NCBI GenBank assembly: GCA_014859645.1
Contig: JACUTV010000005.1
Location: 1-60,867, forward strand
DNA: 60,867 nt
Source: Campylobacterales bacterium
GTDB lineage: Bacteria; Campylobacterota; Campylobacteria; Campylobacterales; Campylobacteraceae
Direction: 5' to 3'
The position numbers and the translations under genes were made by a program. Of this stretch, positions 1 to 60,867 are shown one piece after another. Positions within the stretch are counted from its first letter, which is position 1. Every line of letters starts with the position of its first letter. The notes beneath the pieces are model-generated. The model had not been told where the DNA came from. It searched no databases and saw only the letters and a program-made list of their open reading frames with translations.

Positions 1-447
1 TACAACCTTTACAATGGTGGTGCCGACAGTGCAACGCGCCAAAAACGCATCAGCGAACTTGCTAAAGAAAAAGAAGTCTTTAGCATGATGGAACGCCAAA
101 ACAAGGAACGCCTAGGCTTGGCATGGAACGCGTACACCATGATTGACCAGCAGATGAGCTACCTTGAAAAACACCGTGATTTAAGTCAACGCACCCTCTC
201 TCTTTATAACGAAGAGTTTGGCCTTGGTCGTCGTACCCTACTAGACATCTTGGATACCGAAGGCGAGTACTATACGGCCCAACGCGAACTTGCTAACGCA
301 AAATACGACAAAATCTTTGCCAAATACCGCATCTTTGAACAAACCGGCACCTTACTTCAAGTGGCAGGCACACACGGTCTTGAGATGGTTGGCATGGCAG
401 ATACTGGCGTTTCTAAAGCAAACGAACTGGATTCTATCTCACAGTAA
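1..447 (+). CDS. TolC-like outer-membrane channel of type I secretion, 3' part
   Basis: The reading frame is open from base 1, so the start lies outside the window and only the last 148 residues are seen. They are alpha-helical and polar, with the late-barrel TolC features: a YNLYNGG stretch, long coiled-coil segments, and a conserved FGLGRRTLLDILDTEGEYY stretch typical of the LapE/AggA branch of the TolC family. The protein would form the outer-membrane duct for the ABC transporter and membrane-fusion protein encoded next. It is separated from them by 68 bp containing a hairpin, and is probably co-transcribed. The C-terminal tail after the last helix is short and unstructured. Family assignment is firm; pairing with the large adhesin downstream is inferred from gene order. 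Confidence 0.85.
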   Translation, partial: YNLYNGGADSATRQKRISELAKEKEVFSMMERQNKERLGLAWNAYTMIDQQMSYLEKHRDLSQRTLSLYNEEFGLGRRTLLDILDTEGEYYTAQRELANAKYDKIFAKYRIFEQTGTLLQVAGTHGLEMVGMADTGVSKANELDSISQ

Positions 448-460
448 TTGATGTATACTA

Positions 461-495
461 TCGCACCGCACAAACCTTGATTCCGCGCGGTGCGA
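461..495 (+). terminator. Intercistronic hairpin between TolC-like gene and ABC transporter
   Basis: TCGCACCGC (461-469) and GCGGTGCGA (487-495) form a perfect 9-bp stem with a 17-nt loop. The stem is followed by AAGGATTTTAAAGGG, which has only a weak U tract, so it may act as a partial terminator or an RNA-processing/stability element rather than a full stop. Confidence 0.4.
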
Positions 496-515
496 AGGAT
501 TTTAAAGGGAGATAG

Positions 516-2684
516 ATGCCAGAAGAAATCATTAATGCCGTGGGCATAGACCCATTGCTAGAGTGCTTGGTCATTATTGCCAAGCTTCACGGAAAACCCT
601 TTAGTGCTGAGTCGCTCATCGAGGGACTACCCACCGCCAAAGGGCGCGCCGAACCCGAACTTTTTTCTATTCACGGCGCCAAAGCCAATTTTTCCCGTGC
701 CGCAGCGCGTGCAGGGTTTACCTCCAAGGTTGTCAAGCGCCACCTCGCCCAAATCCCCGCCCTCGTTTTGCCTTGCATTCTCATCCTTAAAGACAAGCAA
801 GCGTGTATTTTAGACGCATTTGATGCCACCAAAACCCACGCACGCATCATTCTTCCTGAGTGCGAAGAAGGAGAAAGCTGGGTCAGCGTGGAGGAGTTGG
901 AGAAAGAATACTTGGGCTACGCTTTTTACCTCAAACGTATTTACCTTCAATCAGAACGCAAAGATGACGTGCTTGAACAGCGCGAATCCAAACACTGGTT
1001 TTGGGGAACCCTCTGGCGTTCGCGCAAGCTCTATATAGACGTACTCATCGCTTCTTTGGTGGTGAACTTTTTTGTGCTCGCCAGTCCACTGTTTGTCATG
1101 AATGTCTACGACAGGGTTGTGCCCAACAATGCCGTTGAAACCCTTTGGGTCATGGCTATTGGCGTGGCGGTGGTATACGTGCTCGATACGGTGCTAAAGT
1201 TTTTGCGCGCGTATTTTCTGGAAGTCGCGGGTAAAAAAAGCGATATCATCATGTCTTCCATGATTTTTGAAAAAGTCATGGCACTGACCATGGGCGTGTG
1301 GCCAAAGTCCATCGGTTCTTTTGCTAACAACCTCAAAGAGTTTGAATCTATTCGCTCTTTTTTTACTTCCGCCACCGTTTCCACCATCATCGACTTGCCC
1401 TTTGTGGTCATTTTTATCGTGGTGATTTATTTTATCGGCGGTTCTATCGTTGCTGTTCCGTTGATTGTGATGTTTTTACTCTTAGGCTACGTGTTTTCCA
1501 TCCGAAATTCCCTTATCAAAAGCATTGAAAGCTCCTATAAAGCGGCCGCACACAAAAATGCCATTTTAATTGAAAGCCTTAGCAACATCGAAATGATTAA
1601 AACCATGGGTGCCACCGGACGCGCACAGTACCAATGGGAAGAAGCTTCGGGGGAGATTGCCCAAAAAGGGCTCAAAACCCGCATCATTTCCAACTCCATC
1701 TCCACCATCACCGCCCTACTCATCCAACTCAACACGGTTGCAGTCGTCGTGTATGGGGTCTATCTCATTCAAGATTTAAACCTTACCATGGGGGGACTCA
1801 TCGCAACGGTTATCCTCTCTTCTCGTGCCATTTCACCCCTTGGGCAAATCGCTTCACTCTTGGCAAACTACCAACACACCAAAACCGCCCTCGCGTCCCT
1901 AAACGGCATCATGGCCCTTCCTGTAGACAGACCTCAGGGGAGAGAATACATCCACCGTGAACGGTTTGATGGCAAGATAGAGTTCAAAAACGTCACCTTT
2001 ACCTACCCAGGAGCTTTAAAACCTGCGTTGGAAAACGTGAGCTTTGTCCTTCAACCCAAAGAGCGCGTTGGGATTGTCGGCAGGATTGGCTCAGGAAAAA
2101 CCACGCTAGAAAAGCTCATCCTTGGGCTGTATCAGCCAAGTTCGGGGAGTATTTTGATTGATGATATTGACATTAGCCAAATCGACCCTGCGGATTTACG
2201 CACCCATATTAGTTACGTTTCCCAAGACATCGTGCTTGCCAATGGCACCGTCAAAGAAAACATCGCCTACAAAGCGCCTTATGCCACCGATGAAGAGATT
2301 TTAGAAGCCGCTAACCTTGCAGGTGTGGAAGAATTTATCCGTCAAAATCCCCAAGGATACGAGATGGAAGTGGGCGAACGCGGCGCGGCACTCTCAGGTG
2401 GTCAACGCCAAAGTATTGCCATCGCTAGAGCGTTTTTACTCGATGCACCTATCGTGCTTTTGGATGAGCCTACTAATGCCATCGACAACACCATGGAGGC
2501 AAAAATCAAACGCCATTTTATGCAAAAATTTGAAGACAAAACCATCATGCTCATCACCCACAAAACCACTCTTTTGCCCCTTGTGGAACGGCTTATTATC
2601 TTAGATAACGGCAAGGTTGTTTTGGACGGTTCACGAGACAGCGTCTTGAAACAACTCCAAGGAAACGGAGGCAACCGTGGCTAA
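516..2684 (+). CDS. Type I secretion ABC transporter, LapB-like, with C39-like domain
   Basis: This 722-residue exporter ATPase would power secretion of the giant adhesin through the inner membrane. Residues 1-about 140 form a C39-peptidase-like domain in which the catalytic Cys position is not evident, as in the 'CLD' of RTX and LapB transporters. It is therefore expected to bind, not cut, the substrate. Next come about six membrane segments (about 165-440) and a nucleotide-binding domain with Walker A GRIGSGKTT, signature LSGGQ, Walker B IVLLDEPT and a switch His in LITHKT. The start has a GGGAGATAG ribosome site. The 3' end overlaps the membrane-fusion gene by 8 bp, indicating an operon. 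The overall size matches type I secretion family transporters. Confidence 0.92.
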   Translation: MPEEIINAVGIDPLLECLVIIAKLHGKPFSAESLIEGLPTAKGRAEPELFSIHGAKANFSRAAARAGFTSKVVKRHLAQIPALVLPCILILKDKQACILDAFDATKTHARIILPECEEGESWVSVEELEKEYLGYAFYLKRIYLQSERKDDVLEQRESKHWFWGTLWRSRKLYIDVLIASLVVNFFVLASPLFVMNVYDRVVPNNAVETLWVMAIGVAVVYVLDTVLKFLRAYFLEVAGKKSDIIMSSMIFEKVMALTMGVWPKSIGSFANNLKEFESIRSFFTSATVSTIIDLPFVVIFIVVIYFIGGSIVAVPLIVMFLLLGYVFSIRNSLIKSIESSYKAAAHKNAILIESLSNIEMIKTMGATGRAQYQWEEASGEIAQKGLKTRIISNSISTITALLIQLNTVAVVVYGVYLIQDLNLTMGGLIATVILSSRAISPLGQIASLLANYQHTKTALASLNGIMALPVDRPQGREYIHRERFDGKIEFKNVTFTYPGALKPALENVSFVLQPKERVGIVGRIGSGKTTLEKLILGLYQPSSGSILIDDIDISQIDPADLRTHISYVSQDIVLANGTVKENIAYKAPYATDEEILEAANLAGVEEFIRQNPQGYEMEVGERGAALSGGQRQSIAIARAFLLDAPIVLLDEPTNAIDNTMEAKIKRHFMQKFEDKTIMLITHKTTLLPLVERLIILDNGKVVLDGSRDSVLKQLQGNGGNRG

Positions 2685-4053
2685 GAAGCTTCCCAGCGTT
2701 GACCCTAGCGCTATCCGTTCCATCTCCAAAAAACACGCTTATTCTTCCCAAGATTTGGCTTACATGAAGAGCTTAAGCGCGGCTGTTTTAGAAAAATCTG
2801 CCCTTAGTAGCCGGTTGATTTTATGGACGATTGCCCTGTGTGTTGCGTGGCTCATTGTGTGGGCAAGCTACGCTTCTGTAGATGAAATCGCGCGAGGAGA
2901 AGGCCGGGTTATCCCCTCAAGCCGCGTCCAAGTGGTGCAAAACCTCGAAGGAGGCATCGTCGAAGAACTCTACGTGCGCGAAGGGGACAACGTACAACGT
3001 GGACAACCTCTGCTTAAGATTCAAGACATTCGTTTTGTAAGCTCATTTCAGGAAAACCACCTGCGCATCCAAGAACTCAAAGCCAAAACGGTTCGCTTGT
3101 ACGCAGAAGCCAATGGCTTGGATTTTGACAGTGCTTTTAGAGACCAAACTATTGATTCTTCCTTTTTAGAAGAAGAAAAAAGCCTCTTTTTAAGCAACAA
3201 AACCCAACTTGAAAACGCTATTGAGATTATTAACAGTCAATTGCGCCAACGCACTAGCGAACTCACGGAAGTGCAAGCACGCATCCGCCAACTAACCCGT
3301 AGCCTTGCCCTACTCAAAGAAGAAATCGACCTCAAAGAGCCCATGGTCAAACAAGGAATCGTACCTAGCATAGAGCTGTTGCAATTGCGTCGCCAATTAA
3401 ATGAAGCCGAAGGGAATTTGGAGAGTGCTAGGCTTTCCATGCCGCGCATCCAATCTTCCATCGAAGAGACCCGTGGCAAAATCCAAGACACCACCCTCGC
3501 CTTTCGCAACAAAGCCAAAGAGCAGTTCAACGAAGTTTCCGCCGAACTCATGCTCACTCAGCAGTCCATCGGCGCACTCACTGACCGCGTGGATAGAGCC
3601 ATCGTGCGCGCACCTGTAAGCGGTACGGTCAAACAACTCTTTACCAACACTGTCGGCGGGGTTGTCAAACCAGGGATGGACATCATGGAAATCGTACCTG
3701 TTGATGATGCACTCTTGGTAGAAGTGAAAATCAAACCCTCCGATATCGCTTTCATCCAACTCGACCAACCCGCGACGGTCAAATTTACCGCCTATGATTT
3801 TTCCATCTACGGTGGCCTAACAGGTCACGTGAGCCAAATCGGGGCAGACACCATCACCGACGAAAAAGGCAACACGTACTATGTGGCGATGATTAAAACC
3901 GACTCCACACACCTAAGTTCTGCCAATGAAGTGTTACACATTAAAGTAGGGATGGTGGCAAGTGTTGACATCATCACGGGCAAAAAAACAGTCTTGGACT
4001 TTTTGCTCAAACCCATCCTCAAAGCCAAGCAAAACGCCTTACGGGAGCGCTAA
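2677..4053 (+). CDS. Type I secretion membrane-fusion protein, HlyD family (LapC-like)
   Basis: A 458-residue periplasmic adaptor linking the ABC transporter to the TolC-like channel. It has a short cytoplasmic N-terminus, one membrane segment at about residues 47-68 (LILWTIALCVAWLIVWASYA), and a lipoyl/barrel half containing RVQVVQNLEGGIVEELYVREGD. A long coiled coil (about 125-310) follows, then the second half-lipoyl RAPVSGTVKQLF and a beta-barrel C-terminus. These are the HlyD/LapC hallmarks. The gene overlaps the end of the ABC gene and is followed directly by the LuxR-type regulator. Inner-membrane location and partnership with the preceding gene are well supported. Confidence 0.92.
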   Translation: MAKKLPSVDPSAIRSISKKHAYSSQDLAYMKSLSAAVLEKSALSSRLILWTIALCVAWLIVWASYASVDEIARGEGRVIPSSRVQVVQNLEGGIVEELYVREGDNVQRGQPLLKIQDIRFVSSFQENHLRIQELKAKTVRLYAEANGLDFDSAFRDQTIDSSFLEEEKSLFLSNKTQLENAIEIINSQLRQRTSELTEVQARIRQLTRSLALLKEEIDLKEPMVKQGIVPSIELLQLRRQLNEAEGNLESARLSMPRIQSSIEETRGKIQDTTLAFRNKAKEQFNEVSAELMLTQQSIGALTDRVDRAIVRAPVSGTVKQLFTNTVGGVVKPGMDIMEIVPVDDALLVEVKIKPSDIAFIQLDQPATVKFTAYDFSIYGGLTGHVSQIGADTITDEKGNTYYVAMIKTDSTHLSSANEVLHIKVGMVASVDIITGKKTVLDFLLKPILKAKQNALRER

Positions 4054-4054
4054 T

Positions 4055-4657
4055 ATGGTACTGTGCTGTGTCACTCACCCTACGATTTTTTTCCACTGGA
4101 AAGCGGCGATTGAGTCGGAAAATCCTTTACATGTAAAGGATTTTTCACGCTTGCTTGAAATCCTTGATGGTTCTTCTTCTGCCATCGTGCTTGTTCACGG
4201 GGAATTTTTTGGGGACATTCCTTTGGTTTCAGGCATGTTGCAACTGCGCACCCATGCTCCACGCTCACGCATCATGCTCCTAAGCGACATCCCTTCTTTT
4301 GAAGAAGGCAAACCTTTTTTACGCCTTGGTATCTTTGGTTACGCCAATGCGAGGCTTTCTGCTGTGCACTTACAACAAGCACTCATGCTGATTAAAGAAG
4401 GAAGTATTTGGCTCTATCCTGAATTTTTACTGCAAATGATTCAAGGGTTTCCTCAAACCTCGCCCTCAGACTCTCTCACCCAGCACCTCACCAAACGTGA
4501 ATATGAAATTGCCACGCTAGTTGCACAAGGACGGTCCAACAAAGAGATTGCAAAAATCTCTTTTATCACTGAACACACTGTTAAAGTTCATCTACGCACC
4601 ATCTTTGAAAAGCTCGGCATTCACGACCGGCTCTCTCTGGCACTCATGTTTCGTTAA
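4055..4657 (+). CDS. LuxR/GerE-type DNA-binding regulator
   Basis: A 200-residue regulator. The C-terminal about 60 residues are a classic LuxR helix-turn-helix (LTKREYEIATLVAQGRSNKEIA followed by EHTVKVHLRTIFEKLGI). The N-terminal about 120 residues resemble a degenerate receiver-like fold without a clear phosphoacceptor Asp in the usual context (LLSDIPSF). This resembles CsgD/BapA-operon-type biofilm regulators, but that link is only by analogy. The start at 4055 is chosen because GGGAG lies 7 nt upstream and an extended frame to 3962 would only overlap the previous gene. Position between the secretion genes and the adhesin suggests it controls adhesin expression. Confidence 0.8.
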   Translation: MVLCCVTHPTIFFHWKAAIESENPLHVKDFSRLLEILDGSSSAIVLVHGEFFGDIPLVSGMLQLRTHAPRSRIMLLSDIPSFEEGKPFLRLGIFGYANARLSAVHLQQALMLIKEGSIWLYPEFLLQMIQGFPQTSPSDSLTQHLTKREYEIATLVAQGRSNKEIAKISFITEHTVKVHLRTIFEKLGIHDRLSLALMFR

Positions 4658-4758
4658 ACCTAAATCTGACACAAAAATACCACCAATGAGGAATACCCTT
4701 CCTCTCTTCTTTGTCCTATACTTTTCATAGTTAAAATTACCCGCATAAAGGATTTACC

Positions 4759-7700
4759 ATGGCAACAGTCGTCGGATTTGTGACACAAGTCGCAGGAGTC
4801 GTAAGAGCAGTTTCAGCTGATGGAACCGTCCGTATTTTGGTCATGGGAGACCCCGTGCATGCCAATGAAACCCTTGAAACCGTAGGGCAAAACAGCAGCG
4901 TTAATGTCCTCTTTGAAGACGGGCGTCAAATCGCTATGCGAGGCGAAGAATCCTCCTTGCTAGATGATTCTGTCTACAGTGGACAAGGGTACGCTGAATC
5001 TGAAGTTCAAGCCATCCAAGAAGCCTTAGCGCAAGGTCAAACCCTTGAAGAAGCCGCCGCGGGTCAAGAAGGTCCTGCGAGTGACGGCGGCACGGGCGAT
5101 GTATTTGTTGCCGACCGCACAGGCGATTTGGGCGATATTGGTTCTTACATCTTAGGCACCGACCTAGCAGGTGGCGAGGTTGATGAAGCTACAGAAGATG
5201 GCATTGTTAACGTCGCTCCTACGGTGTTTGATACAAGCCTCTCGCAAAACGAAGTGCTAGATGGCCAAAATGTCATCTCTGGACAACTCCTTGTCACCGA
5301 CACAAACCCCAACGACACCCACACGTTTTTTGCCGTTGAGGGCTCTTTAAACGTTACTACGCCCGATGGTGTCGCCATTGAAGGCCTGACACTTGTGCTT
5401 AATCCTGATGGTAGCTACACCATCTCTGGCGACTTTAACGCCTTGGCTGCTGGCGAAAACGCTGTAGTAACCTTTGAGTTCTTCGCGGTTGATAACTTCG
5501 ACGCGGCCTCCCAAGTGGCTACGTTTACCTTAACCATCACAGGCACCAACGACCAACCTGTCGTGAGTGATGTGAATGCCAATGGCGAAGGCGGTGGCAC
5601 TGGACTCGTGGGCTACTACGACATGAACAACGGAGAAGGTGCTAGTGCTCAAACTGACTCCATTGAGACCGCTGGCCTTACGGGTCTCAAACTCTTTACT
5701 TTAAGTGCAGAAGAGTTGAGTGGTATCGACACCCTTTATGTTCAAAATCCAAGCAATGACAACTATGGTTCCGAATACCTAACACAGTTAGATGCCATTA
5801 CTACTGCTGTAAGTCAAGGCATGACCTTAATTATTCACGACAGATACGTTACTAATGGAGCGCAAATTCTTCCAGGTGGAGAATCTATCATTTTTCACAG
5901 GCTAGCTGGGAACTTGTATGACATCGACATTGCGGATGAAGGATTAAAAACTGGCCTAGGAGGAGCCATTGATGATACTTCTTTAGATGGTGGGGGCTAT
6001 TCAAATCATGGCTATGTTGAACTAAGCAGTTTGCCAGAGGGTGCTGTTGTGCTAATGACGAATGGCAACCCCAATCAAGTCGTTACGTTTTCCTATCAGT
6101 ATGGCTCAGGCACAGTAATTTATTCTACAATTCCACTGGATTACTACCTAGGTAACGACTATGGAACAATAAACACCAATATGCAAATTTACGCTGCCAA
6201 TCTTTTAGAGGATATGGTACGTTCAGGCACTGCCATTTACGAATCCGCTGACCCACAATCAGGTGTGGAAGATGTCACTACGACCTTCAACGGAGAGCTT
6301 CCTGCCGTACAAGATGATGATGCCAACGATACCCACACCTACGAGGTTGTAGGAGAATCCTTACATGTAAACAATGAACTTGTTACCAACCTCACGGTTG
6401 TTGTCAATGCAGACGGAACTTACACCATCCAAGGTAACTTTAACGCTCTCGCCGCAGGCGAAACTGCCACAGTGACCTTCCAATACGTTGCCAACGACGG
6501 CCGTGGGTTTGATGGTACTGATGGCGTTAATGAAAGCTCTATCAGCGAGCCCGCCACGGTAACCCTTACCATCACGGGTACCAATGACCGCCCAGTGGTA
6601 GCAGACGTGAGCGACACACAAGACGAAGCCCTTGATGGCACCAATACCTTTAGTGGCACCCTTCCTGAAGCCCAAGATGCTGATGCTAACGACACGCACA
6701 CCTACGCTTTAGTAGAAGAGAGTGTAGACGTTAGTAATGAACTCATCACTGACTACGAAGTCGTCGTAAACGAAGACGGAACTTACAGTGTTGTGGGTGA
6801 TTTCAATGCCTTAGCCGTAGGCGAGAGTGCAACTATTACCTTCCAATACACCGCCACAGACAGCAGTAGCACACAAGCCAATGGCGAGTCCAATACTTCT
6901 GCTCCTGCAACCGTGACGTTGACCGTTGTTGGCACCAATGACGCACCCATCATCACCGACGATTCTATCACCACTGGTACGGCTGTCGAAGCGGGTAACC
7001 TTGATGATGGTACTGTCGTCCCTGCTACGCCAGCTACGGGCACGATGATGGCAACCGATGTGGACAATGGTGCTGTGCTTACATGGTCTGGCAGTACAAC
7101 AGGAACCTACGGAAGCTTTGAAATCAATGAAGACACTGGTGTGTGGACTTATGTTGTCGATGAAACACCAGGCTCCGCTGCAGATAAACTCAAAGAAGGA
7201 CAAAGTGTGACTGAAACCTTCACAGTTACAGTCACTGACGAACACGGAGCGACCGATACCCGTGATGTCACTATCACCGTACTTGGCACCAACGATGCGC
7301 CTGTCGCCGTTGCGGATACCAACAGCGTCACTGAGGCTGGAAATGGTAATTTCTGGGGCGATATTGAACCAGGCAATCCATTTGCAATTGGCGGCTTGCT
7401 TGGCAATGATTATGATGTAGACGGACACGCCAATCCAATTCTTGCCCTTGATGTTGTTAAAGTCACTTCTGACCTTACAGGAAACAGCGATACGACAACC
7501 AACTTCTTTGGGAATTTAACCCTTGGTGGCGCTTATGGTAGCTTGGTAGTCAATAAAGCTACGGGTGCTTACATGTACACCCTTAGCAATGGAAATGGTG
7601 AGGTTAATGCCCTCAATGAAGGCGAAACCCTCACAGAAACCTTTACCTACACCATCCGAGATGCCAATGGCGCTATTGCCACGTCAACCCTTACTATTAC

Positions 7701-10700
7701 GATTAATGGCACCAACGATGCCCCTGTTATCTCAGGCCAAACCTCAGGGGAAGCTTCAGAAGCAGGTGTTGTGACAGACGGACAAGGAGAAACTACACCA
7801 GTAGCAGCGGTACAAGCCATGGGCACGTTGGTAGCAACCGATGTGGACAATGAAAGCGTAGAGTGGTCAATCCAAGGCGATGCCACAGGAACCTATGGAA
7901 GCTTTGCAATCAACCAAGCGGGCGAGTGGACGTACACGGTCAATCCAGACGTAGGTTCAGCCGCAGACCAATTAGCGCAAGGTGAAGTAAGATATGAAAC
8001 ATTCACCGTCGTCGCAAACGATAACCAACCCGGTAATCCTAAAACAGATACCCAAACGGTGACGATTAAGATTGTCGGCACCAACGATGCGCCCATCATC
8101 ACCGACGATTCCGACACCACTGGTACGGCTGTTGAAGCGGGTATTGCAACGGACGAGGGTGTCACCACACCTGTCGCAGCCGTACACGCCACAGGCACCT
8201 TAGTAGCAACCGATGTGGATACTGGCGCTACATTAACATGGTCAGGCGATGACGCGGGTGATTATGGAAGTTTTATGATTGACGCAACAACAGGAAAGTG
8301 GACATACACTGTCGATGGAACACCTGGCTCACTTGCAGACCAACTCGCACAAGGCGAAACCAAAACTGAAACCTTTACCGCAACTGTCACAGACGAACAC
8401 GGTGCAACCGATACCCAAACGGTCACGATTACCATTACAGGCACCAACGATGCGCCTGTGGCCGAGGTTCAAGACGACCTTACCGCGGTGGAAGATGGGG
8501 CTCTTATCACAGGACAACTTGTCGCCAACGACATCGACAGCGATGATGATGCGACCACATTAACCTACACCCTTGTGGGTGACGCACCTGCTGGCTTTGT
8601 GCTTAACAATGACGGTAGCTACAGCTTCGATCCTTCCGATGAAGCGTACCAGTCCCTTGGCGTCACTGAGACTGCCGATGTTACCTTTACATGGATTGCT
8701 ACAGACAGCCATGGTGCCTCTTCTGCGCCACAAGAAGTTACCATTACCGTCACAGGTACCAACGATGCGCCTGTGGCAACGGATGATGGTAAACCCACCT
8801 TCTCCTTTGGCATGCTGACTGGCAACTACTATGCTGTGGATAGCGATGACAACGGCTTAAGCGGGAATACGTACGTCAACAATAACAGCTACCTTGTGGA
8901 CAACCTCACTGAATTCAAACACATCGTCGCCACCACCGACCCTGCCGCTACCTTTGAAGCGACAAAAGTATGGTACGGTTATGGCAGCAGCAACGGCGTA
9001 GCAACAGGCAATAGCTTGCAACAGTTCTTGGGTGACGATGGTGCGTCTCTTGAGTACACCAACGGACAAACCAATACTGAAGAAGGCGGTATCCACATTA
9101 GCGGAAGCGTGTACATCCAAGCAGGAACCTATAATTTCAAAGTATATGCAGACGATGGCTACGAAATCCTCATTAACGGCGAGAGTGTTGCCAAATATGA
9201 CAACAACCAAAGCCCAACAACCCGCGTGCATGGTGAGTTTACCATCGATGCAGACGGCTGGTACGACATCGAAATGTACTGGTGGGATCAAGGTGGCGAG
9301 TATGTCTTTAAACCTGAAATCAGTGCTGATGGCGGACTAACTTATACAGCGCTTTCCAACGAAGGAACATACGTCACGCCCGAAGATACAGCGTTTACCT
9401 TCCAACCAGAAATGTTACTTGCCAACGACTTTGACATTGACGGCGACACGCTTACTATCATCAGTGTAAGCAATGCGGTTAATGGCACCGTTGAGCTCAA
9501 CGAAGACGGCACCATCACCTTTACGCCTGCAGAAAATTTCAACGGCGTGGCTACCTTTGATTACACCATCTCTGATGGCAATGGCGGCGAAGATAGCGCG
9601 ACAGTAACCTTACATGTAAGCCCTGTCAACGACGCACCAGTAGCCCTAGATGACACACTTGAAACAAGCAAAGATATACCGCTTACTATCCTTGCGGCGG
9701 ACTTGCTTGCCAATGATAGTGACGTAGACGGCGACACCTTAAGCATCATAAGCGTTGGCGACGCGGTCAACGGGACTGCTGTTCTTAATGAGGACGGCAC
9801 CATCACCTTTACACCAACAGGTGGCTTTAGCGGTGATGCAACCTTTACCTACACCGTTTCTGATGGCAACGGCGGCACAGACACTGCAACTGTGACCATC
9901 ACTGTTGACCCAGGCAATAGTGAGCCAACCATTACGGTCACTACAGGCAACCCTGACAATGTCAACGACACCGTATCTGAATCAGGTCTTGCAACCGGTT
10001 CTAGCCCATCAGGGGCAGCTATTGTTGCTACTGGTGTCTTCTCTATCGCCGATGCAGATGGACTGGATGACATCACTTCCATCACCCTTGCGGGAGCGGA
10101 ATTTTCCGTTAGTGCGTCCGATGGATTTGCTAGCCTCGTAGGAGAGAGTGTTGCTACACAATACGGCACAGTTACGGTCACAACGTACAATGGCAATGGC
10201 AACTTTAGCTATACCTACGAACTCACCGACCCTGCATCCAACGATGCACCGCCTGCTGCGACCCATACGAGCACTCAAGACAGCTTCACGGTTGTTGTTT
10301 CTGATGGCGAAGCCTCAGCGGAAGTGACTGTTACTATCGACATCACTGACGACACGCCACAAAGCTTTAGCACTGAAGCGACCTTAAGTGTTGCTGCAAC
10401 TGAAGTGTTAGTCGGCAATTTTGCTGCGGGCTGGGTTAATGTTCAAACGACAGCTAGCAACAACAAGTACACAGGCACCGATCTTGACAGCGACTCCTAC
10501 CACGACAAAATTGAGTGGGGAACGCCTTCTGCAGGAGGCCAAGCTTCAGGCTATGTCTTTATGGACAATGAAGATTTGCGCGCCAATGGCGGGGTTGAAA
10601 TCGACACCGAGTTCACGCTGGGAACCTTTACACATAACAACTTTACACTAACATACAACAGCCCCAGCCTAGAATCAGCCGACCTTGAGGTGAAGTTTAT

Positions 10701-12444
10701 GGTCACTATCAATGGCCAAAGCCACCTTATCACGCACACCATCCAATTTGAGCACGAGGAAACACCCAACGGCGGCGTTGACCCACAAGCGGATGCGGAC
10801 ATTGTGACCATTAAAAATGCGACGTTCGAGACAGAGATTAACGGCCAAACTTACACCTTTAGCATTCTTGGTTTTGTGGACGGAAGCGGCAATCTTGTCA
10901 CCACTGTGCACACCCTTGAAAACCAAGCCAATACCTATGAGTTGGTTGCCAAAATCTCATCCACCGACGCTTTGCCCACTGTTTCTGATACCGTTGGACA
11001 CGTCGAGGGAGATTGGGGAGCAGACGGCCCAGCCGATGCACAAAGCATCACATGGGCAAGCGGTGAAAACACCATCGAAAGTGGCGTTGTCCAAGGCACC
11101 TACGGCACATTAGCCGTGGATGCGCAGGGTAACTACACCTACACACTCGACCGAGAGGTGAAAGATGGTCTGGATGCAAACGAGACGATTACCGAGGAAT
11201 TCACCTACTACCTCACCGACTCCGATGGCGACCGTGTGGCTTCCACGCTCACCGTTACCATCAACGGCCAAGCCACACTAGACGCGGTTGACAACCTTGC
11301 CACAACGACTATTAATGAGGTTTTTGTTGCGCCAGAAGCAACTACTGAAGAGGTAATCAATGAGTTTAGACTCCAAGGAACGGGCAACAGTACTCGTACG
11401 CTCACCAAAACAGAGCAATTTAGCATCGAAGAAAATGCAACGGGTGAACTTAGCTTTAGTGTAGACGTCACCGCTCCTGGTAGCACAAGTGCGACCTACC
11501 ACTGGACGCTCTTTGAGATTGCCAATGGCACAAAGACTACTATTGATGGTAGTGGTACGCTCAATAGCGATGGAACCATTACGGTTTCTGGTTTGGATGC
11601 AGGGAATTACGAAATCTCTATCACTATAGGCACCAGTGGTAGATATTATGATGGATTCTGGCCTTTTGGAAGCTACAAGTATCCAAGCGTCGAAGTCAGC
11701 GATGTTGACCTCACTGCACAACCTGCTTCTTATACCGAGATTCAAACCGCAGAAGCTAGTGGCAATGTCCTCAGTGATGATGTCCTTGGTTCTGTTGGCA
11801 CAACACTTTCTATCTTCACTGAAGGTGATTTTGAAGCCGCAAGCGCCTCTGGCACCACAGTTGCAGGCGAATTCGGCACACTGACCATTTTTGCAAACGG
11901 CGACTACACCTATACGCCTGAGGCTTCACTTGACAACGTTGGGCAAGTTGAGTCCTTTACCTACCAGCTCACCCATCCAAGTGGTGCGACCGATGAGGCA
12001 ACACTTGATATCCGCCTTGATAGCACAACCCTTAATGTGGTCTGGGGAAGTGAAGGAGCGCTTGTGGGAACTGCGGGTGATGATATCTTGGTGCCGACCC
12101 TAGAATCTACGCTTATTGACGGAGGCGATGGCATCGATACCTTGGTGCTTTCTGAGGACATTGACCTTAGCAATGTACGTAACATTGAAATCCTCAAACT
12201 TGACACCGATACGCCTATCAGCCTTAGCGTTGAAGATGTCTTTAACCTCACAGACGACAACAACGTCTTGATTGTTTCAGGCGAAGGCGACGTCCAAATC
12301 ACTGTTGATGCCCTAGAAAACAACGATGTTTGGACGAAAAACGATGCGACAAGCACACCAGAACAAAGTGTGTACGAGGCGGTTTATAATGGTAGCGATA
12401 TTACGCTCATTATCAACCAAACTGTCGATACGGACATTGTGTAA
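4759..12444 (+). CDS. Giant LapA/BapA-like repeat adhesin secreted by type I secretion
   Basis: 2561 residues, surface adhesin. Residues 1-about 130 are a LapA-type retention module (MATVVGFVTQVAGVVRAVSA start) followed by a di-Ala cleavage-type motif (EEAAAG, 97-102). Then come VCBS-type repeats ending in GTNDAPV/GTNDRPV. An inserted alpha/beta domain at about 277-495 looks like a class-I-amidotransferase/ThuA-like fold (low certainty). A PA14-like domain lies at about 1350-1530 (VYIQAGTYNFKVYADDGYEI). Cadherin-like tandem repeats (about 1535-1720) and further Ig-like repeats follow. The C-terminus carries one RTX-like stretch (GTAGDDILVP, DGGDGIDTLVL, from about 2436) and an acidic type I secretion tail. 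The start has AAAGGATTTACC before ATG. Upstream secretion genes and downstream LapG/LapD fit a c-di-GMP-controlled adhesion system. Confidence 0.93.
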   Translation: MATVVGFVTQVAGVVRAVSADGTVRILVMGDPVHANETLETVGQNSSVNVLFEDGRQIAMRGEESSLLDDSVYSGQGYAESEVQAIQEALAQGQTLEEAAAGQEGPASDGGTGDVFVADRTGDLGDIGSYILGTDLAGGEVDEATEDGIVNVAPTVFDTSLSQNEVLDGQNVISGQLLVTDTNPNDTHTFFAVEGSLNVTTPDGVAIEGLTLVLNPDGSYTISGDFNALAAGENAVVTFEFFAVDNFDAASQVATFTLTITGTNDQPVVSDVNANGEGGGTGLVGYYDMNNGEGASAQTDSIETAGLTGLKLFTLSAEELSGIDTLYVQNPSNDNYGSEYLTQLDAITTAVSQGMTLIIHDRYVTNGAQILPGGESIIFHRLAGNLYDIDIADEGLKTGLGGAIDDTSLDGGGYSNHGYVELSSLPEGAVVLMTNGNPNQVVTFSYQYGSGTVIYSTIPLDYYLGNDYGTINTNMQIYAANLLEDMVRSGTAIYESADPQSGVEDVTTTFNGELPAVQDDDANDTHTYEVVGESLHVNNELVTNLTVVVNADGTYTIQGNFNALAAGETATVTFQYVANDGRGFDGTDGVNESSISEPATVTLTITGTNDRPVVADVSDTQDEALDGTNTFSGTLPEAQDADANDTHTYALVEESVDVSNELITDYEVVVNEDGTYSVVGDFNALAVGESATITFQYTATDSSSTQANGESNTSAPATVTLTVVGTNDAPIITDDSITTGTAVEAGNLDDGTVVPATPATGTMMATDVDNGAVLTWSGSTTGTYGSFEINEDTGVWTYVVDETPGSAADKLKEGQSVTETFTVTVTDEHGATDTRDVTITVLGTNDAPVAVADTNSVTEAGNGNFWGDIEPGNPFAIGGLLGNDYDVDGHANPILALDVVKVTSDLTGNSDTTTNFFGNLTLGGAYGSLVVNKATGAYMYTLSNGNGEVNALNEGETLTETFTYTIRDANGAIATSTLTITINGTNDAPVISGQTSGEASEAGVVTDGQGETTPVAAVQAMGTLVATDVDNESVEWSIQGDATGTYGSFAINQAGEWTYTVNPDVGSAADQLAQGEVRYETFTVVANDNQPGNPKTDTQTVTIKIVGTNDAPIITDDSDTTGTAVEAGIATDEGVTTPVAAVHATGTLVATDVDTGATLTWSGDDAGDYGSFMIDATTGKWTYTVDGTPGSLADQLAQGETKTETFTATVTDEHGATDTQTVTITITGTNDAPVAEVQDDLTAVEDGALITGQLVANDIDSDDDATTLTYTLVGDAPAGFVLNNDGSYSFDPSDEAYQSLGVTETADVTFTWIATDSHGASSAPQEVTITVTGTNDAPVATDDGKPTFSFGMLTGNYYAVDSDDNGLSGNTYVNNNSYLVDNLTEFKHIVATTDPAATFEATKVWYGYGSSNGVATGNSLQQFLGDDGASLEYTNGQTNTEEGGIHISGSVYIQAGTYNFKVYADDGYEILINGESVAKYDNNQSPTTRVHGEFTIDADGWYDIEMYWWDQGGEYVFKPEISADGGLTYTALSNEGTYVTPEDTAFTFQPEMLLANDFDIDGDTLTIISVSNAVNGTVELNEDGTITFTPAENFNGVATFDYTISDGNGGEDSATVTLHVSPVNDAPVALDDTLETSKDIPLTILAADLLANDSDVDGDTLSIISVGDAVNGTAVLNEDGTITFTPTGGFSGDATFTYTVSDGNGGTDTATVTITVDPGNSEPTITVTTGNPDNVNDTVSESGLATGSSPSGAAIVATGVFSIADADGLDDITSITLAGAEFSVSASDGFASLVGESVATQYGTVTVTTYNGNGNFSYTYELTDPASNDAPPAATHTSTQDSFTVVVSDGEASAEVTVTIDITDDTPQSFSTEATLSVAATEVLVGNFAAGWVNVQTTASNNKYTGTDLDSDSYHDKIEWGTPSAGGQASGYVFMDNEDLRANGGVEIDTEFTLGTFTHNNFTLTYNSPSLESADLEVKFMVTINGQSHLITHTIQFEHEETPNGGVDPQADADIVTIKNATFETEINGQTYTFSILGFVDGSGNLVTTVHTLENQANTYELVAKISSTDALPTVSDTVGHVEGDWGADGPADAQSITWASGENTIESGVVQGTYGTLAVDAQGNYTYTLDREVKDGLDANETITEEFTYYLTDSDGDRVASTLTVTINGQATLDAVDNLATTTINEVFVAPEATTEEVINEFRLQGTGNSTRTLTKTEQFSIEENATGELSFSVDVTAPGSTSATYHWTLFEIANGTKTTIDGSGTLNSDGTITVSGLDAGNYEISITIGTSGRYYDGFWPFGSYKYPSVEVSDVDLTAQPASYTEIQTAEASGNVLSDDVLGSVGTTLSIFTEGDFEAASASGTTVAGEFGTLTIFANGDYTYTPEASLDNVGQVESFTYQLTHPSGATDEATLDIRLDSTTLNVVWGSEGALVGTAGDDILVPTLESTLIDGGDGIDTLVLSEDIDLSNVRNIEILKLDTDTPISLSVEDVFNLTDDNNVLIVSGEGDVQITVDALENNDVWTKNDATSTPEQSVYEAVYNGSDITLIINQTVDTDIV
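5053..5064 (+). other. Predicted LapG cleavage motif codons in adhesin
   Basis: These codons encode A-A-A-G (residues 99-102) right after the retention module, inside TLEEAAAGQEG. LapG-type proteases cut LapA between two alanines in a TAAG motif at about residue 108, so the position and sequence match. The exact scissile bond is inferred. Confidence 0.6.
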
Positions 12445-12464
12445 ATACGCTATGATTAGCGTAT
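12445..12464 (+). promoter_or_regulatory. Hairpin covering the lapG start codon
   Basis: ATACGCT (12445-12451) and AGCGTAT (12458-12464) form a perfect 7-bp stem with a 6-nt loop. It begins directly after the adhesin stop codon and includes the first two bases of the lapG ATG (12463). No Shine-Dalgarno sequence precedes that ATG. The structure would limit translation of lapG relative to the adhesin. Confidence 0.5.
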
Positions 12465-13110
12465 GAAAAAACGCTTTGTCCTTGGCATACTGGCGGCAGC
12501 AACCGCTGTCGCCCTTTTTAGTACATCCCAGTTTATCATCGAAGGCCAGCTACTCGAAAAGATTGAAAAAGAGTATGGCTTTTTTGCCAAAAACCGCGTA
12601 TTAGCACTGGTTGGCATGATGAATAAAGCCCAAGAACTTGATGAGCGTGGCAAGCTCGAAGCGGTGAATGATTTTTTTAACAAAACTCCCTACGGACTCG
12701 ACAAAGACGTGTGGGGCGTGAGTGACTATTGGGCAACACGGTTAGAGTTTATCGGAAAAGACAAGGGCGATTGTGAAGACTTCGTCATCGCCAAGTATTT
12801 TACCCTCGTTGAGCTTGGCGTTGACCCTAGCAAACTGTTTATGGGGTACGTCAAATACGTCCCTCTCAACATCGCTCACATGATACTACTCTACTACGAA
12901 ACCCCCCGTTCAGAGCCTTTAGTATTGGACAATTACAACCGTAAAATCTTTCCTGCCTCAGCGCGTAAAGACTTGATTCCTGTTTACAGCTTTAGTGGTA
13001 GTGCTTTACTAGACGCCAAAAATGTACAATTAGGCAAAATGCTCCCTGCAAGCACGCGACAAAAACGTGCCTGGGACGAACTCAAAATCATCAAAAAGGA
13101 CCGGCCATGA
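12463..13110 (+). CDS. lapG: LapG-type periplasmic cysteine protease
   Basis: A 215-residue transglutaminase-like cysteine proteinase (LapG/BTLCP family). The Cys-His-Asp triad is visible as KGDCEDF (Cys about 106), NIAHMIL (His about 143) and LVLDNYN (Asp about 160). A hydrophobic N-terminus (about 5-25) would export or anchor it in the periplasm. LapG cleaves the retention module of LapA-like adhesins and releases cells when LapD does not sequester it. The gene lies 18 bp after the adhesin stop, has no obvious ribosome site, and starts inside a hairpin. Its 3' end overlaps lapD by 4 bp. Function is well supported by the neighbouring substrate and receptor. Confidence 0.9.
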   Translation: MKKRFVLGILAAATAVALFSTSQFIIEGQLLEKIEKEYGFFAKNRVLALVGMMNKAQELDERGKLEAVNDFFNKTPYGLDKDVWGVSDYWATRLEFIGKDKGDCEDFVIAKYFTLVELGVDPSKLFMGYVKYVPLNIAHMILLYYETPRSEPLVLDNYNRKIFPASARKDLIPVYSFSGSALLDAKNVQLGKMLPASTRQKRAWDELKIIKKDRP

Positions 13111-15071
13111 GTCTCTTTAAACAGATGGCTATCACGTTTACACTTTTTTTAGCCCTCGTACTCACTTCGGTGATGGTGCTAAATTTCAACACCGCGACCG
13201 AATTTACCCAACACCAACTCTACACCGAGGCTAAAAACACGGCCCACTCCCTAGGCCTCTCCTTGGCCAAAGCCGCAAGTCCTGATGATTTGGTACTCAT
13301 GGAAACGATGATTAATGCCATTTTTGATAGCGGATATTACGAGCGCATCGCCCTTGTGGGCATCGATGATGCGCCCATTTATGTACGTAAAACCAAAGTG
13401 CTCTTAAGCGACGTGCCCCAGTGGTTCATCAATACCATCGAACTTGAAAGCGTGAGTGCCCACAGTGAAATCATGATGGGGTGGCATCAGTTTGGCATCT
13501 TAGAAGTCAAGGGTCACACGGGCAATGCCTACCGTCAGCTTTACCACACGTTTTTAGAATTGTGTAAAACCTTTGCTCTTTTTGGTGTCTTGGTGTTTGG
13601 GGTGCTTTACGCCCTGCTCTCCCTCTCGTTGCAATCCCTCAAACGCATCGCCGAACAAGCCAAAGCCATCATCGACAATGCCTTTATCATCGAAAAAGAA
13701 CTTCCATTCACAACCGAATTTCGCTCCACTACCAAAGCCATGAACGCCATGGTCGAAAAGGTCAAAGACATCTTTGACCGCGAAAACGAAACCCTAAAAC
13801 GCTACCACGAACTGCTCTACATCGATGCGCAAACCAAACTCTACAACCGACGCTACGTCAACACAACCTTGCCAGATTATTTTCAAACCGACACAGGACT
13901 TTCCCGTGGCGCGTATGCGATGGTGAGCATCGACGAGGCAGAGCGCTTTAAAAAAGATGCGGGTTATGAACGCTACAACGCGCTTATTAGAACCATTACA
14001 GAAAGCCTTAAAGAGAAATTTGGCACGGAAGAAAACGTTATCATCGCACGCCTAAATGAGAGTGATTTTTTTGTCTTGGTTCCCTTGATGGAACTTGGAA
14101 ACATTGCCAAGCGTATGGAAAGTGTTATGAAAGCCATCCATGCCGCCATGGAAACACAAACCGGTCAAGAAAAATACCCCTACCTTGCAGGATGCAGCGT
14201 GGGGATTTATCAAGAAAATGAAACACTAAAATCCCTCTTTTCTCGGGCTGATTATGGGTTGATGCACTCCAAGAGCGATGAAAACTTCACCGTGTACATT
14301 TGTGACAAAGAAGAAGAGATGCTTATATTTGGGCGGGAAGAGTGGAAAGACGAATTGCGCAAAAGCATGGAAGAGTCCCGTATTCAACTCGCACGCCAAA
14401 GTGTTGTCAAAAAAGAAAGCGCGGGAGAACATCTGCTCCACGAAGAGGTCTTTTTGCGCTGGCTTGACAACGAAGGCACCCTCCACGCAGCAGGACGTTT
14501 TATCCCTATCGCGATGCGCTTAGGACTTGTGGAAGTACTCGACCGCTATATGATTGAAAAAGTGCTAAACCATCTCAAAGAACATCCTGGCGCTCCTGAT
14601 CTTGCGCTAAACCTAAGCGGAGATTTTGTCAAAAACCATGAAAACGTGCGCTGGTTTAAAAATTTACTTGATGACACACCCCTTAGCGTGAGAGAGAAAA
14701 TCTGGGCAGAAGTCCACAACACAGTCGCGTTGCACGCCCTTGCAGACACCCTCTTGCTTGCGCAAATGCTCAAAAATGCTAAATGCCATTTTGGCCTCGA
14801 CCACTTCACCCTTCCTCCTCAAGGGGCAGGATACCTTCAGGAACTACGTCCTGAATACGTGAAAGCTAGCAGTCCTTATTTGCACGATGTGTTTTACGAC
14901 ACCTTCACCGGCCAAGGACGGGAAAACTTCACCAACCTTATCCGAAGCCTTGGCATCACACTCATCGCCACCAATACTGAAACCCAAAACGAAGTGCGCA
15001 CCTTATTCCCCATGGGTGTTTCCCACTTTCAAGGCAGACACATTGCTTCTGTTTCGCCGCTTGTTTCGTAG
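13107..15071 (+). CDS. lapD: LapD-like c-di-GMP receptor (degenerate GGDEF-EAL)
   Basis: 654 residues, close to the usual LapD length. It has a membrane segment at about 8-28, a periplasmic LapD/MoxY-type domain (about 30-150), a second membrane segment at about 152-172, a HAMP-like region, a degenerate GGDEF domain (LNESDFF where GGDEF is expected) and a degenerate EAL domain (HEEVFLRW, no EAL triad). Loss of both catalytic motifs fits a c-di-GMP binding receptor rather than an enzyme. By analogy, c-di-GMP binding in the cytoplasm makes the periplasmic domain trap LapG and protects the adhesin. The gene overlaps both flanking LapG homologues. Confidence 0.9.
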   Translation: MSLFKQMAITFTLFLALVLTSVMVLNFNTATEFTQHQLYTEAKNTAHSLGLSLAKAASPDDLVLMETMINAIFDSGYYERIALVGIDDAPIYVRKTKVLLSDVPQWFINTIELESVSAHSEIMMGWHQFGILEVKGHTGNAYRQLYHTFLELCKTFALFGVLVFGVLYALLSLSLQSLKRIAEQAKAIIDNAFIIEKELPFTTEFRSTTKAMNAMVEKVKDIFDRENETLKRYHELLYIDAQTKLYNRRYVNTTLPDYFQTDTGLSRGAYAMVSIDEAERFKKDAGYERYNALIRTITESLKEKFGTEENVIIARLNESDFFVLVPLMELGNIAKRMESVMKAIHAAMETQTGQEKYPYLAGCSVGIYQENETLKSLFSRADYGLMHSKSDENFTVYICDKEEEMLIFGREEWKDELRKSMEESRIQLARQSVVKKESAGEHLLHEEVFLRWLDNEGTLHAAGRFIPIAMRLGLVEVLDRYMIEKVLNHLKEHPGAPDLALNLSGDFVKNHENVRWFKNLLDDTPLSVREKIWAEVHNTVALHALADTLLLAQMLKNAKCHFGLDHFTLPPQGAGYLQELRPEYVKASSPYLHDVFYDTFTGQGRENFTNLIRSLGITLIATNTETQNEVRTLFPMGVSHFQGRHIASVSPLVS

Positions 15072-15693
15072 TATTTTTCTTCTTGGGGCGCTTCTTGCGT
15101 TTGCGTGGGCGCGCCCTTTTGTGCTTTCTCCAGATTTTCTTGCCGCACAAAAGGCACCCTTGGCTCATTCTATTTTAAGAGACTACGAGCGGTTTATGAA
15201 CGAAATTGCACCCGAAATTTCCTTACATGTAAGGCTTGAAACGGTTAATCGTTACCTCAACGCTATCGTTCCCATGCACGATGCGCACCAGTATGCTTCG
15301 GAAGATTATTGGGCTACAAGAGGGGAGTTTTTGGCGCGCGGCGGCGGAGATTGTGAAGATTATGCCATCAGCAAATACTACACCCTCAAAGACTTGGGGA
15401 TTTCGCCCGCGTCCATGGGGCTGTGTGTCGTACATGATCGCTACAGCGGAGCTTGGCACATGGTGCTAGCTGTTCAGACACCAGACTCACCTACTCTTGT
15501 GCTTGACAACCTTAGCTTTAAAATCCTGCCTTTTTTTCGTCGCACTGATTTGCGCTTGGAAGTGTGCATAAACGAGGAACGTGTCTTTACTATCGACGCG
15601 CAAAACCGTTGGATTAGTGTAAACAATCCACCGACCTTTCCCTCTTTCACACAGATGCTAAAACGCGCCACCACCGAAAAAATGTGGCAATAA
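15043..15693 (+). CDS. Second LapG-type cysteine protease
   Basis: A 216-residue LapG paralogue with its own signal sequence (LFRSIFLLGALLAFAWARP) and the intact triad GGDCEDY, SGAWHMVLA and LVLDNLS. No ATG fits. A TTG start at 15043 with AAGG about 10 nt upstream is chosen, which overlaps the lapD 3' end by 29 bp. A TTG at 15061 is an alternative. The shared YWATR(G/L)EF block before the Cys shows common origin with the first LapG, but the two are clearly diverged. It may cut a different adhesin, differ in LapD affinity, or back up the first. Which applies cannot be told from sequence. Confidence 0.82.
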   Translation: MLLFRRLFRSIFLLGALLAFAWARPFVLSPDFLAAQKAPLAHSILRDYERFMNEIAPEISLHVRLETVNRYLNAIVPMHDAHQYASEDYWATRGEFLARGGGDCEDYAISKYYTLKDLGISPASMGLCVVHDRYSGAWHMVLAVQTPDSPTLVLDNLSFKILPFFRRTDLRLEVCINEERVFTIDAQNRWISVNNPPTFPSFTQMLKRATTEKMWQ

Positions 15694-15729
15694 CGCACCT
15701 TTTTTTACGTTCATTTTACATTCAAACAC

Positions 15730-15765
15730 TATAATGCGAAACTTTTATTCTTTAAAGGATTTACC
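15730..15765 (+). promoter_or_regulatory. Promoter -10 and ribosome site of chemoreceptor gene
   Basis: TATAAT at 15730-15735 in an AT-rich stretch, without a good -35 box, followed by AAAGGATTTACC before the ATG at 15766. The same ribosome-site string precedes the adhesin gene. Confidence 0.5.
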
Positions 15766-17373
15766 ATGTTGCGGACTATTCGGGCGAAACTCTACATGTT
15801 ATTAGCCATCCTTGTGATTGGCTTTTCTTTTCTTGGTTATGAGATTGTTAAAAGCTCAACTTTTTCCAAAACCGCACTCACCCGCATGTTGCTCTTGGGC
15901 AACATCGAATACAATGCCGTAAGCGCCATGGCCGAGCTTCGGGGCTACCAAATGTTTCTCTCGTCTCAACGCTTAGAGGGCTATAATACGTCCTATCAAA
16001 ATCTGCAAAAAACCCTTGATAGCCTCCTTGCCATCACCCGCTCAGCCGAAAACCAAGGGCGCTTACGCAACCTTAAAGACCTGGCGCAAGGGTGGTATAA
16101 AGCCAATGAACCGCGCCTTGCCATTTTACAAGCCCACGGAACATTAGCACAACAAGAAGCGTTTATGCACACCCACCCCACCGAGCACCAAACCCTCACA
16201 CGCCTCACACAAGAATCTGCTACGACCTTCGATGAATTTAGTAAAATCGCCCACGCCCTAGTAGAACGCATGCGTGATAACAACATCGCTACCATCGAAA
16301 AAAATGAGCTTTTTATAGAAATCGTTTTAAGCATCATCGGACTTGTGTTCGCGGGAGTATTTTTTATCATCGCGCGCTCCATCCAAGCCTCGGTAAGCAA
16401 GGCAAAAGAAGCCTGTGAGAAAATCCAACGCACCAACAATCTCGCCACAGTGATTGACACAGGCACCCGTGATGAAATCGCTGATGCGATGGATGCCGTC
16501 AACGCACTTTTGCGAGACCTTTCCAAGGCTATCGACGGCGCAAAACACACAGCTATCGAAAATGCTTCGGTGGCCCAAGAGCTCTCTAGCACCTCCCTAA
16601 GCATCGGCAGACGCACCGAAGAGAGCGCTACCCAAATGGACCAAACTACCCAAGCCACCCAAGCCGTCGCGACGCTTTTAAAAACCAGTGAAGAGAGTTC
16701 TTCCCGTTCAGGTGAGCTTATCCAAGCTTCTGCACTAGAGGTTGATGATGCAGCCAAAGAAGTCTTGGAAGTTTCAGGCCAGTTGCAAAATGTCGTTGTG
16801 CAACAAAACGAACTTTCCGTAGAGCTTGAACAGCTTAGCCTCCAAGCCGAAGAGGTCAAAAGTGTGCTTACAGTCATCGCTGACATCGCCGACCAAACCA
16901 ACTTGTTGGCGCTCAATGCCGCCATCGAAGCCGCACGTGCGGGTGAACACGGACGCGGATTTGCAGTCGTAGCCGATGAAGTGCGAAAATTGGCCGAGCG
17001 CACTCAAAAAAGTTTGGATGAGAGTAACGCGACCGTAGCACTCATCGTCCAATCTGTTGCAACATCTGCCGCAAGTATGCAAAAAAGTGCTAAAAATATC
17101 GAAGCATTGGGTGAAAAAGCTAAAAATACCGAAACCCTCATGCGTAAAAGCGTTGAAGGCATCACACGGGCCAAAGGCATCGCCCTTCAAACAGTCCAAG
17201 ATGCCAAAAATGGCGCAAAAGAAACTGCCCAAACCCTTAAACGCATCCAAACCCTCAACGAACTCACGTCCACCAACGCTAGAAGTGTTGAGGAGATTGC
17301 CGCAGCGGCAGAACATCTCTCTAAACTTTCTGAAAATCTTAGCCATTCATTGGCCGTTTTTAAAACGTCCTAA
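15766..17373 (+). CDS. Methyl-accepting chemotaxis protein
   Basis: A 535-residue transmembrane chemoreceptor. Membrane segments lie at about 8-28 and 187-207, enclosing a four-helix-bundle periplasmic sensor (about 30-185) of the MCP 4HB type. A HAMP-like linker follows, then a long signalling coiled coil whose hairpin tip is highly conserved ([38 protein letters not shown]). It would signal to CheA/CheW. The ligand cannot be predicted. It has its own promoter and is followed by a terminator, so it is monocistronic. Placement beside the adhesin locus may link motility and attachment, but this is only context. Confidence 0.95.
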
Positions 17374-17379
17374 CAACAC

Positions 17380-17400
17380 TGCGGGGATACTTTCCCCGCA
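17380..17400 (+). terminator. Terminator hairpin after chemoreceptor gene
   Basis: TGCGGGGA (17380-17387) pairs with TCCCCGCA (17393-17400) around a 5-nt loop, 7 bp after the stop codon. The following CATCTTCTCTT is only moderately T-rich. Confidence 0.7.
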
Positions 17401-17482
17401 CATCTTCTCTTAAAACGCCAGTATCCTTTAAGTCCCAAACGGGTAAAATACAAACAATAACTTTTCTTAAAGGAGAACAATT

Positions 17483-18079
17483 ATGTCATTTACACTGCCC
17501 GATTTGCCCTATGATTCCAATGCTCTTGAACCCCACATTAGTGCCAATACCCTAGGCTTCCATCACGGAAAACACCACCAAGCCTATGTTACCAACCTTA
17601 ACAACCTCATTGAAGGTACCGAGCTTACTAGCCAAACCCTCGAAGAGATTATCGTTGCTGTTGCGGGAGATGCCAGCAAAGCAGGTATCTTTAACAATGC
17701 CGCGCAAGTATGGAACCACACCTTTTACTGGCACTCCATGAAAGCTGATGGCGGTGGCGAACCCACAGAGGGCATTGCTGCTAAAATCACTGAAGACTTT
17801 GGAAGCTATGAAGCGTTTTTGAAAGAGTTTAAAACTGCAGGAGCCACGCAGTTTGGAAGCGGATGGGCCTGGTTGGTGCTTGAAGGTGACAAGCTAAAAA
17901 TCACCAAAACCTCCAATGCCGACACGCCCATAGCCCATGGCTTAAAAGCCATCCTCACGGTAGACGTGTGGGAACATGCTTACTACCTTGACTACCAAAA
18001 CCGACGACCTGATTATTTGGAGACCTTCTTCAAACATCTTGTCAATTGGGACTTCGCCAACGCTAATCTCAACGCGTAA
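17483..18079 (+). CDS. sodB: Iron superoxide dismutase
   Basis: A 198-residue Fe/Mn superoxide dismutase converting superoxide to oxygen and hydrogen peroxide. Metal ligands are visible in HHGKHHQAYV, WNHTFYWHSM and DVWEHAYYLDY. The FNNAAQVWNHTFYW context and AGATQFGSGWAWL favour the iron form. It has no signal peptide and is therefore cytoplasmic. A strong AAAGGAG ribosome site lies 8 nt before the ATG, and a TAAAAT -10-like box is near 17444. It is flanked by terminators on both sides and so is a single-gene unit. Confidence 0.95.
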   Translation: MSFTLPDLPYDSNALEPHISANTLGFHHGKHHQAYVTNLNNLIEGTELTSQTLEEIIVAVAGDASKAGIFNNAAQVWNHTFYWHSMKADGGGEPTEGIAAKITEDFGSYEAFLKEFKTAGATQFGSGWAWLVLEGDKLKITKTSNADTPIAHGLKAILTVDVWEHAYYLDYQNRRPDYLETFFKHLVNWDFANANLNA

Positions 18080-18083
18080 CGCT

Positions 18084-18104
18084 AAGCGGGCGCAAAGCCC
18101 GCTT
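18084..18104. terminator. Terminator after sodB, possibly bidirectional
   Basis: AAGCGGGC (18084-18091) pairs with GCCCGCTT (18097-18104). A TTACATGTAA copy overlaps its 3' side and is followed by AAAATTTT. It lies between convergent sodB and the phnA-like gene. Confidence 0.75.
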
Positions 18105-18117
18105 ACATGTAAAAATT

Positions 18118-18327
18118 TTACGCTTTTTTCAAAAACTCTGTTTTTAGCACCACAGTACTTTTACCAATGCGGCACTCTACTTCGTTTGCGCTGTCTGTGA
18201 GGCGAATGCCTTTGATGACTTCGCCACGCTTGAGGGTTTTTGGCATCCCTTTAACTTTGAGGTCTTTGACGGTCATGACCGCGTCACCATCTGCTAGAAT
18301 ATTTCCGTTACTATCGCGTGCTTCCAT
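18118..18327 (-). CDS. Small PhnA-domain protein (YjdM-like)
   Basis: A 69-residue protein matching the C-terminal PhnA domain (DSNGNILADGDAVMTVKDLK, KRGEVIKGIRL, TEFLKKA). It lacks the N-terminal zinc ribbon of longer PhnA/YjdM proteins; short versions are common. Despite the name, PhnA/YjdM has no established role in phosphonate breakdown, so the function is unknown. GGAAAACC lies before the ATG. It is convergent with sodB. Confidence 0.8.
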   Translation of the reverse strand: MEARDSNGNILADGDAVMTVKDLKVKGMPKTLKRGEVIKGIRLTDSANEVECRIGKSTVVLKTEFLKKA

Positions 18328-18479
18328 GGGTTTTCCTTGTGTAAATTTTGGCGCATTATAGCTACAACGCGCTGATAAAGAGTTTTGCCTACCTCCTCCA
18401 AAAAGAACGTTTTCATACTTCTTCCTTTAAGCCTGTCGTGCTACAATCCCCACAAATGCCTTACTTTTTTGAGGATGCC

Positions 18480-19190
18480 ATGGACCAAAGCACACTAAAA
18501 AAACTCATCGCCACTTGCAAACCTTTGCGTGTTTTATACGCGGAAGACAACCCACAAGTGCGTCTGCAAACGACCAAGATGCTGTCTATGTATTTTGACC
18601 ATATTGTCTCCGTGACCGATGGAAAAGAGGGGTGGGAGCAGTTTCAGGCTCACCCTTTTGATATGGTCTTTACAGACATTAACATGGCAGGGATGGATGG
18701 GCTTGGGCTTATTGAAGCTATTCGGAGCAAAGACGTACATGTACCCATTGTTGTTTTTTCCGCTTACAACAATCCTGAGTATTTTCTCACCACCATTAAG
18801 CTAGGCATACAGGGTTATTTGCTAAAACCTTTTCAATTTGAAGAAGTCGTCCAGACGCTACAAAAAATCCTGAACCTTTCTCACCATGCGTCTCCTTGCA
18901 CCCTTGAATTAGAAGGAGGGTATTGTTGGGACAAGCAAACCAAATGCCTGTGTTATGAAAAACAAGAGGTGCCTCTAAGTAAGCGAGAAATGTTTTTGCT
19001 CGACTTGCTTACTAGCTCAAAGGAGCGCATCTTTAGTAGCGAAGAGATAGAAATAGCTGTTTTTGATGATGATGCGTGTGACAACAAACGGGTGCGAAAT
19101 CTGCTCTCGAGGTTTCGGCAAAAATTATCCTGCGACTTGATTTGTTCTGTTTATGGCGAAGGGTACAAACTCCGATGGCATCGCCCGTGA
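18480..19190 (+). CDS. OmpR/PhoB-family response regulator
   Basis: A 236-residue two-component regulator. The receiver domain (about 18-130) has VLYAEDN, the phosphoacceptor Asp at about 66 in FTDINMAGMDG and the switch Lys in LLKPF. The winged-helix output domain (about 150-236) ends with KRVRNLLSRFRQKL and VYGEGYKLRW. The start at 18480 is chosen because GAGGA lies 4 nt upstream; an ATG at 18456 is possible. It overlaps the histidine kinase by 16 bp, so the two form a pair. Likely targets include the phased AGACAAT repeats just after the kinase gene. Confidence 0.9.
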   Translation: MDQSTLKKLIATCKPLRVLYAEDNPQVRLQTTKMLSMYFDHIVSVTDGKEGWEQFQAHPFDMVFTDINMAGMDGLGLIEAIRSKDVHVPIVVFSAYNNPEYFLTTIKLGIQGYLLKPFQFEEVVQTLQKILNLSHHASPCTLELEGGYCWDKQTKCLCYEKQEVPLSKREMFLLDLLTSSKERIFSSEEIEIAVFDDDACDNKRVRNLLSRFRQKLSCDLICSVYGEGYKLRWHRP

Positions 19191-20731
19191 GCCCTCAAAA
19201 CCTTCACGCACAGCAAGCCGAACGCTACATACAACTGTTCAACAACAGCGGTGTGGGGATTTTTATTGTGGACAAAGAGCGTTTGATTGTTGAAGCCAAT
19301 GCTGCTTTTTGCAAAATCTTTGGGTACGCTCACGAAGAAATCATCCACCAATCTGCCCTTTCCCTCCACCTCTCCTATGCCGCGTATGTCAATTTTGCCG
19401 AAATTGCCTTCAATAAAGTGCGTCAAAATGAAGCCCTCAACCTCAAATACCGCTTCAAACACAAAGACGGTCACGTCCTTTGGCTACGCATTGCGGGAGA
19501 TTCTATCCCTTCTAATGAAGAGGTGTTATGGACGATTACCGACATCACTAGCACCGTAGAAGCCCAAGAAAAACTTAAAAACAGTGAAGAACTTTTGCGC
19601 AATGCCGAAGCCATTTCTCACCTTGGAAGTTGGGAAATCGACCTTGCCACCCAAGCCCTCACCTGGTCCGATGAAATGTACCGCATCTACGGAGAATCAA
19701 GAGAAACCTTTACCCCTACCCTTGAATTTTTTGACCGCTATTTAGACGATGAAGACGCTAAACGTGTCAGAATCCTCAACCAACAAGCCATTTTTAGCGG
19801 AAAAACAGAAAAAATCGACTACATCATCCGCCGAAAAAACGGAGACAACGTCTTTATCAGCACCCAACGCAAGGCGCTTTATGGGGACGATGGAAGACCT
19901 TTAAAACTCGTAGGGACGTCTTTGGACGTAACCCAACTCAAAGAAAATGAGCGGCGCATCCACCACCTCAACAAAGAGCTTCACGAGGAAGTCAAACGCC
20001 AGCTTAACACCTTGCGCGAAAAGGACAAACAACTTCAGTTTCAATCCAGACTCGCCCAAATGGGGGAGATGCTTAGCATGATTGCCCACCAATGGCGTCA
20101 ACCGCTCTCAGCCATCTCTGCCACCACAGGCTTCCTGTCTATGAAGCTGTTGCTTGAAGAGTTTGAGGCCAAGGTTTTCACGCAAGAAATACAGCATATC
20201 GAAGAATACGCCAGCCATCTTTCCCAAACCATCGATGATTTTCGCAATTTTTTCAACCCTATTCGCCACAAAGAAGAGGTCTCTTTGGAGGCTGTTGTTG
20301 AAAAAACCTTGACCATCATTCAACCCATCCTAGACGCGCAAGGCATTTGTGTCCACACCTCTTTTTCTTCCCAAGAAGCCTTTCTTTCGTGCAAAAACGA
20401 ACTAGGGCAAGTCCTTCTTAACCTCATCAAAAACGCACAAGATGCTTTTGAAGAAACCTTATCTTTGCGCCCAACCCTCCACCTTATTACATGTAAAGAT
20501 ACGCATTTTTTGTATTTGATTGTCAAAGACAACGCAGGAGGAATCCCCGAAGCAATCAAAACCAAAATCTTCGATGCCTATTTTTCTACCAAATTTGACA
20601 AAGGCGGCACAGGTGTAGGCCTTAGCATGTCCAAGACCATCGTCGAAGAACATTGCCAAGGAGAACTTTTGGTCGAAAACGACGACGAAGGCGCTATCTT
20701 TACCATCAAAATCCCCCGCAAAGACAATTAG
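19175..20731 (+). CDS. Cytoplasmic PAS-PAS sensor histidine kinase
   Basis: 518 residues, no membrane segment. Two PAS domains (about 10-125, the second about 135-255 with PAC-type QRKALYGDDGRPLKLVGTSL) are followed by a coiled coil and a phosphoacceptor box MIAHQWRQPLSAISA, the QWRQP variant common in Campylobacterota. The ATPase domain has N box LNLIKNAQDAF, G1 DNAGGIPE and G2 GGTGVGLSMSK. The overlap with the upstream regulator marks them as a two-component pair. The signal is unknown; PAS sensing of redox, light or a small molecule in the cytoplasm is possible. Confidence 0.9.
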   Translation: MASPVSPQNLHAQQAERYIQLFNNSGVGIFIVDKERLIVEANAAFCKIFGYAHEEIIHQSALSLHLSYAAYVNFAEIAFNKVRQNEALNLKYRFKHKDGHVLWLRIAGDSIPSNEEVLWTITDITSTVEAQEKLKNSEELLRNAEAISHLGSWEIDLATQALTWSDEMYRIYGESRETFTPTLEFFDRYLDDEDAKRVRILNQQAIFSGKTEKIDYIIRRKNGDNVFISTQRKALYGDDGRPLKLVGTSLDVTQLKENERRIHHLNKELHEEVKRQLNTLREKDKQLQFQSRLAQMGEMLSMIAHQWRQPLSAISATTGFLSMKLLLEEFEAKVFTQEIQHIEEYASHLSQTIDDFRNFFNPIRHKEEVSLEAVVEKTLTIIQPILDAQGICVHTSFSSQEAFLSCKNELGQVLLNLIKNAQDAFEETLSLRPTLHLITCKDTHFLYLIVKDNAGGIPEAIKTKIFDAYFSTKFDKGGTGVGLSMSKTIVEEHCQGELLVENDDEGAIFTIKIPRKDN

Positions 20732-20782
20732 GAGACAATTCCCCTTCTTCCCCTCCCTTTTCGTGAGACAATCCCGAGACAC
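20722..20782. promoter_or_regulatory. Four helically phased AGACAAT repeats, likely response-regulator operator
   Basis: AGACAAT occurs at 20722, 20733 and 20766, and AGACACT at 20777. The spacings are 11, 33 and 11 bp, all multiples of 11. Such direct repeats at one-turn spacing are how OmpR/PhoB-type regulators bind; read on the other strand the unit is ATTGTCT, similar to Pho-box TGTCA units. The array ends about 28 bp before the TATAAT at 20811, right after the two-component genes. Confidence 0.65.
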
Positions 20783-20810
20783 TCTTTTTCTATACTTGTA
20801 TTAAGACTTT

Positions 20811-20837
20811 TATAATCTTAGTACAAGGAGAGTTACG
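20811..20837 (+). promoter_or_regulatory. Promoter -10 and ribosome site of the membrane protein/MBL/COG0523 unit
   Basis: TATAAT at 20811-20816 has no good -35 box at the expected place, which fits an activator-dependent promoter. ACAAGGAGAG precedes the ATG at 20838. Confidence 0.6.
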
Positions 20838-22223
20838 ATGGAAACACCACTTTTTCTCGAAGAGAGAAGCTTGGTCAAACGCTACAGCGGGCCTTGGCCT
20901 CTGCTCATCAACACCCTGTTTATCGCCGTGCTGTTTTACATTAGCTGGTGGATTTTTCAAGACCCAAGGGGCATCATGCGCATGTATACGCCTTTTGAAG
21001 GCTACATGTGGTGCCGTTGGCTGCTGGTCATCATGATTTGGATAGCCTACGTTTTCGACTTTTGGCCCTTTAGCCGCACGTGGCTAAAAAACACCCACCC
21101 TGTGCTCAAAGGTGTCATTTTCACAACCCTAACAGTTGTGCTTTTCACCGTTTTGCTCAAAGGGTTTTTTGAGACCGTTTTGGGGGAGTTGGCGATCGCG
21201 TACTTTAGCCCTAGACGGCTAACAGAACTTGGACTCATTGAGTTTTACGCCATCGAGTATTCCGCCCAAGCCATCTTAATGTTTGCCGCTATCGCTTCGT
21301 GGCTTAGTCCTGCGTGGGTCGTGGCTGCTGAAAATGCTCCGTGGCAAAACCTCAAACAGCCCATCAAAGGGTTTACGGTGTTGATGTTTACTTTTTTCCT
21401 TAGTTTCATCGTCTACTTTGTGGCCTTTCACTCCCACATGGCCATCTTATTTGACCCGTGGCAAGAATTTACCGCTATCACACCTCCTTGGTGGGAAAGC
21501 TTTGCTGACACTGTCCACGGGAACTTTAATATCGCTTGGATTATGTGCTGTACGGTCATCGTCTGGATGCACGAAACCATTTGGGAGCGGTATCCTTTTT
21601 CCATGATCGAACGTCCTTGGCTACGACGCACTGCTTCTTTTATGGGCATCATTGCCATCGCCGTGGCGTTGAGCTTTTTTCTCTACTACGCCCAAGAATT
21701 GGCGTGGGGCGAAGCGATTCGAGGCACAAGACGGGATGAATCTCCTGATTGGCGTTGGTTACATGTAGGAGAATTGGCCATCTTTTGGTTGGTGCCAACA
21801 CTCTTTATGCATTTTTACCTCAATAACGGCGTGAACCGTTTTAGCAAACCTGTCAACATCCTCTTTCGCACCCTCATTTCCATCGCGGCGGCGGTCGTTT
21901 TATACTATGTGTACTACAAAACTGCGCACCTTTTCTTAGGCACACAAAAAGGGTTTTCACACCCACAGCAATTTCCTATGGTACCTATGATTTGGCTCGT
22001 TAATGTGATGCTGGTGAATTACTGGTTCATGGACGGGTGGCCAGGATGGCGCCTCTCACGAGAGGGCGAAGTGGTAAAAACCGCCCATGGTGTCCATGAA
22101 AAATCCGTCCTCACGCCTGCGTTTTACCGTGGTGTGATTGGGGGAACACTTGGTGGGGTTGTCTTTTATTTTGCCCTTGTTTACCTCTTGCCAGCCATGA
22201 CCAATGCGCTGCGCATTTACTAA
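20838..22223 (+). CDS. Polytopic membrane protein of unknown function
   Basis: 461 residues with about ten to twelve hydrophobic segments spread over the whole length, e.g. LLINTLFIAVLFYISWWIF, GVIFTTLTVVLFTVLLKGFF and GVIGGTLGGVVFYFALVYLL. It is rich in Trp and in His/Glu near membrane borders (FHSHMAILFDPW, VWMHETIWERYPF, YYAQELAWGEAIRG), which suggests a redox, metal or transport role, but no known family was recognised. It is first in a tight unit with a Tat-exported MBL-fold protein (22237) and a metallochaperone GTPase (23448), preceded by phased operator repeats. A partner role for the periplasmic MBL protein is inferred from position only. Confidence 0.8.
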   Translation: METPLFLEERSLVKRYSGPWPLLINTLFIAVLFYISWWIFQDPRGIMRMYTPFEGYMWCRWLLVIMIWIAYVFDFWPFSRTWLKNTHPVLKGVIFTTLTVVLFTVLLKGFFETVLGELAIAYFSPRRLTELGLIEFYAIEYSAQAILMFAAIASWLSPAWVVAAENAPWQNLKQPIKGFTVLMFTFFLSFIVYFVAFHSHMAILFDPWQEFTAITPPWWESFADTVHGNFNIAWIMCCTVIVWMHETIWERYPFSMIERPWLRRTASFMGIIAIAVALSFFLYYAQELAWGEAIRGTRRDESPDWRWLHVGELAIFWLVPTLFMHFYLNNGVNRFSKPVNILFRTLISIAAAVVLYYVYYKTAHLFLGTQKGFSHPQQFPMVPMIWLVNVMLVNYWFMDGWPGWRLSREGEVVKTAHGVHEKSVLTPAFYRGVIGGTLGGVVFYFALVYLLPAMTNALRIY

Positions 22224-22236
22224 AAAGGAGGCGATA

Positions 22237-23400
22237 ATGCCAACAACACAAACCCAAGGGCGACGGGAATTTCTCAAAGGGGCGGCTACAGGTCTTGGAC
22301 TTGGAACATTAAGCGCCATGGGAATTTTCTCCTACTCTCCCATGCGGGCATTTTTTCTGCCCGAGGCTGAACGAAAAATGGCGGATTTTGGTACATGTAA
22401 AAGTGTAAAAGTGACCAATATCTCAGAAACAAGCTGGTTTGATAACTCCATCTTAATGGGCGACATCAAAGGCGCGGGTGGCCTTTTGGTCAACCAATAC
22501 GACTACAACTGGGCACCTTTTGGGGACGGTTCGGGGCTGGCCAAAGGAAGCTATGAACGGGGTATTGCCAAAATCAAACACTTACTCCCCAACCACCTTG
22601 AAGAGGCGTGGGAGATTATCAAAACAAACAGTGTCAACCCCGACAACGCAGGGGGTTTTGCAGCTTTGGTTGAAATCGAAAGCTTAGAGGGCAAAAAAAC
22701 AAAATACCTCCTAGACAGCGGGTGGTCTTATGCGTGGATGGACGAATGTTTCAAGCGCGAAGGCATCGATAAGATGCTTCAAAACAACGAAATCGAAGCC
22801 CTTATCATCTCCCACGAACACTTTGACCACTTTTGGGGCTTACCCGTCACCATGAAGTACGCCCCCAACATCAAGATTATCATCCCTGAAGGGTTTTACA
22901 AAGAAGGACTTCAGTACATTAAAGATTCGGGCCACACGGGCGAAGTGGTGGTTGCTAAAAAAGGGCGCAATGACTGGGAACCTGGCTTTTGCACCTACAC
23001 CTTTGACGTGCCTATCATCTGCCGTGTTTTTGGAGAACAATCCCTCTTTGTAAACGTGCAAGACAAAGGGCTTGTGAGCATCACGGGGTGTTGTCACCAA
23101 GGCATCATCAAGTTCGCCGACACGGCGTACAAAGAGCTCAAATACGACAACGACCAAATGTACGGGCTTTACGGAGGCTTGCACATTTCCCCCTTTGAAG
23201 ACTGGGATCCAAAGTACGACGACCTTGTTATTTCACTGGGCAAATGGGACTTTCAAAAAGTCGGGTGCAACCACTGCACAGGCTTGCTGACCGCGCAAAA
23301 ATTTATCCGCGCGGGGTATCCTGTGGTGGAAGGAACCGCCCAACATCGCTCTAAAAGCAAAGCCTACCTTGGTAATGGCGACATTATCACCTTTGGCTAA
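22237..23400 (+). CDS. Tat-exported metallo-beta-lactamase-fold hydrolase
   Basis: 387 residues. The N-terminus has a twin-arginine signal (RREFLKGAATGLGLG), so it is exported folded, with its metal already bound. The metal-binding motif is ISHEHFDHFWG (HxHxDH form), followed by SITGCCHQG, YGGLHIS and a C-terminal CNHCTG. This set resembles the branch that includes dihydropterin-ribofuranosylaminobenzene phosphate synthase-like proteins. The substrate is unknown. The ATG at 22237 is chosen for AGGAGG 6 nt upstream. It follows the membrane protein by 13 bp. Folding before export fits a cytoplasmic metallochaperone, as encoded next. Confidence 0.85.
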   Translation: MPTTQTQGRREFLKGAATGLGLGTLSAMGIFSYSPMRAFFLPEAERKMADFGTCKSVKVTNISETSWFDNSILMGDIKGAGGLLVNQYDYNWAPFGDGSGLAKGSYERGIAKIKHLLPNHLEEAWEIIKTNSVNPDNAGGFAALVEIESLEGKKTKYLLDSGWSYAWMDECFKREGIDKMLQNNEIEALIISHEHFDHFWGLPVTMKYAPNIKIIIPEGFYKEGLQYIKDSGHTGEVVVAKKGRNDWEPGFCTYTFDVPIICRVFGEQSLFVNVQDKGLVSITGCCHQGIIKFADTAYKELKYDNDQMYGLYGGLHISPFEDWDPKYDDLVISLGKWDFQKVGCNHCTGLLTAQKFIRAGYPVVEGTAQHRSKSKAYLGNGDIITFG

Positions 23401-23408
23401 CACGCTCA

Positions 23409-23433
23409 CCCAAGGGGCGTCAAGCTCCTTGGG
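23409..23433 (+). other. Intercistronic hairpin before COG0523 gene
   Basis: CCCAAGG (23409-23415) pairs with CCTTGGG (23427-23433), just upstream of the AAAAGGA ribosome site of the next gene. It has no T tract, so it is more likely an RNA-processing or translation element than a terminator. Confidence 0.4.
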
Positions 23434-23447
23434 AAAAGGATTGACTT

Positions 23448-25244
23448 ATGCGCATTGATGACCTTTATCCGCTTGCTTTTGAACACACCGCACAGGGCTT
23501 TCGCACCCTCATGCGCACCTTGCTCATCAAGGCAAATTACGACGGGGTTTTAAAAAAAACCACAGGCTTTAGAGGCATGCACGTGAGCGAAGAACGCCAA
23601 GAGTGCTGGACACTCAAGTTTGAACAATTCGCTGGCGTTTTTGGGATTTTTCTGGCCAACCTTGATGACACGTTTGGCCATTTTCACCTGCATTATTTTC
23701 CCTCTCCCCAAGAAGCCTTACTGGAAAAATGCTCTTTAGCAGAAGCGTGCCTTGCTAACGCTCCTGATTTTATCGACAAGGTGCGTACGTTTTACGCTCA
23801 CGACGCGCTCTTAACGCATTTTTTCATTGGAACTTTAGCCTTACATGTAGACCCGCAAAACGAAAGCCTTTATGGGGCGTACCAAGGGCAAATGCGTGAG
23901 CGTATTTATGCTAAAGAGGGCGTGGTTCATCCTCATGAGCCCCACACCTTCTTGGTGCCAAAAGAGGGACTAGACAAAGACTTTCCCGCCTTTCGCCTGC
24001 TCTTGCCCCTCATGCACTTTTTTAACACTACCCTTTTGCGCCTCACCCAAGAAGCGCCCCGCACCTTTGAACTCTTTCGCGCCAAGGGAACCTGCCTTAC
24101 TTACGACAGTGCGGGCGTCTTTCACTCCGCTGCCGATGGAGGTTCGGTCAAGATTTTGGTCGCCACAGGCTATGGAAAAATACCCCACAGCACCTTAACC
24201 CAAACCCTGCTAGAAGGCACCCATGCAAAAAAGATGGATGATTCTAAAAGCCTCACCGTTTTTTTTCAAAAAGCACCGTGGTATGAACTCGATGCCAACA
24301 ACCATCTCGTCACCACGCCCCTCGCCCAAGCAACGCCAAAGCCAAAACTCATCGTTGTAACAGGCTTTTTAGGCTCTGGAAAAACCAGTTTTTTGCAGCA
24401 CTACATCGAACACGAAACCCAAAACAATCGTTTTGTAGGCATCATCCAAAACGAGATTGGAAAAATCGGTCTCGATGGCAAGCTTTTGGATTATGATTAT
24501 TCGTTGGTTGAGATGGACGAGGGGTGTGTGTGCTGTTCCCTTTCGGGTCAATTGCGCGCAGGCATTGGAGCACTCACCCAAAAAGCTTCGCCAGATACAA
24601 TCTTGTTGGAGACGTCAGGCGTGGCCAACCCTTTTAACCTCCTTAGCGAACTAGATGAACTGGACGATTTGGTAGATTTTGAAGCCATTGTGACGGTGGT
24701 GGATGGGGTTAATGCCCTAGCGTTGTTTGAGCAGTATCGTATTTTTCAAGACCAAGTGCGCGCCGCCGATGTGATTTTGCTCAACAAAAGCGACTTGCTC
24801 GATGAAATCACCCAAGCCAAGGTCTACGCCCGCATCCTTGCCAACAACCGCTGTGCGGCCATCTTGCCTGTGGTGGAGGGCAACATTCACCCTAGCACCT
24901 TGCGCCGTTCTATCGTGGCTTCCACCTCACAGATTGCTTCTTTGATTTCCGAAGAAGAAAGCGCGCCTTTTACCCATGTGGATGAGGGCATTTCAAGCCT
25001 CAAAGTGACACTCTCAGCCCCTTTAACGAAAGGATTATTTTCCACTTACCTTCGCAAATTACCCAAAAAAATCTACCGCGTTAAGGGCGTGGTGCGCTTT
25101 AAGGATGAGCCAAATCCCTGGGTAGTCCAGTACGTCAACGGGCAATTTGAATTTTTAGAACAGTGCAACGGAGCCAACACGGAAACATTTTTGGTGTTTA
25201 TCGGCAAAGATTTAGACAAGGGGTATTTTGAAGGGCCGCTGTAG
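23448..25244 (+). CDS. COG0523/CobW-like metallochaperone GTPase with large N-terminal extension
   Basis: 598 residues, nearly twice the usual COG0523 length. From about 303 it has the GTPase (P-loop VTGFLGSGKTS, metal motif GCVCCSLSG, LLETSGVANP, guanine motif LNKSDLL) and the usual C-terminal domain. Residues 1-about 295 are an unrecognised domain with a His-rich stretch (TFGHFHLHYF) that could bind metal. G3E GTPases of this kind insert or traffic Zn, Co, Ni or Fe. Its position after a Tat-exported metallohydrolase suggests it loads that enzyme before export. This is inference; no zinc-uptake repressor box was identified upstream. Confidence 0.87.
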   Translation: MRIDDLYPLAFEHTAQGFRTLMRTLLIKANYDGVLKKTTGFRGMHVSEERQECWTLKFEQFAGVFGIFLANLDDTFGHFHLHYFPSPQEALLEKCSLAEACLANAPDFIDKVRTFYAHDALLTHFFIGTLALHVDPQNESLYGAYQGQMRERIYAKEGVVHPHEPHTFLVPKEGLDKDFPAFRLLLPLMHFFNTTLLRLTQEAPRTFELFRAKGTCLTYDSAGVFHSAADGGSVKILVATGYGKIPHSTLTQTLLEGTHAKKMDDSKSLTVFFQKAPWYELDANNHLVTTPLAQATPKPKLIVVTGFLGSGKTSFLQHYIEHETQNNRFVGIIQNEIGKIGLDGKLLDYDYSLVEMDEGCVCCSLSGQLRAGIGALTQKASPDTILLETSGVANPFNLLSELDELDDLVDFEAIVTVVDGVNALALFEQYRIFQDQVRAADVILLNKSDLLDEITQAKVYARILANNRCAAILPVVEGNIHPSTLRRSIVASTSQIASLISEEESAPFTHVDEGISSLKVTLSAPLTKGLFSTYLRKLPKKIYRVKGVVRFKDEPNPWVVQYVNGQFEFLEQCNGANTETFLVFIGKDLDKGYFEGPL

Positions 25245-25360
25245 CTAACAGTAAAGCCCTGAAAGTATTTTTATTAAGGTTGGTTTTGTGCCTCCTTTTT
25301 TAAAGCAGTCGTATGTTAAAGTTAACACTATTGTTACAAATCCAACATACTGGCAGTGCC

Positions 25361-26527
25361 ATGAGCCCATATTCTTTTGCTTTTTTTGGAATTCCCAAAG
25401 ACGAAATGCTCTCTCCTGCTCTTGTAGAGCGCGTCAATCTGGAGCGTGCGCGGGTCTATTTTAGCAACACTACTGGAAACATTGCCTCTTTGTGCGCAGG
25501 CACCCTCTTGGCCTCTGGCATACTCTACACCTTTGAAGTTGCCACGTGGATTATTCTGTGTTGGGCGTTTGTGCTGTTTTTTCTTGGGTGGATAGGGTGG
25601 AGGTATGAAAAAAAGGTTACCGCACAAGCGTTACATGTAAAAGCTATTTACGCTCAAGTTTCCACGCGCATCGGGATTGGCTTTCTCATCGGCGCCGTGT
25701 GGGGACTCTTTGCTTTTATTGTTCCTGCGGATTCTTACTTGGGATTTGCCCTTTCTTTTATTGCGGTTTCCACCTTGGTGATTATTGGCATGCTAAGCTT
25801 TAGTGTCATGCCTATGCAATTTTTTGCCTATATTGTAGGGGCTATGTTGCCCTTGATGTCGCGACTATTAAACACCTACACCCACACAAACGAATTTTTT
25901 TACCTCATCCTTTTTGCCATTGTATTGGTCTGGCAAGCAGTGCTTTTGCTCAAAGCCCGCACAAACTCCATCACCGCTATTCGCGCCATCATCCTTAACG
26001 AAAAGCTCAAAGACGAAGTCGGGCGCTACGCCCAAGCCCAAAAACACATCGAATACCTCGCCTACCACGACCACCTCACAGGTGCTTGGAATCGCCGCTA
26101 TTTTGAAGATTTTTTAGAAGATTTGCTCTTAAAAGCGGGGCTTACAAACCAATGCGTGGGCATCCTTGCCATCGACATCAACCGCCTCAAACCACTCAAC
26201 GACCACTACGGCCACCATTACGGTGACCAATTGCTCATTGCTTTTGTCAAACACCTCAAAGAACACCTCCCTAAAGAGGCTCTTTTAGCGCGCGTTGGGG
26301 GCGATGAGTTTGTCATTGTACTTTCCAACACCGCCTCTTTGGATTCCCTTCTAGAACAAGGAGAGCGTTTCAAAACCATCCTCACCACTGCTTATGTAAT
26401 TCAGGATATTTCAGTCCCTAGCAGTGCTAGCGTAGGATGCGCACTTTTCCCACAAGATGCCCAAGAAATAGACGCGCTCCTCGCTATCGCCGATGCACGC
26501 ATGTATGAGGATAAAAAAAGTATCTAG
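25361..26527 (+). CDS. Membrane diguanylate cyclase (GGDEF)
   Basis: About 388 residues. An N-terminal membrane region with about six segments (about 35-210, MASE-like) is followed by a GGDEF domain with DHLTGAWNRRYFEDF and an intact RVGGDEF active site. No EAL domain is present. It should make c-di-GMP from GTP at the inner membrane, which could feed LapD 10 kb upstream. Neither the ATG at 25361 nor an upstream one at 25313 has a clear ribosome site; 25361 is chosen because the family usually starts close to the first membrane segment. The stop is 13 bp from the convergent next gene. Confidence 0.88.
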   Translation: MSPYSFAFFGIPKDEMLSPALVERVNLERARVYFSNTTGNIASLCAGTLLASGILYTFEVATWIILCWAFVLFFLGWIGWRYEKKVTAQALHVKAIYAQVSTRIGIGFLIGAVWGLFAFIVPADSYLGFALSFIAVSTLVIIGMLSFSVMPMQFFAYIVGAMLPLMSRLLNTYTHTNEFFYLILFAIVLVWQAVLLLKARTNSITAIRAIILNEKLKDEVGRYAQAQKHIEYLAYHDHLTGAWNRRYFEDFLEDLLLKAGLTNQCVGILAIDINRLKPLNDHYGHHYGDQLLIAFVKHLKEHLPKEALLARVGGDEFVIVLSNTASLDSLLEQGERFKTILTTAYVIQDISVPSSASVGCALFPQDAQEIDALLAIADARMYEDKKSI

Positions 26528-26540
26528 CCCTTCTTAGCAC

Positions 26541-27275
26541 CTATTTGCCAAAAATTTCCCTCAAATACCCACCAAAACGCTCCCACGACTTGCGGTCAGC
26601 CTCGGCGTGGTAACGGGGGGAACCTAGCACACTAAACGCATGGGGTGCACCACTGTACGTGTGCATTTCATGGGAAATCCCCGCACTTTCAAGCTCTTTG
26701 GCAAAGGTGGCAAACTCTTCCATGCTAATGGACGCATCTGCGGTTCCGTGAAAAACAACCACTTCACCCGTGATGCCTTCCACGCTTTGTCCCTTAGGTG
26801 TGGCTAGTCCTCCGTGAAAAGGTACAAAGGCTTTGAGCGGGGCGCCTGCGCGGGCAAATTCTAAAATCACCGTACCGCCAAAACAATACCCCAAGCCTAT
26901 GGCATTGTCCACATTGGCGCCTGCACGCTGTGCTGCGTCAAAACCTGCTTGTAAAATCGCCCGCATTTTGGGGCGGTCGTTGTACAAATCTCCTGTCAAC
27001 GCGCGCCGTTTTTCCACCGTGTCAGCGGCTACATTTTTACCAAACATGTCCACTGCAAAGGTCGCATAACCCATCTCATGCAACATGCTTGCGCGCTTTT
27101 TTTCGTACCCATCCAACCCATCCCAATCGTGCACCAACAACACTAAAGGCGCCGTTTTATGGGGTGAGGTATAGTACCCCTCATACGTCTTGCCCTCTAC
27201 TTCATACACCACAGGCGCCCCATCGGCAAAGGCCAACACACCTGCACAAATCCATCCTACGATACTTCGGGTCAT
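26541..27275 (-). CDS. Exported dienelactone hydrolase-family protein
   Basis: A 244-residue alpha/beta hydrolase of the DLH family. The catalytic Cys lies in GYCFGG, the Asp in HGTAD and the His in GAPHAF. A short signal peptide (MTRSIVGWICAGVLAFADGA) suggests a periplasmic location, as in several homologues annotated as periplasmic DLH. The natural substrate is unclear; most such proteins are carboxyl-ester hydrolases. AAAGGAG lies 6 nt before the ATG. It is monocistronic by position, with 117 bp to nnrS upstream. Confidence 0.88.
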   Translation of the reverse strand: MTRSIVGWICAGVLAFADGAPVVYEVEGKTYEGYYTSPHKTAPLVLLVHDWDGLDGYEKKRASMLHEMGYATFAVDMFGKNVAADTVEKRRALTGDLYNDRPKMRAILQAGFDAAQRAGANVDNAIGLGYCFGGTVILEFARAGAPLKAFVPFHGGLATPKGQSVEGITGEVVVFHGTADASISMEEFATFAKELESAGISHEMHTYSGAPHAFSVLGSPRYHAEADRKSWERFGGYLREIFGK

Positions 27276-27392
27276 GGTCGCTCCTTTAAAATTAACGTGG
27301 TATTTTACGTCAATCTTAACCCTCCTTGACCAAAACCCTCTTAAATCTTTTGGGCTAGTCTTAAGAAGTAATACGCCCTTAACGCGTCCTTG

Positions 27393-28589
27393 TTATTTCT
27401 CAAACAAAATCTTCCCGTACCGCCCTGCCCACCAGCCAAATACCCCTAACCACGCTAGCGCGCTAAGGCCAATAAGACTCAGATAATGGGCAGGAAATAA
27501 GTCCGCACCCACGCGCAACAGCGTCATGGTTTGCACCAGTCCAAACAACGCCACCGCGTAGCCATCGGCCACAGGTGTGCGCCCCGAATGCCCCAGCAAG
27601 ACCCGCGTCCCAAAGCCAATGAGCACGGTCGTAAAATACCCAAGTGCCAAGGCATGAAGCGGCGCGTGGCCAAAGTGCCACCCCAAATCAAACCACGAAG
27701 AGAGTCCTTGGAGTGTAAAGAGTAAAAAGCCCACAGGTGCCCACCAGATGGAGAGAAACAGCACCCATAAGATAGGCGGAGACTGGCGAAAAGGAAGTTT
27801 CCACCGCACCAGTTCAAGGGTAATAACCCCAAACAAAAGCCCATCGGCAAGCAAGGCATTGAGCCCTAAAGATTCTAACGCCACTTTAAGCAAAAGGCCG
27901 CCAAATACCACAGGCAAAAAGTACGTGGACTTGCGCACTTCGTACCCTTGAACGCGGTTAGCCGCAAAAAAAGGAATCATCTTTTGGGACACCACGATGA
28001 CCACCAAAAAGAGGTACATGTAAAAGCTCATGTTGAGCGCTACATGTAAGGTTGGTGCGACGAATGCGGCCATAAAAAGCAGTTGCGAGAGGGCGCCAAA
28101 TGCAAAGGCGACTAACATCCACGAGGTGTCTTGTTTGTTGGGCACGCTGCTTTGACGTTGAAAACTCCACAACACCCACGCCAGTTTTCCGTAGCCCACC
28201 AACACAAGCACCATGGCAAGCAACGTCCATGTTTCAGAAACAAAACTAAACACCGCTAACCCCACGCCGCCTAGGCTCAAGGCCAATGCGGGCCACAGGT
28301 AAGCAGATTTTGGCGCACTGGGACGCGCAAGGTAACGGGGAAAAGTAGTGAGCAAAAAGCCCACAAAAAACTGGGTAAACACCACAAACGCCATGGCATA
28401 CCCGTGGTAGAATTCGGGCCTTACATGTAAGGCAATCCATCCGCTAAACTGCATCCCAAGCAAAACCACAAACACTACCCCTTGCACAATCCCGCTAAAG
28501 AAAAACAGCCGATGGGGCAAGGCTAAGAGGTTTTGCCACGGCGACGTTTTGGGGCTTGGCGGGGGCGTGAGGCTACTGACAAAAACCAC
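27393..28589 (-). CDS. nnrS: NnrS family membrane protein
   Basis: About 398 residues with around twelve membrane segments. Conserved features are PHRLFFFSG near the N-terminus, HALALGYFTTVLIGFGTRVLLGHSGR and scattered His residues that ligate haem and copper in NnrS. NnrS protects against nitrosative stress in denitrifiers and nitrate ammonifiers. The GTG start at 28589 is chosen for AAGGAG 7 nt upstream; it overlaps the tpx gene by 17 bp. An ATG far upstream (28721) would run through tpx and is unlikely. Co-transcription with tpx and the FNR-type box at 29188 put it under anaerobic or NO-linked control. Confidence 0.9.
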   Translation of the reverse strand: MVFVSSLTPPPSPKTSPWQNLLALPHRLFFFSGIVQGVVFVVLLGMQFSGWIALHVRPEFYHGYAMAFVVFTQFFVGFLLTTFPRYLARPSAPKSAYLWPALALSLGGVGLAVFSFVSETWTLLAMVLVLVGYGKLAWVLWSFQRQSSVPNKQDTSWMLVAFAFGALSQLLFMAAFVAPTLHVALNMSFYMYLFLVVIVVSQKMIPFFAANRVQGYEVRKSTYFLPVVFGGLLLKVALESLGLNALLADGLLFGVITLELVRWKLPFRQSPPILWVLFLSIWWAPVGFLLFTLQGLSSWFDLGWHFGHAPLHALALGYFTTVLIGFGTRVLLGHSGRTPVADGYAVALFGLVQTMTLLRVGADLFPAHYLSLIGLSALAWLGVFGWWAGRYGKILFEK

Positions 28590-29133
28590 AGCAACTCGCT
28601 CCTTGATTCGCAGCCGCGATGGCTTTTTGGAGCGCCTCCTCATAGTCTGGTTCGTCCGTAATCTCTGGGACGATGTGCTTATACACAATGCGACCGTCTT
28701 TGCTGATGATAAAAATAGCACGCGCGCACAGCCCTTCTAGTGGCCCATTCTCGATGAGCACACCATACGCTTTGGCAAAAGCTTTGGCTTTAAAATCGCT
28801 CACAAAGGTGAGGTTTTCTACCTCTGAACGGTTGCAAAAGGAAGCCGCCGCAAAGGGCAAATCCATGGACACAAAAATGCCCTCAATGCCTTCTTGTTGG
28901 GCCAAACGCATACTAAACTCATGGGCTTCTTTGGCACACGTGGGCGTGTCAAAGGAAGGGGCGGTGAGAATGAGCTGGATGGTGTTGCCCTCCATCCCAA
29001 CGGTCTTTGGCTCCAAATGCGGGTCAAGAAGACTCACAATGGGTGCGGGATTGCCCAGTTCTTGAAATGCGCCCCCAAGGCGCAACCGCTCCCCTTTAAA
29101 TGCCGTGTAATCGGCTTTGTCTTGAAATACCAT
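28573..29133 (-). CDS. tpx: Thiol peroxidase (Tpx-type peroxiredoxin) with Cys-rich tail
   Basis: 186 residues. Tpx motifs: PSFDTPTCAKE (peroxidatic Cys) and SFCNRSE (resolving Cys). It reduces hydroperoxides using thioredoxin. Compared with a usual length near 165-170 it carries a C-terminal extension ending in ASCCGFCQ, with three Cys that could bind metal or act in redox exchange. The ATG at 29133 has AAGGAGAG 6 nt upstream; an upstream ATG at 29160 is less likely. It is first gene of a tpx-nnrS unit. Confidence 0.9.
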   Translation of the reverse strand: MVFQDKADYTAFKGERLRLGGAFQELGNPAPIVSLLDPHLEPKTVGMEGNTIQLILTAPSFDTPTCAKEAHEFSMRLAQQEGIEGIFVSMDLPFAAASFCNRSEVENLTFVSDFKAKAFAKAYGVLIENGPLEGLCARAIFIISKDGRIVYKHIVPEITDEPDYEEALQKAIAAANQGASCCGFCQ

Positions 29134-29158
29134 GCATCTCTCCTTGTTTTTAGGAGTC

Positions 29159-29229
29159 ATTTTATCCGATTAACCATGGACACTGCATTGATATACATCA
29201 AAGTTCTCGAAGGTCGTTTGGAATAAAAT
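29159..29229. promoter_or_regulatory. Divergent promoters sharing one perfect FNR-type box
   Basis: TTGATATACATCAA at 29188-29201 is a perfect TTGAT-N4-ATCAA site. To the right TAAAAT lies at 29224-29229, and to the left its mirror image ATTTTA (minus-strand TAAAAT) lies at 29159-29164. Both -10 boxes are 32-33 bp from the box centre, placing the centre near -41.5 of each promoter, the class II activator position. Genes served are tpx-nnrS (minus) and the MOSC gene (plus); both start codons lie about 55 bp from the box. Confidence 0.8.
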
Positions 29230-29255
29230 GAGGTACTAAACACTGGAGAATCCCC

Positions 29256-29951
29256 ATGCAACAGGCTTTTAGCACCGTCCTTTCCCTCAAAATTGGCGCC
29301 GTCCAAACCACCCCGCTTCCAGACTCAAACCGCAAAACAATGGTCTCTGCCATCACTAAACAGCCCGTGCAAAGCGCCACGGTTTCTGCGTTAGGATTCG
29401 ACGGAGACGAACACGGCGACCCCGCGCACCACGGAGGCATTTACAAGGCTGTTTTTATGCTAGGGACCCGGACGTATGCCGCCATCAATGCCCTGTGCGG
29501 AACAACCTTTGACCCACTTCTAGGCACGCAGTTTGGGGAAAACATGGTCTTTGCTGACGTAGGAGAGGAGGATATTTGCGTGGGAGATATTTTTCGCATA
29601 GGCCAAGTGCGCCTCCAGGTCACCCAACCTCGCCAACCGTGTTGGAAACTGAGTGCGAGTACCCACATCGCCACCATGACTCAAACCATTTTTCGCCACG
29701 GGTTGACAGGCTGGTACGCCAAAGTCCTCCAAGAAGGACGCGTGCATGTTAACGATGCTGTAATCCTCGAAGAACGCCCGTTTGCAAATCTCACCATCCG
29801 CGCCCTCAACCAAAGCTTGCTAGAGCCCAAGGCCAACAAAACACCCATCCAAGAAGCCCTAGCGTGCGACGCACTTGGCCCTTCTTTTAGAAGTGCTCTT
29901 GCCAAAAGAGCAGGTAATGACGTGGTTGATTTGTCTTATCAGGCTCTTTAA
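29256..29951 (+). CDS. MOSC-domain protein (YiiM-like)
   Basis: A 231-residue MOSC protein. The hallmark Cys lies in QPRQPCWKLS, preceded by GFDGDEHGDPAHHGG and FGENMVF. MOSC proteins bind a sulfur-containing or molybdenum-cofactor-linked ligand; YiiM homologues reduce N-hydroxylated compounds with Moco. It is divergent from tpx-nnrS and shares the FNR-type box, so it is likely induced at low oxygen or under nitrosative stress. A link to the Mo-uptake block further right is possible. GGAGAATCCCC precedes the ATG. Confidence 0.9.
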   Translation: MQQAFSTVLSLKIGAVQTTPLPDSNRKTMVSAITKQPVQSATVSALGFDGDEHGDPAHHGGIYKAVFMLGTRTYAAINALCGTTFDPLLGTQFGENMVFADVGEEDICVGDIFRIGQVRLQVTQPRQPCWKLSASTHIATMTQTIFRHGLTGWYAKVLQEGRVHVNDAVILEERPFANLTIRALNQSLLEPKANKTPIQEALACDALGPSFRSALAKRAGNDVVDLSYQAL

Positions 29952-29978
29952 GAAGAGCGCAAAAGCGCGATGCGACGC

Positions 29979-30131
29979 TTTACATGTAAGGCTTTGTGCA
30001 TATAATCCCCCTGTAAAACTTGCTAAAATACCTAGCATAACTACTTTGGTAAAATCTATCAAAAATAGCTATCTCACTCCTGAGAAAATGGCTATACACC
30101 AAGAGATAACAGCAAAAAGGAATAAATAGCC
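29979..30131 (+). promoter_or_regulatory. Promoter and leader of the AT-rich defence pair
   Basis: TTTACA (29979-29984), a 16-bp spacer and TATAAT (30001-30006) form a good promoter reading into the ATPase gene; the -35 overlaps a TTACATGTAA copy. The leader up to 30131 is AT-rich. It holds an open frame ending at 30129 (…MAIHQEITAKRNK) that could be a gene remnant or leader peptide, but nothing was recognised. AAGGA at 30118-30122 serves the next ATG. Confidence 0.6.
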
Positions 30132-33100
30132 ATGTCCGTCAAAGAATTAGTTCAAAAAATCTTTCAAACCAACACTAATTACAATGAGCCAGAACAAGCG
30201 ATTAATCAAGCTGAGTCTTTAAAGTCATTATCAAGTGATTTGTATACAGATTCTAAGCGATTCATCTATGAACTATTGCAAAACGCTGACGACTCAGGCG
30301 AAAATGGACGATTAGTAAATGTAGAAATCAAACTTTTTAATAACATATTAGTTGTGGCGCACAATGGAAAAGGATTCGACTCGTCGGATATAAAAGGTAT
30401 TTGCAATATTAACAACGGAACAAAAAAATCTTCCATCGAAAAAACTGGCTATAAAGGGATAGGCTTTAAATCTGTATTTGGACAATCGGACAAAGTGATC
30501 ATCTTTTCAAATGGCGAATATTTCAAATTTGATGCAAATCACGATTTTGGCTGGAAAGAAGAATGGAGTTCAAATAAAGATACGTGGGAGATAGAAAACA
30601 ACAGAAAATTTGTTTTTCCTTGGCAGATTATTCCTATTTATACTTTTGAACGAGAAATAGAGCAAGAGATTCAAACTTTTTTAAAGACTGATTGGAATGT
30701 AGCAACAATCATCGAGCTTTTTAAAAAAGATGATGTACAAAATGCGATAGAAGAGTTAGCAAGCAATGTTAATATGTTTTTATTTTTAAAAAATATCAAC
30801 AGCATAAAATTTACCACAGATCAAACAATTGAAATCTCCATTGACAGAAAAACAATAGGCGAATATACGCTGTCTAAAAATAAAGACATTAAATCTCAGT
30901 GGATAATTAGAACAGTTCACTTAGAAGTAACTGATGAATTAAAAAATTCACTTCAAAATGAAAGAAATATTCCTGATAAACTATTGCAAACCAATAAAAT
31001 CGAATTAACTATGGCTATACAAAAAGGACAAGAGGGGCTAAAAAAATTAGCTACTAATGAGAGTTTATTATATGCTTATCTACCGACGGATGAGAAACGC
31101 TACTCTTTGCCTATACTTGTGAATACTACTTTTTTGATGTCTGCAAATCGTGAATCACTTCATGCCGATTCTAAATGGAATCAATGGCTATTTAAATCAA
31201 TTAGTCTTGAATTATTTAAATGGATAGCATCACTAATAAAAGGTGAATACTCTTATCAAGCGTATCAGTTAATGCCAATTAAGCTATCAACGAACGATGA
31301 GTTAAGTAGAGAATATAACAGAGGTATAGATGAAGCTGTTGAGACAATACCTTTTATCCTTTCAAAAGAAAATGAATTGCTAAAAGTCAAAGAAGCGCTT
31401 ATAGATTCAACTTTTTTATCCGAAAAGACTTTTATCGGTTCCGAAGTTGTTAGAAAATTTATCATCCATAAAATTGGAAGTGGTAATGCAATAGTTGAAA
31501 AACCGTTTGTAATGAATACAGGTTTTAATTCATTGCTTGAAAAGATAGGTGTAGAAACTTTTAAGTGGAATGACGTACCAGCTTTTTTTGCTTTTGAAGA
31601 TTTTTTGTCTGAACATACTGTAGATAAAAATATAGAGCTTATACAATATTTTAAAAATGAAAGTGAATTAAAAGATCCCGTAGTTGATGAGAAAAAATTA
31701 AAAAGTTTGGCTTTTATATATGATCACAAAAATAAGCTAACTCATCCCAATAATGTATACTTTCCTGCACCAGATGATAAAACTTGGAATAACCCTGAAA
31801 GTTCATTATCTTTTTTACATCAAAAAATTCAAACATGGCTACTCGAAAAACAAAAAAGTAGAAAGTGGTTAGAAAAACTAGGAGTCGTAGAAAAAACAGA
31901 TATTTCATTTTTGGAAAAAACTATCATTCCTAATTGTGAAAATTATATTACAAATCTAAATGCTATTGAAACAATACAAACAATCTATAGCTTATATAAA
32001 AAAGAAAAAATTGAAGATAGATTGAGACAATTGGCTGATTTAAAACTTCTTACAAAAAATGAACATTTAATTTCTGCATCAGAATGTTTTTTTTCAGATG
32101 AGTATACTCCAAAACTAAAGATTGAAGAAAATATCAAAGATGATATATTTTTAAGTGAAAAATATTTAGATGTAATAAATGATGATAAGGACGAGATAAA
32201 AAGATTTTTTAAATACATGGGAGTTCAAGAAGATATTAGTATCTTTACAATTAAAGAAAAAACTTCAAACGAAATACTTATTAATTATTATGAATTTGAA
32301 AAAGAATATTTTAATTTAGCAGATAAAAAGTTTTCACCTGTTGTTACTACTTTTACAGCCGATACATACCAAGATATAAATACTTTATCTTTTTTATCAA
32401 AAACAAATTCTTTCCAATTCTCAAAATTATTTTGGAATACAGTAATTCAAAATATTAATTTAACTAGCATTCAGAAATTGCCTAGAGCATATTGGGGAAA
32501 TTTTGGTTATCCAAGTCGAATAACTGGTAATTTAGTTGGCAGTTATTTAAAATGGTATGTTCAAAATATAAAATGTATTCCCACAAAAAAAGGGTTTTGT
32601 GATAAATCCATTTCTGTATTTATCAATAGTGATGAAATGATCAAACTTGCGGGTAAATATTTACCTGTGTTCGATAGCTCCATTGAGCTAACGCAAGATT
32701 GGAAAGCGTTTTTTTCTTTCAAAACAGAATTTCAACTTGAAGACTATTTAGAATTGTTAACTGCCATTTTTGATGATAAAACCGATGAAAATAAATTACA
32801 AGAGTTCAATAAAAAAAGAGTTCAAGAAATTTTTTATAAACTCTTGGTGCAATCAAATAATTGGAATACAGCAGAGATTGAAAAAGTTAAAACATGGGCA
32901 GAATCGACTTTTTTAACGGATGAAGATTGTAATATAGTTGAAGCTAAACACTTAAAATATTATGCTGATGGGGATACCTCGATTTTTCAAGAAATTTATC
33001 AATTCATTGGGCTGAATGAAGAAAATAAAGCGCATCAAAATATTGAGAATTTATTAGAGTATTTTGGAATAGAAATACTAAGACAAGATAATTTTGATAT

Positions 33101-34001
33101 TGAACTTGAAGGAGATAGATTAGACTGTGATTTAAAAGATAAATTAGAAAATATCTTCCCATATTTGGAAAATTGGATTGTTAAAGTTGATAGTGAATTT
33201 TCAACTGAACAATTAAAAGAAGTTTATGAAAAACTTGAAAAATTAGATATTTTTGAAGCTACTAAACTTTCTTTATCGTATGATGGAAATATTTTGAAAA
33301 CAGTTCAACTTCATTTGGATAAAAATGAATTGCTAGTAACCAAACCTTGGTTTTCAAATAAAGTCTTAATCTCATTGCCAAAAGTTTTATGTGACTATTT
33401 TAATCTTAAAGGCTATGAAGATAAATTAGAGTTTTTGTTAAGAGAAAATGATTTTTTAGAAATAAATGAATATTTTGAAAATGAAGGGATTAAGGTTCCA
33501 GAGATTCAGGTGCCAGTAACCAAATCGAAGCAAAAAGTTGAACCAAGTGTGACTCTTCCACAAATTGATACACCGCAAGCTTTGGCAAGTTTTGGGATTA
33601 CAAATTCTGAAGAATACGAAAAAATCAAACTTTCCCATCCAAAACTTTTTCACAACAGTACACCCACACAAGAGATGTATGAAGCCGCTCAAAAACTTAT
33701 TGAAAGAGCAGTATCTAATATTAAAGCTCATTTGATTACACTAGATGAATATAAATGTGAAGATATTGAACAAACGGCCCCTACAGTTTTAGGGGGCATT
33801 ACAAAAAATGGAAGAGACATTAGCGTAGTTGGAAGACCATCTGATGATGGCAAAATTGTTATAGGATATTATGAATCAGAAATACCTGTCTTGGAACTTG
33901 ATGGAAATGAGCTTTGGTACGAAGATGGAAAATCTGAACCGAAACAATTAACACTAGGTGAATTGTTAAAGAAAACAGAAATAACAAGGATTCCAGTATG
34001 A
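30132..34001 (+). CDS. Sacsin/Hsp90-like ATPase, predicted defence protein
   Basis: 1289 residues. Residues about 30-150 are a GHKL (HATPase) fold of the sacsin type: N box ELLQNADDSG, G1 box VVAHNGKGF (the HNG variant typical of sacsin-like proteins) and G2 box TGYKGIGFKSVF. The long middle part is helical with no recognised domain. The last about 140 residues hold a conserved-looking beta-rich domain (LGGITKNGRDISVVGRPSDD). Such ATPases occur in bacterial conflict systems. Base composition is far more AT-rich than the flanks, and TTACATGTAA is absent from the gene, both signs of transfer. It overlaps the next gene by 4 bp (ATGA). I do not recognise it as a named system. Confidence 0.85.
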   Translation: MSVKELVQKIFQTNTNYNEPEQAINQAESLKSLSSDLYTDSKRFIYELLQNADDSGENGRLVNVEIKLFNNILVVAHNGKGFDSSDIKGICNINNGTKKSSIEKTGYKGIGFKSVFGQSDKVIIFSNGEYFKFDANHDFGWKEEWSSNKDTWEIENNRKFVFPWQIIPIYTFEREIEQEIQTFLKTDWNVATIIELFKKDDVQNAIEELASNVNMFLFLKNINSIKFTTDQTIEISIDRKTIGEYTLSKNKDIKSQWIIRTVHLEVTDELKNSLQNERNIPDKLLQTNKIELTMAIQKGQEGLKKLATNESLLYAYLPTDEKRYSLPILVNTTFLMSANRESLHADSKWNQWLFKSISLELFKWIASLIKGEYSYQAYQLMPIKLSTNDELSREYNRGIDEAVETIPFILSKENELLKVKEALIDSTFLSEKTFIGSEVVRKFIIHKIGSGNAIVEKPFVMNTGFNSLLEKIGVETFKWNDVPAFFAFEDFLSEHTVDKNIELIQYFKNESELKDPVVDEKKLKSLAFIYDHKNKLTHPNNVYFPAPDDKTWNNPESSLSFLHQKIQTWLLEKQKSRKWLEKLGVVEKTDISFLEKTIIPNCENYITNLNAIETIQTIYSLYKKEKIEDRLRQLADLKLLTKNEHLISASECFFSDEYTPKLKIEENIKDDIFLSEKYLDVINDDKDEIKRFFKYMGVQEDISIFTIKEKTSNEILINYYEFEKEYFNLADKKFSPVVTTFTADTYQDINTLSFLSKTNSFQFSKLFWNTVIQNINLTSIQKLPRAYWGNFGYPSRITGNLVGSYLKWYVQNIKCIPTKKGFCDKSISVFINSDEMIKLAGKYLPVFDSSIELTQDWKAFFSFKTEFQLEDYLELLTAIFDDKTDENKLQEFNKKRVQEIFYKLLVQSNNWNTAEIEKVKTWAESTFLTDEDCNIVEAKHLKYYADGDTSIFQEIYQFIGLNEENKAHQNIENLLEYFGIEILRQDNFDIELEGDRLDCDLKDKLENIFPYLENWIVKVDSEFSTEQLKEVYEKLEKLDIFEATKLSLSYDGNILKTVQLHLDKNELLVTKPWFSNKVLISLPKVLCDYFNLKGYEDKLEFLLRENDFLEINEYFENEGIKVPEIQVPVTKSKQKVEPSVTLPQIDTPQALASFGITNSEEYEKIKLSHPKLFHNSTPTQEMYEAAQKLIERAVSNIKAHLITLDEYKCEDIEQTAPTVLGGITKNGRDISVVGRPSDDGKIVIGYYESEIPVLELDGNELWYEDGKSEPKQLTLGELLKKTEITRIPV

Positions 34002-35065
34002 GTTTAAAAGAGGAAATAATTGATCTAATAAAACAACCTAAAAATAAAAATATTGAATTTAAAGCTGTCCTGCCTCCATCAAGAGTATTGGCAAAAGTAA
34101 TCTCTTCTTTTGCCAATACCAATGGAGGTTATCTGATATTGGGTGTTTTAGATGACGGGACACCAAAAGGTTTGAGTGGAGATTTTTTTGCTACAGAAAC
34201 AGTACATAAAGCTATAGATTTGTTGACACCTCGACCAATAGTTAATTATGAATATGTTGATGCAATCGGTAAAAGACTTTTTGTGATAAAAACAGAAAAA
34301 TCAACGGATGATATTTTATTTGAAAACAATAAATATATACGACAAGGCGATAAAACACTACTCTTTGCGGTTGAAGACACACAAAAATTTTCATCACAAA
34401 AATATCCAAAAATTTCTCAATTATTTAATGAGTTAACTGTACAGTCTGAAAACTCAACTGAGGCAAAGAAAAAATATTTTGAACATATTAAAAGTATTTT
34501 AAAAATCATAGATGATTTGGGAAGCACTTTATATCCTGATAATGTTGAAACGATTACAACAAATCAAGAAGGAAAAATTTTAAGCCGTATTCTTTACTCA
34601 TCTTTTACTGATAATTTTGAAACTTATCTATCTGACTTGCTTTTTGAAATATTTCTTGCAAAACCAGAGACTTTAAAATCCAAACAAGAAGTTACGATAG
34701 AGGAAGTTTTAAATTGTAGCGATATGCAAGATTTTGTACATTATTGGGCAAAACAAAAGATAGGAAAGCTTCAAAAAGGTAGCGTTAAAGGTTTTATAGA
34801 AGATACGAAGCAAATTAAAGATTTGAATGTTTTAGGGGCTGTAGAAATCAAAGAGATCGATAAATTACTACAAATTAGACATTTATTCTCACATAGAAAT
34901 GGAATTGTAGATGAGAAATTTTTGAAATTTTATCCGAACATTGAGCCTTTAAATAATGAATTCAACATGCCTATTAGCGATATTGTCTTAAAGCTTGAAT
35001 ATTTAATCACTATAGCAAATCGCATTGACACGGCAGCAATCAATAAATATAGTTTAGCAATCTAG
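33998..35065 (+). CDS. AlbA_2 (Schlafen-type) protein with C-terminal HEPN RNase motif
   Basis: 355 residues. Residues 1-about 130 match the AlbA_2/Schlafen N-terminal domain: NIEFKAVLPPS, SSFANTNGGYLILGVLDDG and YIRQGDKT. The C-terminal part (about 200-340) is helical and contains RHLFSH, an exact R-x4-H motif (Arg294, His299) as in HEPN ribonucleases, within LLQIRHLFSHRNG. The pairing suggests a nucleic-acid-binding or cleaving front and an RNase effector. It is translationally coupled to the ATPase (ATGA overlap) and equally AT-rich. Function as an abortive-infection effector is inferred from domains and neighbours. Confidence 0.82.
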   Translation: MSLKEEIIDLIKQPKNKNIEFKAVLPPSRVLAKVISSFANTNGGYLILGVLDDGTPKGLSGDFFATETVHKAIDLLTPRPIVNYEYVDAIGKRLFVIKTEKSTDDILFENNKYIRQGDKTLLFAVEDTQKFSSQKYPKISQLFNELTVQSENSTEAKKKYFEHIKSILKIIDDLGSTLYPDNVETITTNQEGKILSRILYSSFTDNFETYLSDLLFEIFLAKPETLKSKQEVTIEEVLNCSDMQDFVHYWAKQKIGKLQKGSVKGFIEDTKQIKDLNVLGAVEIKEIDKLLQIRHLFSHRNGIVDEKFLKFYPNIEPLNNEFNMPISDIVLKLEYLITIANRIDTAAINKYSLAI

Positions 35066-35095
35066 GGATATGCGCCACCAAGGTGCCATTAGCGT

Positions 35096-35458
35096 TCAAA
35101 ACGTGTCTGAAGCAACAAGTATTTCGCATTGTTTTTTAAAATTGGGTAGTACATGCCTAATGACCCACTCAATAATCGCCAAGTTCACCCCTTCGTAATC
35201 GTGCGCAATGTAATTTCGCACATCCCACATGCCTTTGATGTCTTGGGATTCAAAGCTTTCTAAAAGTGCTTGATTTTGGGATTTTCGTAGCTTTTCAAAC
35301 TGCTCGGCAATGGAAGTAAGGTGCATTAAAATCGCGGGGCGGAAGGTGCTCACCTCCGCTAAAGCATCGGTAATGGTTCCCGCATTGGCTACGACGCGCT
35401 CAATGTAATCAATCTTTTCAAGAATCAGGTAAATCTTACTAATAGGCTCTTTAGACAT
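35096..35458 (-). CDS. hepT: HepT HEPN toxin of MntA-HepT type VII pair
   Basis: A 120-residue DUF86/HepT protein. The catalytic HEPN motif is RNYIAHDYEG (R-x4-H followed by x-Y). The Tyr is the residue that MntA-type antitoxins AMPylate in studied systems. HepT is an RNase toxin. The ATG at 35458 is chosen; it overlaps mntA by 8 bp. It converges with the Schlafen-type gene, 30 bp away. Confidence 0.9.
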   Translation of the reverse strand: MSKEPISKIYLILEKIDYIERVVANAGTITDALAEVSTFRPAILMHLTSIAEQFEKLRKSQNQALLESFESQDIKGMWDVRNYIAHDYEGVNLAIIEWVIRHVLPNFKKQCEILVASDTF

Positions 35459-35759
35459 AAATCGTTCGGTCGATGATAAATTTCTTGCCTGTTTTTCCAA
35501 GGCCCGTTTTATCGGCAAAATCCACGCTTTTGCCAAGTGCGCGACTGAGTTCTTTTTGAATTTCACCCATGCGCTCAATGGATCGCATCCCATAGCGCTC
35601 CACAAAAGAAGGCTTGGCTTCAATCAAAATATCAATATCGCTTTTTTCGTCCGCCTCGTCCCGTGCGTAAGAGCCAAACAAGCCCTCAATCACAAAACCT
35701 TCTTGCAAATAATGGTCTTTTAGGCTTTTGAGCCGCTTAAGTAGTGCTTCTTTTTTCAT
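35451..35759 (-). CDS. mntA: MntA minimal nucleotidyltransferase antitoxin
   Basis: A 102-residue MNT-family protein with the active site GLFGSYARDEADEKSDIDIL (GS-x10-DxD). In MntA-HepT systems it neutralises HepT by adding AMP to a Tyr. It starts at 35759, 7 bp after the modC stop, so it could be transcribed from the mod operon. It overlaps hepT at the 3' end, the usual order for this pair. Confidence 0.9.
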   Translation of the reverse strand: MKKEALLKRLKSLKDHYLQEGFVIEGLFGSYARDEADEKSDIDILIEAKPSFVERYGMRSIERMGEIQKELSRALGKSVDFADKTGLGKTGKKFIIDRTIYV

Positions 35760-35766
35760 GAAAAAA

Positions 35767-36639
35767 TTATAGCACATGAATGAGCGGATTAAACGCTTTG
35801 GACGAGAGCGTGACGCGTTGGCCTACATGTAAAGACTGTACCTCTTTTTTACTAGAGACGACTTTGATGACGTCTTGGCCGATGAGGACGCTGACCACAA
35901 ACACGATGTCGCTAGGTTCGATGGCGACCACTTCGCCGCTAAACTTGAACTTGCCACTGATGTTGGCTCCGCCAAAAATCTCTGCGGGACTCCCCTGGGA
36001 AACGACCTTGCCGTTTTCTAGTTCGATGACCAGTTGGGCAAGTTTGTACACTTCGCCGATGTCGTGGCTCACCAGCACTGTCGTGAGGCCAAAATGCCGT
36101 TGCACCCGCAAAAGTTCGTCTTGAAGCTTGGCGCGCATGGCAAAATCAAGGGCAGAAAGTGGCTCATCCAAAAGCAAGATGTTAGGCTCTCGCACCAGCG
36201 CGCGCGCGAGGGCAACGCGCTGTTGTTGTCCGCCTGAGAGGGTGCTTGGTTTTTCGTTCGCCAAGGCTTCAAGTTCCATCACTTCCAAGACTTCGTTTAC
36301 CTTGGATTTTGGCGTCTCTTTTTCCAACGCGTAGAGCAGATTTTCCCGCACGCTCATATTAGGAAACAATGCGTAGTCTTGAAACACAAAGCCTACTTTG
36401 CGCTTTTGCGGGGACAGGTTGATGCCTTTTTCGCTGTCAAACCACGTTTCACCACCCACGACGATGCGCCCAGAATCAGGCGCAAAAAGTCCTGCTATCA
36501 TCTTTAAAATAGTGCTTTTTCCCGCCCCACTTTTACCAAAAAGGACGTTCAAAGAAGCTTCTTGAAGCCTTACATGTAAGGCCATTTCAATAGGACCATC
36601 CGCACCTCTGAGGGTTTTAGCTAACAAAAGTTCATTCAT
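35767..36639 (-). CDS. modC: Molybdate ABC transporter ATPase
   Basis: 290 residues. Walker A GKSGAGKST, signature LSGGQQQR, Walker B ILLLDEPLSALD, switch His in VLVSHD. A C-terminal TOBE/Mop-like half (about 215-290: FSGEVVAIEPSDIVFVVSVL) is typical of ModC. It is the only ATPase in an operon that encodes two ModB-type permeases, so it may serve both. It overlaps modB by 4 bp and is last in the operon. Confidence 0.92.
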   Translation of the reverse strand: MNELLLAKTLRGADGPIEMALHVRLQEASLNVLFGKSGAGKSTILKMIAGLFAPDSGRIVVGGETWFDSEKGINLSPQKRKVGFVFQDYALFPNMSVRENLLYALEKETPKSKVNEVLEVMELEALANEKPSTLSGGQQQRVALARALVREPNILLLDEPLSALDFAMRAKLQDELLRVQRHFGLTTVLVSHDIGEVYKLAQLVIELENGKVVSQGSPAEIFGGANISGKFKFSGEVVAIEPSDIVFVVSVLIGQDVIKVVSSKKEVQSLHVGQRVTLSSKAFNPLIHVL

Positions 36640-37319
36640 CGGATTTCTGCCTTTAAAAAGTGCTTATTTACAGCGTACACAAAGAGCAAGATGGCAAAAG
36701 AGATGGCAAAAAGTGTCAATGCATACATGTTTGCAAGGTCATAATTGAGCGCTTCGACTTCGTCATAAATCGCGATACTTGCTACTTTGGTTTCTCCTGC
36801 GATATTCCCGCCCATCATAAGCACCACGCCAAATTCCCCCACCGTGTGGGCAAAGGCGATGACGATGCCCGTTAAAAGCGAAGGGCGAATGTTGGGTAAA
36901 AGCACGCGAAAAAGGACGTTGAGTTTGCTTTTGCCTAGGGTGTACGCCGCGTCCATGAGGTTTTTAGGCAGTGCCGAAAACCCGCTTTGAATGGGATGTA
37001 CCATAAAGGGAAGTGAGAAGATGATGGACGCCACCACCAAGCCCTCAAAACTAAAGACCAAGCGCAAATCAAAGGTCTCATCTAGCCATTTTCCCACCCC
37101 ATCGCGCGGGCTAAAAAACACCAACATGTAAAACCCTAGCACACTTGGAGGAAGCACTAGAGGCATGGAGACGACAGCCTCGATGACAGGCTTAAAGCGG
37201 TTTTTCGTGTACGCCAAAAAATACCCCAAGGGCACCCCGATAAAGAGCAACAGCACCGTCGTCAAGCCCGCAAGCTTGAAAGTCAAGCTCATGGTCTGGA
37301 TAAACCCCTCATCCAGCAT
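36636..37319 (-). CDS. modB: Molybdate ABC transporter permease
   Basis: A 227-residue ModB-type permease with about five membrane segments and the EAA-loop AAYTLGKSKLNVLFRVLLPN, then AFAHTVGEFGVVLMMGGNI. It forms the inner-membrane channel with ModC. It overlaps the upstream TOBE gene by 11 bp and modC by 4 bp. It is one of two ModB-like proteins in the operon and lies next to modC, so it is the likely primary partner. Confidence 0.92.
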   Translation of the reverse strand: MLDEGFIQTMSLTFKLAGLTTVLLLFIGVPLGYFLAYTKNRFKPVIEAVVSMPLVLPPSVLGFYMLVFFSPRDGVGKWLDETFDLRLVFSFEGLVVASIIFSLPFMVHPIQSGFSALPKNLMDAAYTLGKSKLNVLFRVLLPNIRPSLLTGIVIAFAHTVGEFGVVLMMGGNIAGETKVASIAIYDEVEALNYDLANMYALTLFAISFAILLFVYAVNKHFLKAEIR

Positions 37320-37716
37320 GTTTCACCTTTTGGAGTGTAACTTCGTTGGCTTTGACAAACCACATAAAGGATTTTCCTACTGCAACGTCAAGACGTTTTA
37401 GGGATGCTGTGGTAATCATAGACACCACTTCGTCCTCTTCAAACGCAAACCCCACTTCGCTCACCAGTTCGCCTTGGTTGACCCATGTCACGGGACACAC
37501 AAAGGCATTGGCCGCGCTCACCGTGGAGTGTGGCGTAGCGATGAGCACTTCGCTCTCTTTAAACAGCACCTTCACAAGCGTCCCTTCTTCCAAAGGGGCA
37601 AACGCGTCGATGTCGACCATCAGTGCGCGCATGGGTTGCCCGCTAACCTCAAGGCTCACTTGCGCCAACAAGCCGACTTGTTGGACGCTCACTACCGTAG
37701 CACGTAAGCTATTCAC
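37309..37716 (-). CDS. TOBE/Mop-type molybdate-binding protein
   Basis: 135 residues with two TOBE/Mop-like segments (MNSLRATVVSVQQVGLLAQV … LMVDIDAFAPLEEGTLVKVLFK and a second half ending in VGKSFMWFVKANEVTLQKVK). It is more diverged than the di-Mop protein at the front of the operon and lacks the SARNQ motif. Free TOBE proteins of mod operons bind oxyanion in the cytoplasm or regulate the transporter. It overlaps modD and modB. Confidence 0.72.
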   Translation of the reverse strand: MNSLRATVVSVQQVGLLAQVSLEVSGQPMRALMVDIDAFAPLEEGTLVKVLFKESEVLIATPHSTVSAANAFVCPVTWVNQGELVSEVGFAFEEDEVVSMITTASLKRLDVAVGKSFMWFVKANEVTLQKVKHAG

Positions 37717-38543
37717 CGTTTTTCCTTGGGTTGCATGGTCACTTTAACGTCCTTTGGTTTGGCAAAATAGGGCGAAGAGGTCACGAGCAAATCCACCCCG
37801 CACGCAGCGGTCGCTTGGGCATTGTTCACGTTAATGCCTCCCGTAGCGGAGATGAGCACGTGGGGGAATTTTTCTTTCAGTTCCACGCACCGTTTTAGCT
37901 CTTCGTCGCCCATCTTTTCGCACTGTAAAATGTCTGCGCCAATTCTAGCAAAGTAGAGGGCTTCTTGGAAGTTTTCCACTTCGACGGCGACTTTTTTCTC
38001 TAAAAACTTTTGTTTAAGCTCCCAAAAATGGCGCGTGAGGGCTTCTTTGTCGCCCAAAAACACGCGGTGCTGGGCAAACACTAACACCGAATCATACAAC
38101 CCCAAGCGGTGCGGTGAAGCGCCCCCTGAGAGCACGGCGGTGAGCATCATCTTTTTGGTGCCTGGAAAATGTTTGCGCGTGGTGACCACTTCCACGGCAG
38201 GATTTCCCCGCTTGGCTTCTTGGACGAGGGCTTTGGTGTAACTGGCCACGCCGCTTAGGTGCTCTAAAAGATTTTGCGACACCTTCCATGCTTGGTGCAA
38301 GGCCTTCGCACTGCCGATGCAATGCAAAATGCGCTCTCCTGCCCCAACCTCTTCGCCCTCATGGGCGTCAAAGGTAAAGGCCAATCCCAAGTGTTGCAAA
38401 ATCTCTTTCACAGGCGCACAACCGCTTAGCGTCAAACTCTCTTTGGCGCGCATTTCCATCACGCCACTGCACGCCCCGATGCCCAGTCCAAGGGTCGTGA
38501 TGTCCATCAACCCTACGTCTTCTTCTAAGTACACATTGCCCAT
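37713..38543 (-). CDS. modD: ModD, quinolinate phosphoribosyltransferase-like protein
   Basis: 276 residues, homologous to NadC (EVVTTRKHFPGTKKM, QNLLEHLSGVASYT, SATGGINVNN). ModD proteins occur in mod operons in place of true NadC; their reaction is unproven. Position in the operon, overlapping the TOBE gene by 4 bp, supports ModD rather than NadC. Confidence 0.85.
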   Translation of the reverse strand: MGNVYLEEDVGLMDITTLGLGIGACSGVMEMRAKESLTLSGCAPVKEILQHLGLAFTFDAHEGEEVGAGERILHCIGSAKALHQAWKVSQNLLEHLSGVASYTKALVQEAKRGNPAVEVVTTRKHFPGTKKMMLTAVLSGGASPHRLGLYDSVLVFAQHRVFLGDKEALTRHFWELKQKFLEKKVAVEVENFQEALYFARIGADILQCEKMGDEELKRCVELKEKFPHVLISATGGINVNNAQATAACGVDLLVTSSPYFAKPKDVKVTMQPKEKR

Positions 38544-38553
38544 TCTTTCCTCT

Positions 38554-39207
38554 TTACATGTAAGCTAATTTTTTCAATCCTAAAAAGATGCCCGCCGACA
38601 CGAGCGCTAAAACAATTGCCAGTATAATAGCCTTTTCTAAGTCTCCTCCAAAGGCGTGGTTGTAGATAGCCAAAGAGAGGGTGTCGGTTTTGCCGATGAT
38701 GTTGCCCCCAAGCATCAGCGTGATGCCTACTTCGCCAAGTGAGCGTCCAAAACCTAAAAACAAGGCGATGAGGATGACTTTTTTGCTGTTGGGCAAGATG
38801 ACTCGCAGGAGGGTTTCAAGCTTCCCTTTTCCAAGGGTGTACGACGCTTGGGCGTAGCGTTTGGATTGTTCGTCGATGGCCGATTGGATGGGTTTAACTA
38901 CCAAGGGCAAGCCCGCCACAAACGAAGCGATGAGCACACCCCAAAAACTAAAGATAACCTCCACACCCCACAAGGCTAACGCCCCGCCAAGCCAACCGTT
39001 TTTGCCCAATAACAAGAGCAAAAACAACCCCAACGCAATGGGCGGAAAGACAATGGGGATGCTCACCAACAGGTCAACAACCCCCTTTAAAAAACTCTTT
39101 TCACCGCTTAAATACGTGGCCAATCCGACCCCCAAGACCAAATGCAGTGCCACTGTCCATGCCCCTACATGTAACGAAAGCAACGCAGGGCCTAGGAGCC
39201 AGTCCAT
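38554..39207 (-). CDS. Second ModB-type oxyanion permease
   Basis: A 217-residue permease homologous to ModB: IPIVFPPIALGLFLLLLLG, ASYTLGKGKLETLLRVILPN (EAA loop) and GRSLGEVGITLMLGGNI. It pairs by position with the second binding protein at 39212 (4-bp gap). No second ATPase is present, so it probably shares ModC. It could import tungstate, molybdate at another affinity, or a related anion. Confidence 0.88.
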   Translation of the reverse strand: MDWLLGPALLSLHVGAWTVALHLVLGVGLATYLSGEKSFLKGVVDLLVSIPIVFPPIALGLFLLLLLGKNGWLGGALALWGVEVIFSFWGVLIASFVAGLPLVVKPIQSAIDEQSKRYAQASYTLGKGKLETLLRVILPNSKKVILIALFLGFGRSLGEVGITLMLGGNIIGKTDTLSLAIYNHAFGGDLEKAIILAIVLALVSAGIFLGLKKLAYM

Positions 39208-39211
39208 AAAG

Positions 39212-39907
39212 TTAGAGTCCGTGTTTTGTCAGGATGTGGCGCGCTTCTTGGCTTTTTAGAAACGCACTAAACAAGTCAGTCTCGGGGCTTTTTTTACCCT
39301 CAAGCACGACGGCGATGATGCGGATTGGCGCGTAAAGGCTCTCTTCAATCACCACACGGTTACCGACTTTTTGGGCGATGCCAAGGTAGTCGGTTTCGTT
39401 TAAAAACCCCGCGTCCACGTCGCCACTGACCAAATACGCGCTCACCTGCGGCACGGTTTGTACCACCACCAGTTTCTCTTTTAGTGCGTCACGATGGGGC
39501 GTCAAAAAGGTATTGGCCGCGTTGCCGTAAATGGCCCGCTTGGGGTCAGGCATGGCGATTTTGGCGATGCGTTTTTCAAAAAGCGTCTCTACCGTGCCCT
39601 CTTTTTCTTTGGCAAATACGAGTACCAGTTTGCCTTTGCCCAGTTCCACTACTTCCTCGTATTTGACCCCAAGGCGGGTGATAAATTCTTCATCCCCAAA
39701 GAAAAGGGCTACTTTGTCCGTATGGTCAAGTTGCTGTTTGATCTGTTGCATGTTGCCAAAAATGGGGTTAACGCGCACGCCCGATTCTTTCACAAACAGT
39801 TCCAAAAGCTCCGTGATGGGGCGTTTGTACCCCGCCCCACCCGCAATCACAAGCTCGCCCGCTACAAGGGTGAAACTCAACAACGCGGCGAGAAAAAGCG
39901 CTCTCAT
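39212..39907 (-). CDS. Second ModA-like periplasmic oxyanion-binding protein
   Basis: 231 residues with a signal peptide (MRALFLAALLSFTLVAGELV) and a ModA-family fold: GAGYKRPITELLELF, FGDEEFI, PDPKRAIYG (ModA PxxxPxG-like) and GDVDAGFL. It is shorter and clearly diverged from the ModA next to it. It overlaps modA by 4 bp and is followed by the matching permease. Substrate specificity is unknown. Confidence 0.85.
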   Translation of the reverse strand: MRALFLAALLSFTLVAGELVIAGGAGYKRPITELLELFVKESGVRVNPIFGNMQQIKQQLDHTDKVALFFGDEEFITRLGVKYEEVVELGKGKLVLVFAKEKEGTVETLFEKRIAKIAMPDPKRAIYGNAANTFLTPHRDALKEKLVVVQTVPQVSAYLVSGDVDAGFLNETDYLGIAQKVGNRVVIEESLYAPIRIIAVVLEGKKSPETDLFSAFLKSQEARHILTKHGL

Positions 39908-40641
39908 TGGGGCACTCCAAAGCCGTATTTTACAAACACATCTTGGGCTTCTTTGGTGAAGACAAAGTCTGCAAAAGCGAAGGCAGTGTTGTTGTCTTTG
40001 GCGTATTTAGTAACCACAAACCCTTGTTTGATGGGCTCATACAACGCCTGGTCCACCTCCATGTACTCTTCAGGTTTTGCGGTATTTTTGATGAGTGAAA
40101 ACGCCACTAAGCCAACATCTGCCGCACCCGTATCCACAAACTGCACGCTCTGCCCGATGTTTTCCCCTTGGGCGATTTTGCCCTCAACCGCCTTGCCAAA
40201 CCCCGATTTTTCGATGATTTGCATGGCCGCAACCCCATAAGGCGCAACCCGTGGATTGGCGATGGAAATCTTTTTTACCTCGGGCGTACCAAGCACGCCA
40301 AGCCCCTTGGCCACCAAGACAGGATTGTGCGAATACAACGCCACCGTGCCAAGCACAAAGGGTTTTGGGTCGCTAATGGCGTCGCCTTGTTTAGCCAACG
40401 CTTCTGCGTAACCCATGTTTGCCGCAAAGAAAAGGTCGTACTTAAACCCGTTGGTAAACTGAGCAAAAGCTTTTCCTGAGGCACTGTAGTACATGTTCAC
40501 TTCGGCGTTTGGATTGGCTTTTTTAAACAACTCCACCACTTCTTCCATGGCAAGTTTTGTACTCGAAGCGGCAAACACCGTGATTTTATCTGCAAATAAC
40601 GCAACACACGTTAGCATTAATGCTACAATAATTTTTTTCAT
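39904..40641 (-). CDS. modA: ModA-like molybdate-binding protein
   Basis: 245 residues. Signal peptide MKKIIVALMLTCVALFADK; then ITVFAASSTKLAMEEVVELF (ModA AASL-type start), YYSASGKAFAQ, LFFAANMGYAEAL, IANPRVAPYG and GAADVGLVAFS. This is a standard ModA pattern of Ser/Thr ligands for a tetrahedral oxyanion. It lies second in the operon, 2 bp from the di-Mop gene. Confidence 0.92.
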   Translation of the reverse strand: MKKIIVALMLTCVALFADKITVFAASSTKLAMEEVVELFKKANPNAEVNMYYSASGKAFAQFTNGFKYDLFFAANMGYAEALAKQGDAISDPKPFVLGTVALYSHNPVLVAKGLGVLGTPEVKKISIANPRVAPYGVAAMQIIEKSGFGKAVEGKIAQGENIGQSVQFVDTGAADVGLVAFSLIKNTAKPEEYMEVDQALYEPIKQGFVVTKYAKDNNTAFAFADFVFTKEAQDVFVKYGFGVPQ

Positions 40642-40643
40642 TT

Positions 40644-41060
40644 CTACACCCCCATAATTAACGCACTGGCTTTGACGATGGCAACAACCTCGTCTCCTTT
40701 TGACAACTCTAAACTTTGCATCCCCTCTAGCGTAAGGCTAGAAACAATCTTATCTCCTCCAACAGCGACGATAACTTCGCTACTCACAGGCCCCTTAGTA
40801 ATCTCAAGTACTTTCCCTACAAACTGGTTTCTCGCGCTTAGTTTTAGCCCATTTCCTTTGGCAAGCATGACCGCATTGGCCTTAAAAATAGCAGTTGCAC
40901 TCATCCCTACATGTAAACTCAAATATCTGACGCTTTCTTCGGTCAATGTCGCAGTAATACGCATTCCCTCTTTGGTTTCAAGCACCACCTTGGCATTGAC
41001 CGCCCCCTCTTGTACTTCAACGATTTTACCGCTGATTTGATTGCGTGCACTTAGTTTCAT
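40644..41060 (-). CDS. Di-Mop molybdate-binding protein (molbindin-like)
   Basis: A 138-residue protein made of two Mop repeats, each starting with the oxyanion-binding KLSARNQ motif (residues about 2-8 and 73-79). Such proteins store molybdate or buffer it in the cytoplasm. The ATG at 41060 is chosen for AAGGAG 5 nt upstream and because SARNQ then falls at the N-terminus. It is first gene of the mod operon, directly behind a ModE-type promoter. Confidence 0.92.
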   Translation of the reverse strand: MKLSARNQISGKIVEVQEGAVNAKVVLETKEGMRITATLTEESVRYLSLHVGMSATAIFKANAVMLAKGNGLKLSARNQFVGKVLEITKGPVSSEVIVAVGGDKIVSSLTLEGMQSLELSKGDEVVAIVKASALIMGV

Positions 41061-41087
41061 ACAACTCCTTTTTGACAAAGTTTTGGC

Positions 41088-41118
41088 AGTATAACGCGAT
41101 ATAACTTAAAATACAACG
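41088..41118 (-). promoter_or_regulatory. ModE-type operator and promoter of the mod operon
   Basis: On the minus strand, -35 TTGTAT (41116-41111), a 17-bp spacer and -10 TATACT (41093-41088). A 24-bp near-palindrome, CGTTGTATTTTAAG then TTATATCGCG (41118-41095), covers the -35 and spacer. It matches the operator at 44481 at about 20 of 24 positions and resembles the E. coli ModE site CGTTATAT…. Repression by ModE-Mo is expected. Confidence 0.8.
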
Positions 41119-41161
41119 ACCAATTGATGAAATTTTAAACACGCGACTTCTCCTCCACCCC

Positions 41162-41905
41162 TCACAACAACCGATACCCCACAGGCACCTTGACTGTGAT
41201 GCGCAGGGGAGGTTTAGGGAAAAAAGTGCTTGCTTCTTGGATGGTTTTTAGGGTGTGTTGGTCTAAAAAAGCGTGGTTTGAACTTTGTACAACGTTCAGG
41301 TTTAGCACTTCTCCTTGGGGGGTAATCTCAAAGGTGACGATGACTTCTCCTTGGAGTTTCATTTTACGCGCCCTGGAGGGATAGCTTTTGTGCTGCAAGA
41401 TGACGGCTTGCAAACGTTGTAAATAGACCTCTTCTTCCCATGCTTGCGCTCTTCCTTGAACAGGTAAAGAGACAGGAGCGTGAGCGGAAGTTGTTTGAGA
41501 TGAGGCGGCTAGGAGCGTGTTTGGCATCTCTGCACCAACAGGGATTTCTTGAACAGGTTCTTGGGGCGTTTCGTTGGCGGTTATGACCTCTTCAGAAGGA
41601 GCCTTTGGTGCGGGTTTTACCACAGGTGGGGCGGGTTTCTTTGGCTTCGCTTTGGGTTTTTCTTTTGGCGGCATCGGGCTAACAAGAGGCGGTTGTTTGG
41701 GTGGCGGGGGACTTTCTTTAGGAGGTTCAACCGCCAAAGGTGGAGTTTCTTGCACAGGAAGTGCGGCAATGTGCTGAAGGGAAAGAACAAGGGGGCGCTC
41801 GTGTAGCACGGGTGGTTTTTGGGTGGGTGTCTCTAAGAGTAGCCCACCCAAAACCAGTACATGTACGCCCACCGAAAGACCCATCCCCCACGCCAGCTTA
41901 CTCAT
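41162..41905 (-). CDS. tonB: TonB energy-transducing protein
   Basis: 247 residues. One N-terminal membrane anchor (about 5-23), a Pro/Lys-rich periplasmic spacer (about 50-110, e.g. PPPPKQPPLVSPMPPKEKPK) and a C-terminal TonB domain (GEVIVTFEITPQGEVLNLNV, ending PVGYRLL). It couples the proton-motive force via ExbB/ExbD to outer-membrane receptors. It overlaps exbD by 8 bp. The operon lies under a ModE-type promoter together with a methyltransferase, so a dedicated role with the receptor at 48457 is likely. Confidence 0.93.
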   Translation of the reverse strand: MSKLAWGMGLSVGVHVLVLGGLLLETPTQKPPVLHERPLVLSLQHIAALPVQETPPLAVEPPKESPPPPKQPPLVSPMPPKEKPKAKPKKPAPPVVKPAPKAPSEEVITANETPQEPVQEIPVGAEMPNTLLAASSQTTSAHAPVSLPVQGRAQAWEEEVYLQRLQAVILQHKSYPSRARKMKLQGEVIVTFEITPQGEVLNLNVVQSSNHAFLDQHTLKTIQEASTFFPKPPLRITVKVPVGYRLL

Positions 41906-42284
41906 GGTCTTTGACCATAATCCTTACTTGGGTGTACCCTTTGGCTTTTAAGATGTCCATGACTTTTACAAAGGTACCAAAAGCACTTTGGGCGTCACTC
42001 CGCAAGACAATGGGTGTTTGGAGCAACACGGATGCTAAGGATGCTTCCAGCGCTTCAAAGGCAATGGGCGTACCGTTTACATGTAAACGGTTGTCTTGGG
42101 TGATGGTAATCTCAAAGGGCGTTAAGGGCGTGGAGGTTTCTTCACAGCTTGCCTCAGGCAGGGTCACAGCAATGGTGCCTTGGGAGATAAAGGTGGAGAT
42201 GGTAAGCACAATGGCTAAGAGCACCAACATCACATCAATCAACGGAATGACATTGAGTCCTTCGGGACGTTTAAGGGCACGCAT
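41898..42284 (-). CDS. exbD: ExbD proton-channel subunit
   Basis: 128 residues with one membrane segment and the conserved Asp in NVIPLIDVMLVLLAIVLT, plus a periplasmic domain. It is a partner of ExbB and TonB. It overlaps exbB by 14 bp and tonB by 8 bp. It contains a 20-bp perfect palindrome built on TTACATGTAA (42072-42091). Confidence 0.93.
   Translation of the reverse strand: MRALKRPEGLNVIPLIDVMLVLLAIVLTISTFISQGTIAVTLPEASCEETSTPLTPFEITITQDNRLHVNGTPIAFEALEASLASVLLQTPIVLRSDAQSAFGTFVKVMDILKAKGYTQVRIMVKDHE
42072..42091. repeat. TTACATGTAA iterated palindrome (longest copy; 21 perfect copies in window)
   Basis: ACCGTTTACATGTAAACGGT is a 20-bp perfect palindrome around the decamer. Perfect TTACATGTAA copies start at 4127, 6361, 9610, 15223, 18103, 20487, 25631, 28421, 29980, 36570, 38564, 42077, 43701, 47418, 48403, 51873, 53810, 56184, 58484, 58631 and 59532. 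About 17 more share the TACATGTA core, e.g. 7569, 18735, 21759, 22391, 23841, 28014, 28040, 35823, 42587 and 59810. Chance expectation is about 0.06 decamers and one octamer in this length. Confidence 0.9.
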
Positions 42285-42699
42285 GGAGGCTTTTCCAGTG
42301 GTTCATCAGCACATCCACCTTGCGCAAACAGGCCGAATAGACCATCAACGAAGGGATGGCCACCACGAGTCCTAGGGCGGTTGCTTTGAGGGCCAACGAA
42401 AGTCCTACTAGCACAGTGTCAGTGTTGATGCCTCCGCCGCTTCCCATGTCGTAAAAGGTTACCATAACCCCTGCTACAGTGCCTAGTAATCCCACGTAAG
42501 GTGCATTAGAACTCACCACCGAAAGAAAGGTTAGGTGACGGGTCAGGGCTGTTTCAAGGGTATAGATGTCCTTAAAGGTTGCCACGTTACATGTACGGTA
42601 ATACAACCACCGTTCAAGGGCAAACCCAAGGGCTAGGACACTCATCATGCCCAAGACCCCAAAGACGGCGGTGTCCATGTAGGTTTTTAGCCATTCCAT
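42271..42699 (-). CDS. exbB: ExbB proton-channel subunit
   Basis: A 142-residue MotA/TolQ/ExbB-family protein with three membrane segments and the motif NAPYVGLLGTVAGVMVTF. It is a short version, as seen in Campylobacterota. It begins 6 bp after the methyltransferase stop and overlaps exbD, forming one operon. Confidence 0.93.
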   Translation of the reverse strand: MEWLKTYMDTAVFGVLGMMSVLALGFALERWLYYRTCNVATFKDIYTLETALTRHLTFLSVVSSNAPYVGLLGTVAGVMVTFYDMGSGGGINTDTVLVGLSLALKATALGLVVAIPSLMVYSACLRKVDVLMNHWKSLHACP

Positions 42700-42705
42700 G
42701 CGATT

Positions 42706-43515
42706 TTAATAGCCCTTAGGGCAATAAGTATGTTTTCGTACCGTAGAAAACAGAACAATTCCTTTTTCCGCTTCTGTTTTCACCAATACTTTATCCCCTT
42801 GCATAAACGTTTCGATGACCGTTTCAATCACGCTCGCATCAGGCTCAACTTCTTTGCGCATCAGCATCATAGTGGCATATTCTCTGGCTTCTTCAAGCGA
42901 AAAAACATCTTCCCACTCTGTCTCGAAAAAGTAGGTTTGATAAGGAATATTTTTTTGCTCTAACACCTCAATAAACTGCTTCACCTTAATACACCCTGTA
43001 GATGTTTTGTCAGGGATGTTGTGAAACTGCGCAAGAGTGTCTAGAAAAAAGTTCTTTTTATAAGCTCCCCAGCCTATGTAAATCCCCGTCTCGTGTGTCG
43101 CGTTGAGCATTTTTTCAATCGCCGCTTCGCTAGAGATGGCAGGGCTCAACGATGCCATGGCGATGTCGTAGGTTTGTTCAGGCGTGTAGACTTCCCAGTC
43201 GCCTTGGCAAAGGTGAATATTAGCCTCCAATCCTAGCACTTTCGTATACTCTTCAAGGACACCTAGCATCCCCTCGGAAATATCAAGTGCGGTAATAGAG
43301 GCACCTTCTTTGGCCAAAGGAATGGCCACCGTCCCTGTCCCACACCCAATATCGAGGATAGTTTTTCCTGAAAAATTCACCCCTTGTTTCCCGCACCATT
43401 GCAACACATGACGTACATCTTTTTGCATCGCTACGTCATCGTAACGTGGATAGGTCACTGCCATTTTGTCCCAAACACCCATTGCTTTTTCTAAGACATC
43501 CATTAGAGCCCCCAT
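42706..43515 (-). CDS. Class I SAM-dependent methyltransferase
   Basis: 269 residues. SAM-binding motif I is ILDIGCGTGTVAIPLA, followed by ITALDISEGML and IHLCQGDWE. The substrate is unknown. The ATG at 43515 has AAAGGATTTAC just upstream. It is first gene of the exbB-exbD-tonB operon and directly follows a ModE-type promoter, so it belongs to the molybdenum-responsive set. It could modify a small metal ligand, but nothing in the sequence shows that. Confidence 0.85.
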   Translation of the reverse strand: MGALMDVLEKAMGVWDKMAVTYPRYDDVAMQKDVRHVLQWCGKQGVNFSGKTILDIGCGTGTVAIPLAKEGASITALDISEGMLGVLEEYTKVLGLEANIHLCQGDWEVYTPEQTYDIAMASLSPAISSEAAIEKMLNATHETGIYIGWGAYKKNFFLDTLAQFHNIPDKTSTGCIKVKQFIEVLEQKNIPYQTYFFETEWEDVFSLEEAREYATMMLMRKEVEPDASVIETVIETFMQGDKVLVKTEAEKGIVLFSTVRKHTYCPKGY

Positions 43516-43530
43516 GTAAATCCTTTAAAT

Positions 43531-43561
43531 TTGATACCGTAGTATAAATGAAAATATAACG
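43531..43561 (-). promoter_or_regulatory. ModE-type operator and promoter of methyltransferase-exbBD-tonB operon
   Basis: On the minus strand, -35 TTATAT (43559-43554), 17-bp spacer and -10 TATCAA (43536-43531). The 24-bp box at 43561-43538 (CGTTATATTTTCAT then TTATACTACG) matches the operator at 44481 at about 19 of 24 positions, with identical placement. Confidence 0.75.
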
Positions 43562-43627
43562 GATTTACTAAGAAAATACAAGAGGTAGGTGGTTAAATAA
43601 TGAACATCGTCATATTAAAAAATAGTA

Positions 43628-44407
43628 TCAAACGCCTAAAATGACATTGGAAGCTTCGATACATGCAAAGACTTTTTGACCCTCCTCAAGGGCTAACGCT
43701 TTACATGTAAGGTTAGAAACGGTGGCGGCGATAGTGCTTTTGCTCTCAAGCTCTACAATCACTTCCGTGTGCGTAGCGCCCTCTACAAGGTCAATAATCG
43801 TGCCTTGGAGCTTATTTTCATAGGAGGCATCATCGGGTTTTTCTTTAAAGATAAGCACCGAACTGGCCTTGATGATGGCGATGGCTTTGTCGTGGATGCC
43901 AATCCCTAGCGTCTCAAAACTTTGTAAGGTGATAGAAGAGTAAAGTTTATCAAACCCCTTAACCGTTAGTTCAATCTCAGCACGTACCGCGTCTGCTTTG
44001 ATACTCGTCACCACACCCAAGAGTTGATTTCTCGCGCTTAAGCGTAACGCAACTCTATCAAGCACCAAAATCATCTCTTCCATGGTTTCATTATCTTTAG
44101 AAAAAAGGTCTAAAAACTGTTGGTGTTTTTCTTCAATGGTATGAAAAGCTTTGATTAACGCCTCACCCTTTGGGGTCAAAAATGTTCCCCCGCCCCCTTT
44201 TCCACCGCTCACGCGCTCTACTAGCGGTGCATCGGAGAGGTTGTTCATGGCATCCACTGCGTCCCACGCTGCTTTGTAGCTCATCTTCATTCCTTTAGCG
44301 GCTGCGTGGATGGAACCTGTGAGTCGGATTTGTTCCAAAAGCTCAATCCGCCCACGGCCAAGGTAGTTTTTATCGCTCTTTGTCATCCACAATCGCGCTT
44401 CAAGCAT
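43628..44407 (-). CDS. modE: ModE molybdate-responsive transcription regulator
   Basis: 259 residues. The N-terminal winged helix (about 18-110) has the ModE pattern GSIHAAAKGMKMSYKAAWDA and GGKGGGGTFLTPKGEALI. Two Mop domains follow, the first beginning with RLSARNQLLG (about 121), as in full-length E. coli ModE. It binds molybdate or tungstate and then DNA. It is expressed from its own promoter (44436-44464), divergent from the receptor operon. Three matching operator boxes lie in the window. AAAGGA precedes the ATG. Confidence 0.95.
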   Translation of the reverse strand: MLEARLWMTKSDKNYLGRGRIELLEQIRLTGSIHAAAKGMKMSYKAAWDAVDAMNNLSDAPLVERVSGGKGGGGTFLTPKGEALIKAFHTIEEKHQQFLDLFSKDNETMEEMILVLDRVALRLSARNQLLGVVTSIKADAVRAEIELTVKGFDKLYSSITLQSFETLGIGIHDKAIAIIKASSVLIFKEKPDDASYENKLQGTIIDLVEGATHTEVIVELESKSTIAATVSNLTCKALALEEGQKVFACIEASNVILGV

Positions 44408-44435
44408 GGTGTTCCTTTATGCTGTTATTGGACGA

Positions 44436-44464
44436 AGTATAGCCAAATCACGCCTAGGGGTCAA
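44436..44464 (-). promoter_or_regulatory. Promoter of modE
   Basis: On the minus strand, TTGACC (44464-44459), 17-bp spacer and TATACT (44441-44436), close to sigma-70 consensus. It has no ModE box, unlike the three operator promoters, so constitutive expression is likely. Confidence 0.75.
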
Positions 44465-44480
44465 TTTTTAATCACCTTAG

Positions 44481-44511
44481 CGTTGTATTTTAAAATATAT
44501 TACGGTAGACT
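44481..44511 (+). promoter_or_regulatory. ModE-type operator and promoter of the receptor/ABC operon
   Basis: -35 TTGTAT (44483-44488), 17-bp spacer and -10 TAGACT (44506-44511). The 24-bp near-palindrome CGTTGTATTTTAA then AATATATTACG spans 44481-44504. Placement is the same as at 41088 and 43531. Confidence 0.8.
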
Positions 44512-44528
44512 TCCCCTATCCTTTTCTT

Positions 44529-44575
44529 AAGATATACCCCACATATCTTGCCATAGACTATGTGGGGTGTTTTTT
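44529..44575 (+). promoter_or_regulatory. Leader attenuator: terminator with competing hairpin
   Basis: ACCCCACATA (44536-44545) pairs with TATGTGGGGT (44559-44568), followed by GTTTTTT: a strong intrinsic terminator inside the leader, before any gene. AAGATAT (44529-44535) pairs perfectly with ATATCTT (44543-44549) and would exclude the terminator. No upstream plus-strand gene needs a terminator here, so transcription attenuation of the operon is the likely role. Confidence 0.65.
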
Positions 44576-44634
44576 GTTAGGGGATGCGTGATTATTTTAA
44601 AATACTACGACCTAAAAAGAGAGGCTTTGTTGCG

Positions 44635-45645
44635 ATGCATTACGGGCTGTTTTGTTTGTTTGAACGTTTTATGGGATCACAAAAAGAAGCTATCGACGAC
44701 CAACTAAAGTTGGTTGCTTTAGCAGATGCGTTACGCTTTGACCATGTGTGGTTTGGCGAGCATCACTTTAACAACTTCAGCCTTTGCCCCTCCCCCACTC
44801 TTTTGCTCTCCTATGCCATCGCCATAACGCAACGTGTTAGGCTTGGATGTGCGGGGTTTTTAGCACCTTTTTACGACCCTATCCGTCTTGCCGAAGAGAT
44901 TGCAATGCTCGATATTTTAAGCAAAGGAAGACTCAACCTTGGCTTTGCTAAAGGGGCATTTGCGCCCGATGCTAAACATTTTGACGTCACCATCCAAAAC
45001 TTACGGCCTAAAATGTTTGAGTGTGTAAGCGCCATAGAACGTCTCCTCAACGACCTTTCGCCCACAACATTTAAGGGCATCTTTGTTGACTTTGAAGCAA
45101 CAAACATTCAACCCAAACCCATCCAAGAGGACATACCCACCTATATCGCGACCTTTTCCTCTTTGGAAACTGTTATATTTGCCGCCCAAAAAGGCTTTGG
45201 CTTGATGTTTTCCCAAGGGGCAACCCTTGAAGAGTGTGCGTATGCGTGTGAAGCGTACGAAGCCCTTGCGGGCGTAAAACCTCGCGTCATCCTTTTGCGC
45301 ACCTTATGCATTGACCCCGACCATGAACAAGCCCTCGCCTTTGCGCGCCCTGCACTTGACCATTTTGCAAAGTCCATGCGCGCTGCTTCTTCGTTTGGTG
45401 TCGCGCCACGTTTCGACCCTCAAAAATACCAATCCCTTATCACGCAAAGAGATGTTTTTTTTGACGGTGAAAAAATGTTTCATTGCGGCATCATTGGCAA
45501 CGAAGAAGCGTGCATCGCCAAACTGCGAAACATCAAAGAACACCTTGAAAACGTCACCGTTGTGTTTAAACCTTTAGGGACAAATTTTCTTACCAACAGT
45601 ACATTTTTACGGAGGTTTAATGACGACGTTCGCCCCTACTGCTAA
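44635..45645 (+). CDS. Luciferase-like (LLM class) flavin-dependent monooxygenase
   Basis: 336 residues. LLM hallmarks: MHYGLFCLFERF start, FDHVWFGEHHFNNFSLCPSP, GRLNLGFAKGAF. It would use reduced flavin and oxygen. The ATG at 44635 is chosen because the family starts M-x-(F/Y)-G-LF and AAGAGAGG lies 10 nt upstream; an ATG at 44584 lacks a spaced ribosome site. It is first gene of the ModE-box operon and overlaps the permease gene by 26 bp. Some LLM enzymes degrade metal chelates such as NTA or EDTA, so release of metal from an imported complex is conceivable but unproven. Confidence 0.87.
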   Translation: MHYGLFCLFERFMGSQKEAIDDQLKLVALADALRFDHVWFGEHHFNNFSLCPSPTLLLSYAIAITQRVRLGCAGFLAPFYDPIRLAEEIAMLDILSKGRLNLGFAKGAFAPDAKHFDVTIQNLRPKMFECVSAIERLLNDLSPTTFKGIFVDFEATNIQPKPIQEDIPTYIATFSSLETVIFAAQKGFGLMFSQGATLEECAYACEAYEALAGVKPRVILLRTLCIDPDHEQALAFARPALDHFAKSMRAASSFGVAPRFDPQKYQSLITQRDVFFDGEKMFHCGIIGNEEACIAKLRNIKEHLENVTVVFKPLGTNFLTNSTFLRRFNDDVRPYC

Positions 45646-46654
45646 GCAGGTTTTCTTGTTTTTAGGCATCACACTTTTGCTCTGTTTTTGTATTCTTGGT
45701 GCGTTTTGGATAGGACACTATCCCATTTCCACTGCCCAATACTACCACGTGGTACGCTATGGACTTGGGTTAGACTACGACGCTTTGGCGCTTGAAAACA
45801 TTCATGCCGCCTTTACGATTTTATATGATATTCGTCTGCCTCGCATTGTTGCTGCTGTGCTTATTGGGGCAGCACTTTCTGTCTCGGGAGCAGTGTTTCA
45901 GGGTATCTTTGTTAACCCCCTCGTCTCACCAGGCATCTTGGGCGTACTCTCAGGCGCCTCTTTTGGCGCGGCCCTTGGGATGTTAGGCGGGCATGCCCCT
46001 TATGTGGTGCAACTCTGGGCCTTTGGCTTTGGGTTTGTAGCCGTGTTTGTGGCGCTAGGTATTGCTAAGTTTTATGGGAAAAACAACACGGTCTTGATGC
46101 TCGTACTTGGTGGCGTGATTAGCTCTTCGCTCTTTGGTGCATTGCTCTCTTTAGTCAAATACATTGCTGACCCTTACAATGCCTTGCCTTCCATCGTCTA
46201 TTGGCTCATGGGCTCTTTGGCACTGGTGAACATCCAGGGAGTGCAAGTGGCAGCTCCTATTATGGTTGTTTCCATGTTGATTCTCATCGCTTTTAGCAAA
46301 CACATCAACGTGCTAAGCCTCGGAGAAGAAGACGCCAAAGCCTTGGGTGTTTCGGTAGAAAAAATCCGTTTTATTCTCATCGTTCTTGCTACCTTACTCA
46401 GTGCCATCAGCGTCATGCTTGCAGGTATCATCGGTTGGGTTGGGCTTGTGGTGCCTCACATTGCACGCTTTTTGGTGGGAGCAAACCACGTGGTGTTGCT
46501 TCCCTTTTGTGCCCTTTTGGGTGCGGTGTTTTTACTCGTTGTAGATTCTCTCTCACGAGGTGTTTTTAGTGTTGAAGTGCCCCTTGGTATCTTAACAGCG
46601 CTGATTGGAATCCCCGTATTTATCCTCGCACTTCAACACACGGCACGGCGGTAG
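45620..46654 (+). CDS. FecCD-family ABC importer permease (MolB-like)
   Basis: A 344-residue permease with about nine to ten membrane segments and FecCD motifs RLPRIVAAVLIGAALSVSGA, NPLVSPGILGVLSGASFGAA and GWVGLVVPHIARFLVG. This superfamily moves siderophores, B12, haem, nickel chelates and, in the Haemophilus MolBCA case, molybdate and tungstate. The ModE operator upstream favours the last. ACGGAGG lies 6 nt before the ATG. Confidence 0.9.
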   Translation: MTTFAPTAKQVFLFLGITLLLCFCILGAFWIGHYPISTAQYYHVVRYGLGLDYDALALENIHAAFTILYDIRLPRIVAAVLIGAALSVSGAVFQGIFVNPLVSPGILGVLSGASFGAALGMLGGHAPYVVQLWAFGFGFVAVFVALGIAKFYGKNNTVLMLVLGGVISSSLFGALLSLVKYIADPYNALPSIVYWLMGSLALVNIQGVQVAAPIMVVSMLILIAFSKHINVLSLGEEDAKALGVSVEKIRFILIVLATLLSAISVMLAGIIGWVGLVVPHIARFLVGANHVVLLPFCALLGAVFLLVVDSLSRGVFSVEVPLGILTALIGIPVFILALQHTARR

Positions 46655-46657
46655 GCC

Positions 46658-47449
46658 ATGTTAAGACTTGAAGGAGTTTCTTGTGGTTATGGCGAAACAA
46701 CTGTCTTAAGTGAGGTGGGGTTTCATGTAAAAAAAGGAGAGATTCTTTCCCTCCTAGGTGCCAATGGAAGCGGAAAAAGCACCCTCCTTAAAGCCATCGT
46801 CGGATTGCTTCCTTACAAAGGCAAAATACACATCCAAGAGAGTGAGGCGAAACATCTTCGGGCGAAAAAGCGCGCGGCATTGCTAGCGTACGTACCTCAA
46901 AGCACCTTTGTGCCTTTTGATTTTAGCGTGCTAGACATTGTCCTCACAGGACGGTTTCACGCCGCTTCTTTTGGCCTTAGTTACACCAAAAAAGATAAAG
47001 AAATCGCGCGGGCATCTTTGGAGCGGGCAGGCATTGCGCATTTTGAAAACAGGATTTACCGCACCCTCAGTGGCGGAGAACGTCAACTGGTGCTCATCGC
47101 ACGGGCGTTGGCACAACAAAGCGCGCTGATTGTCATGGATGAGCCTGTGACGGGACTTGACCTTGGCAATCAAATGCGTCTGCTTGACACGTTGCAAACC
47201 TTGACACAAGAAGGGTACGCCATCGTCCAAACTACCCATCACCCTGACCATGCTTTGCGCATTTCTGATGCGGTAGTGTGGATTCATGAAGGAAAGGTGC
47301 TAGATTACGGGATGCCCGAATCCGTCATCAACGCCAACCGCATTCACGCCATCTACGGCGTAGAATCCCAAGTGGTCATTGACCTTCGAGGGACACGCCA
47401 TCTCTTGCCACTAGGCTTTACATGTAAGGAAACCCCATGCGCATTTTAG
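46658..47449 (+). CDS. ABC importer ATPase of FecCD type (MolC-like)
   Basis: 263 residues. Walker A GANGSGKST, Q loop YVPQS, signature LSGGERQ, Walker B LIVMDEPV, switch His in QTTHHP. It begins 3 bp after the permease stop and overlaps the binding-protein gene by 13 bp. A TTACATGTAA copy lies in that overlap (47418). Confidence 0.92.
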   Translation: MLRLEGVSCGYGETTVLSEVGFHVKKGEILSLLGANGSGKSTLLKAIVGLLPYKGKIHIQESEAKHLRAKKRAALLAYVPQSTFVPFDFSVLDIVLTGRFHAASFGLSYTKKDKEIARASLERAGIAHFENRIYRTLSGGERQLVLIARALAQQSALIVMDEPVTGLDLGNQMRLLDTLQTLTQEGYAIVQTTHHPDHALRISDAVVWIHEGKVLDYGMPESVINANRIHAIYGVESQVVIDLRGTRHLLPLGFTCKETPCAF

Positions 47450-48456
47450 TCTTGGTTTTGTCTGTTTTACTGTTTTCCACAGCCCTTTGTGCCCAAACGG
47501 ATATGCTAGGAAGAACCGTGCCTGTCCCTGTGCATGTGACCAAAGCCTTTTCTGCATCTCCACCCATGATGGTGTTGCTGTACACCTTGGCACCCGAAAA
47601 AATGGTAGGGGTTAATTACAATTTCTTAGAAGTAGAAAAACGCTTTATGCTGCCCTACATACAAACCCTTCCTGTGTTGGGTGGCTTTTTTGGTGGAGGC
47701 AACCACGCCAATCTTGAAAAAATTCTCTCTTTAAAACCCAATATCGTTTTTGCGTGGGACACAAGCCACCAAAGTGCTGGGGATTTTGAAAAAACCTTAA
47801 ATACCTTTGATATTCCTGTGGTATACATACGCCAAAACACCCTGCGCGATAGTCTTGAAGCACTCACGGTGGCGGGAATCTACCTCAAGGAAGAAGCGCG
47901 CGCACAAACCCTTGTCGCGTACGGAGAAGCCAATCTTGCGCGTGTGGAAAAAAGTGTTGAAACCTTAGGAGAGCGCCCACGAAAACGGGTCTTTTTTGCT
48001 CAAGGGCAAGATGGCTTAAATACCGAATGCTCCAACGACCGCCAGTCTGAAATCATCTCTTTCACAGGTGGAGTCAATGTTCATGTCTGCCCCAACACAC
48101 CAGAAGGAAACTACAAGCGGGAAAAAATAACCCTTGAAAAGCTTTACATGTACGACCCAGATGTTATCTTTGTGCGAGAAAAAAGCTTTTTTGAGAGCTT
48201 AAACGACACGCATCCGTGGCACAACCTCACCGCATACCAACAAGGACAGATTTACCTCGTGCCCTCTTCTCCTTTTGCGTGGCTGAGCCGACCGCCCTCA
48301 CTGGTACGATTTTTGGGGGTTGTATGGATGCACTATGTATTGTATCCCGAACATTTTCCTGTTGTTATTGACAAAGAAATCAGAGAATTTTATGAACTGT
48401 TTTTACATGTAAGCTTAAGCGATACAGAAATTCAACACCTACTAAAAGGAGAGTAA
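47437..48456 (+). CDS. Periplasmic binding protein of FecCD-type importer (MolA-like)
   Basis: 339 residues. Signal peptide MRILVLVLSVLLFSTALCAQ, then a TroA/BtuF-type fold (MLGRTVPVPVHVTKAFSASP, LEKILSLKPNIVFAWD, LYMYDPDVIFVRE, PFAWLSRPPSLVRFLGV). No lipobox is evident; the Cys near 18 lies inside the signal sequence. Homologues in Campylobacterota are often annotated for iron, nickel or B12. Operon control by a ModE-type promoter argues for molybdate/tungstate or a complex of these. Confidence 0.87.
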   Translation: MRILVLVLSVLLFSTALCAQTDMLGRTVPVPVHVTKAFSASPPMMVLLYTLAPEKMVGVNYNFLEVEKRFMLPYIQTLPVLGGFFGGGNHANLEKILSLKPNIVFAWDTSHQSAGDFEKTLNTFDIPVVYIRQNTLRDSLEALTVAGIYLKEEARAQTLVAYGEANLARVEKSVETLGERPRKRVFFAQGQDGLNTECSNDRQSEIISFTGGVNVHVCPNTPEGNYKREKITLEKLYMYDPDVIFVREKSFFESLNDTHPWHNLTAYQQGQIYLVPSSPFAWLSRPPSLVRFLGVVWMHYVLYPEHFPVVIDKEIREFYELFLHVSLSDTEIQHLLKGE

Positions 48457-50445
48457 ATGAAAAGAGTGTTTCTAGGGAGCATCATTGCCGCAGCGGCATT
48501 GCAAGCCAATGTGTACGAATTAGGGCGGGTAGAAGTGGTGTCCCAAACGGATATCAGTCAAAACAAGGCAACGGAAGTCATCGATGCTCAAGTGATAAAA
48601 GAAACTGAGAGCAAAACCATCGTGGAAGCCTTGCAACACATCCCCGGTGTTTTTATAGACCACTCGGGCGCTAAAAATCAGATGGACGTACGGGTGCGCG
48701 GGTTTAAAAAGAGTCGTGTGCCTGTTTTTGTGGACGGCATTCCTGTGTACGTGCCGTATAACCGTGAAACCGACCTTGGTAGATTTACCACCTACGACAT
48801 CGCTGAAATCTCTGTTTCCAAAGGCTACACGTCCCCCATGTACGGAGCAAACACCATCGGTGGGGCAGTCAATATCGTCACTAATAAACCTAGCAAAACC
48901 TTTGAAGGAGAGGTGGGTGCTGGTATTTTTAGCGGAGACGGGCATGAGGAGTATCTCACTCTAGGCACCAACCAAGGCACCTTTTATGGGTTGTTTTCAC
49001 TCTCCAATTACCAACGGGACTATTTTAATCTTTCAAAAGACTTTACCGACAACGGGCATCAAAAAGGTAAAAAACGCACCAATTCTGACAACAAAGACCG
49101 TAAACTCAACCTCAAAGTCGGCTACACGCCCAACGATACAGACGAATACTCCTTTAACTACATCGTGCAACGGGGCGAAAAAGGGCAACCTTATTACGCG
49201 GGTGATTTGACCGCACCTTTTGTGGGCGCGGGCATGCGAAACCGTCATTGGCGTTGGCCAGATTGGGATAAGACAAGTTATTATGCCATCACTAAAACCG
49301 CTTTAGGCAACATGGTTACCCTCAAAACACGCTTTTACAGAGATGAGTTTTACAACAAAATGGAAAACTATGGCAATTTGCCAGCTTCTGCAACCGCCAC
49401 GACGCCCCAGGATACTTCTGAGTACGATGATTACACCCTAGGAGGAAATATTGAGCTTGGCATCCAGCTCTCTGCCGTCCAACTACTCAAATTTTCCGTC
49501 TCGCAAAAGAACGACTATCATAAAGACATTAGCTCAAATTCTCCAAATGCAGACATCAAAACCTCAGGGACTACACGCTCTTATGGTGTTGAATATTCCC
49601 TCAAAGCAACCGATGCCCTCACATGGGTCGTGGGTGCGTCTTATGATAAAAATGAGGTAAAAAAAGCCCAGTACCGCGATGCTACGCGCACCTACGTAGA
49701 AGGCGAACACCCCAAGTACGACTCAGACGCCCTTAATCCAGCGACCGCACTGTACTACACCCTCAGCGACGCCACCATGCTTTACGGGAGCATTGCTAGA
49801 AAAAGCAACATGCCCACATTGACCGAACGCTACTCTACACGTTTTGACACAACGGTACCAAACCCTAGCCTTAAAGCTGAAAAATCCCTCAACTATGAAG
49901 TGGGGGTAGAACATAAACTCAACAATGAACACCTTTTAAAAGGGGCTATTTTCTTGAGCTATTCGGATGATTTTATCGCATCAGTCAACATTGGCGGGGG
50001 ATATTCTCAGTCACAAAACATCGGCAAAGAGGAGCACAAAGGGGTTGAACTTTCGCTAGACTCTTACTGGACCGACGCCCTCTCAAGCAGTGTGGCATAC
50101 ACCTATATTGACGCGGAAGTGAAAGACAATATGAACAACCCTTACGTGAGTGACATTCCCAAACACAGCCTTGTCGCAAGGGCTAAGTATTCGCCCTTAG
50201 CTGCGCTAGACATCATCCCTCAAATCCGCTACGAGAGTGAACGATATGTGCGTAGTGAAGCCATTTACAGCGACTACAAAACCAAAGAATTTTTCCTCAT
50301 GGACCTCAAGATTGCCTACCGTGTCATGAAAGATTTGGAACTTTCAGCGGGTGTGAAAAACCTCTTTGACAAAGACTATGTTTACAGCTACGGCTACCCC
50401 CAAGAAGGGCGAAACTACTACGCCAACGTGCGTTACAGTTTTTAA
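48457..50445 (+). CDS. TonB-dependent outer-membrane receptor
   Basis: 662 residues. Signal peptide MKRVFLGSIIAAAALQANVY, TonB-box-like start (LGRVEVVSQ), plug domain (about 40-150: ALQHIPGVFIDHSG, RVRGFKKSRVPVFVDGIPVY, YGANTIGGAVNIVTN) and a 22-strand-type barrel ending in Phe (YYANVRYSF). It is last in the ModE-box operon, 0 bp after the binding-protein stop, with AAAGGAG before the ATG. It is the probable outer-membrane entry gate for the ABC importer. The ligand is not visible in the sequence. Confidence 0.92.
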   Translation: MKRVFLGSIIAAAALQANVYELGRVEVVSQTDISQNKATEVIDAQVIKETESKTIVEALQHIPGVFIDHSGAKNQMDVRVRGFKKSRVPVFVDGIPVYVPYNRETDLGRFTTYDIAEISVSKGYTSPMYGANTIGGAVNIVTNKPSKTFEGEVGAGIFSGDGHEEYLTLGTNQGTFYGLFSLSNYQRDYFNLSKDFTDNGHQKGKKRTNSDNKDRKLNLKVGYTPNDTDEYSFNYIVQRGEKGQPYYAGDLTAPFVGAGMRNRHWRWPDWDKTSYYAITKTALGNMVTLKTRFYRDEFYNKMENYGNLPASATATTPQDTSEYDDYTLGGNIELGIQLSAVQLLKFSVSQKNDYHKDISSNSPNADIKTSGTTRSYGVEYSLKATDALTWVVGASYDKNEVKKAQYRDATRTYVEGEHPKYDSDALNPATALYYTLSDATMLYGSIARKSNMPTLTERYSTRFDTTVPNPSLKAEKSLNYEVGVEHKLNNEHLLKGAIFLSYSDDFIASVNIGGGYSQSQNIGKEEHKGVELSLDSYWTDALSSSVAYTYIDAEVKDNMNNPYVSDIPKHSLVARAKYSPLAALDIIPQIRYESERYVRSEAIYSDYKTKEFFLMDLKIAYRVMKDLELSAGVKNLFDKDYVYSYGYPQEGRNYYANVRYSF

Positions 50446-50450
50446 TCTTT

Positions 50451-50480
50451 TGCTTGTCTCCTGCTATTAGGGGGCAAGCA
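50451..50480 (+). terminator. Terminator-like hairpin after receptor gene
   Basis: GCTTGTCTCC (50452-50461) pairs with GGGGGCAAGC (50470-50479), ten pairs with G-T wobbles and an 8-nt loop, then CTTTCTTTAC. Confidence 0.6.
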
Positions 50481-50533
50481 CTTTCTTTACATGTAGGGAA
50501 AAAATGGGGTAAGATGGCGCAAAAAGGAAACAA

Positions 50534-50845
50534 ATGGTCCAGTACAACCTTCTTGCCCCCACGCCCCACTTAAACAACGAAGAACACACCACCACCCTAC
50601 TCTCCCGTCCTAGTACTAAAATCTTTCACATCGTCTCGCCACCTCACTTTCAAAGTGACCTTTTTTGCCAAAACGAAGACGAATGGGTCACCTTGCTCCA
50701 AGGGGAAGCAACACTCACTATAGCAGAAGAACCGCACCTTTTAAAAGCGGGTGACACCTTACTCATCCCCGCCAACACGCCCCATCAAGTGATGGACACG
50801 TCCGAAAAACCTTTGGCTATGTGGCTAGCGGTACATGTAGGGTAG
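50534..50845 (+). CDS. Small cupin-domain protein
   Basis: 103 residues, a single cupin barrel: EDEWVTLLQGEATLTI and LLKAGDTLLIPANTPHQV with the conserved His. Function cannot be assigned; related small cupins bind metals or sugars. AAAAAGGAAACAA precedes the ATG. It is the last gene of this block before a degraded stretch. Confidence 0.82.
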   Translation: MVQYNLLAPTPHLNNEEHTTTLLSRPSTKIFHIVSPPHFQSDLFCQNEDEWVTLLQGEATLTIAEEPHLLKAGDTLLIPANTPHQVMDTSEKPLAMWLAVHVG

Positions 50846-51022
50846 TTCGGTATGGCAGTAATTCTCAATGCACTAAAAAACGTTCTACTTACAAAGTTTT
50901 TGACATAGTGACTCCAAAAATCAGCTATTCAAAATACGATAGGCTTTATGTGTCGCATAAAGCCTACAAAAAAGATGGATTTTCAGTGGTCATGCCAGGA
51001 GGCTCTATAACACATAACGTAA
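50846..51022. other. Non-coding or degraded stretch after cupin gene
   Basis: Several short frames run through here, one of 78 codons crossing from the cupin gene end, but none has a convincing ribosome site or recognised motif. It looks like decayed sequence leading into the SGNH remnant. Confidence 0.5.
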
Positions 51023-51169
51023 TGCGAAAAAAATGGAATTATTTTTATCGATATTAATCAAATTCTTACACCCGAAGAGGTTCTTAATGAAGACGTTACT
51101 TACGATGGCATTCATTTAAATGCCAAAGGCTATCAACAGTGGAAAAGTGTACTTTTAGATTACATATAA
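51023..51169 (+). pseudogene. C-terminal remnant of an SGNH/GDSL-type hydrolase
   Basis: A 48-codon frame reads GIIFIDINQILTPEEV … YDGIHLNAKGYQQW and ends at a TAA. The D-G-I-H-L-N/T-x-x-G-Y motif is the block V catalytic Asp-His of SGNH hydrolases. No start codon, and the N-terminal GDS block is absent or destroyed. It is a gene fragment. Confidence 0.7.
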
Positions 51170-51232
51170 AGGTTATAGTAGCGTCCAAAACGCTTTTTAA
51201 TAGATATTAAAAATCTCATTAGCAAAACTAGC

Positions 51233-51262
51233 TGTCAAAAAGCGTACGCTATATGGTACAAT
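51233..51262 (+). promoter_or_regulatory. Promoter and operator palindrome of yefM-yoeB
   Basis: TGTCAA (51233-51238) and TACAAT (51257-51262) are plausible -35/-10 boxes with an 18-bp spacer. Between them lies the perfect palindrome AGCGTACGCT (51241-51250), a natural site for antitoxin autoregulation. Confidence 0.55.
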
Positions 51263-51286
51263 GTAAAAAACTTATGAGGATTTACC

Positions 51287-51532
51287 ATGAATCGCATCGT
51301 ATCTGTCAGCCAAGCTAGAGCCAATATCTACAGTATTATGGACGAAACTGCACAAACCCATGAACCTGTTCTCATTACCGGCAAAAGAAACAACGTCGTC
51401 ATGCTCGCGCAAGAAGATTGGAATGCCATCCAAGAAACCCTTTATCTCAATGCAGTACCCGGTCTCGCTCGTTCTATCCAAGAATCCATGCAAGCGGATG
51501 ATGAAGAGTTTAGCGACACGCTCGCATGGTAA
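51287..51532 (+). CDS. yefM: YefM/Phd-family antitoxin
   Basis: 81 residues: VSVSQARANIYSIMDETAQ, PVLITGKRNNVVMLAQEDW and a C-terminal acidic toxin-binding tail. It is the antitoxin and autorepressor of the type II pair. It overlaps the toxin gene by 7 bp. GAGGATTTACC precedes the ATG. Confidence 0.92.
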   Translation: MNRIVSVSQARANIYSIMDETAQTHEPVLITGKRNNVVMLAQEDWNAIQETLYLNAVPGLARSIQESMQADDEEFSDTLAW

Positions 51533-51795
51533 AATACACCCTTCTTTACAGCAAATGGGCGCTCAAAGATGCCAAAAAGCTCTCGCGTGCAAACCTCGCC
51601 GACAAAGCGCAAATGCTCATTGGGATTCTCGAAAAAGACCCCTTTCAAACCCCACCACCTTTTGAAAAACTCGTAGGAAACCTAAGCGGTGCCTACTCTA
51701 GACGAATCAACATCCAACACCGCATCGTCTACGAAGTGCGCGAGGCAGACAAGGTTGTGAGAATCCACCGCATGTGGTCGCATTACGGGGAGTAA
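51526..51795 (+). CDS. yoeB: YoeB/Txe-family mRNA interferase toxin
   Basis: 89 residues of the RelE/YoeB fold: LYSKWALKDAKKLS, PPFEKLVGNLSGAYSRRIN, QHRIVYEV and C-terminal HRMWSHYGE with the catalytic His and Tyr. It cleaves mRNA at the ribosome. Length and overlap with yefM are typical. Confidence 0.92.
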   Translation: MVKYTLLYSKWALKDAKKLSRANLADKAQMLIGILEKDPFQTPPPFEKLVGNLSGAYSRRINIQHRIVYEVREADKVVRIHRMWSHYGE

Positions 51796-51858
51796 CCTAT
51801 CCTATTTTCCAGCGAACGGCACAAGAGCGCAATAGGACAATGCAATCAACGGTAAGAA

Positions 51859-51912
51859 GTGTCCAAAAATGTTTACATGTAACAGTAGCCTAGAAATATG
51901 CCTTTTGGACAC
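51859..51912. other. Long-loop inverted repeat between yoeB and tupA
   Basis: GTGTCCAAAA (51859-51868) and TTTTGGACAC (51903-51912) are a perfect 10-bp inverted repeat with a 34-nt loop holding a TTACATGTAA copy. It lies between convergent genes and may end transcription from either side; no clear T tract follows. Confidence 0.5.
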
Positions 51913-51930
51913 ATTTCTAAGCCAAAAAAA

Positions 51931-52767
51931 CTACTCTTTGCGCGTTGCCGCGTCAGGAGTGAAGAGTTGTTTGTCGAGGAGTGTAAATTCACCAATAGCT
52001 TTTTGGATTTTAGGTGAGACAATCCAGTTGATAAACTCTGTCGCGCCTTTATAGTCTGCGTTGGCACATTTTTTAGGGTTTACAGCCATGACAGAATAGA
52101 AGTTGTTGAGGTTCGCATCGCCTTCAAACACGATGACAAGAGGCGGATTGCCTTTGTGGGTGGATTCGTATTTGATGAACGTGCCGCGGTCTGCTAAGGT
52201 CAAGCCTTTTTGCTCCATAGCCACGTTAATGGTCGCAATCATCCCTTGTCCCGCTTCAATGTACCAAGGTTCGCGCTCAGGAACAGCCCCAGCAGCAGCT
52301 TTCCAGACGCTTTTTTCTTTGGAGTGGGTACCTGAATTATCCCCACGACTCACAAACTTAATCTGCTCTTTTTTAACGATACTAAAGGCCTCTTCGATGC
52401 TTTTACCCGCAAATTTTGCCTTATACTCTGGTGCGCCCAAGATAACAAAGTCGTTAAACATGACGGGTTTTCGGTCTACCCCAAAGCCATCCGCCACGTA
52501 CTTTTTTTCCAATGCAGGAGCATGCACAAACAGCACGTCCACATCACAATTTTCCCCAAGTTTGAGGGCATTTCCCGTACCTACGGCGATCCACTTGAGG
52601 TCTACGCCCGTGTCACTTTTGTACAACGGTGCCAACACATCAAGTAAACCTGTATTGTCCGTACTAGTCGTAGTCGCCATCTTGAGTTCCGCGGCATTTA
52701 GCACCGCTCCAACAAGTAGCAACGCCCCTAAAATTCGGCCTCTTAAGCGAGGTTTTACTGAAAACAT
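51931..52767 (-). CDS. tupA: TupA-like tungstate-binding protein
   Basis: 278 residues with a signal peptide (ILGALLLVGAVLNAAE) and the TupA signature MATTTSTDNTGLLDVL, then VLFVHAPALEKKYV, VILGAPEYKAKF and FVSRGDNSGTHSKE. TupA binds tungstate with very high affinity. It is unusual that tupA is divergent from tupB/tupC here. The gene has no ModE-type box upstream. Confidence 0.92.
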   Translation of the reverse strand: MFSVKPRLRGRILGALLLVGAVLNAAELKMATTTSTDNTGLLDVLAPLYKSDTGVDLKWIAVGTGNALKLGENCDVDVLFVHAPALEKKYVADGFGVDRKPVMFNDFVILGAPEYKAKFAGKSIEEAFSIVKKEQIKFVSRGDNSGTHSKEKSVWKAAAGAVPEREPWYIEAGQGMIATINVAMEQKGLTLADRGTFIKYESTHKGNPPLVIVFEGDANLNNFYSVMAVNPKKCANADYKGATEFINWIVSPKIQKAIGEFTLLDKQLFTPDAATRKE

Positions 52768-52892
52768 AGGATAATCCTCCTTCGATTATGCAAGTTTAGA
52801 ACATTCGAATGGTAGCTTTTCTTTACCACGAAAGTCAAGATGAAATTGCACATCCAGTAGAACTCTAGGGCGAGATTAAAAACGGAGCGGGC
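52768..52892. promoter_or_regulatory. Divergent control region between tupA and tupBC
   Basis: 125 bp. It contains the palindrome CATTCGAATG (52802-52811) and an AGGATAATCC box close to tupA. No match to the ModE-type operator was found, so regulation probably differs from the mod and receptor operons. Confidence 0.45.
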
Positions 52893-53591
52893 ATGGAATT
52901 TATTACACAAGGAGTGGTAGAGGCGTTTTGGTTGTTGGTGCATTTGGACGTGGAGACCATTTCTGCCATCGATGTCACCCTTCGCACGTCGACTATCTCT
53001 ATCATTCTCACCATCCTCATCGGTTTTCCCCTAGGCTTCATCTTGGGCTTTTTTGATTTTCCCTTTCGCAAAACCCTCCGCCTCATCTCCGACACGCTCC
53101 TTGCCACACCCACCGTTGTCATCGGCCTTTTGGTCTACGCGTTTATCTCTTCACGCGGCCCGCTGGGTGAGTTTGGACTGCTCTTTACGATGGAAGGTAT
53201 CATCATCGGCCAAACCATCCTTGCCCTTCCTATTGTTGTTTCCCTAACCGCTTCGGCCATCGAAGGGATGGACCGCAAGCTGTACTACACGCTAAGCTCC
53301 TTTGGCCTTACCTCCGCCCAAATGGTCTTAAATGTGGTCTGGGAACTGCGCCACGGACTCTTAGCCGCCGCCGTCACGGCCTACGGACGGGTCATCGCCG
53401 AAGTGGGTGTGGCTATGATGATTGGCGGCAACATCAAGTACCACACCCGCACCATCACCACCGCCATCTCCCTAGAAACCAGCAAAGGGATGTTTTCCAT
53501 GGGCATCGCCCTTGGCATCGTGCTCATTGGCATCGCCTTTTTGGTCAATCTTTCCCTCAATGTCCTTCGCAAAAACGCAAGGCAGTACTAA
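52893..53591 (+). CDS. tupB: TupB-like tungstate ABC permease
   Basis: A 232-residue permease with five to six membrane segments: VTLRTSTISIILTILIGFPL, DTLLATPTVVIGLLVYAFIS, EAA-type loop LSSFGLTSAQMVLNVVWEL and VGVAMMIGGNIKYHTRTITT. Its stop shares a base with the tupC start. It moves tungstate delivered by TupA. Confidence 0.92.
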   Translation: MEFITQGVVEAFWLLVHLDVETISAIDVTLRTSTISIILTILIGFPLGFILGFFDFPFRKTLRLISDTLLATPTVVIGLLVYAFISSRGPLGEFGLLFTMEGIIIGQTILALPIVVSLTASAIEGMDRKLYYTLSSFGLTSAQMVLNVVWELRHGLLAAAVTAYGRVIAEVGVAMMIGGNIKYHTRTITTAISLETSKGMFSMGIALGIVLIGIAFLVNLSLNVLRKNARQY

Positions 53592-54625
53592 TGCAACAGC
53601 CCCTTTACACCATCACTTCCTTGCAAAAAAATCACGGCCACAAACCCGTCCTTGACATCAAAGACATCACCCTTTACGAGGGCGAAATCATCGGTCTTGT
53701 GGGTTCTAACGGCAGTGGCAAAAGCACCTTGTTGCGCCACCTTGCTTTTTTAGAAACCCCTGACAAGGGTGAGGTGTATTACCGTAATTACGCGCCTCAA
53801 AATCTACCCTTACATGTAAGGCGTGAGATTGGTATCTTACTGCCTGAGCCGTACCTTCTTAAGCGTAGCGTGAAAGATAACCTGCTGTTTGGATTGCGAG
53901 CACACGGCATCAAAGAAGACGAAACCATGCGCCTTCATGAAGCGCTAGAGTTGGTGGGATTGTTACCCAAAAAGTTTCTCAAACGTTCGTGGCATGAGCT
54001 TTCTAGTGGGGAAACCCAACGGGTAGCTTTTGCGGCGCGCCTTATTTTGCGCCCCAAAACCTTGCTACTGGATGAGCCGACTAATAGCCTAGACATCAGC
54101 GGGATTCCTGTGTTTACCGAAGCTATCTTGCACGCCCACGAAGTGTGGAAAAGTACTATCATCATCGCCAGTCATGACCTTGATTGGCTCTCTTCCATCG
54201 CCACGCGTAAACTGGGCTTGCATTTTGGGCGCATGATGGAGTTTTCCACAACCAACCTCATCGTCGGCAAATGGCACGAAGAGGGAGAATCTTTGGTCTA
54301 CCGTTTTAACGCCACGGAGTCCATGGCTCTTCCCAAAAGCTGGCGCATCGGCGAAAAACGGGGCGTCGCCATCAACCCACGCATGATTGAAATCTTTTCT
54401 CAAAAAATGGCCTGTTGCAACACAACCACGCACATTTGCCTCAACGGCGTTGTGCGGGAAATTCTTCATCTGACCAAAAGTGACGAGGTTTCTGTGAAAG
54501 TGGCAGTAGGAAGCCAACTTATCGAGTGTATCGAGCCTTTTGAAGTGTTTAAATCGCGGCCATTTTACCCTTCAGAATCCTTGCAAATCTGCTTTTCGCA
54601 AGAGGCTATCAAAATTCCAAACTAG
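53591..54625 (+). CDS. tupC: TupC-like tungstate ABC ATPase
   Basis: 344 residues. Walker A GSNGSGKST, signature LSSGETQR, Walker B TLLLDEPTNSLD, switch His in IIASHD. A C-terminal region (about 240-344) is TOBE-like. It starts at the tupB stop and ends overlapping the convergent thioredoxin gene by 4 bp at a CTAG. Confidence 0.92.
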   Translation: MQQPLYTITSLQKNHGHKPVLDIKDITLYEGEIIGLVGSNGSGKSTLLRHLAFLETPDKGEVYYRNYAPQNLPLHVRREIGILLPEPYLLKRSVKDNLLFGLRAHGIKEDETMRLHEALELVGLLPKKFLKRSWHELSSGETQRVAFAARLILRPKTLLLDEPTNSLDISGIPVFTEAILHAHEVWKSTIIIASHDLDWLSSIATRKLGLHFGRMMEFSTTNLIVGKWHEEGESLVYRFNATESMALPKSWRIGEKRGVAINPRMIEIFSQKMACCNTTTHICLNGVVREILHLTKSDEVSVKVAVGSQLIECIEPFEVFKSRPFYPSESLQICFSQEAIKIPN

Positions 54626-55047
54626 CCGACAAACCCTTGTGTTAAGCTCACGATTGCCGCTTCTTTTAACGCGCCCGACATGCGGTAAAGCTCTTTGCCT
54701 TCTTTGAACACGATGAGCGTAGGGATGGAGCGCACGTCAAAACGCTGAGCCAGCCACTGCTCGTCTTGGGTGTTGACTTTGGCAAACAACGCTTTGAGGG
54801 GAAAGTGTTCCGCCGCTTTGGAAAAGGCGGGGCCCATCACCTTGCACGGCCCGCACCACGGCGCCCAAAAGTCCACCACTACAGGGATTTGAGAGTTTTC
54901 TACCACCTCATCAAAATTTTCTGAAAACAGTTCTAACACCCCCGTGTACAGCAGTGACTCTTGGCATTTGCCGCAATTGGCCTTGGCATAGTGTTCTTTT
55001 TGAGGGACGTTATTGAGGCTAAAACAATAGGGACACATCACACGCAT
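54622..55047 (-). CDS. trxC: Thioredoxin 2 (TrxC-like) with N-terminal zinc ribbon
   Basis: 141 residues. An N-terminal zinc ribbon (MCPYC … NCGKC) precedes a thioredoxin fold with active site WAPWCGPCK and cis-Pro SIPTLIVF. It reduces disulfides in the cytoplasm. It follows the AI-2E-type gene by 19 bp and may be co-transcribed with it. Confidence 0.93.
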   Translation of the reverse strand: MRVMCPYCFSLNNVPQKEHYAKANCGKCQESLLYTGVLELFSENFDEVVENSQIPVVVDFWAPWCGPCKVMGPAFSKAAEHFPLKALFAKVNTQDEQWLAQRFDVRSIPTLIVFKEGKELYRMSGALKEAAIVSLTQGFVG

Positions 55048-55066
55048 GGTTTTCCTTTATCGTAGT

Positions 55067-56098
55067 CTATTCTGCTTGGTACAGTTGCACCAGTCGCATG
55101 AGCGAGAGCAACATGGCCACAATGGTTGGGCCTAAAATGATACCAAAAAATCCAAACATTCCAATCCCGGCAATCATGGCAAAAAAGACGAGTACTTCGT
55201 TCATGCCCCGCGCTTGGCCAAGCAAGTGTTTGTTGACCCAACTCACCACCACAGGACGGGCGAAGTTATCTACTAATGTCCCTAACACAAGAGCCGAATA
55301 CAGCGCAATGACCACCGCCGCGGACGTAGAAAGGTTCAAATAAGCGTACAGCCCCACAGGAATCCACACCAACATCCCGCCCACCACAGGAATCATCGAG
55401 GCAATCCCATAAAGCAGTCCCAAATAGAGGGCATTTAGGTCATAGAAAAAGACAAGTATCCCAAACAACGCCCCTTGTAAAAACGCTGTAATAAAGAGTG
55501 AATAAAAAAGCGACCGCACGGTGATGGAGGTTTCTTTGATGAGGGTATCGGTGTTGGCTTGAGACAACGGCACAGTTTTAAAGACATAATGCACCATCTC
55601 TTTGCCGTAAATGAGCAAGAAAAAGTAAAACAAAATGATAAACAGCGTGTCCTTCACCAACGAAGCACTTTTGGCGGTAATAAGCCCCACGTACCCAAAA
55701 ATGGTTTTACTAATGGACGCAAGGTCAAGGTTGGTGTAAAACTCCATCACGCGCTCTTGGATGCCAGGCGTTCTTGCCAAAAGGTCTTCGCCTAGCTTCG
55801 CCACTTCCACCACGCGCGCTTGCACCAACCCTAGGTCAATCTGCGACGCCAAAGCCACGCTTTTAAAAACCAAGTACCCCAAAGGCACAAACAGCACAAC
55901 CATCATGAGTAGCAACATCGCCACCGCGCCCACCACGGGATTTCTAACATATTTACAAATTTTCACATAAAAGCTGTGCGTAGCCGTAGCCAACACCATC
56001 GCGATGATAAAGCTCCCCAAATACCCCTGAAACAGTACAAAGGTAGCATACACAGCCACGCCCAACATAGTAGCCAACACAAGGGGTTCACGACGCAT
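55067..56098 (-). CDS. AI-2E family (PerM/YdiK-type) permease
   Basis: 343 residues with about eight membrane segments, a soluble loop (about 90-145) and family motifs (GALFGILVFFYDLNALYLG, IPVVGGMLVWIPV, DNFARPVV). Members have been linked to autoinducer-2 export or ion transport; the substrate here is unknown. AAGGAAGGC lies upstream of the ATG. Confidence 0.87.
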   Translation of the reverse strand: MRREPLVLATMLGVAVYATFVLFQGYLGSFIIAMVLATATHSFYVKICKYVRNPVVGAVAMLLLMMVVLFVPLGYLVFKSVALASQIDLGLVQARVVEVAKLGEDLLARTPGIQERVMEFYTNLDLASISKTIFGYVGLITAKSASLVKDTLFIILFYFFLLIYGKEMVHYVFKTVPLSQANTDTLIKETSITVRSLFYSLFITAFLQGALFGILVFFYDLNALYLGLLYGIASMIPVVGGMLVWIPVGLYAYLNLSTSAAVVIALYSALVLGTLVDNFARPVVVSWVNKHLLGQARGMNEVLVFFAMIAGIGMFGFFGIILGPTIVAMLLSLMRLVQLYQAE

Positions 56099-56144
56099 AG
56101 CCTTCCTTCAAAAAGTAGTGATTAAAGGCAAATGATACCATAAA

Positions 56145-56172
56145 TACACACTTTAAGAGTTCTTGTGTTAGC
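56145..56172. repeat. 28-bp direct repeat, left copy, flanking the restriction-modification pair
   Basis: A perfect 28-bp match to 58590-58617, beginning TACACACTTTAAGAG and ending CTTGTGTTAGC. After both copies, imperfect similarity continues through a TTACATGTAA copy (56184 and 58631). The two copies bracket exactly the restriction and methylase genes. Confidence 0.9.
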
Positions 56173-56223
56173 ACGGATTTTCTTTACATGTAAGGGACTC
56201 ACACAGTGCTTTTAACCCGCATG

Positions 56224-57417
56224 TTACAGGTGTTTCACATACTCCAAAAAATCTTCAAGACTTAACATTTTTCTTTTCACGCCATCACAATAACTTTCTT
56301 GTAATTCCAAAGGAATCACCAAACGAAGATGCGCTCCAAACATCTCATCAAGTTGGTTAGTGGAGATTTTTGGTTGAAGCGTAAGAAGGTGCTTGGTAGG
56401 TATTTTGTCTGCTTCTGCTAGCACTTGTCGCCACCTGTCTTTACACGTTGTTTTAACACCTAGCATAGCCAATCTCTCCGCGAGAACCCCCGCCTCATGG
56501 TATTTTTCAATGGAAGGAAAGATGAAATCTGGTTTTTTATTTCCTTCTGTCTTTTTCCCACGGGAATGCATCACACCCTCTGTCTCAAAAATTTCACTGA
56601 GGTGGTTTTCTAGCGCACTTCCTGCTCTAGAGCTTCTTCGTTGTCGAACAAATTGTGAGAATGTTAAAAAATCATCCGCGTCGCGGAAGCCTTTTTTAAG
56701 CCTGCTTTCAATCTCAACATTTTCAAGTTGCTTGAACATTATCTCTTCTGTGCTCCACCAGTAAATCAATCTTTCATCCGCGCAAAGTCCTTCTGTGCGG
56801 CCAAAGGCTTCGCGGGCTAGCCTAGAAAAGGTTTTTGTGTTTGGAAAAGAAAGACTGCCTAGCTTTTTTTCAATGAAGCCCAAATAGTCTTTTGCGTCTT
56901 GCGCAACACTTTCAATCCCAAGTGCTTCAAGAATCATCCGCCTAGCAAGGGTTAACGTAGTACCTTTTTCTTCAAAATCGACAACAGAAAAAGACGCCCC
57001 AAGCGCGCTACCAAAAAGCTCAAACAGTTCGGCTTCTGCTTGGCTTCCTTTGGGCGCAGTTACAAACAAAACATGTCCATCTTTTTTTAAAATAATCCCA
57101 AGCACATCTTCTGGGCTTGCCCTTTCAATAGCAACATTTTTTTGATAATAAAAACGGTATTCGGTTCGTGTTGGGTGGGCTTCCCTTGCATCATACCACG
57201 TCATGTCTCCGTAAGACTCGCCACTTTTTTCTTCGTCATCTTCAAGGCGCATAAAGCGTGTCGGGTAGATTTTTTTGGTGGTGCCAAAAAGCTTTCTCAT
57301 CTCTTTTACGCCGTTTAACTCATGTTGATTTGAATACCTCTCCTCGCACTCAACCTGACTGATGCGCTTTAAAGCAACGCCCGCTATATACGCATCTAAT
57401 TTTCCAAAATCTAACAT
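56224..57417 (-). CDS. EcoRII-like type II restriction endonuclease
   Basis: 397 residues (ATG at 57417; a GTG at 57420 is possible). The C-terminal domain matches EcoRII: RRSSRAGSALENHLSEIF, GNKKPDFIFPSIEKYHEAG and KTTCKDRWRQVLAEADKI, which hold the PD-(D/E)xK-type catalytic Asp and Lys, then HLLTLQPKISTNQLDEM. The N-terminal about 200 residues correspond to the effector-binding half. EcoRII cuts at CCWGG; the same target is likely but unproven. It lies 9 bp downstream of the methylase gene and inside direct repeats. Confidence 0.88.
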   Translation of the reverse strand: MLDFGKLDAYIAGVALKRISQVECEERYSNQHELNGVKEMRKLFGTTKKIYPTRFMRLEDDEEKSGESYGDMTWYDAREAHPTRTEYRFYYQKNVAIERASPEDVLGIILKKDGHVLFVTAPKGSQAEAELFELFGSALGASFSVVDFEEKGTTLTLARRMILEALGIESVAQDAKDYLGFIEKKLGSLSFPNTKTFSRLAREAFGRTEGLCADERLIYWWSTEEIMFKQLENVEIESRLKKGFRDADDFLTFSQFVRQRRSSRAGSALENHLSEIFETEGVMHSRGKKTEGNKKPDFIFPSIEKYHEAGVLAERLAMLGVKTTCKDRWRQVLAEADKIPTKHLLTLQPKISTNQLDEMFGAHLRLVIPLELQESYCDGVKRKMLSLEDFLEYVKHL

Positions 57418-57426
57418 CACGTAGGC

Positions 57427-58455
57427 CTACCCAGCAAGTTTTTCAAAAGCATAAGAAGCAGGTTTCTCCCCTTTCTTCGAGCCCTCAAGCACGCTTCGCA
57501 CCAACACAGCAATGGACTCAATAACAGGAACCGCCACGCTGTTGCCAAATTGTTTATACGCTTGTGTGTCGCTCACAACAATGTTAAATTCATCCCCAAA
57601 CCCTTGCAATCTTGCCGCTTCACGCGGTGTAAGTTTTCGAGGATTTTGTCCTTGTTGCGCAATGAGAATTTCTGAGCCATCTTTATAATAGCGCGCAGAA
57701 ATCGTGCTTGTGTAAGGTGAGGCGCCATCAAAAAGAGAATACCCAAAACCGTTTCCTTTTTCTTTGTGCGCCTGTTTTCGTTTCTGATGCCCTGCCCAAA
57801 GTCTGTCTGAGAGGGTGTACTTTTTATCCACCTTTTTTTCTAAAATATGAGAAACTCTCACCTCTTTTTTGAGTGGCACAGGAAAGACGAAATCACTCTC
57901 ATAATTCAAAAAACAAACAATATAAATCCTTTCTCTATTTTGAGGAACGCCATACGCTTTGGCATTGAGCACTTTTGTAAATACGTTGTAACCCAAGGTT
58001 TCTAGCGTCTGTTTTACGACACTAAAGGTCTTGCCTCCGTCGTGGTTTTTGAAGCCTTTGACGTTTTCTAAAAAAATCATCTTAGGGCGATGGTGTGAAG
58101 CAATACGCGCGATCTCAAAAAAAAGGGTTCCTCTCGTGTCTTCAAAACCCTTGCGGTGGCCTGCCACGCTAAAGGCTTGGCACGGAAACCCTGCAAGCAA
58201 AATATCGTGGGCAGGAATGCTTTGCGCATCAATACATGTAATGTCTCCGTGTGGCATGTCGTTAAAATTTGCTGCATACGTTTGGCGTGCAAACTTGTCA
58301 ATTTCTGAGGCAAACACAAATTCGAGTGCGTCGCCAAAGGCTTTTTCAAAGCCCAAACGAATACCTCCGATACCCGCAAACAGGTCGATTGCTTTGTAAG
58401 ATACGCTGTGGTGTGGTGTCGCCATGGATTGATTTTTCCCCATCCAGTGTGTCAT
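57427..58455 (-). CDS. DNA cytosine-5 methyltransferase of the EcoRII-like pair
   Basis: 342 residues with ordered m5C motifs: I DLFAGIGGIRLGFE, IV GFPCQAFS (catalytic Cys), VI ENVKGF, VIII QNRERIYIV, a short target-recognition region, IX LTPREAARLQGF and X QFGNSVAVPV. It protects host sites against the adjacent nuclease. GGGAGGG lies 4 nt before the ATG. It is transcribed first, which fits the need to methylate before cutting. Confidence 0.93.
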   Translation of the reverse strand: MTHWMGKNQSMATPHHSVSYKAIDLFAGIGGIRLGFEKAFGDALEFVFASEIDKFARQTYAANFNDMPHGDITCIDAQSIPAHDILLAGFPCQAFSVAGHRKGFEDTRGTLFFEIARIASHHRPKMIFLENVKGFKNHDGGKTFSVVKQTLETLGYNVFTKVLNAKAYGVPQNRERIYIVCFLNYESDFVFPVPLKKEVRVSHILEKKVDKKYTLSDRLWAGHQKRKQAHKEKGNGFGYSLFDGASPYTSTISARYYKDGSEILIAQQGQNPRKLTPREAARLQGFGDEFNIVVSDTQAYKQFGNSVAVPVIESIAVLVRSVLEGSKKGEKPASYAFEKLAG

Positions 58456-58589
58456 TTTACCCTCCCGTTTTTATTACATGTAAGCAATTTTAGCAACGAA
58501 GAGGGAAATGCATCAAAAAAATTTCATTTTGAAATTAATGTCCTTTATTGTAGTAAAAAGTTGATTATAAGGTTCTTTATATGTCCGCG

Positions 58590-58617
58590 TACACACTTTA
58601 AGAGTTCTTGTGTTAGC
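58590..58617. repeat. 28-bp direct repeat, right copy
   Basis: Identical to 56145-56172 over 28 bp. The distance between copies is 2445 bp. The segment 58456-58589 next to it is AT-rich and otherwise empty apart from a TTACATGTAA copy at 58484. Confidence 0.9.
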
Positions 58618-58649
58618 GTTTCATTTTCCGTTACATGTAAAGGATTAAC

Positions 58650-59311
58650 GTGGTGGCATTGGGCGTGTTTGGGGTGACATTAGTGCTCATTTTGTGGCGG
58701 CCTTTGGGGTTGCCTATTGGCACTTCGGCGTTGCTTGGAGCGGGTGCGGCGTTGGTACTTGGGGTGGTCACGGTGGGCGATTGACTAGGGCTTCCCGTTT
58801 CACTCTTTGCCCTTGGGGGCGCGCTGGTGTTTTTAGGACTTGCGGTGCGTCTTAAAGCCGTCCAAGCAAAGGCTATTTTGCAAGCGGTGCCGTGGCAGAT
58901 TATCTGGTTTAGCGTGGGATTGTACGTGGTGGTGTTTGGGCTTAAAAACGCAGGGTTGACGGATACTATCGCGGAATTGTTGTTGTGGTTTAAAGGGTTT
59001 GGACACACCGCCCATGTGCTAGGCACGGGCTTTTTAGCAGCCGTGTTAAGCTCGGTCATGAACAACCTGCCCGCCATCATGCTCATGGACATCGCCATCC
59101 AAACCACGGGCGACACCTTCTTGGCTTACGCGAACATCTTAGGGTGTAACCTTGGGCCAAAAATGACGCCTATTGGCTCCCTTGCCACCTTGTTGTGGTT
59201 GCATGTATTGGCGCGCAAAAAGGGGTAAACATCAGTTGGTGGGAATACATGAAAGTGGGGCTAGTTATCACCCCACCCGTTCTCTTAGTAGCACTCTTGG
59301 GACTGGTGTAA
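58650..59311 (+). pseudogene. arsB: Decayed arsB (ArsB-type arsenite antiporter)
   Basis: The GTG frame from 58650 begins as ArsB (LGVFGVTLVLILWRPLGLPI) for about 46 codons, then hits TGA at 58782-58784. The same frame resumes with ArsB residues that normally lie near 250 (GLPVSLFALGGAL, AVPWQIIWFSVGLYVVVFGL, VMNNLPAIMLMD, CNLGPKMTPIGSLATLLWLH), so about 200 residues are deleted. After an A5G4 tract near 59220 the frame shifts by one; the C-terminus continues as ISWWEYMKVGLVITPPVLLV to 59311. There are three lesions and no function is expected. Confidence 0.9.
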
Positions 59312-59317
59312 ACTACC

Positions 59318-59420
59318 GTCCAAATTTCCACTCGCTAGGGGCGTTTTGAGCGATTTCCCCTTTGGAAAAGAGTACCAAAAAGTCTTCTACGTGCGTGCGG
59401 ATAGCTAAGATTCATTCCCC
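59318..59420 (-). pseudogene. Possible short gene fragment before acr3
   Basis: On the minus strand a stop-to-stop frame of about 32 codons reads ILAIRTHVEDFLVLFSKGEI and ends WKFGR-stop. It has no start codon and was not recognised. It may be the tail of a lost gene or chance. Confidence 0.2.
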
Positions 59421-59452
59421 GTCTCTTGTAAAGAATTACGTGCATCTTACGC

Positions 59453-59551
59453 CCGTTTTATAACAAAACGGTTACTAACGTTTAGTATATATTAAGATAT
59501 GTTGATATATAGTTCCATCAGTTTCATTTCTTTACATGTAAGGACAATTTC
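59453..59551 (+). promoter_or_regulatory. Upstream region of acr3 with two dyads
   Basis: CCGTTTT (59453-59459) and AAAACGG (59465-59471) form a hairpin. TATATAT (59486-59492) and ATATATA (59505-59511) form an AT-rich dyad with a 12-bp spacer, in a place and style fitting an ArsR operator. A TTACATGTAA copy and AAGGA precede the acr3 ATG. Confidence 0.45.
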
Positions 59552-60607
59552 ATGGAAAACAACGCCCAGCCCTCTGGCGGCATCGGCTTTTTTGAACGCT
59601 ACCTCACGGTATGGGTAGCACTGTGTATTGTGGCGGGTGTGGCCATCGGTCAGTTTTTTCCCGCCATCCCTCAAACCCTGAGCCGTTTTGAATACGCCAA
59701 CGTTTCCATCCCTGTGGCGCTTTTAATTTGGCTCATGATTTACCCCATGATGCTCAAAATCGACTTTGCTAGCATTTTGGAAGCGGGCAAAAAACCCAAA
59801 GGGCTCATCATTACATGTACCATTAACTGGCTCATCAAGCCTTTTAGTATGTACCTCATCGCCGCGCTCTTTTTCAAAGTCATCTTTAGTGCCCTCCTCC
59901 CTGAAGCGCTTGCCAACGAGTACCTCGCGGGTGCTATTTTACTAGGAGCCGCGCCGTGTACGGCCATGGTGTTTGTGTGGAGCCATCTCACCAAAGGCGA
60001 CCCCGCGTACACCCTTGTGCAAGTGGCGGTCAACAACCTCATCTTGCTCGTTGCCTTTACGCCTATCGTCGCGTTTTTGCTTGGCATTAGCGATGTGTTT
60101 GTGCCTTACAACACCTTGTTACTTTCGGTCTTTTTGTTTGTGGTCATCCCTTTAGTAGGCGGGTATCTTTCCAGACGCTACGTCATCGGACGCTACGGAT
60201 TGGCGTATTTTGAGGACGTATTTGTCAAAAAATTTAGCGGCATTACCGTCGTGGGATTGTTACTCACCCTTGTCATCATCTTTACCTTTCAAGGGGATGT
60301 CATCTTGGGCAATCCCTTGCATGTACTGCTCATCGCCATCCCGCTCACCTTGCAAACGTTTTTTATCTTTTACATTACGTACGGTTGGGCAAAAGTATGG
60401 AGCCTTCCCCACAATATCGCAGCACCCGCGAGTATGATTGGGACGAGTAACTTTTTTGAACTGGCCGTGGCTGTGGCCATCACCCTCTTTGGCTTGCAAT
60501 CAGGCGCAACCCTCGTGACCGTCGTGGGTGTACTCGTAGAAGTGCCTCTCATGCTCGCTCTTGTGGGCATCGCCAACCGCACAAGACATTGGTTTGGAGC
60601 AAAATGA
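59552..60607 (+). CDS. acr3: Acr3-type arsenite efflux permease
   Basis: 351 residues with ten membrane segments. Acr3 signatures: FFERYLTVWVALCIVAGVAI, PMMLKIDF, and the essential Cys in LLGAAPCTAMVFVWSHL, followed by NNLILLVAFTPIV. It exports As(III) across the inner membrane. It functionally replaces the decayed arsB just upstream. Its stop overlaps the arsR start (ATGA), so the two genes form an operon with the transporter first. Confidence 0.95.
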   Translation: MENNAQPSGGIGFFERYLTVWVALCIVAGVAIGQFFPAIPQTLSRFEYANVSIPVALLIWLMIYPMMLKIDFASILEAGKKPKGLIITCTINWLIKPFSMYLIAALFFKVIFSALLPEALANEYLAGAILLGAAPCTAMVFVWSHLTKGDPAYTLVQVAVNNLILLVAFTPIVAFLLGISDVFVPYNTLLLSVFLFVVIPLVGGYLSRRYVIGRYGLAYFEDVFVKKFSGITVVGLLLTLVIIFTFQGDVILGNPLHVLLIAIPLTLQTFFIFYITYGWAKVWSLPHNIAAPASMIGTSNFFELAVAVAITLFGLQSGATLVTVVGVLVEVPLMLALVGIANRTRHWFGAK

Positions 60608-60867
60608 TGGAAGGATTTATCGACATCACCGCTGCGGTGAGTAACGAAACGCGGGTGCATATCTTGGCGTTTTTGCAAAAACACGGCAAAAGTTGCGTGT
60701 GTGAGCTAGAACACAGCCTTCAAATGGGCCAAGCGCGCCTTTCTACCAACCTTGCCATCTTGAAAAAAGCGGGTTTTGTTAGTGTAGAGCGTGAGGGAAA
60801 GTGGGCTTACTACGCCCTCGCGCCCAAAACCCCCTTGCACACCCAACTGCTAGAGGCTATTAGCGCC
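60604..60867 (+). CDS. arsR: ArsR-family metalloregulator, 5' part
   Basis: 88 residues are seen before the window ends. A winged helix with SNETRVHILAFLQKHGKSCVCELEHSL, where CVCEL is the arsenite-binding ELCVCDL-type site, then RLSTNLAILKKAGFVSVERE. It should repress acr3-arsR until arsenite binds. The order transporter-regulator, coupled by a 4-bp overlap, gives autoregulation. Confidence 0.92.
   Translation, partial: MMEGFIDITAAVSNETRVHILAFLQKHGKSCVCELEHSLQMGQARLSTNLAILKKAGFVSVEREGKWAYYALAPKTPLHTQLLEAISA

Follow-up and report, generated by a model that had tools for sequence, protein, structure and literature searches.

The stretch of DNA analysed here, hereafter the window, comprises 60,867 nucleotides of contig JACUTV010000005.1 from a Campylobacterales bacterium. 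It holds a two-component pair followed by three closely spaced genes, all on the + strand. The pair consists of an OmpR-family response regulator (18348..19190; Pfam Response_reg and Trans_reg_C, i.e., receiver and winged helix), whose true start is probably the ATG at 18480, and a histidine kinase with two PAS domains (19142..20731; Pfam PAS_3, PAS, HisKA and HATPase_c). The three genes span positions 20838-25244, where the initial annotation had placed them, and the Pfam matches confirm the two-component pair that it had proposed upstream. They encode a membrane protein (MEM, 20838..22223), an MBL hydrolase (MBL, 22237..23400) and a fusion protein (23448-25244) in which an N-terminal domain (NTD, 23448..24323) precedes a COG0523 GTPase part (24324..25244). 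The open reading frame of the MBL opens at 22204; its start is almost certainly the ATG at 22237, just after the ribosome site AAGGAGG (22225-22231). MEM is separated from the MBL start by 13 bases, and the MBL from the fusion gene by 47. No second MBL copy was found in the window's genome, where the fusion is the sole carrier of a CobW_C domain.

Two operator pairs of the form AGACA-N6-AGACA precede MEM on the + strand, a distal one (20722..20737) and a proximal one over the -35 region (20766..20781). The sequence TATACT (20791..20796, + strand) is a likely -10 element, judging from upstream regions compared by eye, and reads TATAAT in most relatives. Among the 16 loci read upstream of MEM, two tandem AGACA repeats with 11-base periodicity, the second just before a TATAAT-like box, occur in the window as well as in most Sulfurospirillum-type relatives, and have diverged in Arcobacter-type relatives (TAGACA). 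Such repeat spacing is typical for OmpR-type regulators. A looser form of the operator has two perfect matches in the window versus 0.08 expected. The strict operator, GAGACANNNNCNAGACA, corresponds to the proximal pair and occurs once in the window's genome, directly upstream of MEM. It occurs twice each in the Sulfurospirillum-like genomes G318 and G295, always directly upstream of MEM, and in G225 two copies lie upstream of MEM and two elsewhere; of the window's genome and these three Sulfurospirillum-like ones, only G225 thus has it away from MEM. Campylobacterota loci have this response regulator and kinase upstream of the trio as well. Since the strict operator sits at MEM, this pair would most likely serve the trio operon alone.

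MEM belongs to a family without a match in Pfam, NCBIfam, PADLOC or PHROGs, and sequence and profile searches of the PDB gave nothing convincing. A model built from 70 sequences reached moderate confidence (pLDDT 78.7, pTM 0.83), and its best Foldseek match to a solved structure had an E-value of 0.2, with a query TM of at most 0.24 among the matches listed. The earlier description of an unrecognised membrane protein was therefore accurate. Trp and His are abundant, with 26 and 11 of its 461 residues, respectively. According to the model, it would be a polytopic protein of 11 membrane helices; the helix limits were taken from the model and the orientation from the positive-inside rule. With this topology, outer loops 1, 5, 7 and 9 are 83-98% conserved and outer loop 3 is 70% conserved, versus 57-83% for the inner loops and termini, so that the best-conserved loops (36-51, 201-227, 291-305 and 368-380) would face the periplasm. 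Three subfamilies, A, B and C, are distinguished below. Within subfamily A, H198, H309, H364 and H375 are invariant, and H309 is invariant in all three. MEM identity across phyla amounts to 56-78%. Such values are unusually large for a transporter and would equally suit an enzyme or an electron-transfer subunit.

The second protein matches Pfam Lactamase_B and carries HxHxDH, with all metal ligands in place. In the numbering of the relative L013, H212, H214, D216, H217, H306 and H335 are fully conserved (1.00) and H365 nearly so (0.99). By its motifs, we take it to be of COG1237 type. It aligned to PDB 7dck and 2p4z, and the motifs HxHxDH, TGCxH, GGxH and HC(T/S)G are shared with the COG1237 MBL-fold hydrolases (7dck, 2p4z, Tm1679). 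Unlike these, the protein is predicted to be exported by Tat, has a conserved and mostly AxA-less anchor, and is genetically bound to MEM. A twin arginine followed by an uncharged stretch, RREFLKGAATGLGLG in the window, marks it as a predicted Tat substrate; the two arginines were found in 76 of the 77 proteins read, in agreement with the Tat export proposed by the initial annotation. In subfamily A, the segment after this motif (M-G-x-x-S-Y) has M47, G48, S51 and Y52 conserved above 90% (L013 numbering), and an AxA site is absent in 59 of 77 proteins; in subfamily B, most have one. A cleaved signal peptide is unlikely to be so conserved. Therefore, the N-terminal anchor is probably retained and in contact with a partner, for which MEM would be the obvious candidate.

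The third gene had been recognised as a fused COG0523 gene, and its cobW and CobW_C domains bear this out; its first 292 residues form a separate, confidently folded domain. The GTPase part scores 134 bits with Pfam cobW (cut-off 20.7) and contains the Walker A motif GFLGSGKT, the metal motif CxCC (GCVCC in the window, its three Cys invariant in 69 relatives), ETSG and the guanine motif NKSD. It stays far below the curated NCBIfam cut-offs for CobW (116.6 vs 332.1 bits), ZigA (86.5 vs 600) and PRK11537. Its closest solved chain is YjiA (E 1e-21). The GTPase signature, CxCC and CobW_C are shared with COG0523/G3E metallochaperones such as YjiA, CobW, ZigA and Nha3, and membership in this family applies to the GTPase part, not to the whole fusion. 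In COG0523 proteins, the G-domain is typically N-terminal and followed by a variable C-terminal domain (PMC9164220). Here, by contrast, the NTD of about 290 residues comes first and the G-domain begins near residue 300. The model of the NTD (residues 1-293) is of high confidence (pLDDT 92.8, pTM 0.90), and neither Foldseek of this model nor a PDB sequence search gave a convincing relative. The NTD has no invariant Cys or His and is therefore unlikely to bind metal itself. The fusion carries no export signal. A role in anti-phage defence was considered and rejected, as the PADLOC search returned only two weak matches, both to the GTPase protein.

The trio is conserved far beyond the window. MEM was found in 5 of 150 genomes of the window's family, its own included; in the other four it is 66-77% identical, with the MBL and NTD-GTPase beside it in the same order. 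A scan of the collection yielded 110 MEM relatives, of which 80 were retrieved. They belong to Sulfurospirillum-type Campylobacterota, Desulfovibrio, Pseudodesulfovibrio, Desulfobacterales, Malonomonas, Desulfuromusa, Rhodospirillales, Hyphomicrobiales, Sutterella, Parasutterella, Deferribacteraceae, and Bacteroidales and Spirochaetia bins. In each of the 77 loci whose flank is long enough, the MBL gene comes directly after MEM (74 counted by script, plus L012, L013 and L019, where the two genes overlap by a few bases). NTD-GTPase comes next in 61 of 67 loci; of the other six, five are Rhodospirillaceae-type loci and one is a Syntrophaceae bin with the GTPase nearby on the opposite strand. Genome-wide, the MEM and NTD profiles match the same 6 of 298 Campylobacteria genomes. 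In the 199 Desulfovibrionaceae genomes, MEM occurs in 53 and NTD in 54, with 52 in common (Fisher p 2.6e-44, treating as independent genomes that are in fact related). One genome with NTD and no MEM (G417) looks like a deletion relic, in which the NTD is truncated and genes for PAS and GntR proteins are present; a second (G484) has NTD-GTPase without MEM. Across 65 loci, the pairwise distances between MEM proteins and those between GTPases are correlated (0.83), to which common descent contributes. The trio is patchily distributed yet highly identical where it occurs, which suggests that it was lost or horizontally transferred; no plasmid-borne copies were found. Since the gene order is conserved across many phyla and the genes co-occur in genome-wide tests, the trio is not a chance grouping. 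The co-conservation that the initial annotation had set as a check is thus borne out and its proposal of one conserved unit has held up, and MEM, MBL and GTPase make up a real molecular unit common to very distant anaerobic bacteria.

A divergent match in Desulfovibrionaceae led to MEM subfamilies B and C. In subfamily B (L101, L138-L142 and L144), a Tat MBL precedes MEM, and most loci continue with a small protein whose N-terminus is Tat-like and with a free NTD-like protein that has no GTPase domain. The NTD-like protein was detected by profile in four loci (E 7e-21 to 3e-7), and a fifth, in L101, was assigned by clustering only. In a Desulfovibrionaceae MEM (G384), reading an in-frame TGA as selenocysteine was rejected, the codon being the normal stop of a shorter subfamily B protein. 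Subfamily C (L149-L157) is about 21-24% identical to the window's MEM and has no MBL; five of its nine loci lie beside genes for acyl-CoA dehydrogenase, CoA-transferase, enoyl-CoA hydratase, thiolase or acyl-CoA synthetase. Furthermore, NTD-GTPase is missing from the whole genome of Rhodospira trueperi, two Roseospira species and a Rhodospirillum MAG, all of which carry MEM and MBL; an uncultured Rhodospira has only a weak NTD-like match. Because subfamily B lacks the GTPase and these Rhodospirillaceae lack NTD-GTPase, the core of the unit is MEM-MBL(-NTD), and the GTPase is an add-on. Judging from presence and absence, the simplest order of assembly would be MEM, then MEM-MBL, then NTD, then GTPase.

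Regulators and added genes differ between lineages. In Desulfobacterota and Alphaproteobacteria, a FadR-type GntR regulator (FCD domain) and a PAS protein replace the two-component pair; the GntR regulator was found upstream in 37 of 81 loci. ExbB-ExbD-TonB genes directly follow the GTPase gene in 16-18 loci from Desulfovibrionaceae, Sutterellaceae, Alphaproteobacteria and one spirochaete bin, and often overlap it by 4 bases. TonB-dependent receptors are present in all 15 genomes checked; no TonB receptor gene, siderophore receptors included, was seen within the operons.

Tentatively, and at somewhat less than an even chance, we favour an inducible envelope module in which MEM and the tethered hydrolase would share one substrate, with help from the cytosolic NTD-GTPase. 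This reading is preferred because of the co-inheritance, the apparently dedicated operators, the conserved MEM loops predicted to be periplasmic and the conserved MBL anchor. Upon its signal, the response regulator would switch the operon on. The MBL would fold with its metals, be exported by Tat and remain beside MEM through its uncleaved anchor, where it may cleave a small organic substrate. The product would pass to MEM, which would most likely transport it inward, as the topology and neighbourhood of MEM suggest. In some lineages, TonB-ExbB-ExbD from the same operon could provide the energy for the substrate to cross the outer membrane. In the cytosol, the NTD may dock on MEM, and the attached GTPase would add a GTP-gated metal-handling step, possibly loading metal into MEM or the MBL. 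A role in uptake is favoured because of the downstream ExbB-ExbD-TonB genes, the TonB receptors, the FadR-type GntR and the acyl-CoA neighbours of distant MEM proteins. Against it, some four fifths of the loci, the window's operon among them, have no TonB genes, and the operons hold no receptor gene.

The initial annotation had proposed that the unit carries its own metal-loading step. In the corresponding alternative, a metalloenzyme operon, the COG0523 GTPase would insert a scarce metal into the cytoplasmic MBL before Tat export. The invariant or nearly invariant MBL ligands and GTPase CxCC and the strict co-inheritance of NTD-GTPase and MEM agree with this idea, as does the precedent of Nha3, a COG0523 protein known to mature one enzyme as its client, namely Fe-type nitrile hydratase (PMC9164220). 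The two systems share an enzyme operon with a COG0523 GTPase; the client, the membrane protein and the NTD are unrelated to that pair, and metal insertion is only putative here. However, MEM-MBL persists without any NTD-GTPase in four genomes, and subfamily B has MBL, MEM and NTD and no GTPase. The MBL ligands are essentially invariant across the set, these four genomes included. Taken together, this indicates that an MBL of this kind can do without the GTPase; the window's own MBL may still depend on it. Other COG0523 proteins in these genomes could stand in, and the GTPase could equally serve MEM. Loading of the MBL before export is thus possible, weakened and not refuted by these loci, and the alternative as a whole is rather unlikely.

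An unlikely alternative is that MEM is a membrane carrier of electrons through metal or haem, with the MBL and NTD as partner or assembly factors and the GTPase supplying its metal. The invariant His of subfamily A, with H309 kept in A, B and C, would fit such a role, and so would the His-rich membrane edges of subfamily C MEM beside acyl-CoA dehydrogenase. The neighbours of L149 in that subfamily read like ETF and FeS oxidoreductase genes. Also, the gene just before the MBL in two subfamily B operons is small and encodes a c-type haem motif. Subfamily B MEM, however, keeps H309 and has mostly lost H364 and H375, and the protein matches no solved redox or other membrane protein convincingly. 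Uptake of a metal complex, in which TonB would import a chelate, the MBL would open the chelator, MEM would import the metal and the GTPase would receive it, is still less likely. Such a route would account for the overlap of TonB-ExbBD genes with the GTPase gene, and COG0523 proteins do bind metals (PMC9164220). In contrast, carbon compounds are suggested by the FadR-type GntR and by the acyl-CoA genes beside distant homologues, the operons contain no siderophore receptor, and some lineages have no GTPase.

No description of the trio was found in the open-access literature, supplements aside, and the accessible main text of the proteome and regulation papers on Sulfurospirillum multivorans, searched by term, does not discuss its genes. 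The GTPase and MBL superfamilies are known; for MEM and the NTD, the libraries searched contain no known relative. Because of these two proteins, a categorically new machine comes within reach of an even chance: an undescribed envelope machine of anaerobes, with a new MEM superfamily (A, B and C), a tethered periplasmic MBL, a cytosolic NTD of new fold, a GTP-driven metal step in one branch and one inducing compound to process. As the unit's own regulator apparently has a single target operon, this compound should be directly findable with a reporter. The unit is carried by Campylobacterota, sulfate reducers, purple bacteria, and gut Sutterella, Parasutterella, Bilophila and Mailhella relatives, and two of its protein families match no known fold. 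To our knowledge, many COG0523 proteins have no known client. Here, the unit gives a COG0523 GTPase clear candidate partners.

Several genes around the trio, which comprises the 11-helix membrane protein MEM, the Tat-dependent metallo-hydrolase MBL and the COG0523 GTPase with its N-terminal domain (NTD-GTPase), were also annotated. At a distance of 2 kb from the trio, the minus strand encodes an NnrS-family membrane protein (27393-28721), which according to Pfam belongs to a family other than that of MEM. At 44584-50445, one operon for uptake of the iron or cobalamin type combines a luciferase-like monooxygenase with a FecCD permease and a TonB-dependent receptor. The genes at 516-12444, an ABC exporter and an HlyD gene followed by a cadherin-repeat surface protein of 2561 aa, probably make up a set for a type I secreted adhesin. 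Between 30132 and 35065, the GC content is 29-35%, compared to about 48%. This low-GC island encodes a sacsin-domain protein (1289 aa) and an SLFN_AlbA_2 protein (355 aa), and appears to be a defence-type unit of two genes, acquired recently.

Among the relatives, Pseudodesulfovibrio OB3 carries the complete module twice in one genome (L028 and L036), with ExbB-TonB genes accompanying only one copy. At Rhodospira and Roseospira loci, which keep MEM and MBL, a secreted protein weakly resembling half a glycine-betaine-binding (OpuAC) domain occupies the place of the GTPase (L079, L081, L085 and L090, about 12765-13385); in L090, a TRAP-type binding protein lies downstream of it. Locus L107 (5534-8757) retains PAS and GntR genes and a truncated NTD, lacks MEM and MBL, and is probably what a deletion has left of the module.

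In the divergent subfamily B, and at some loci of subfamily A, to which the window's MEM belongs, MEM adjoins small proteins of about 85-95 aa (L101:6291-6569, L141:9044-9307, L142:11041-11307, L043:9656-9910, L052:9648-9911). They start with a Tat-like RRxFF motif, without a hydrophobic stretch, and possibly act as a signal-peptide mimic or an assembly factor.
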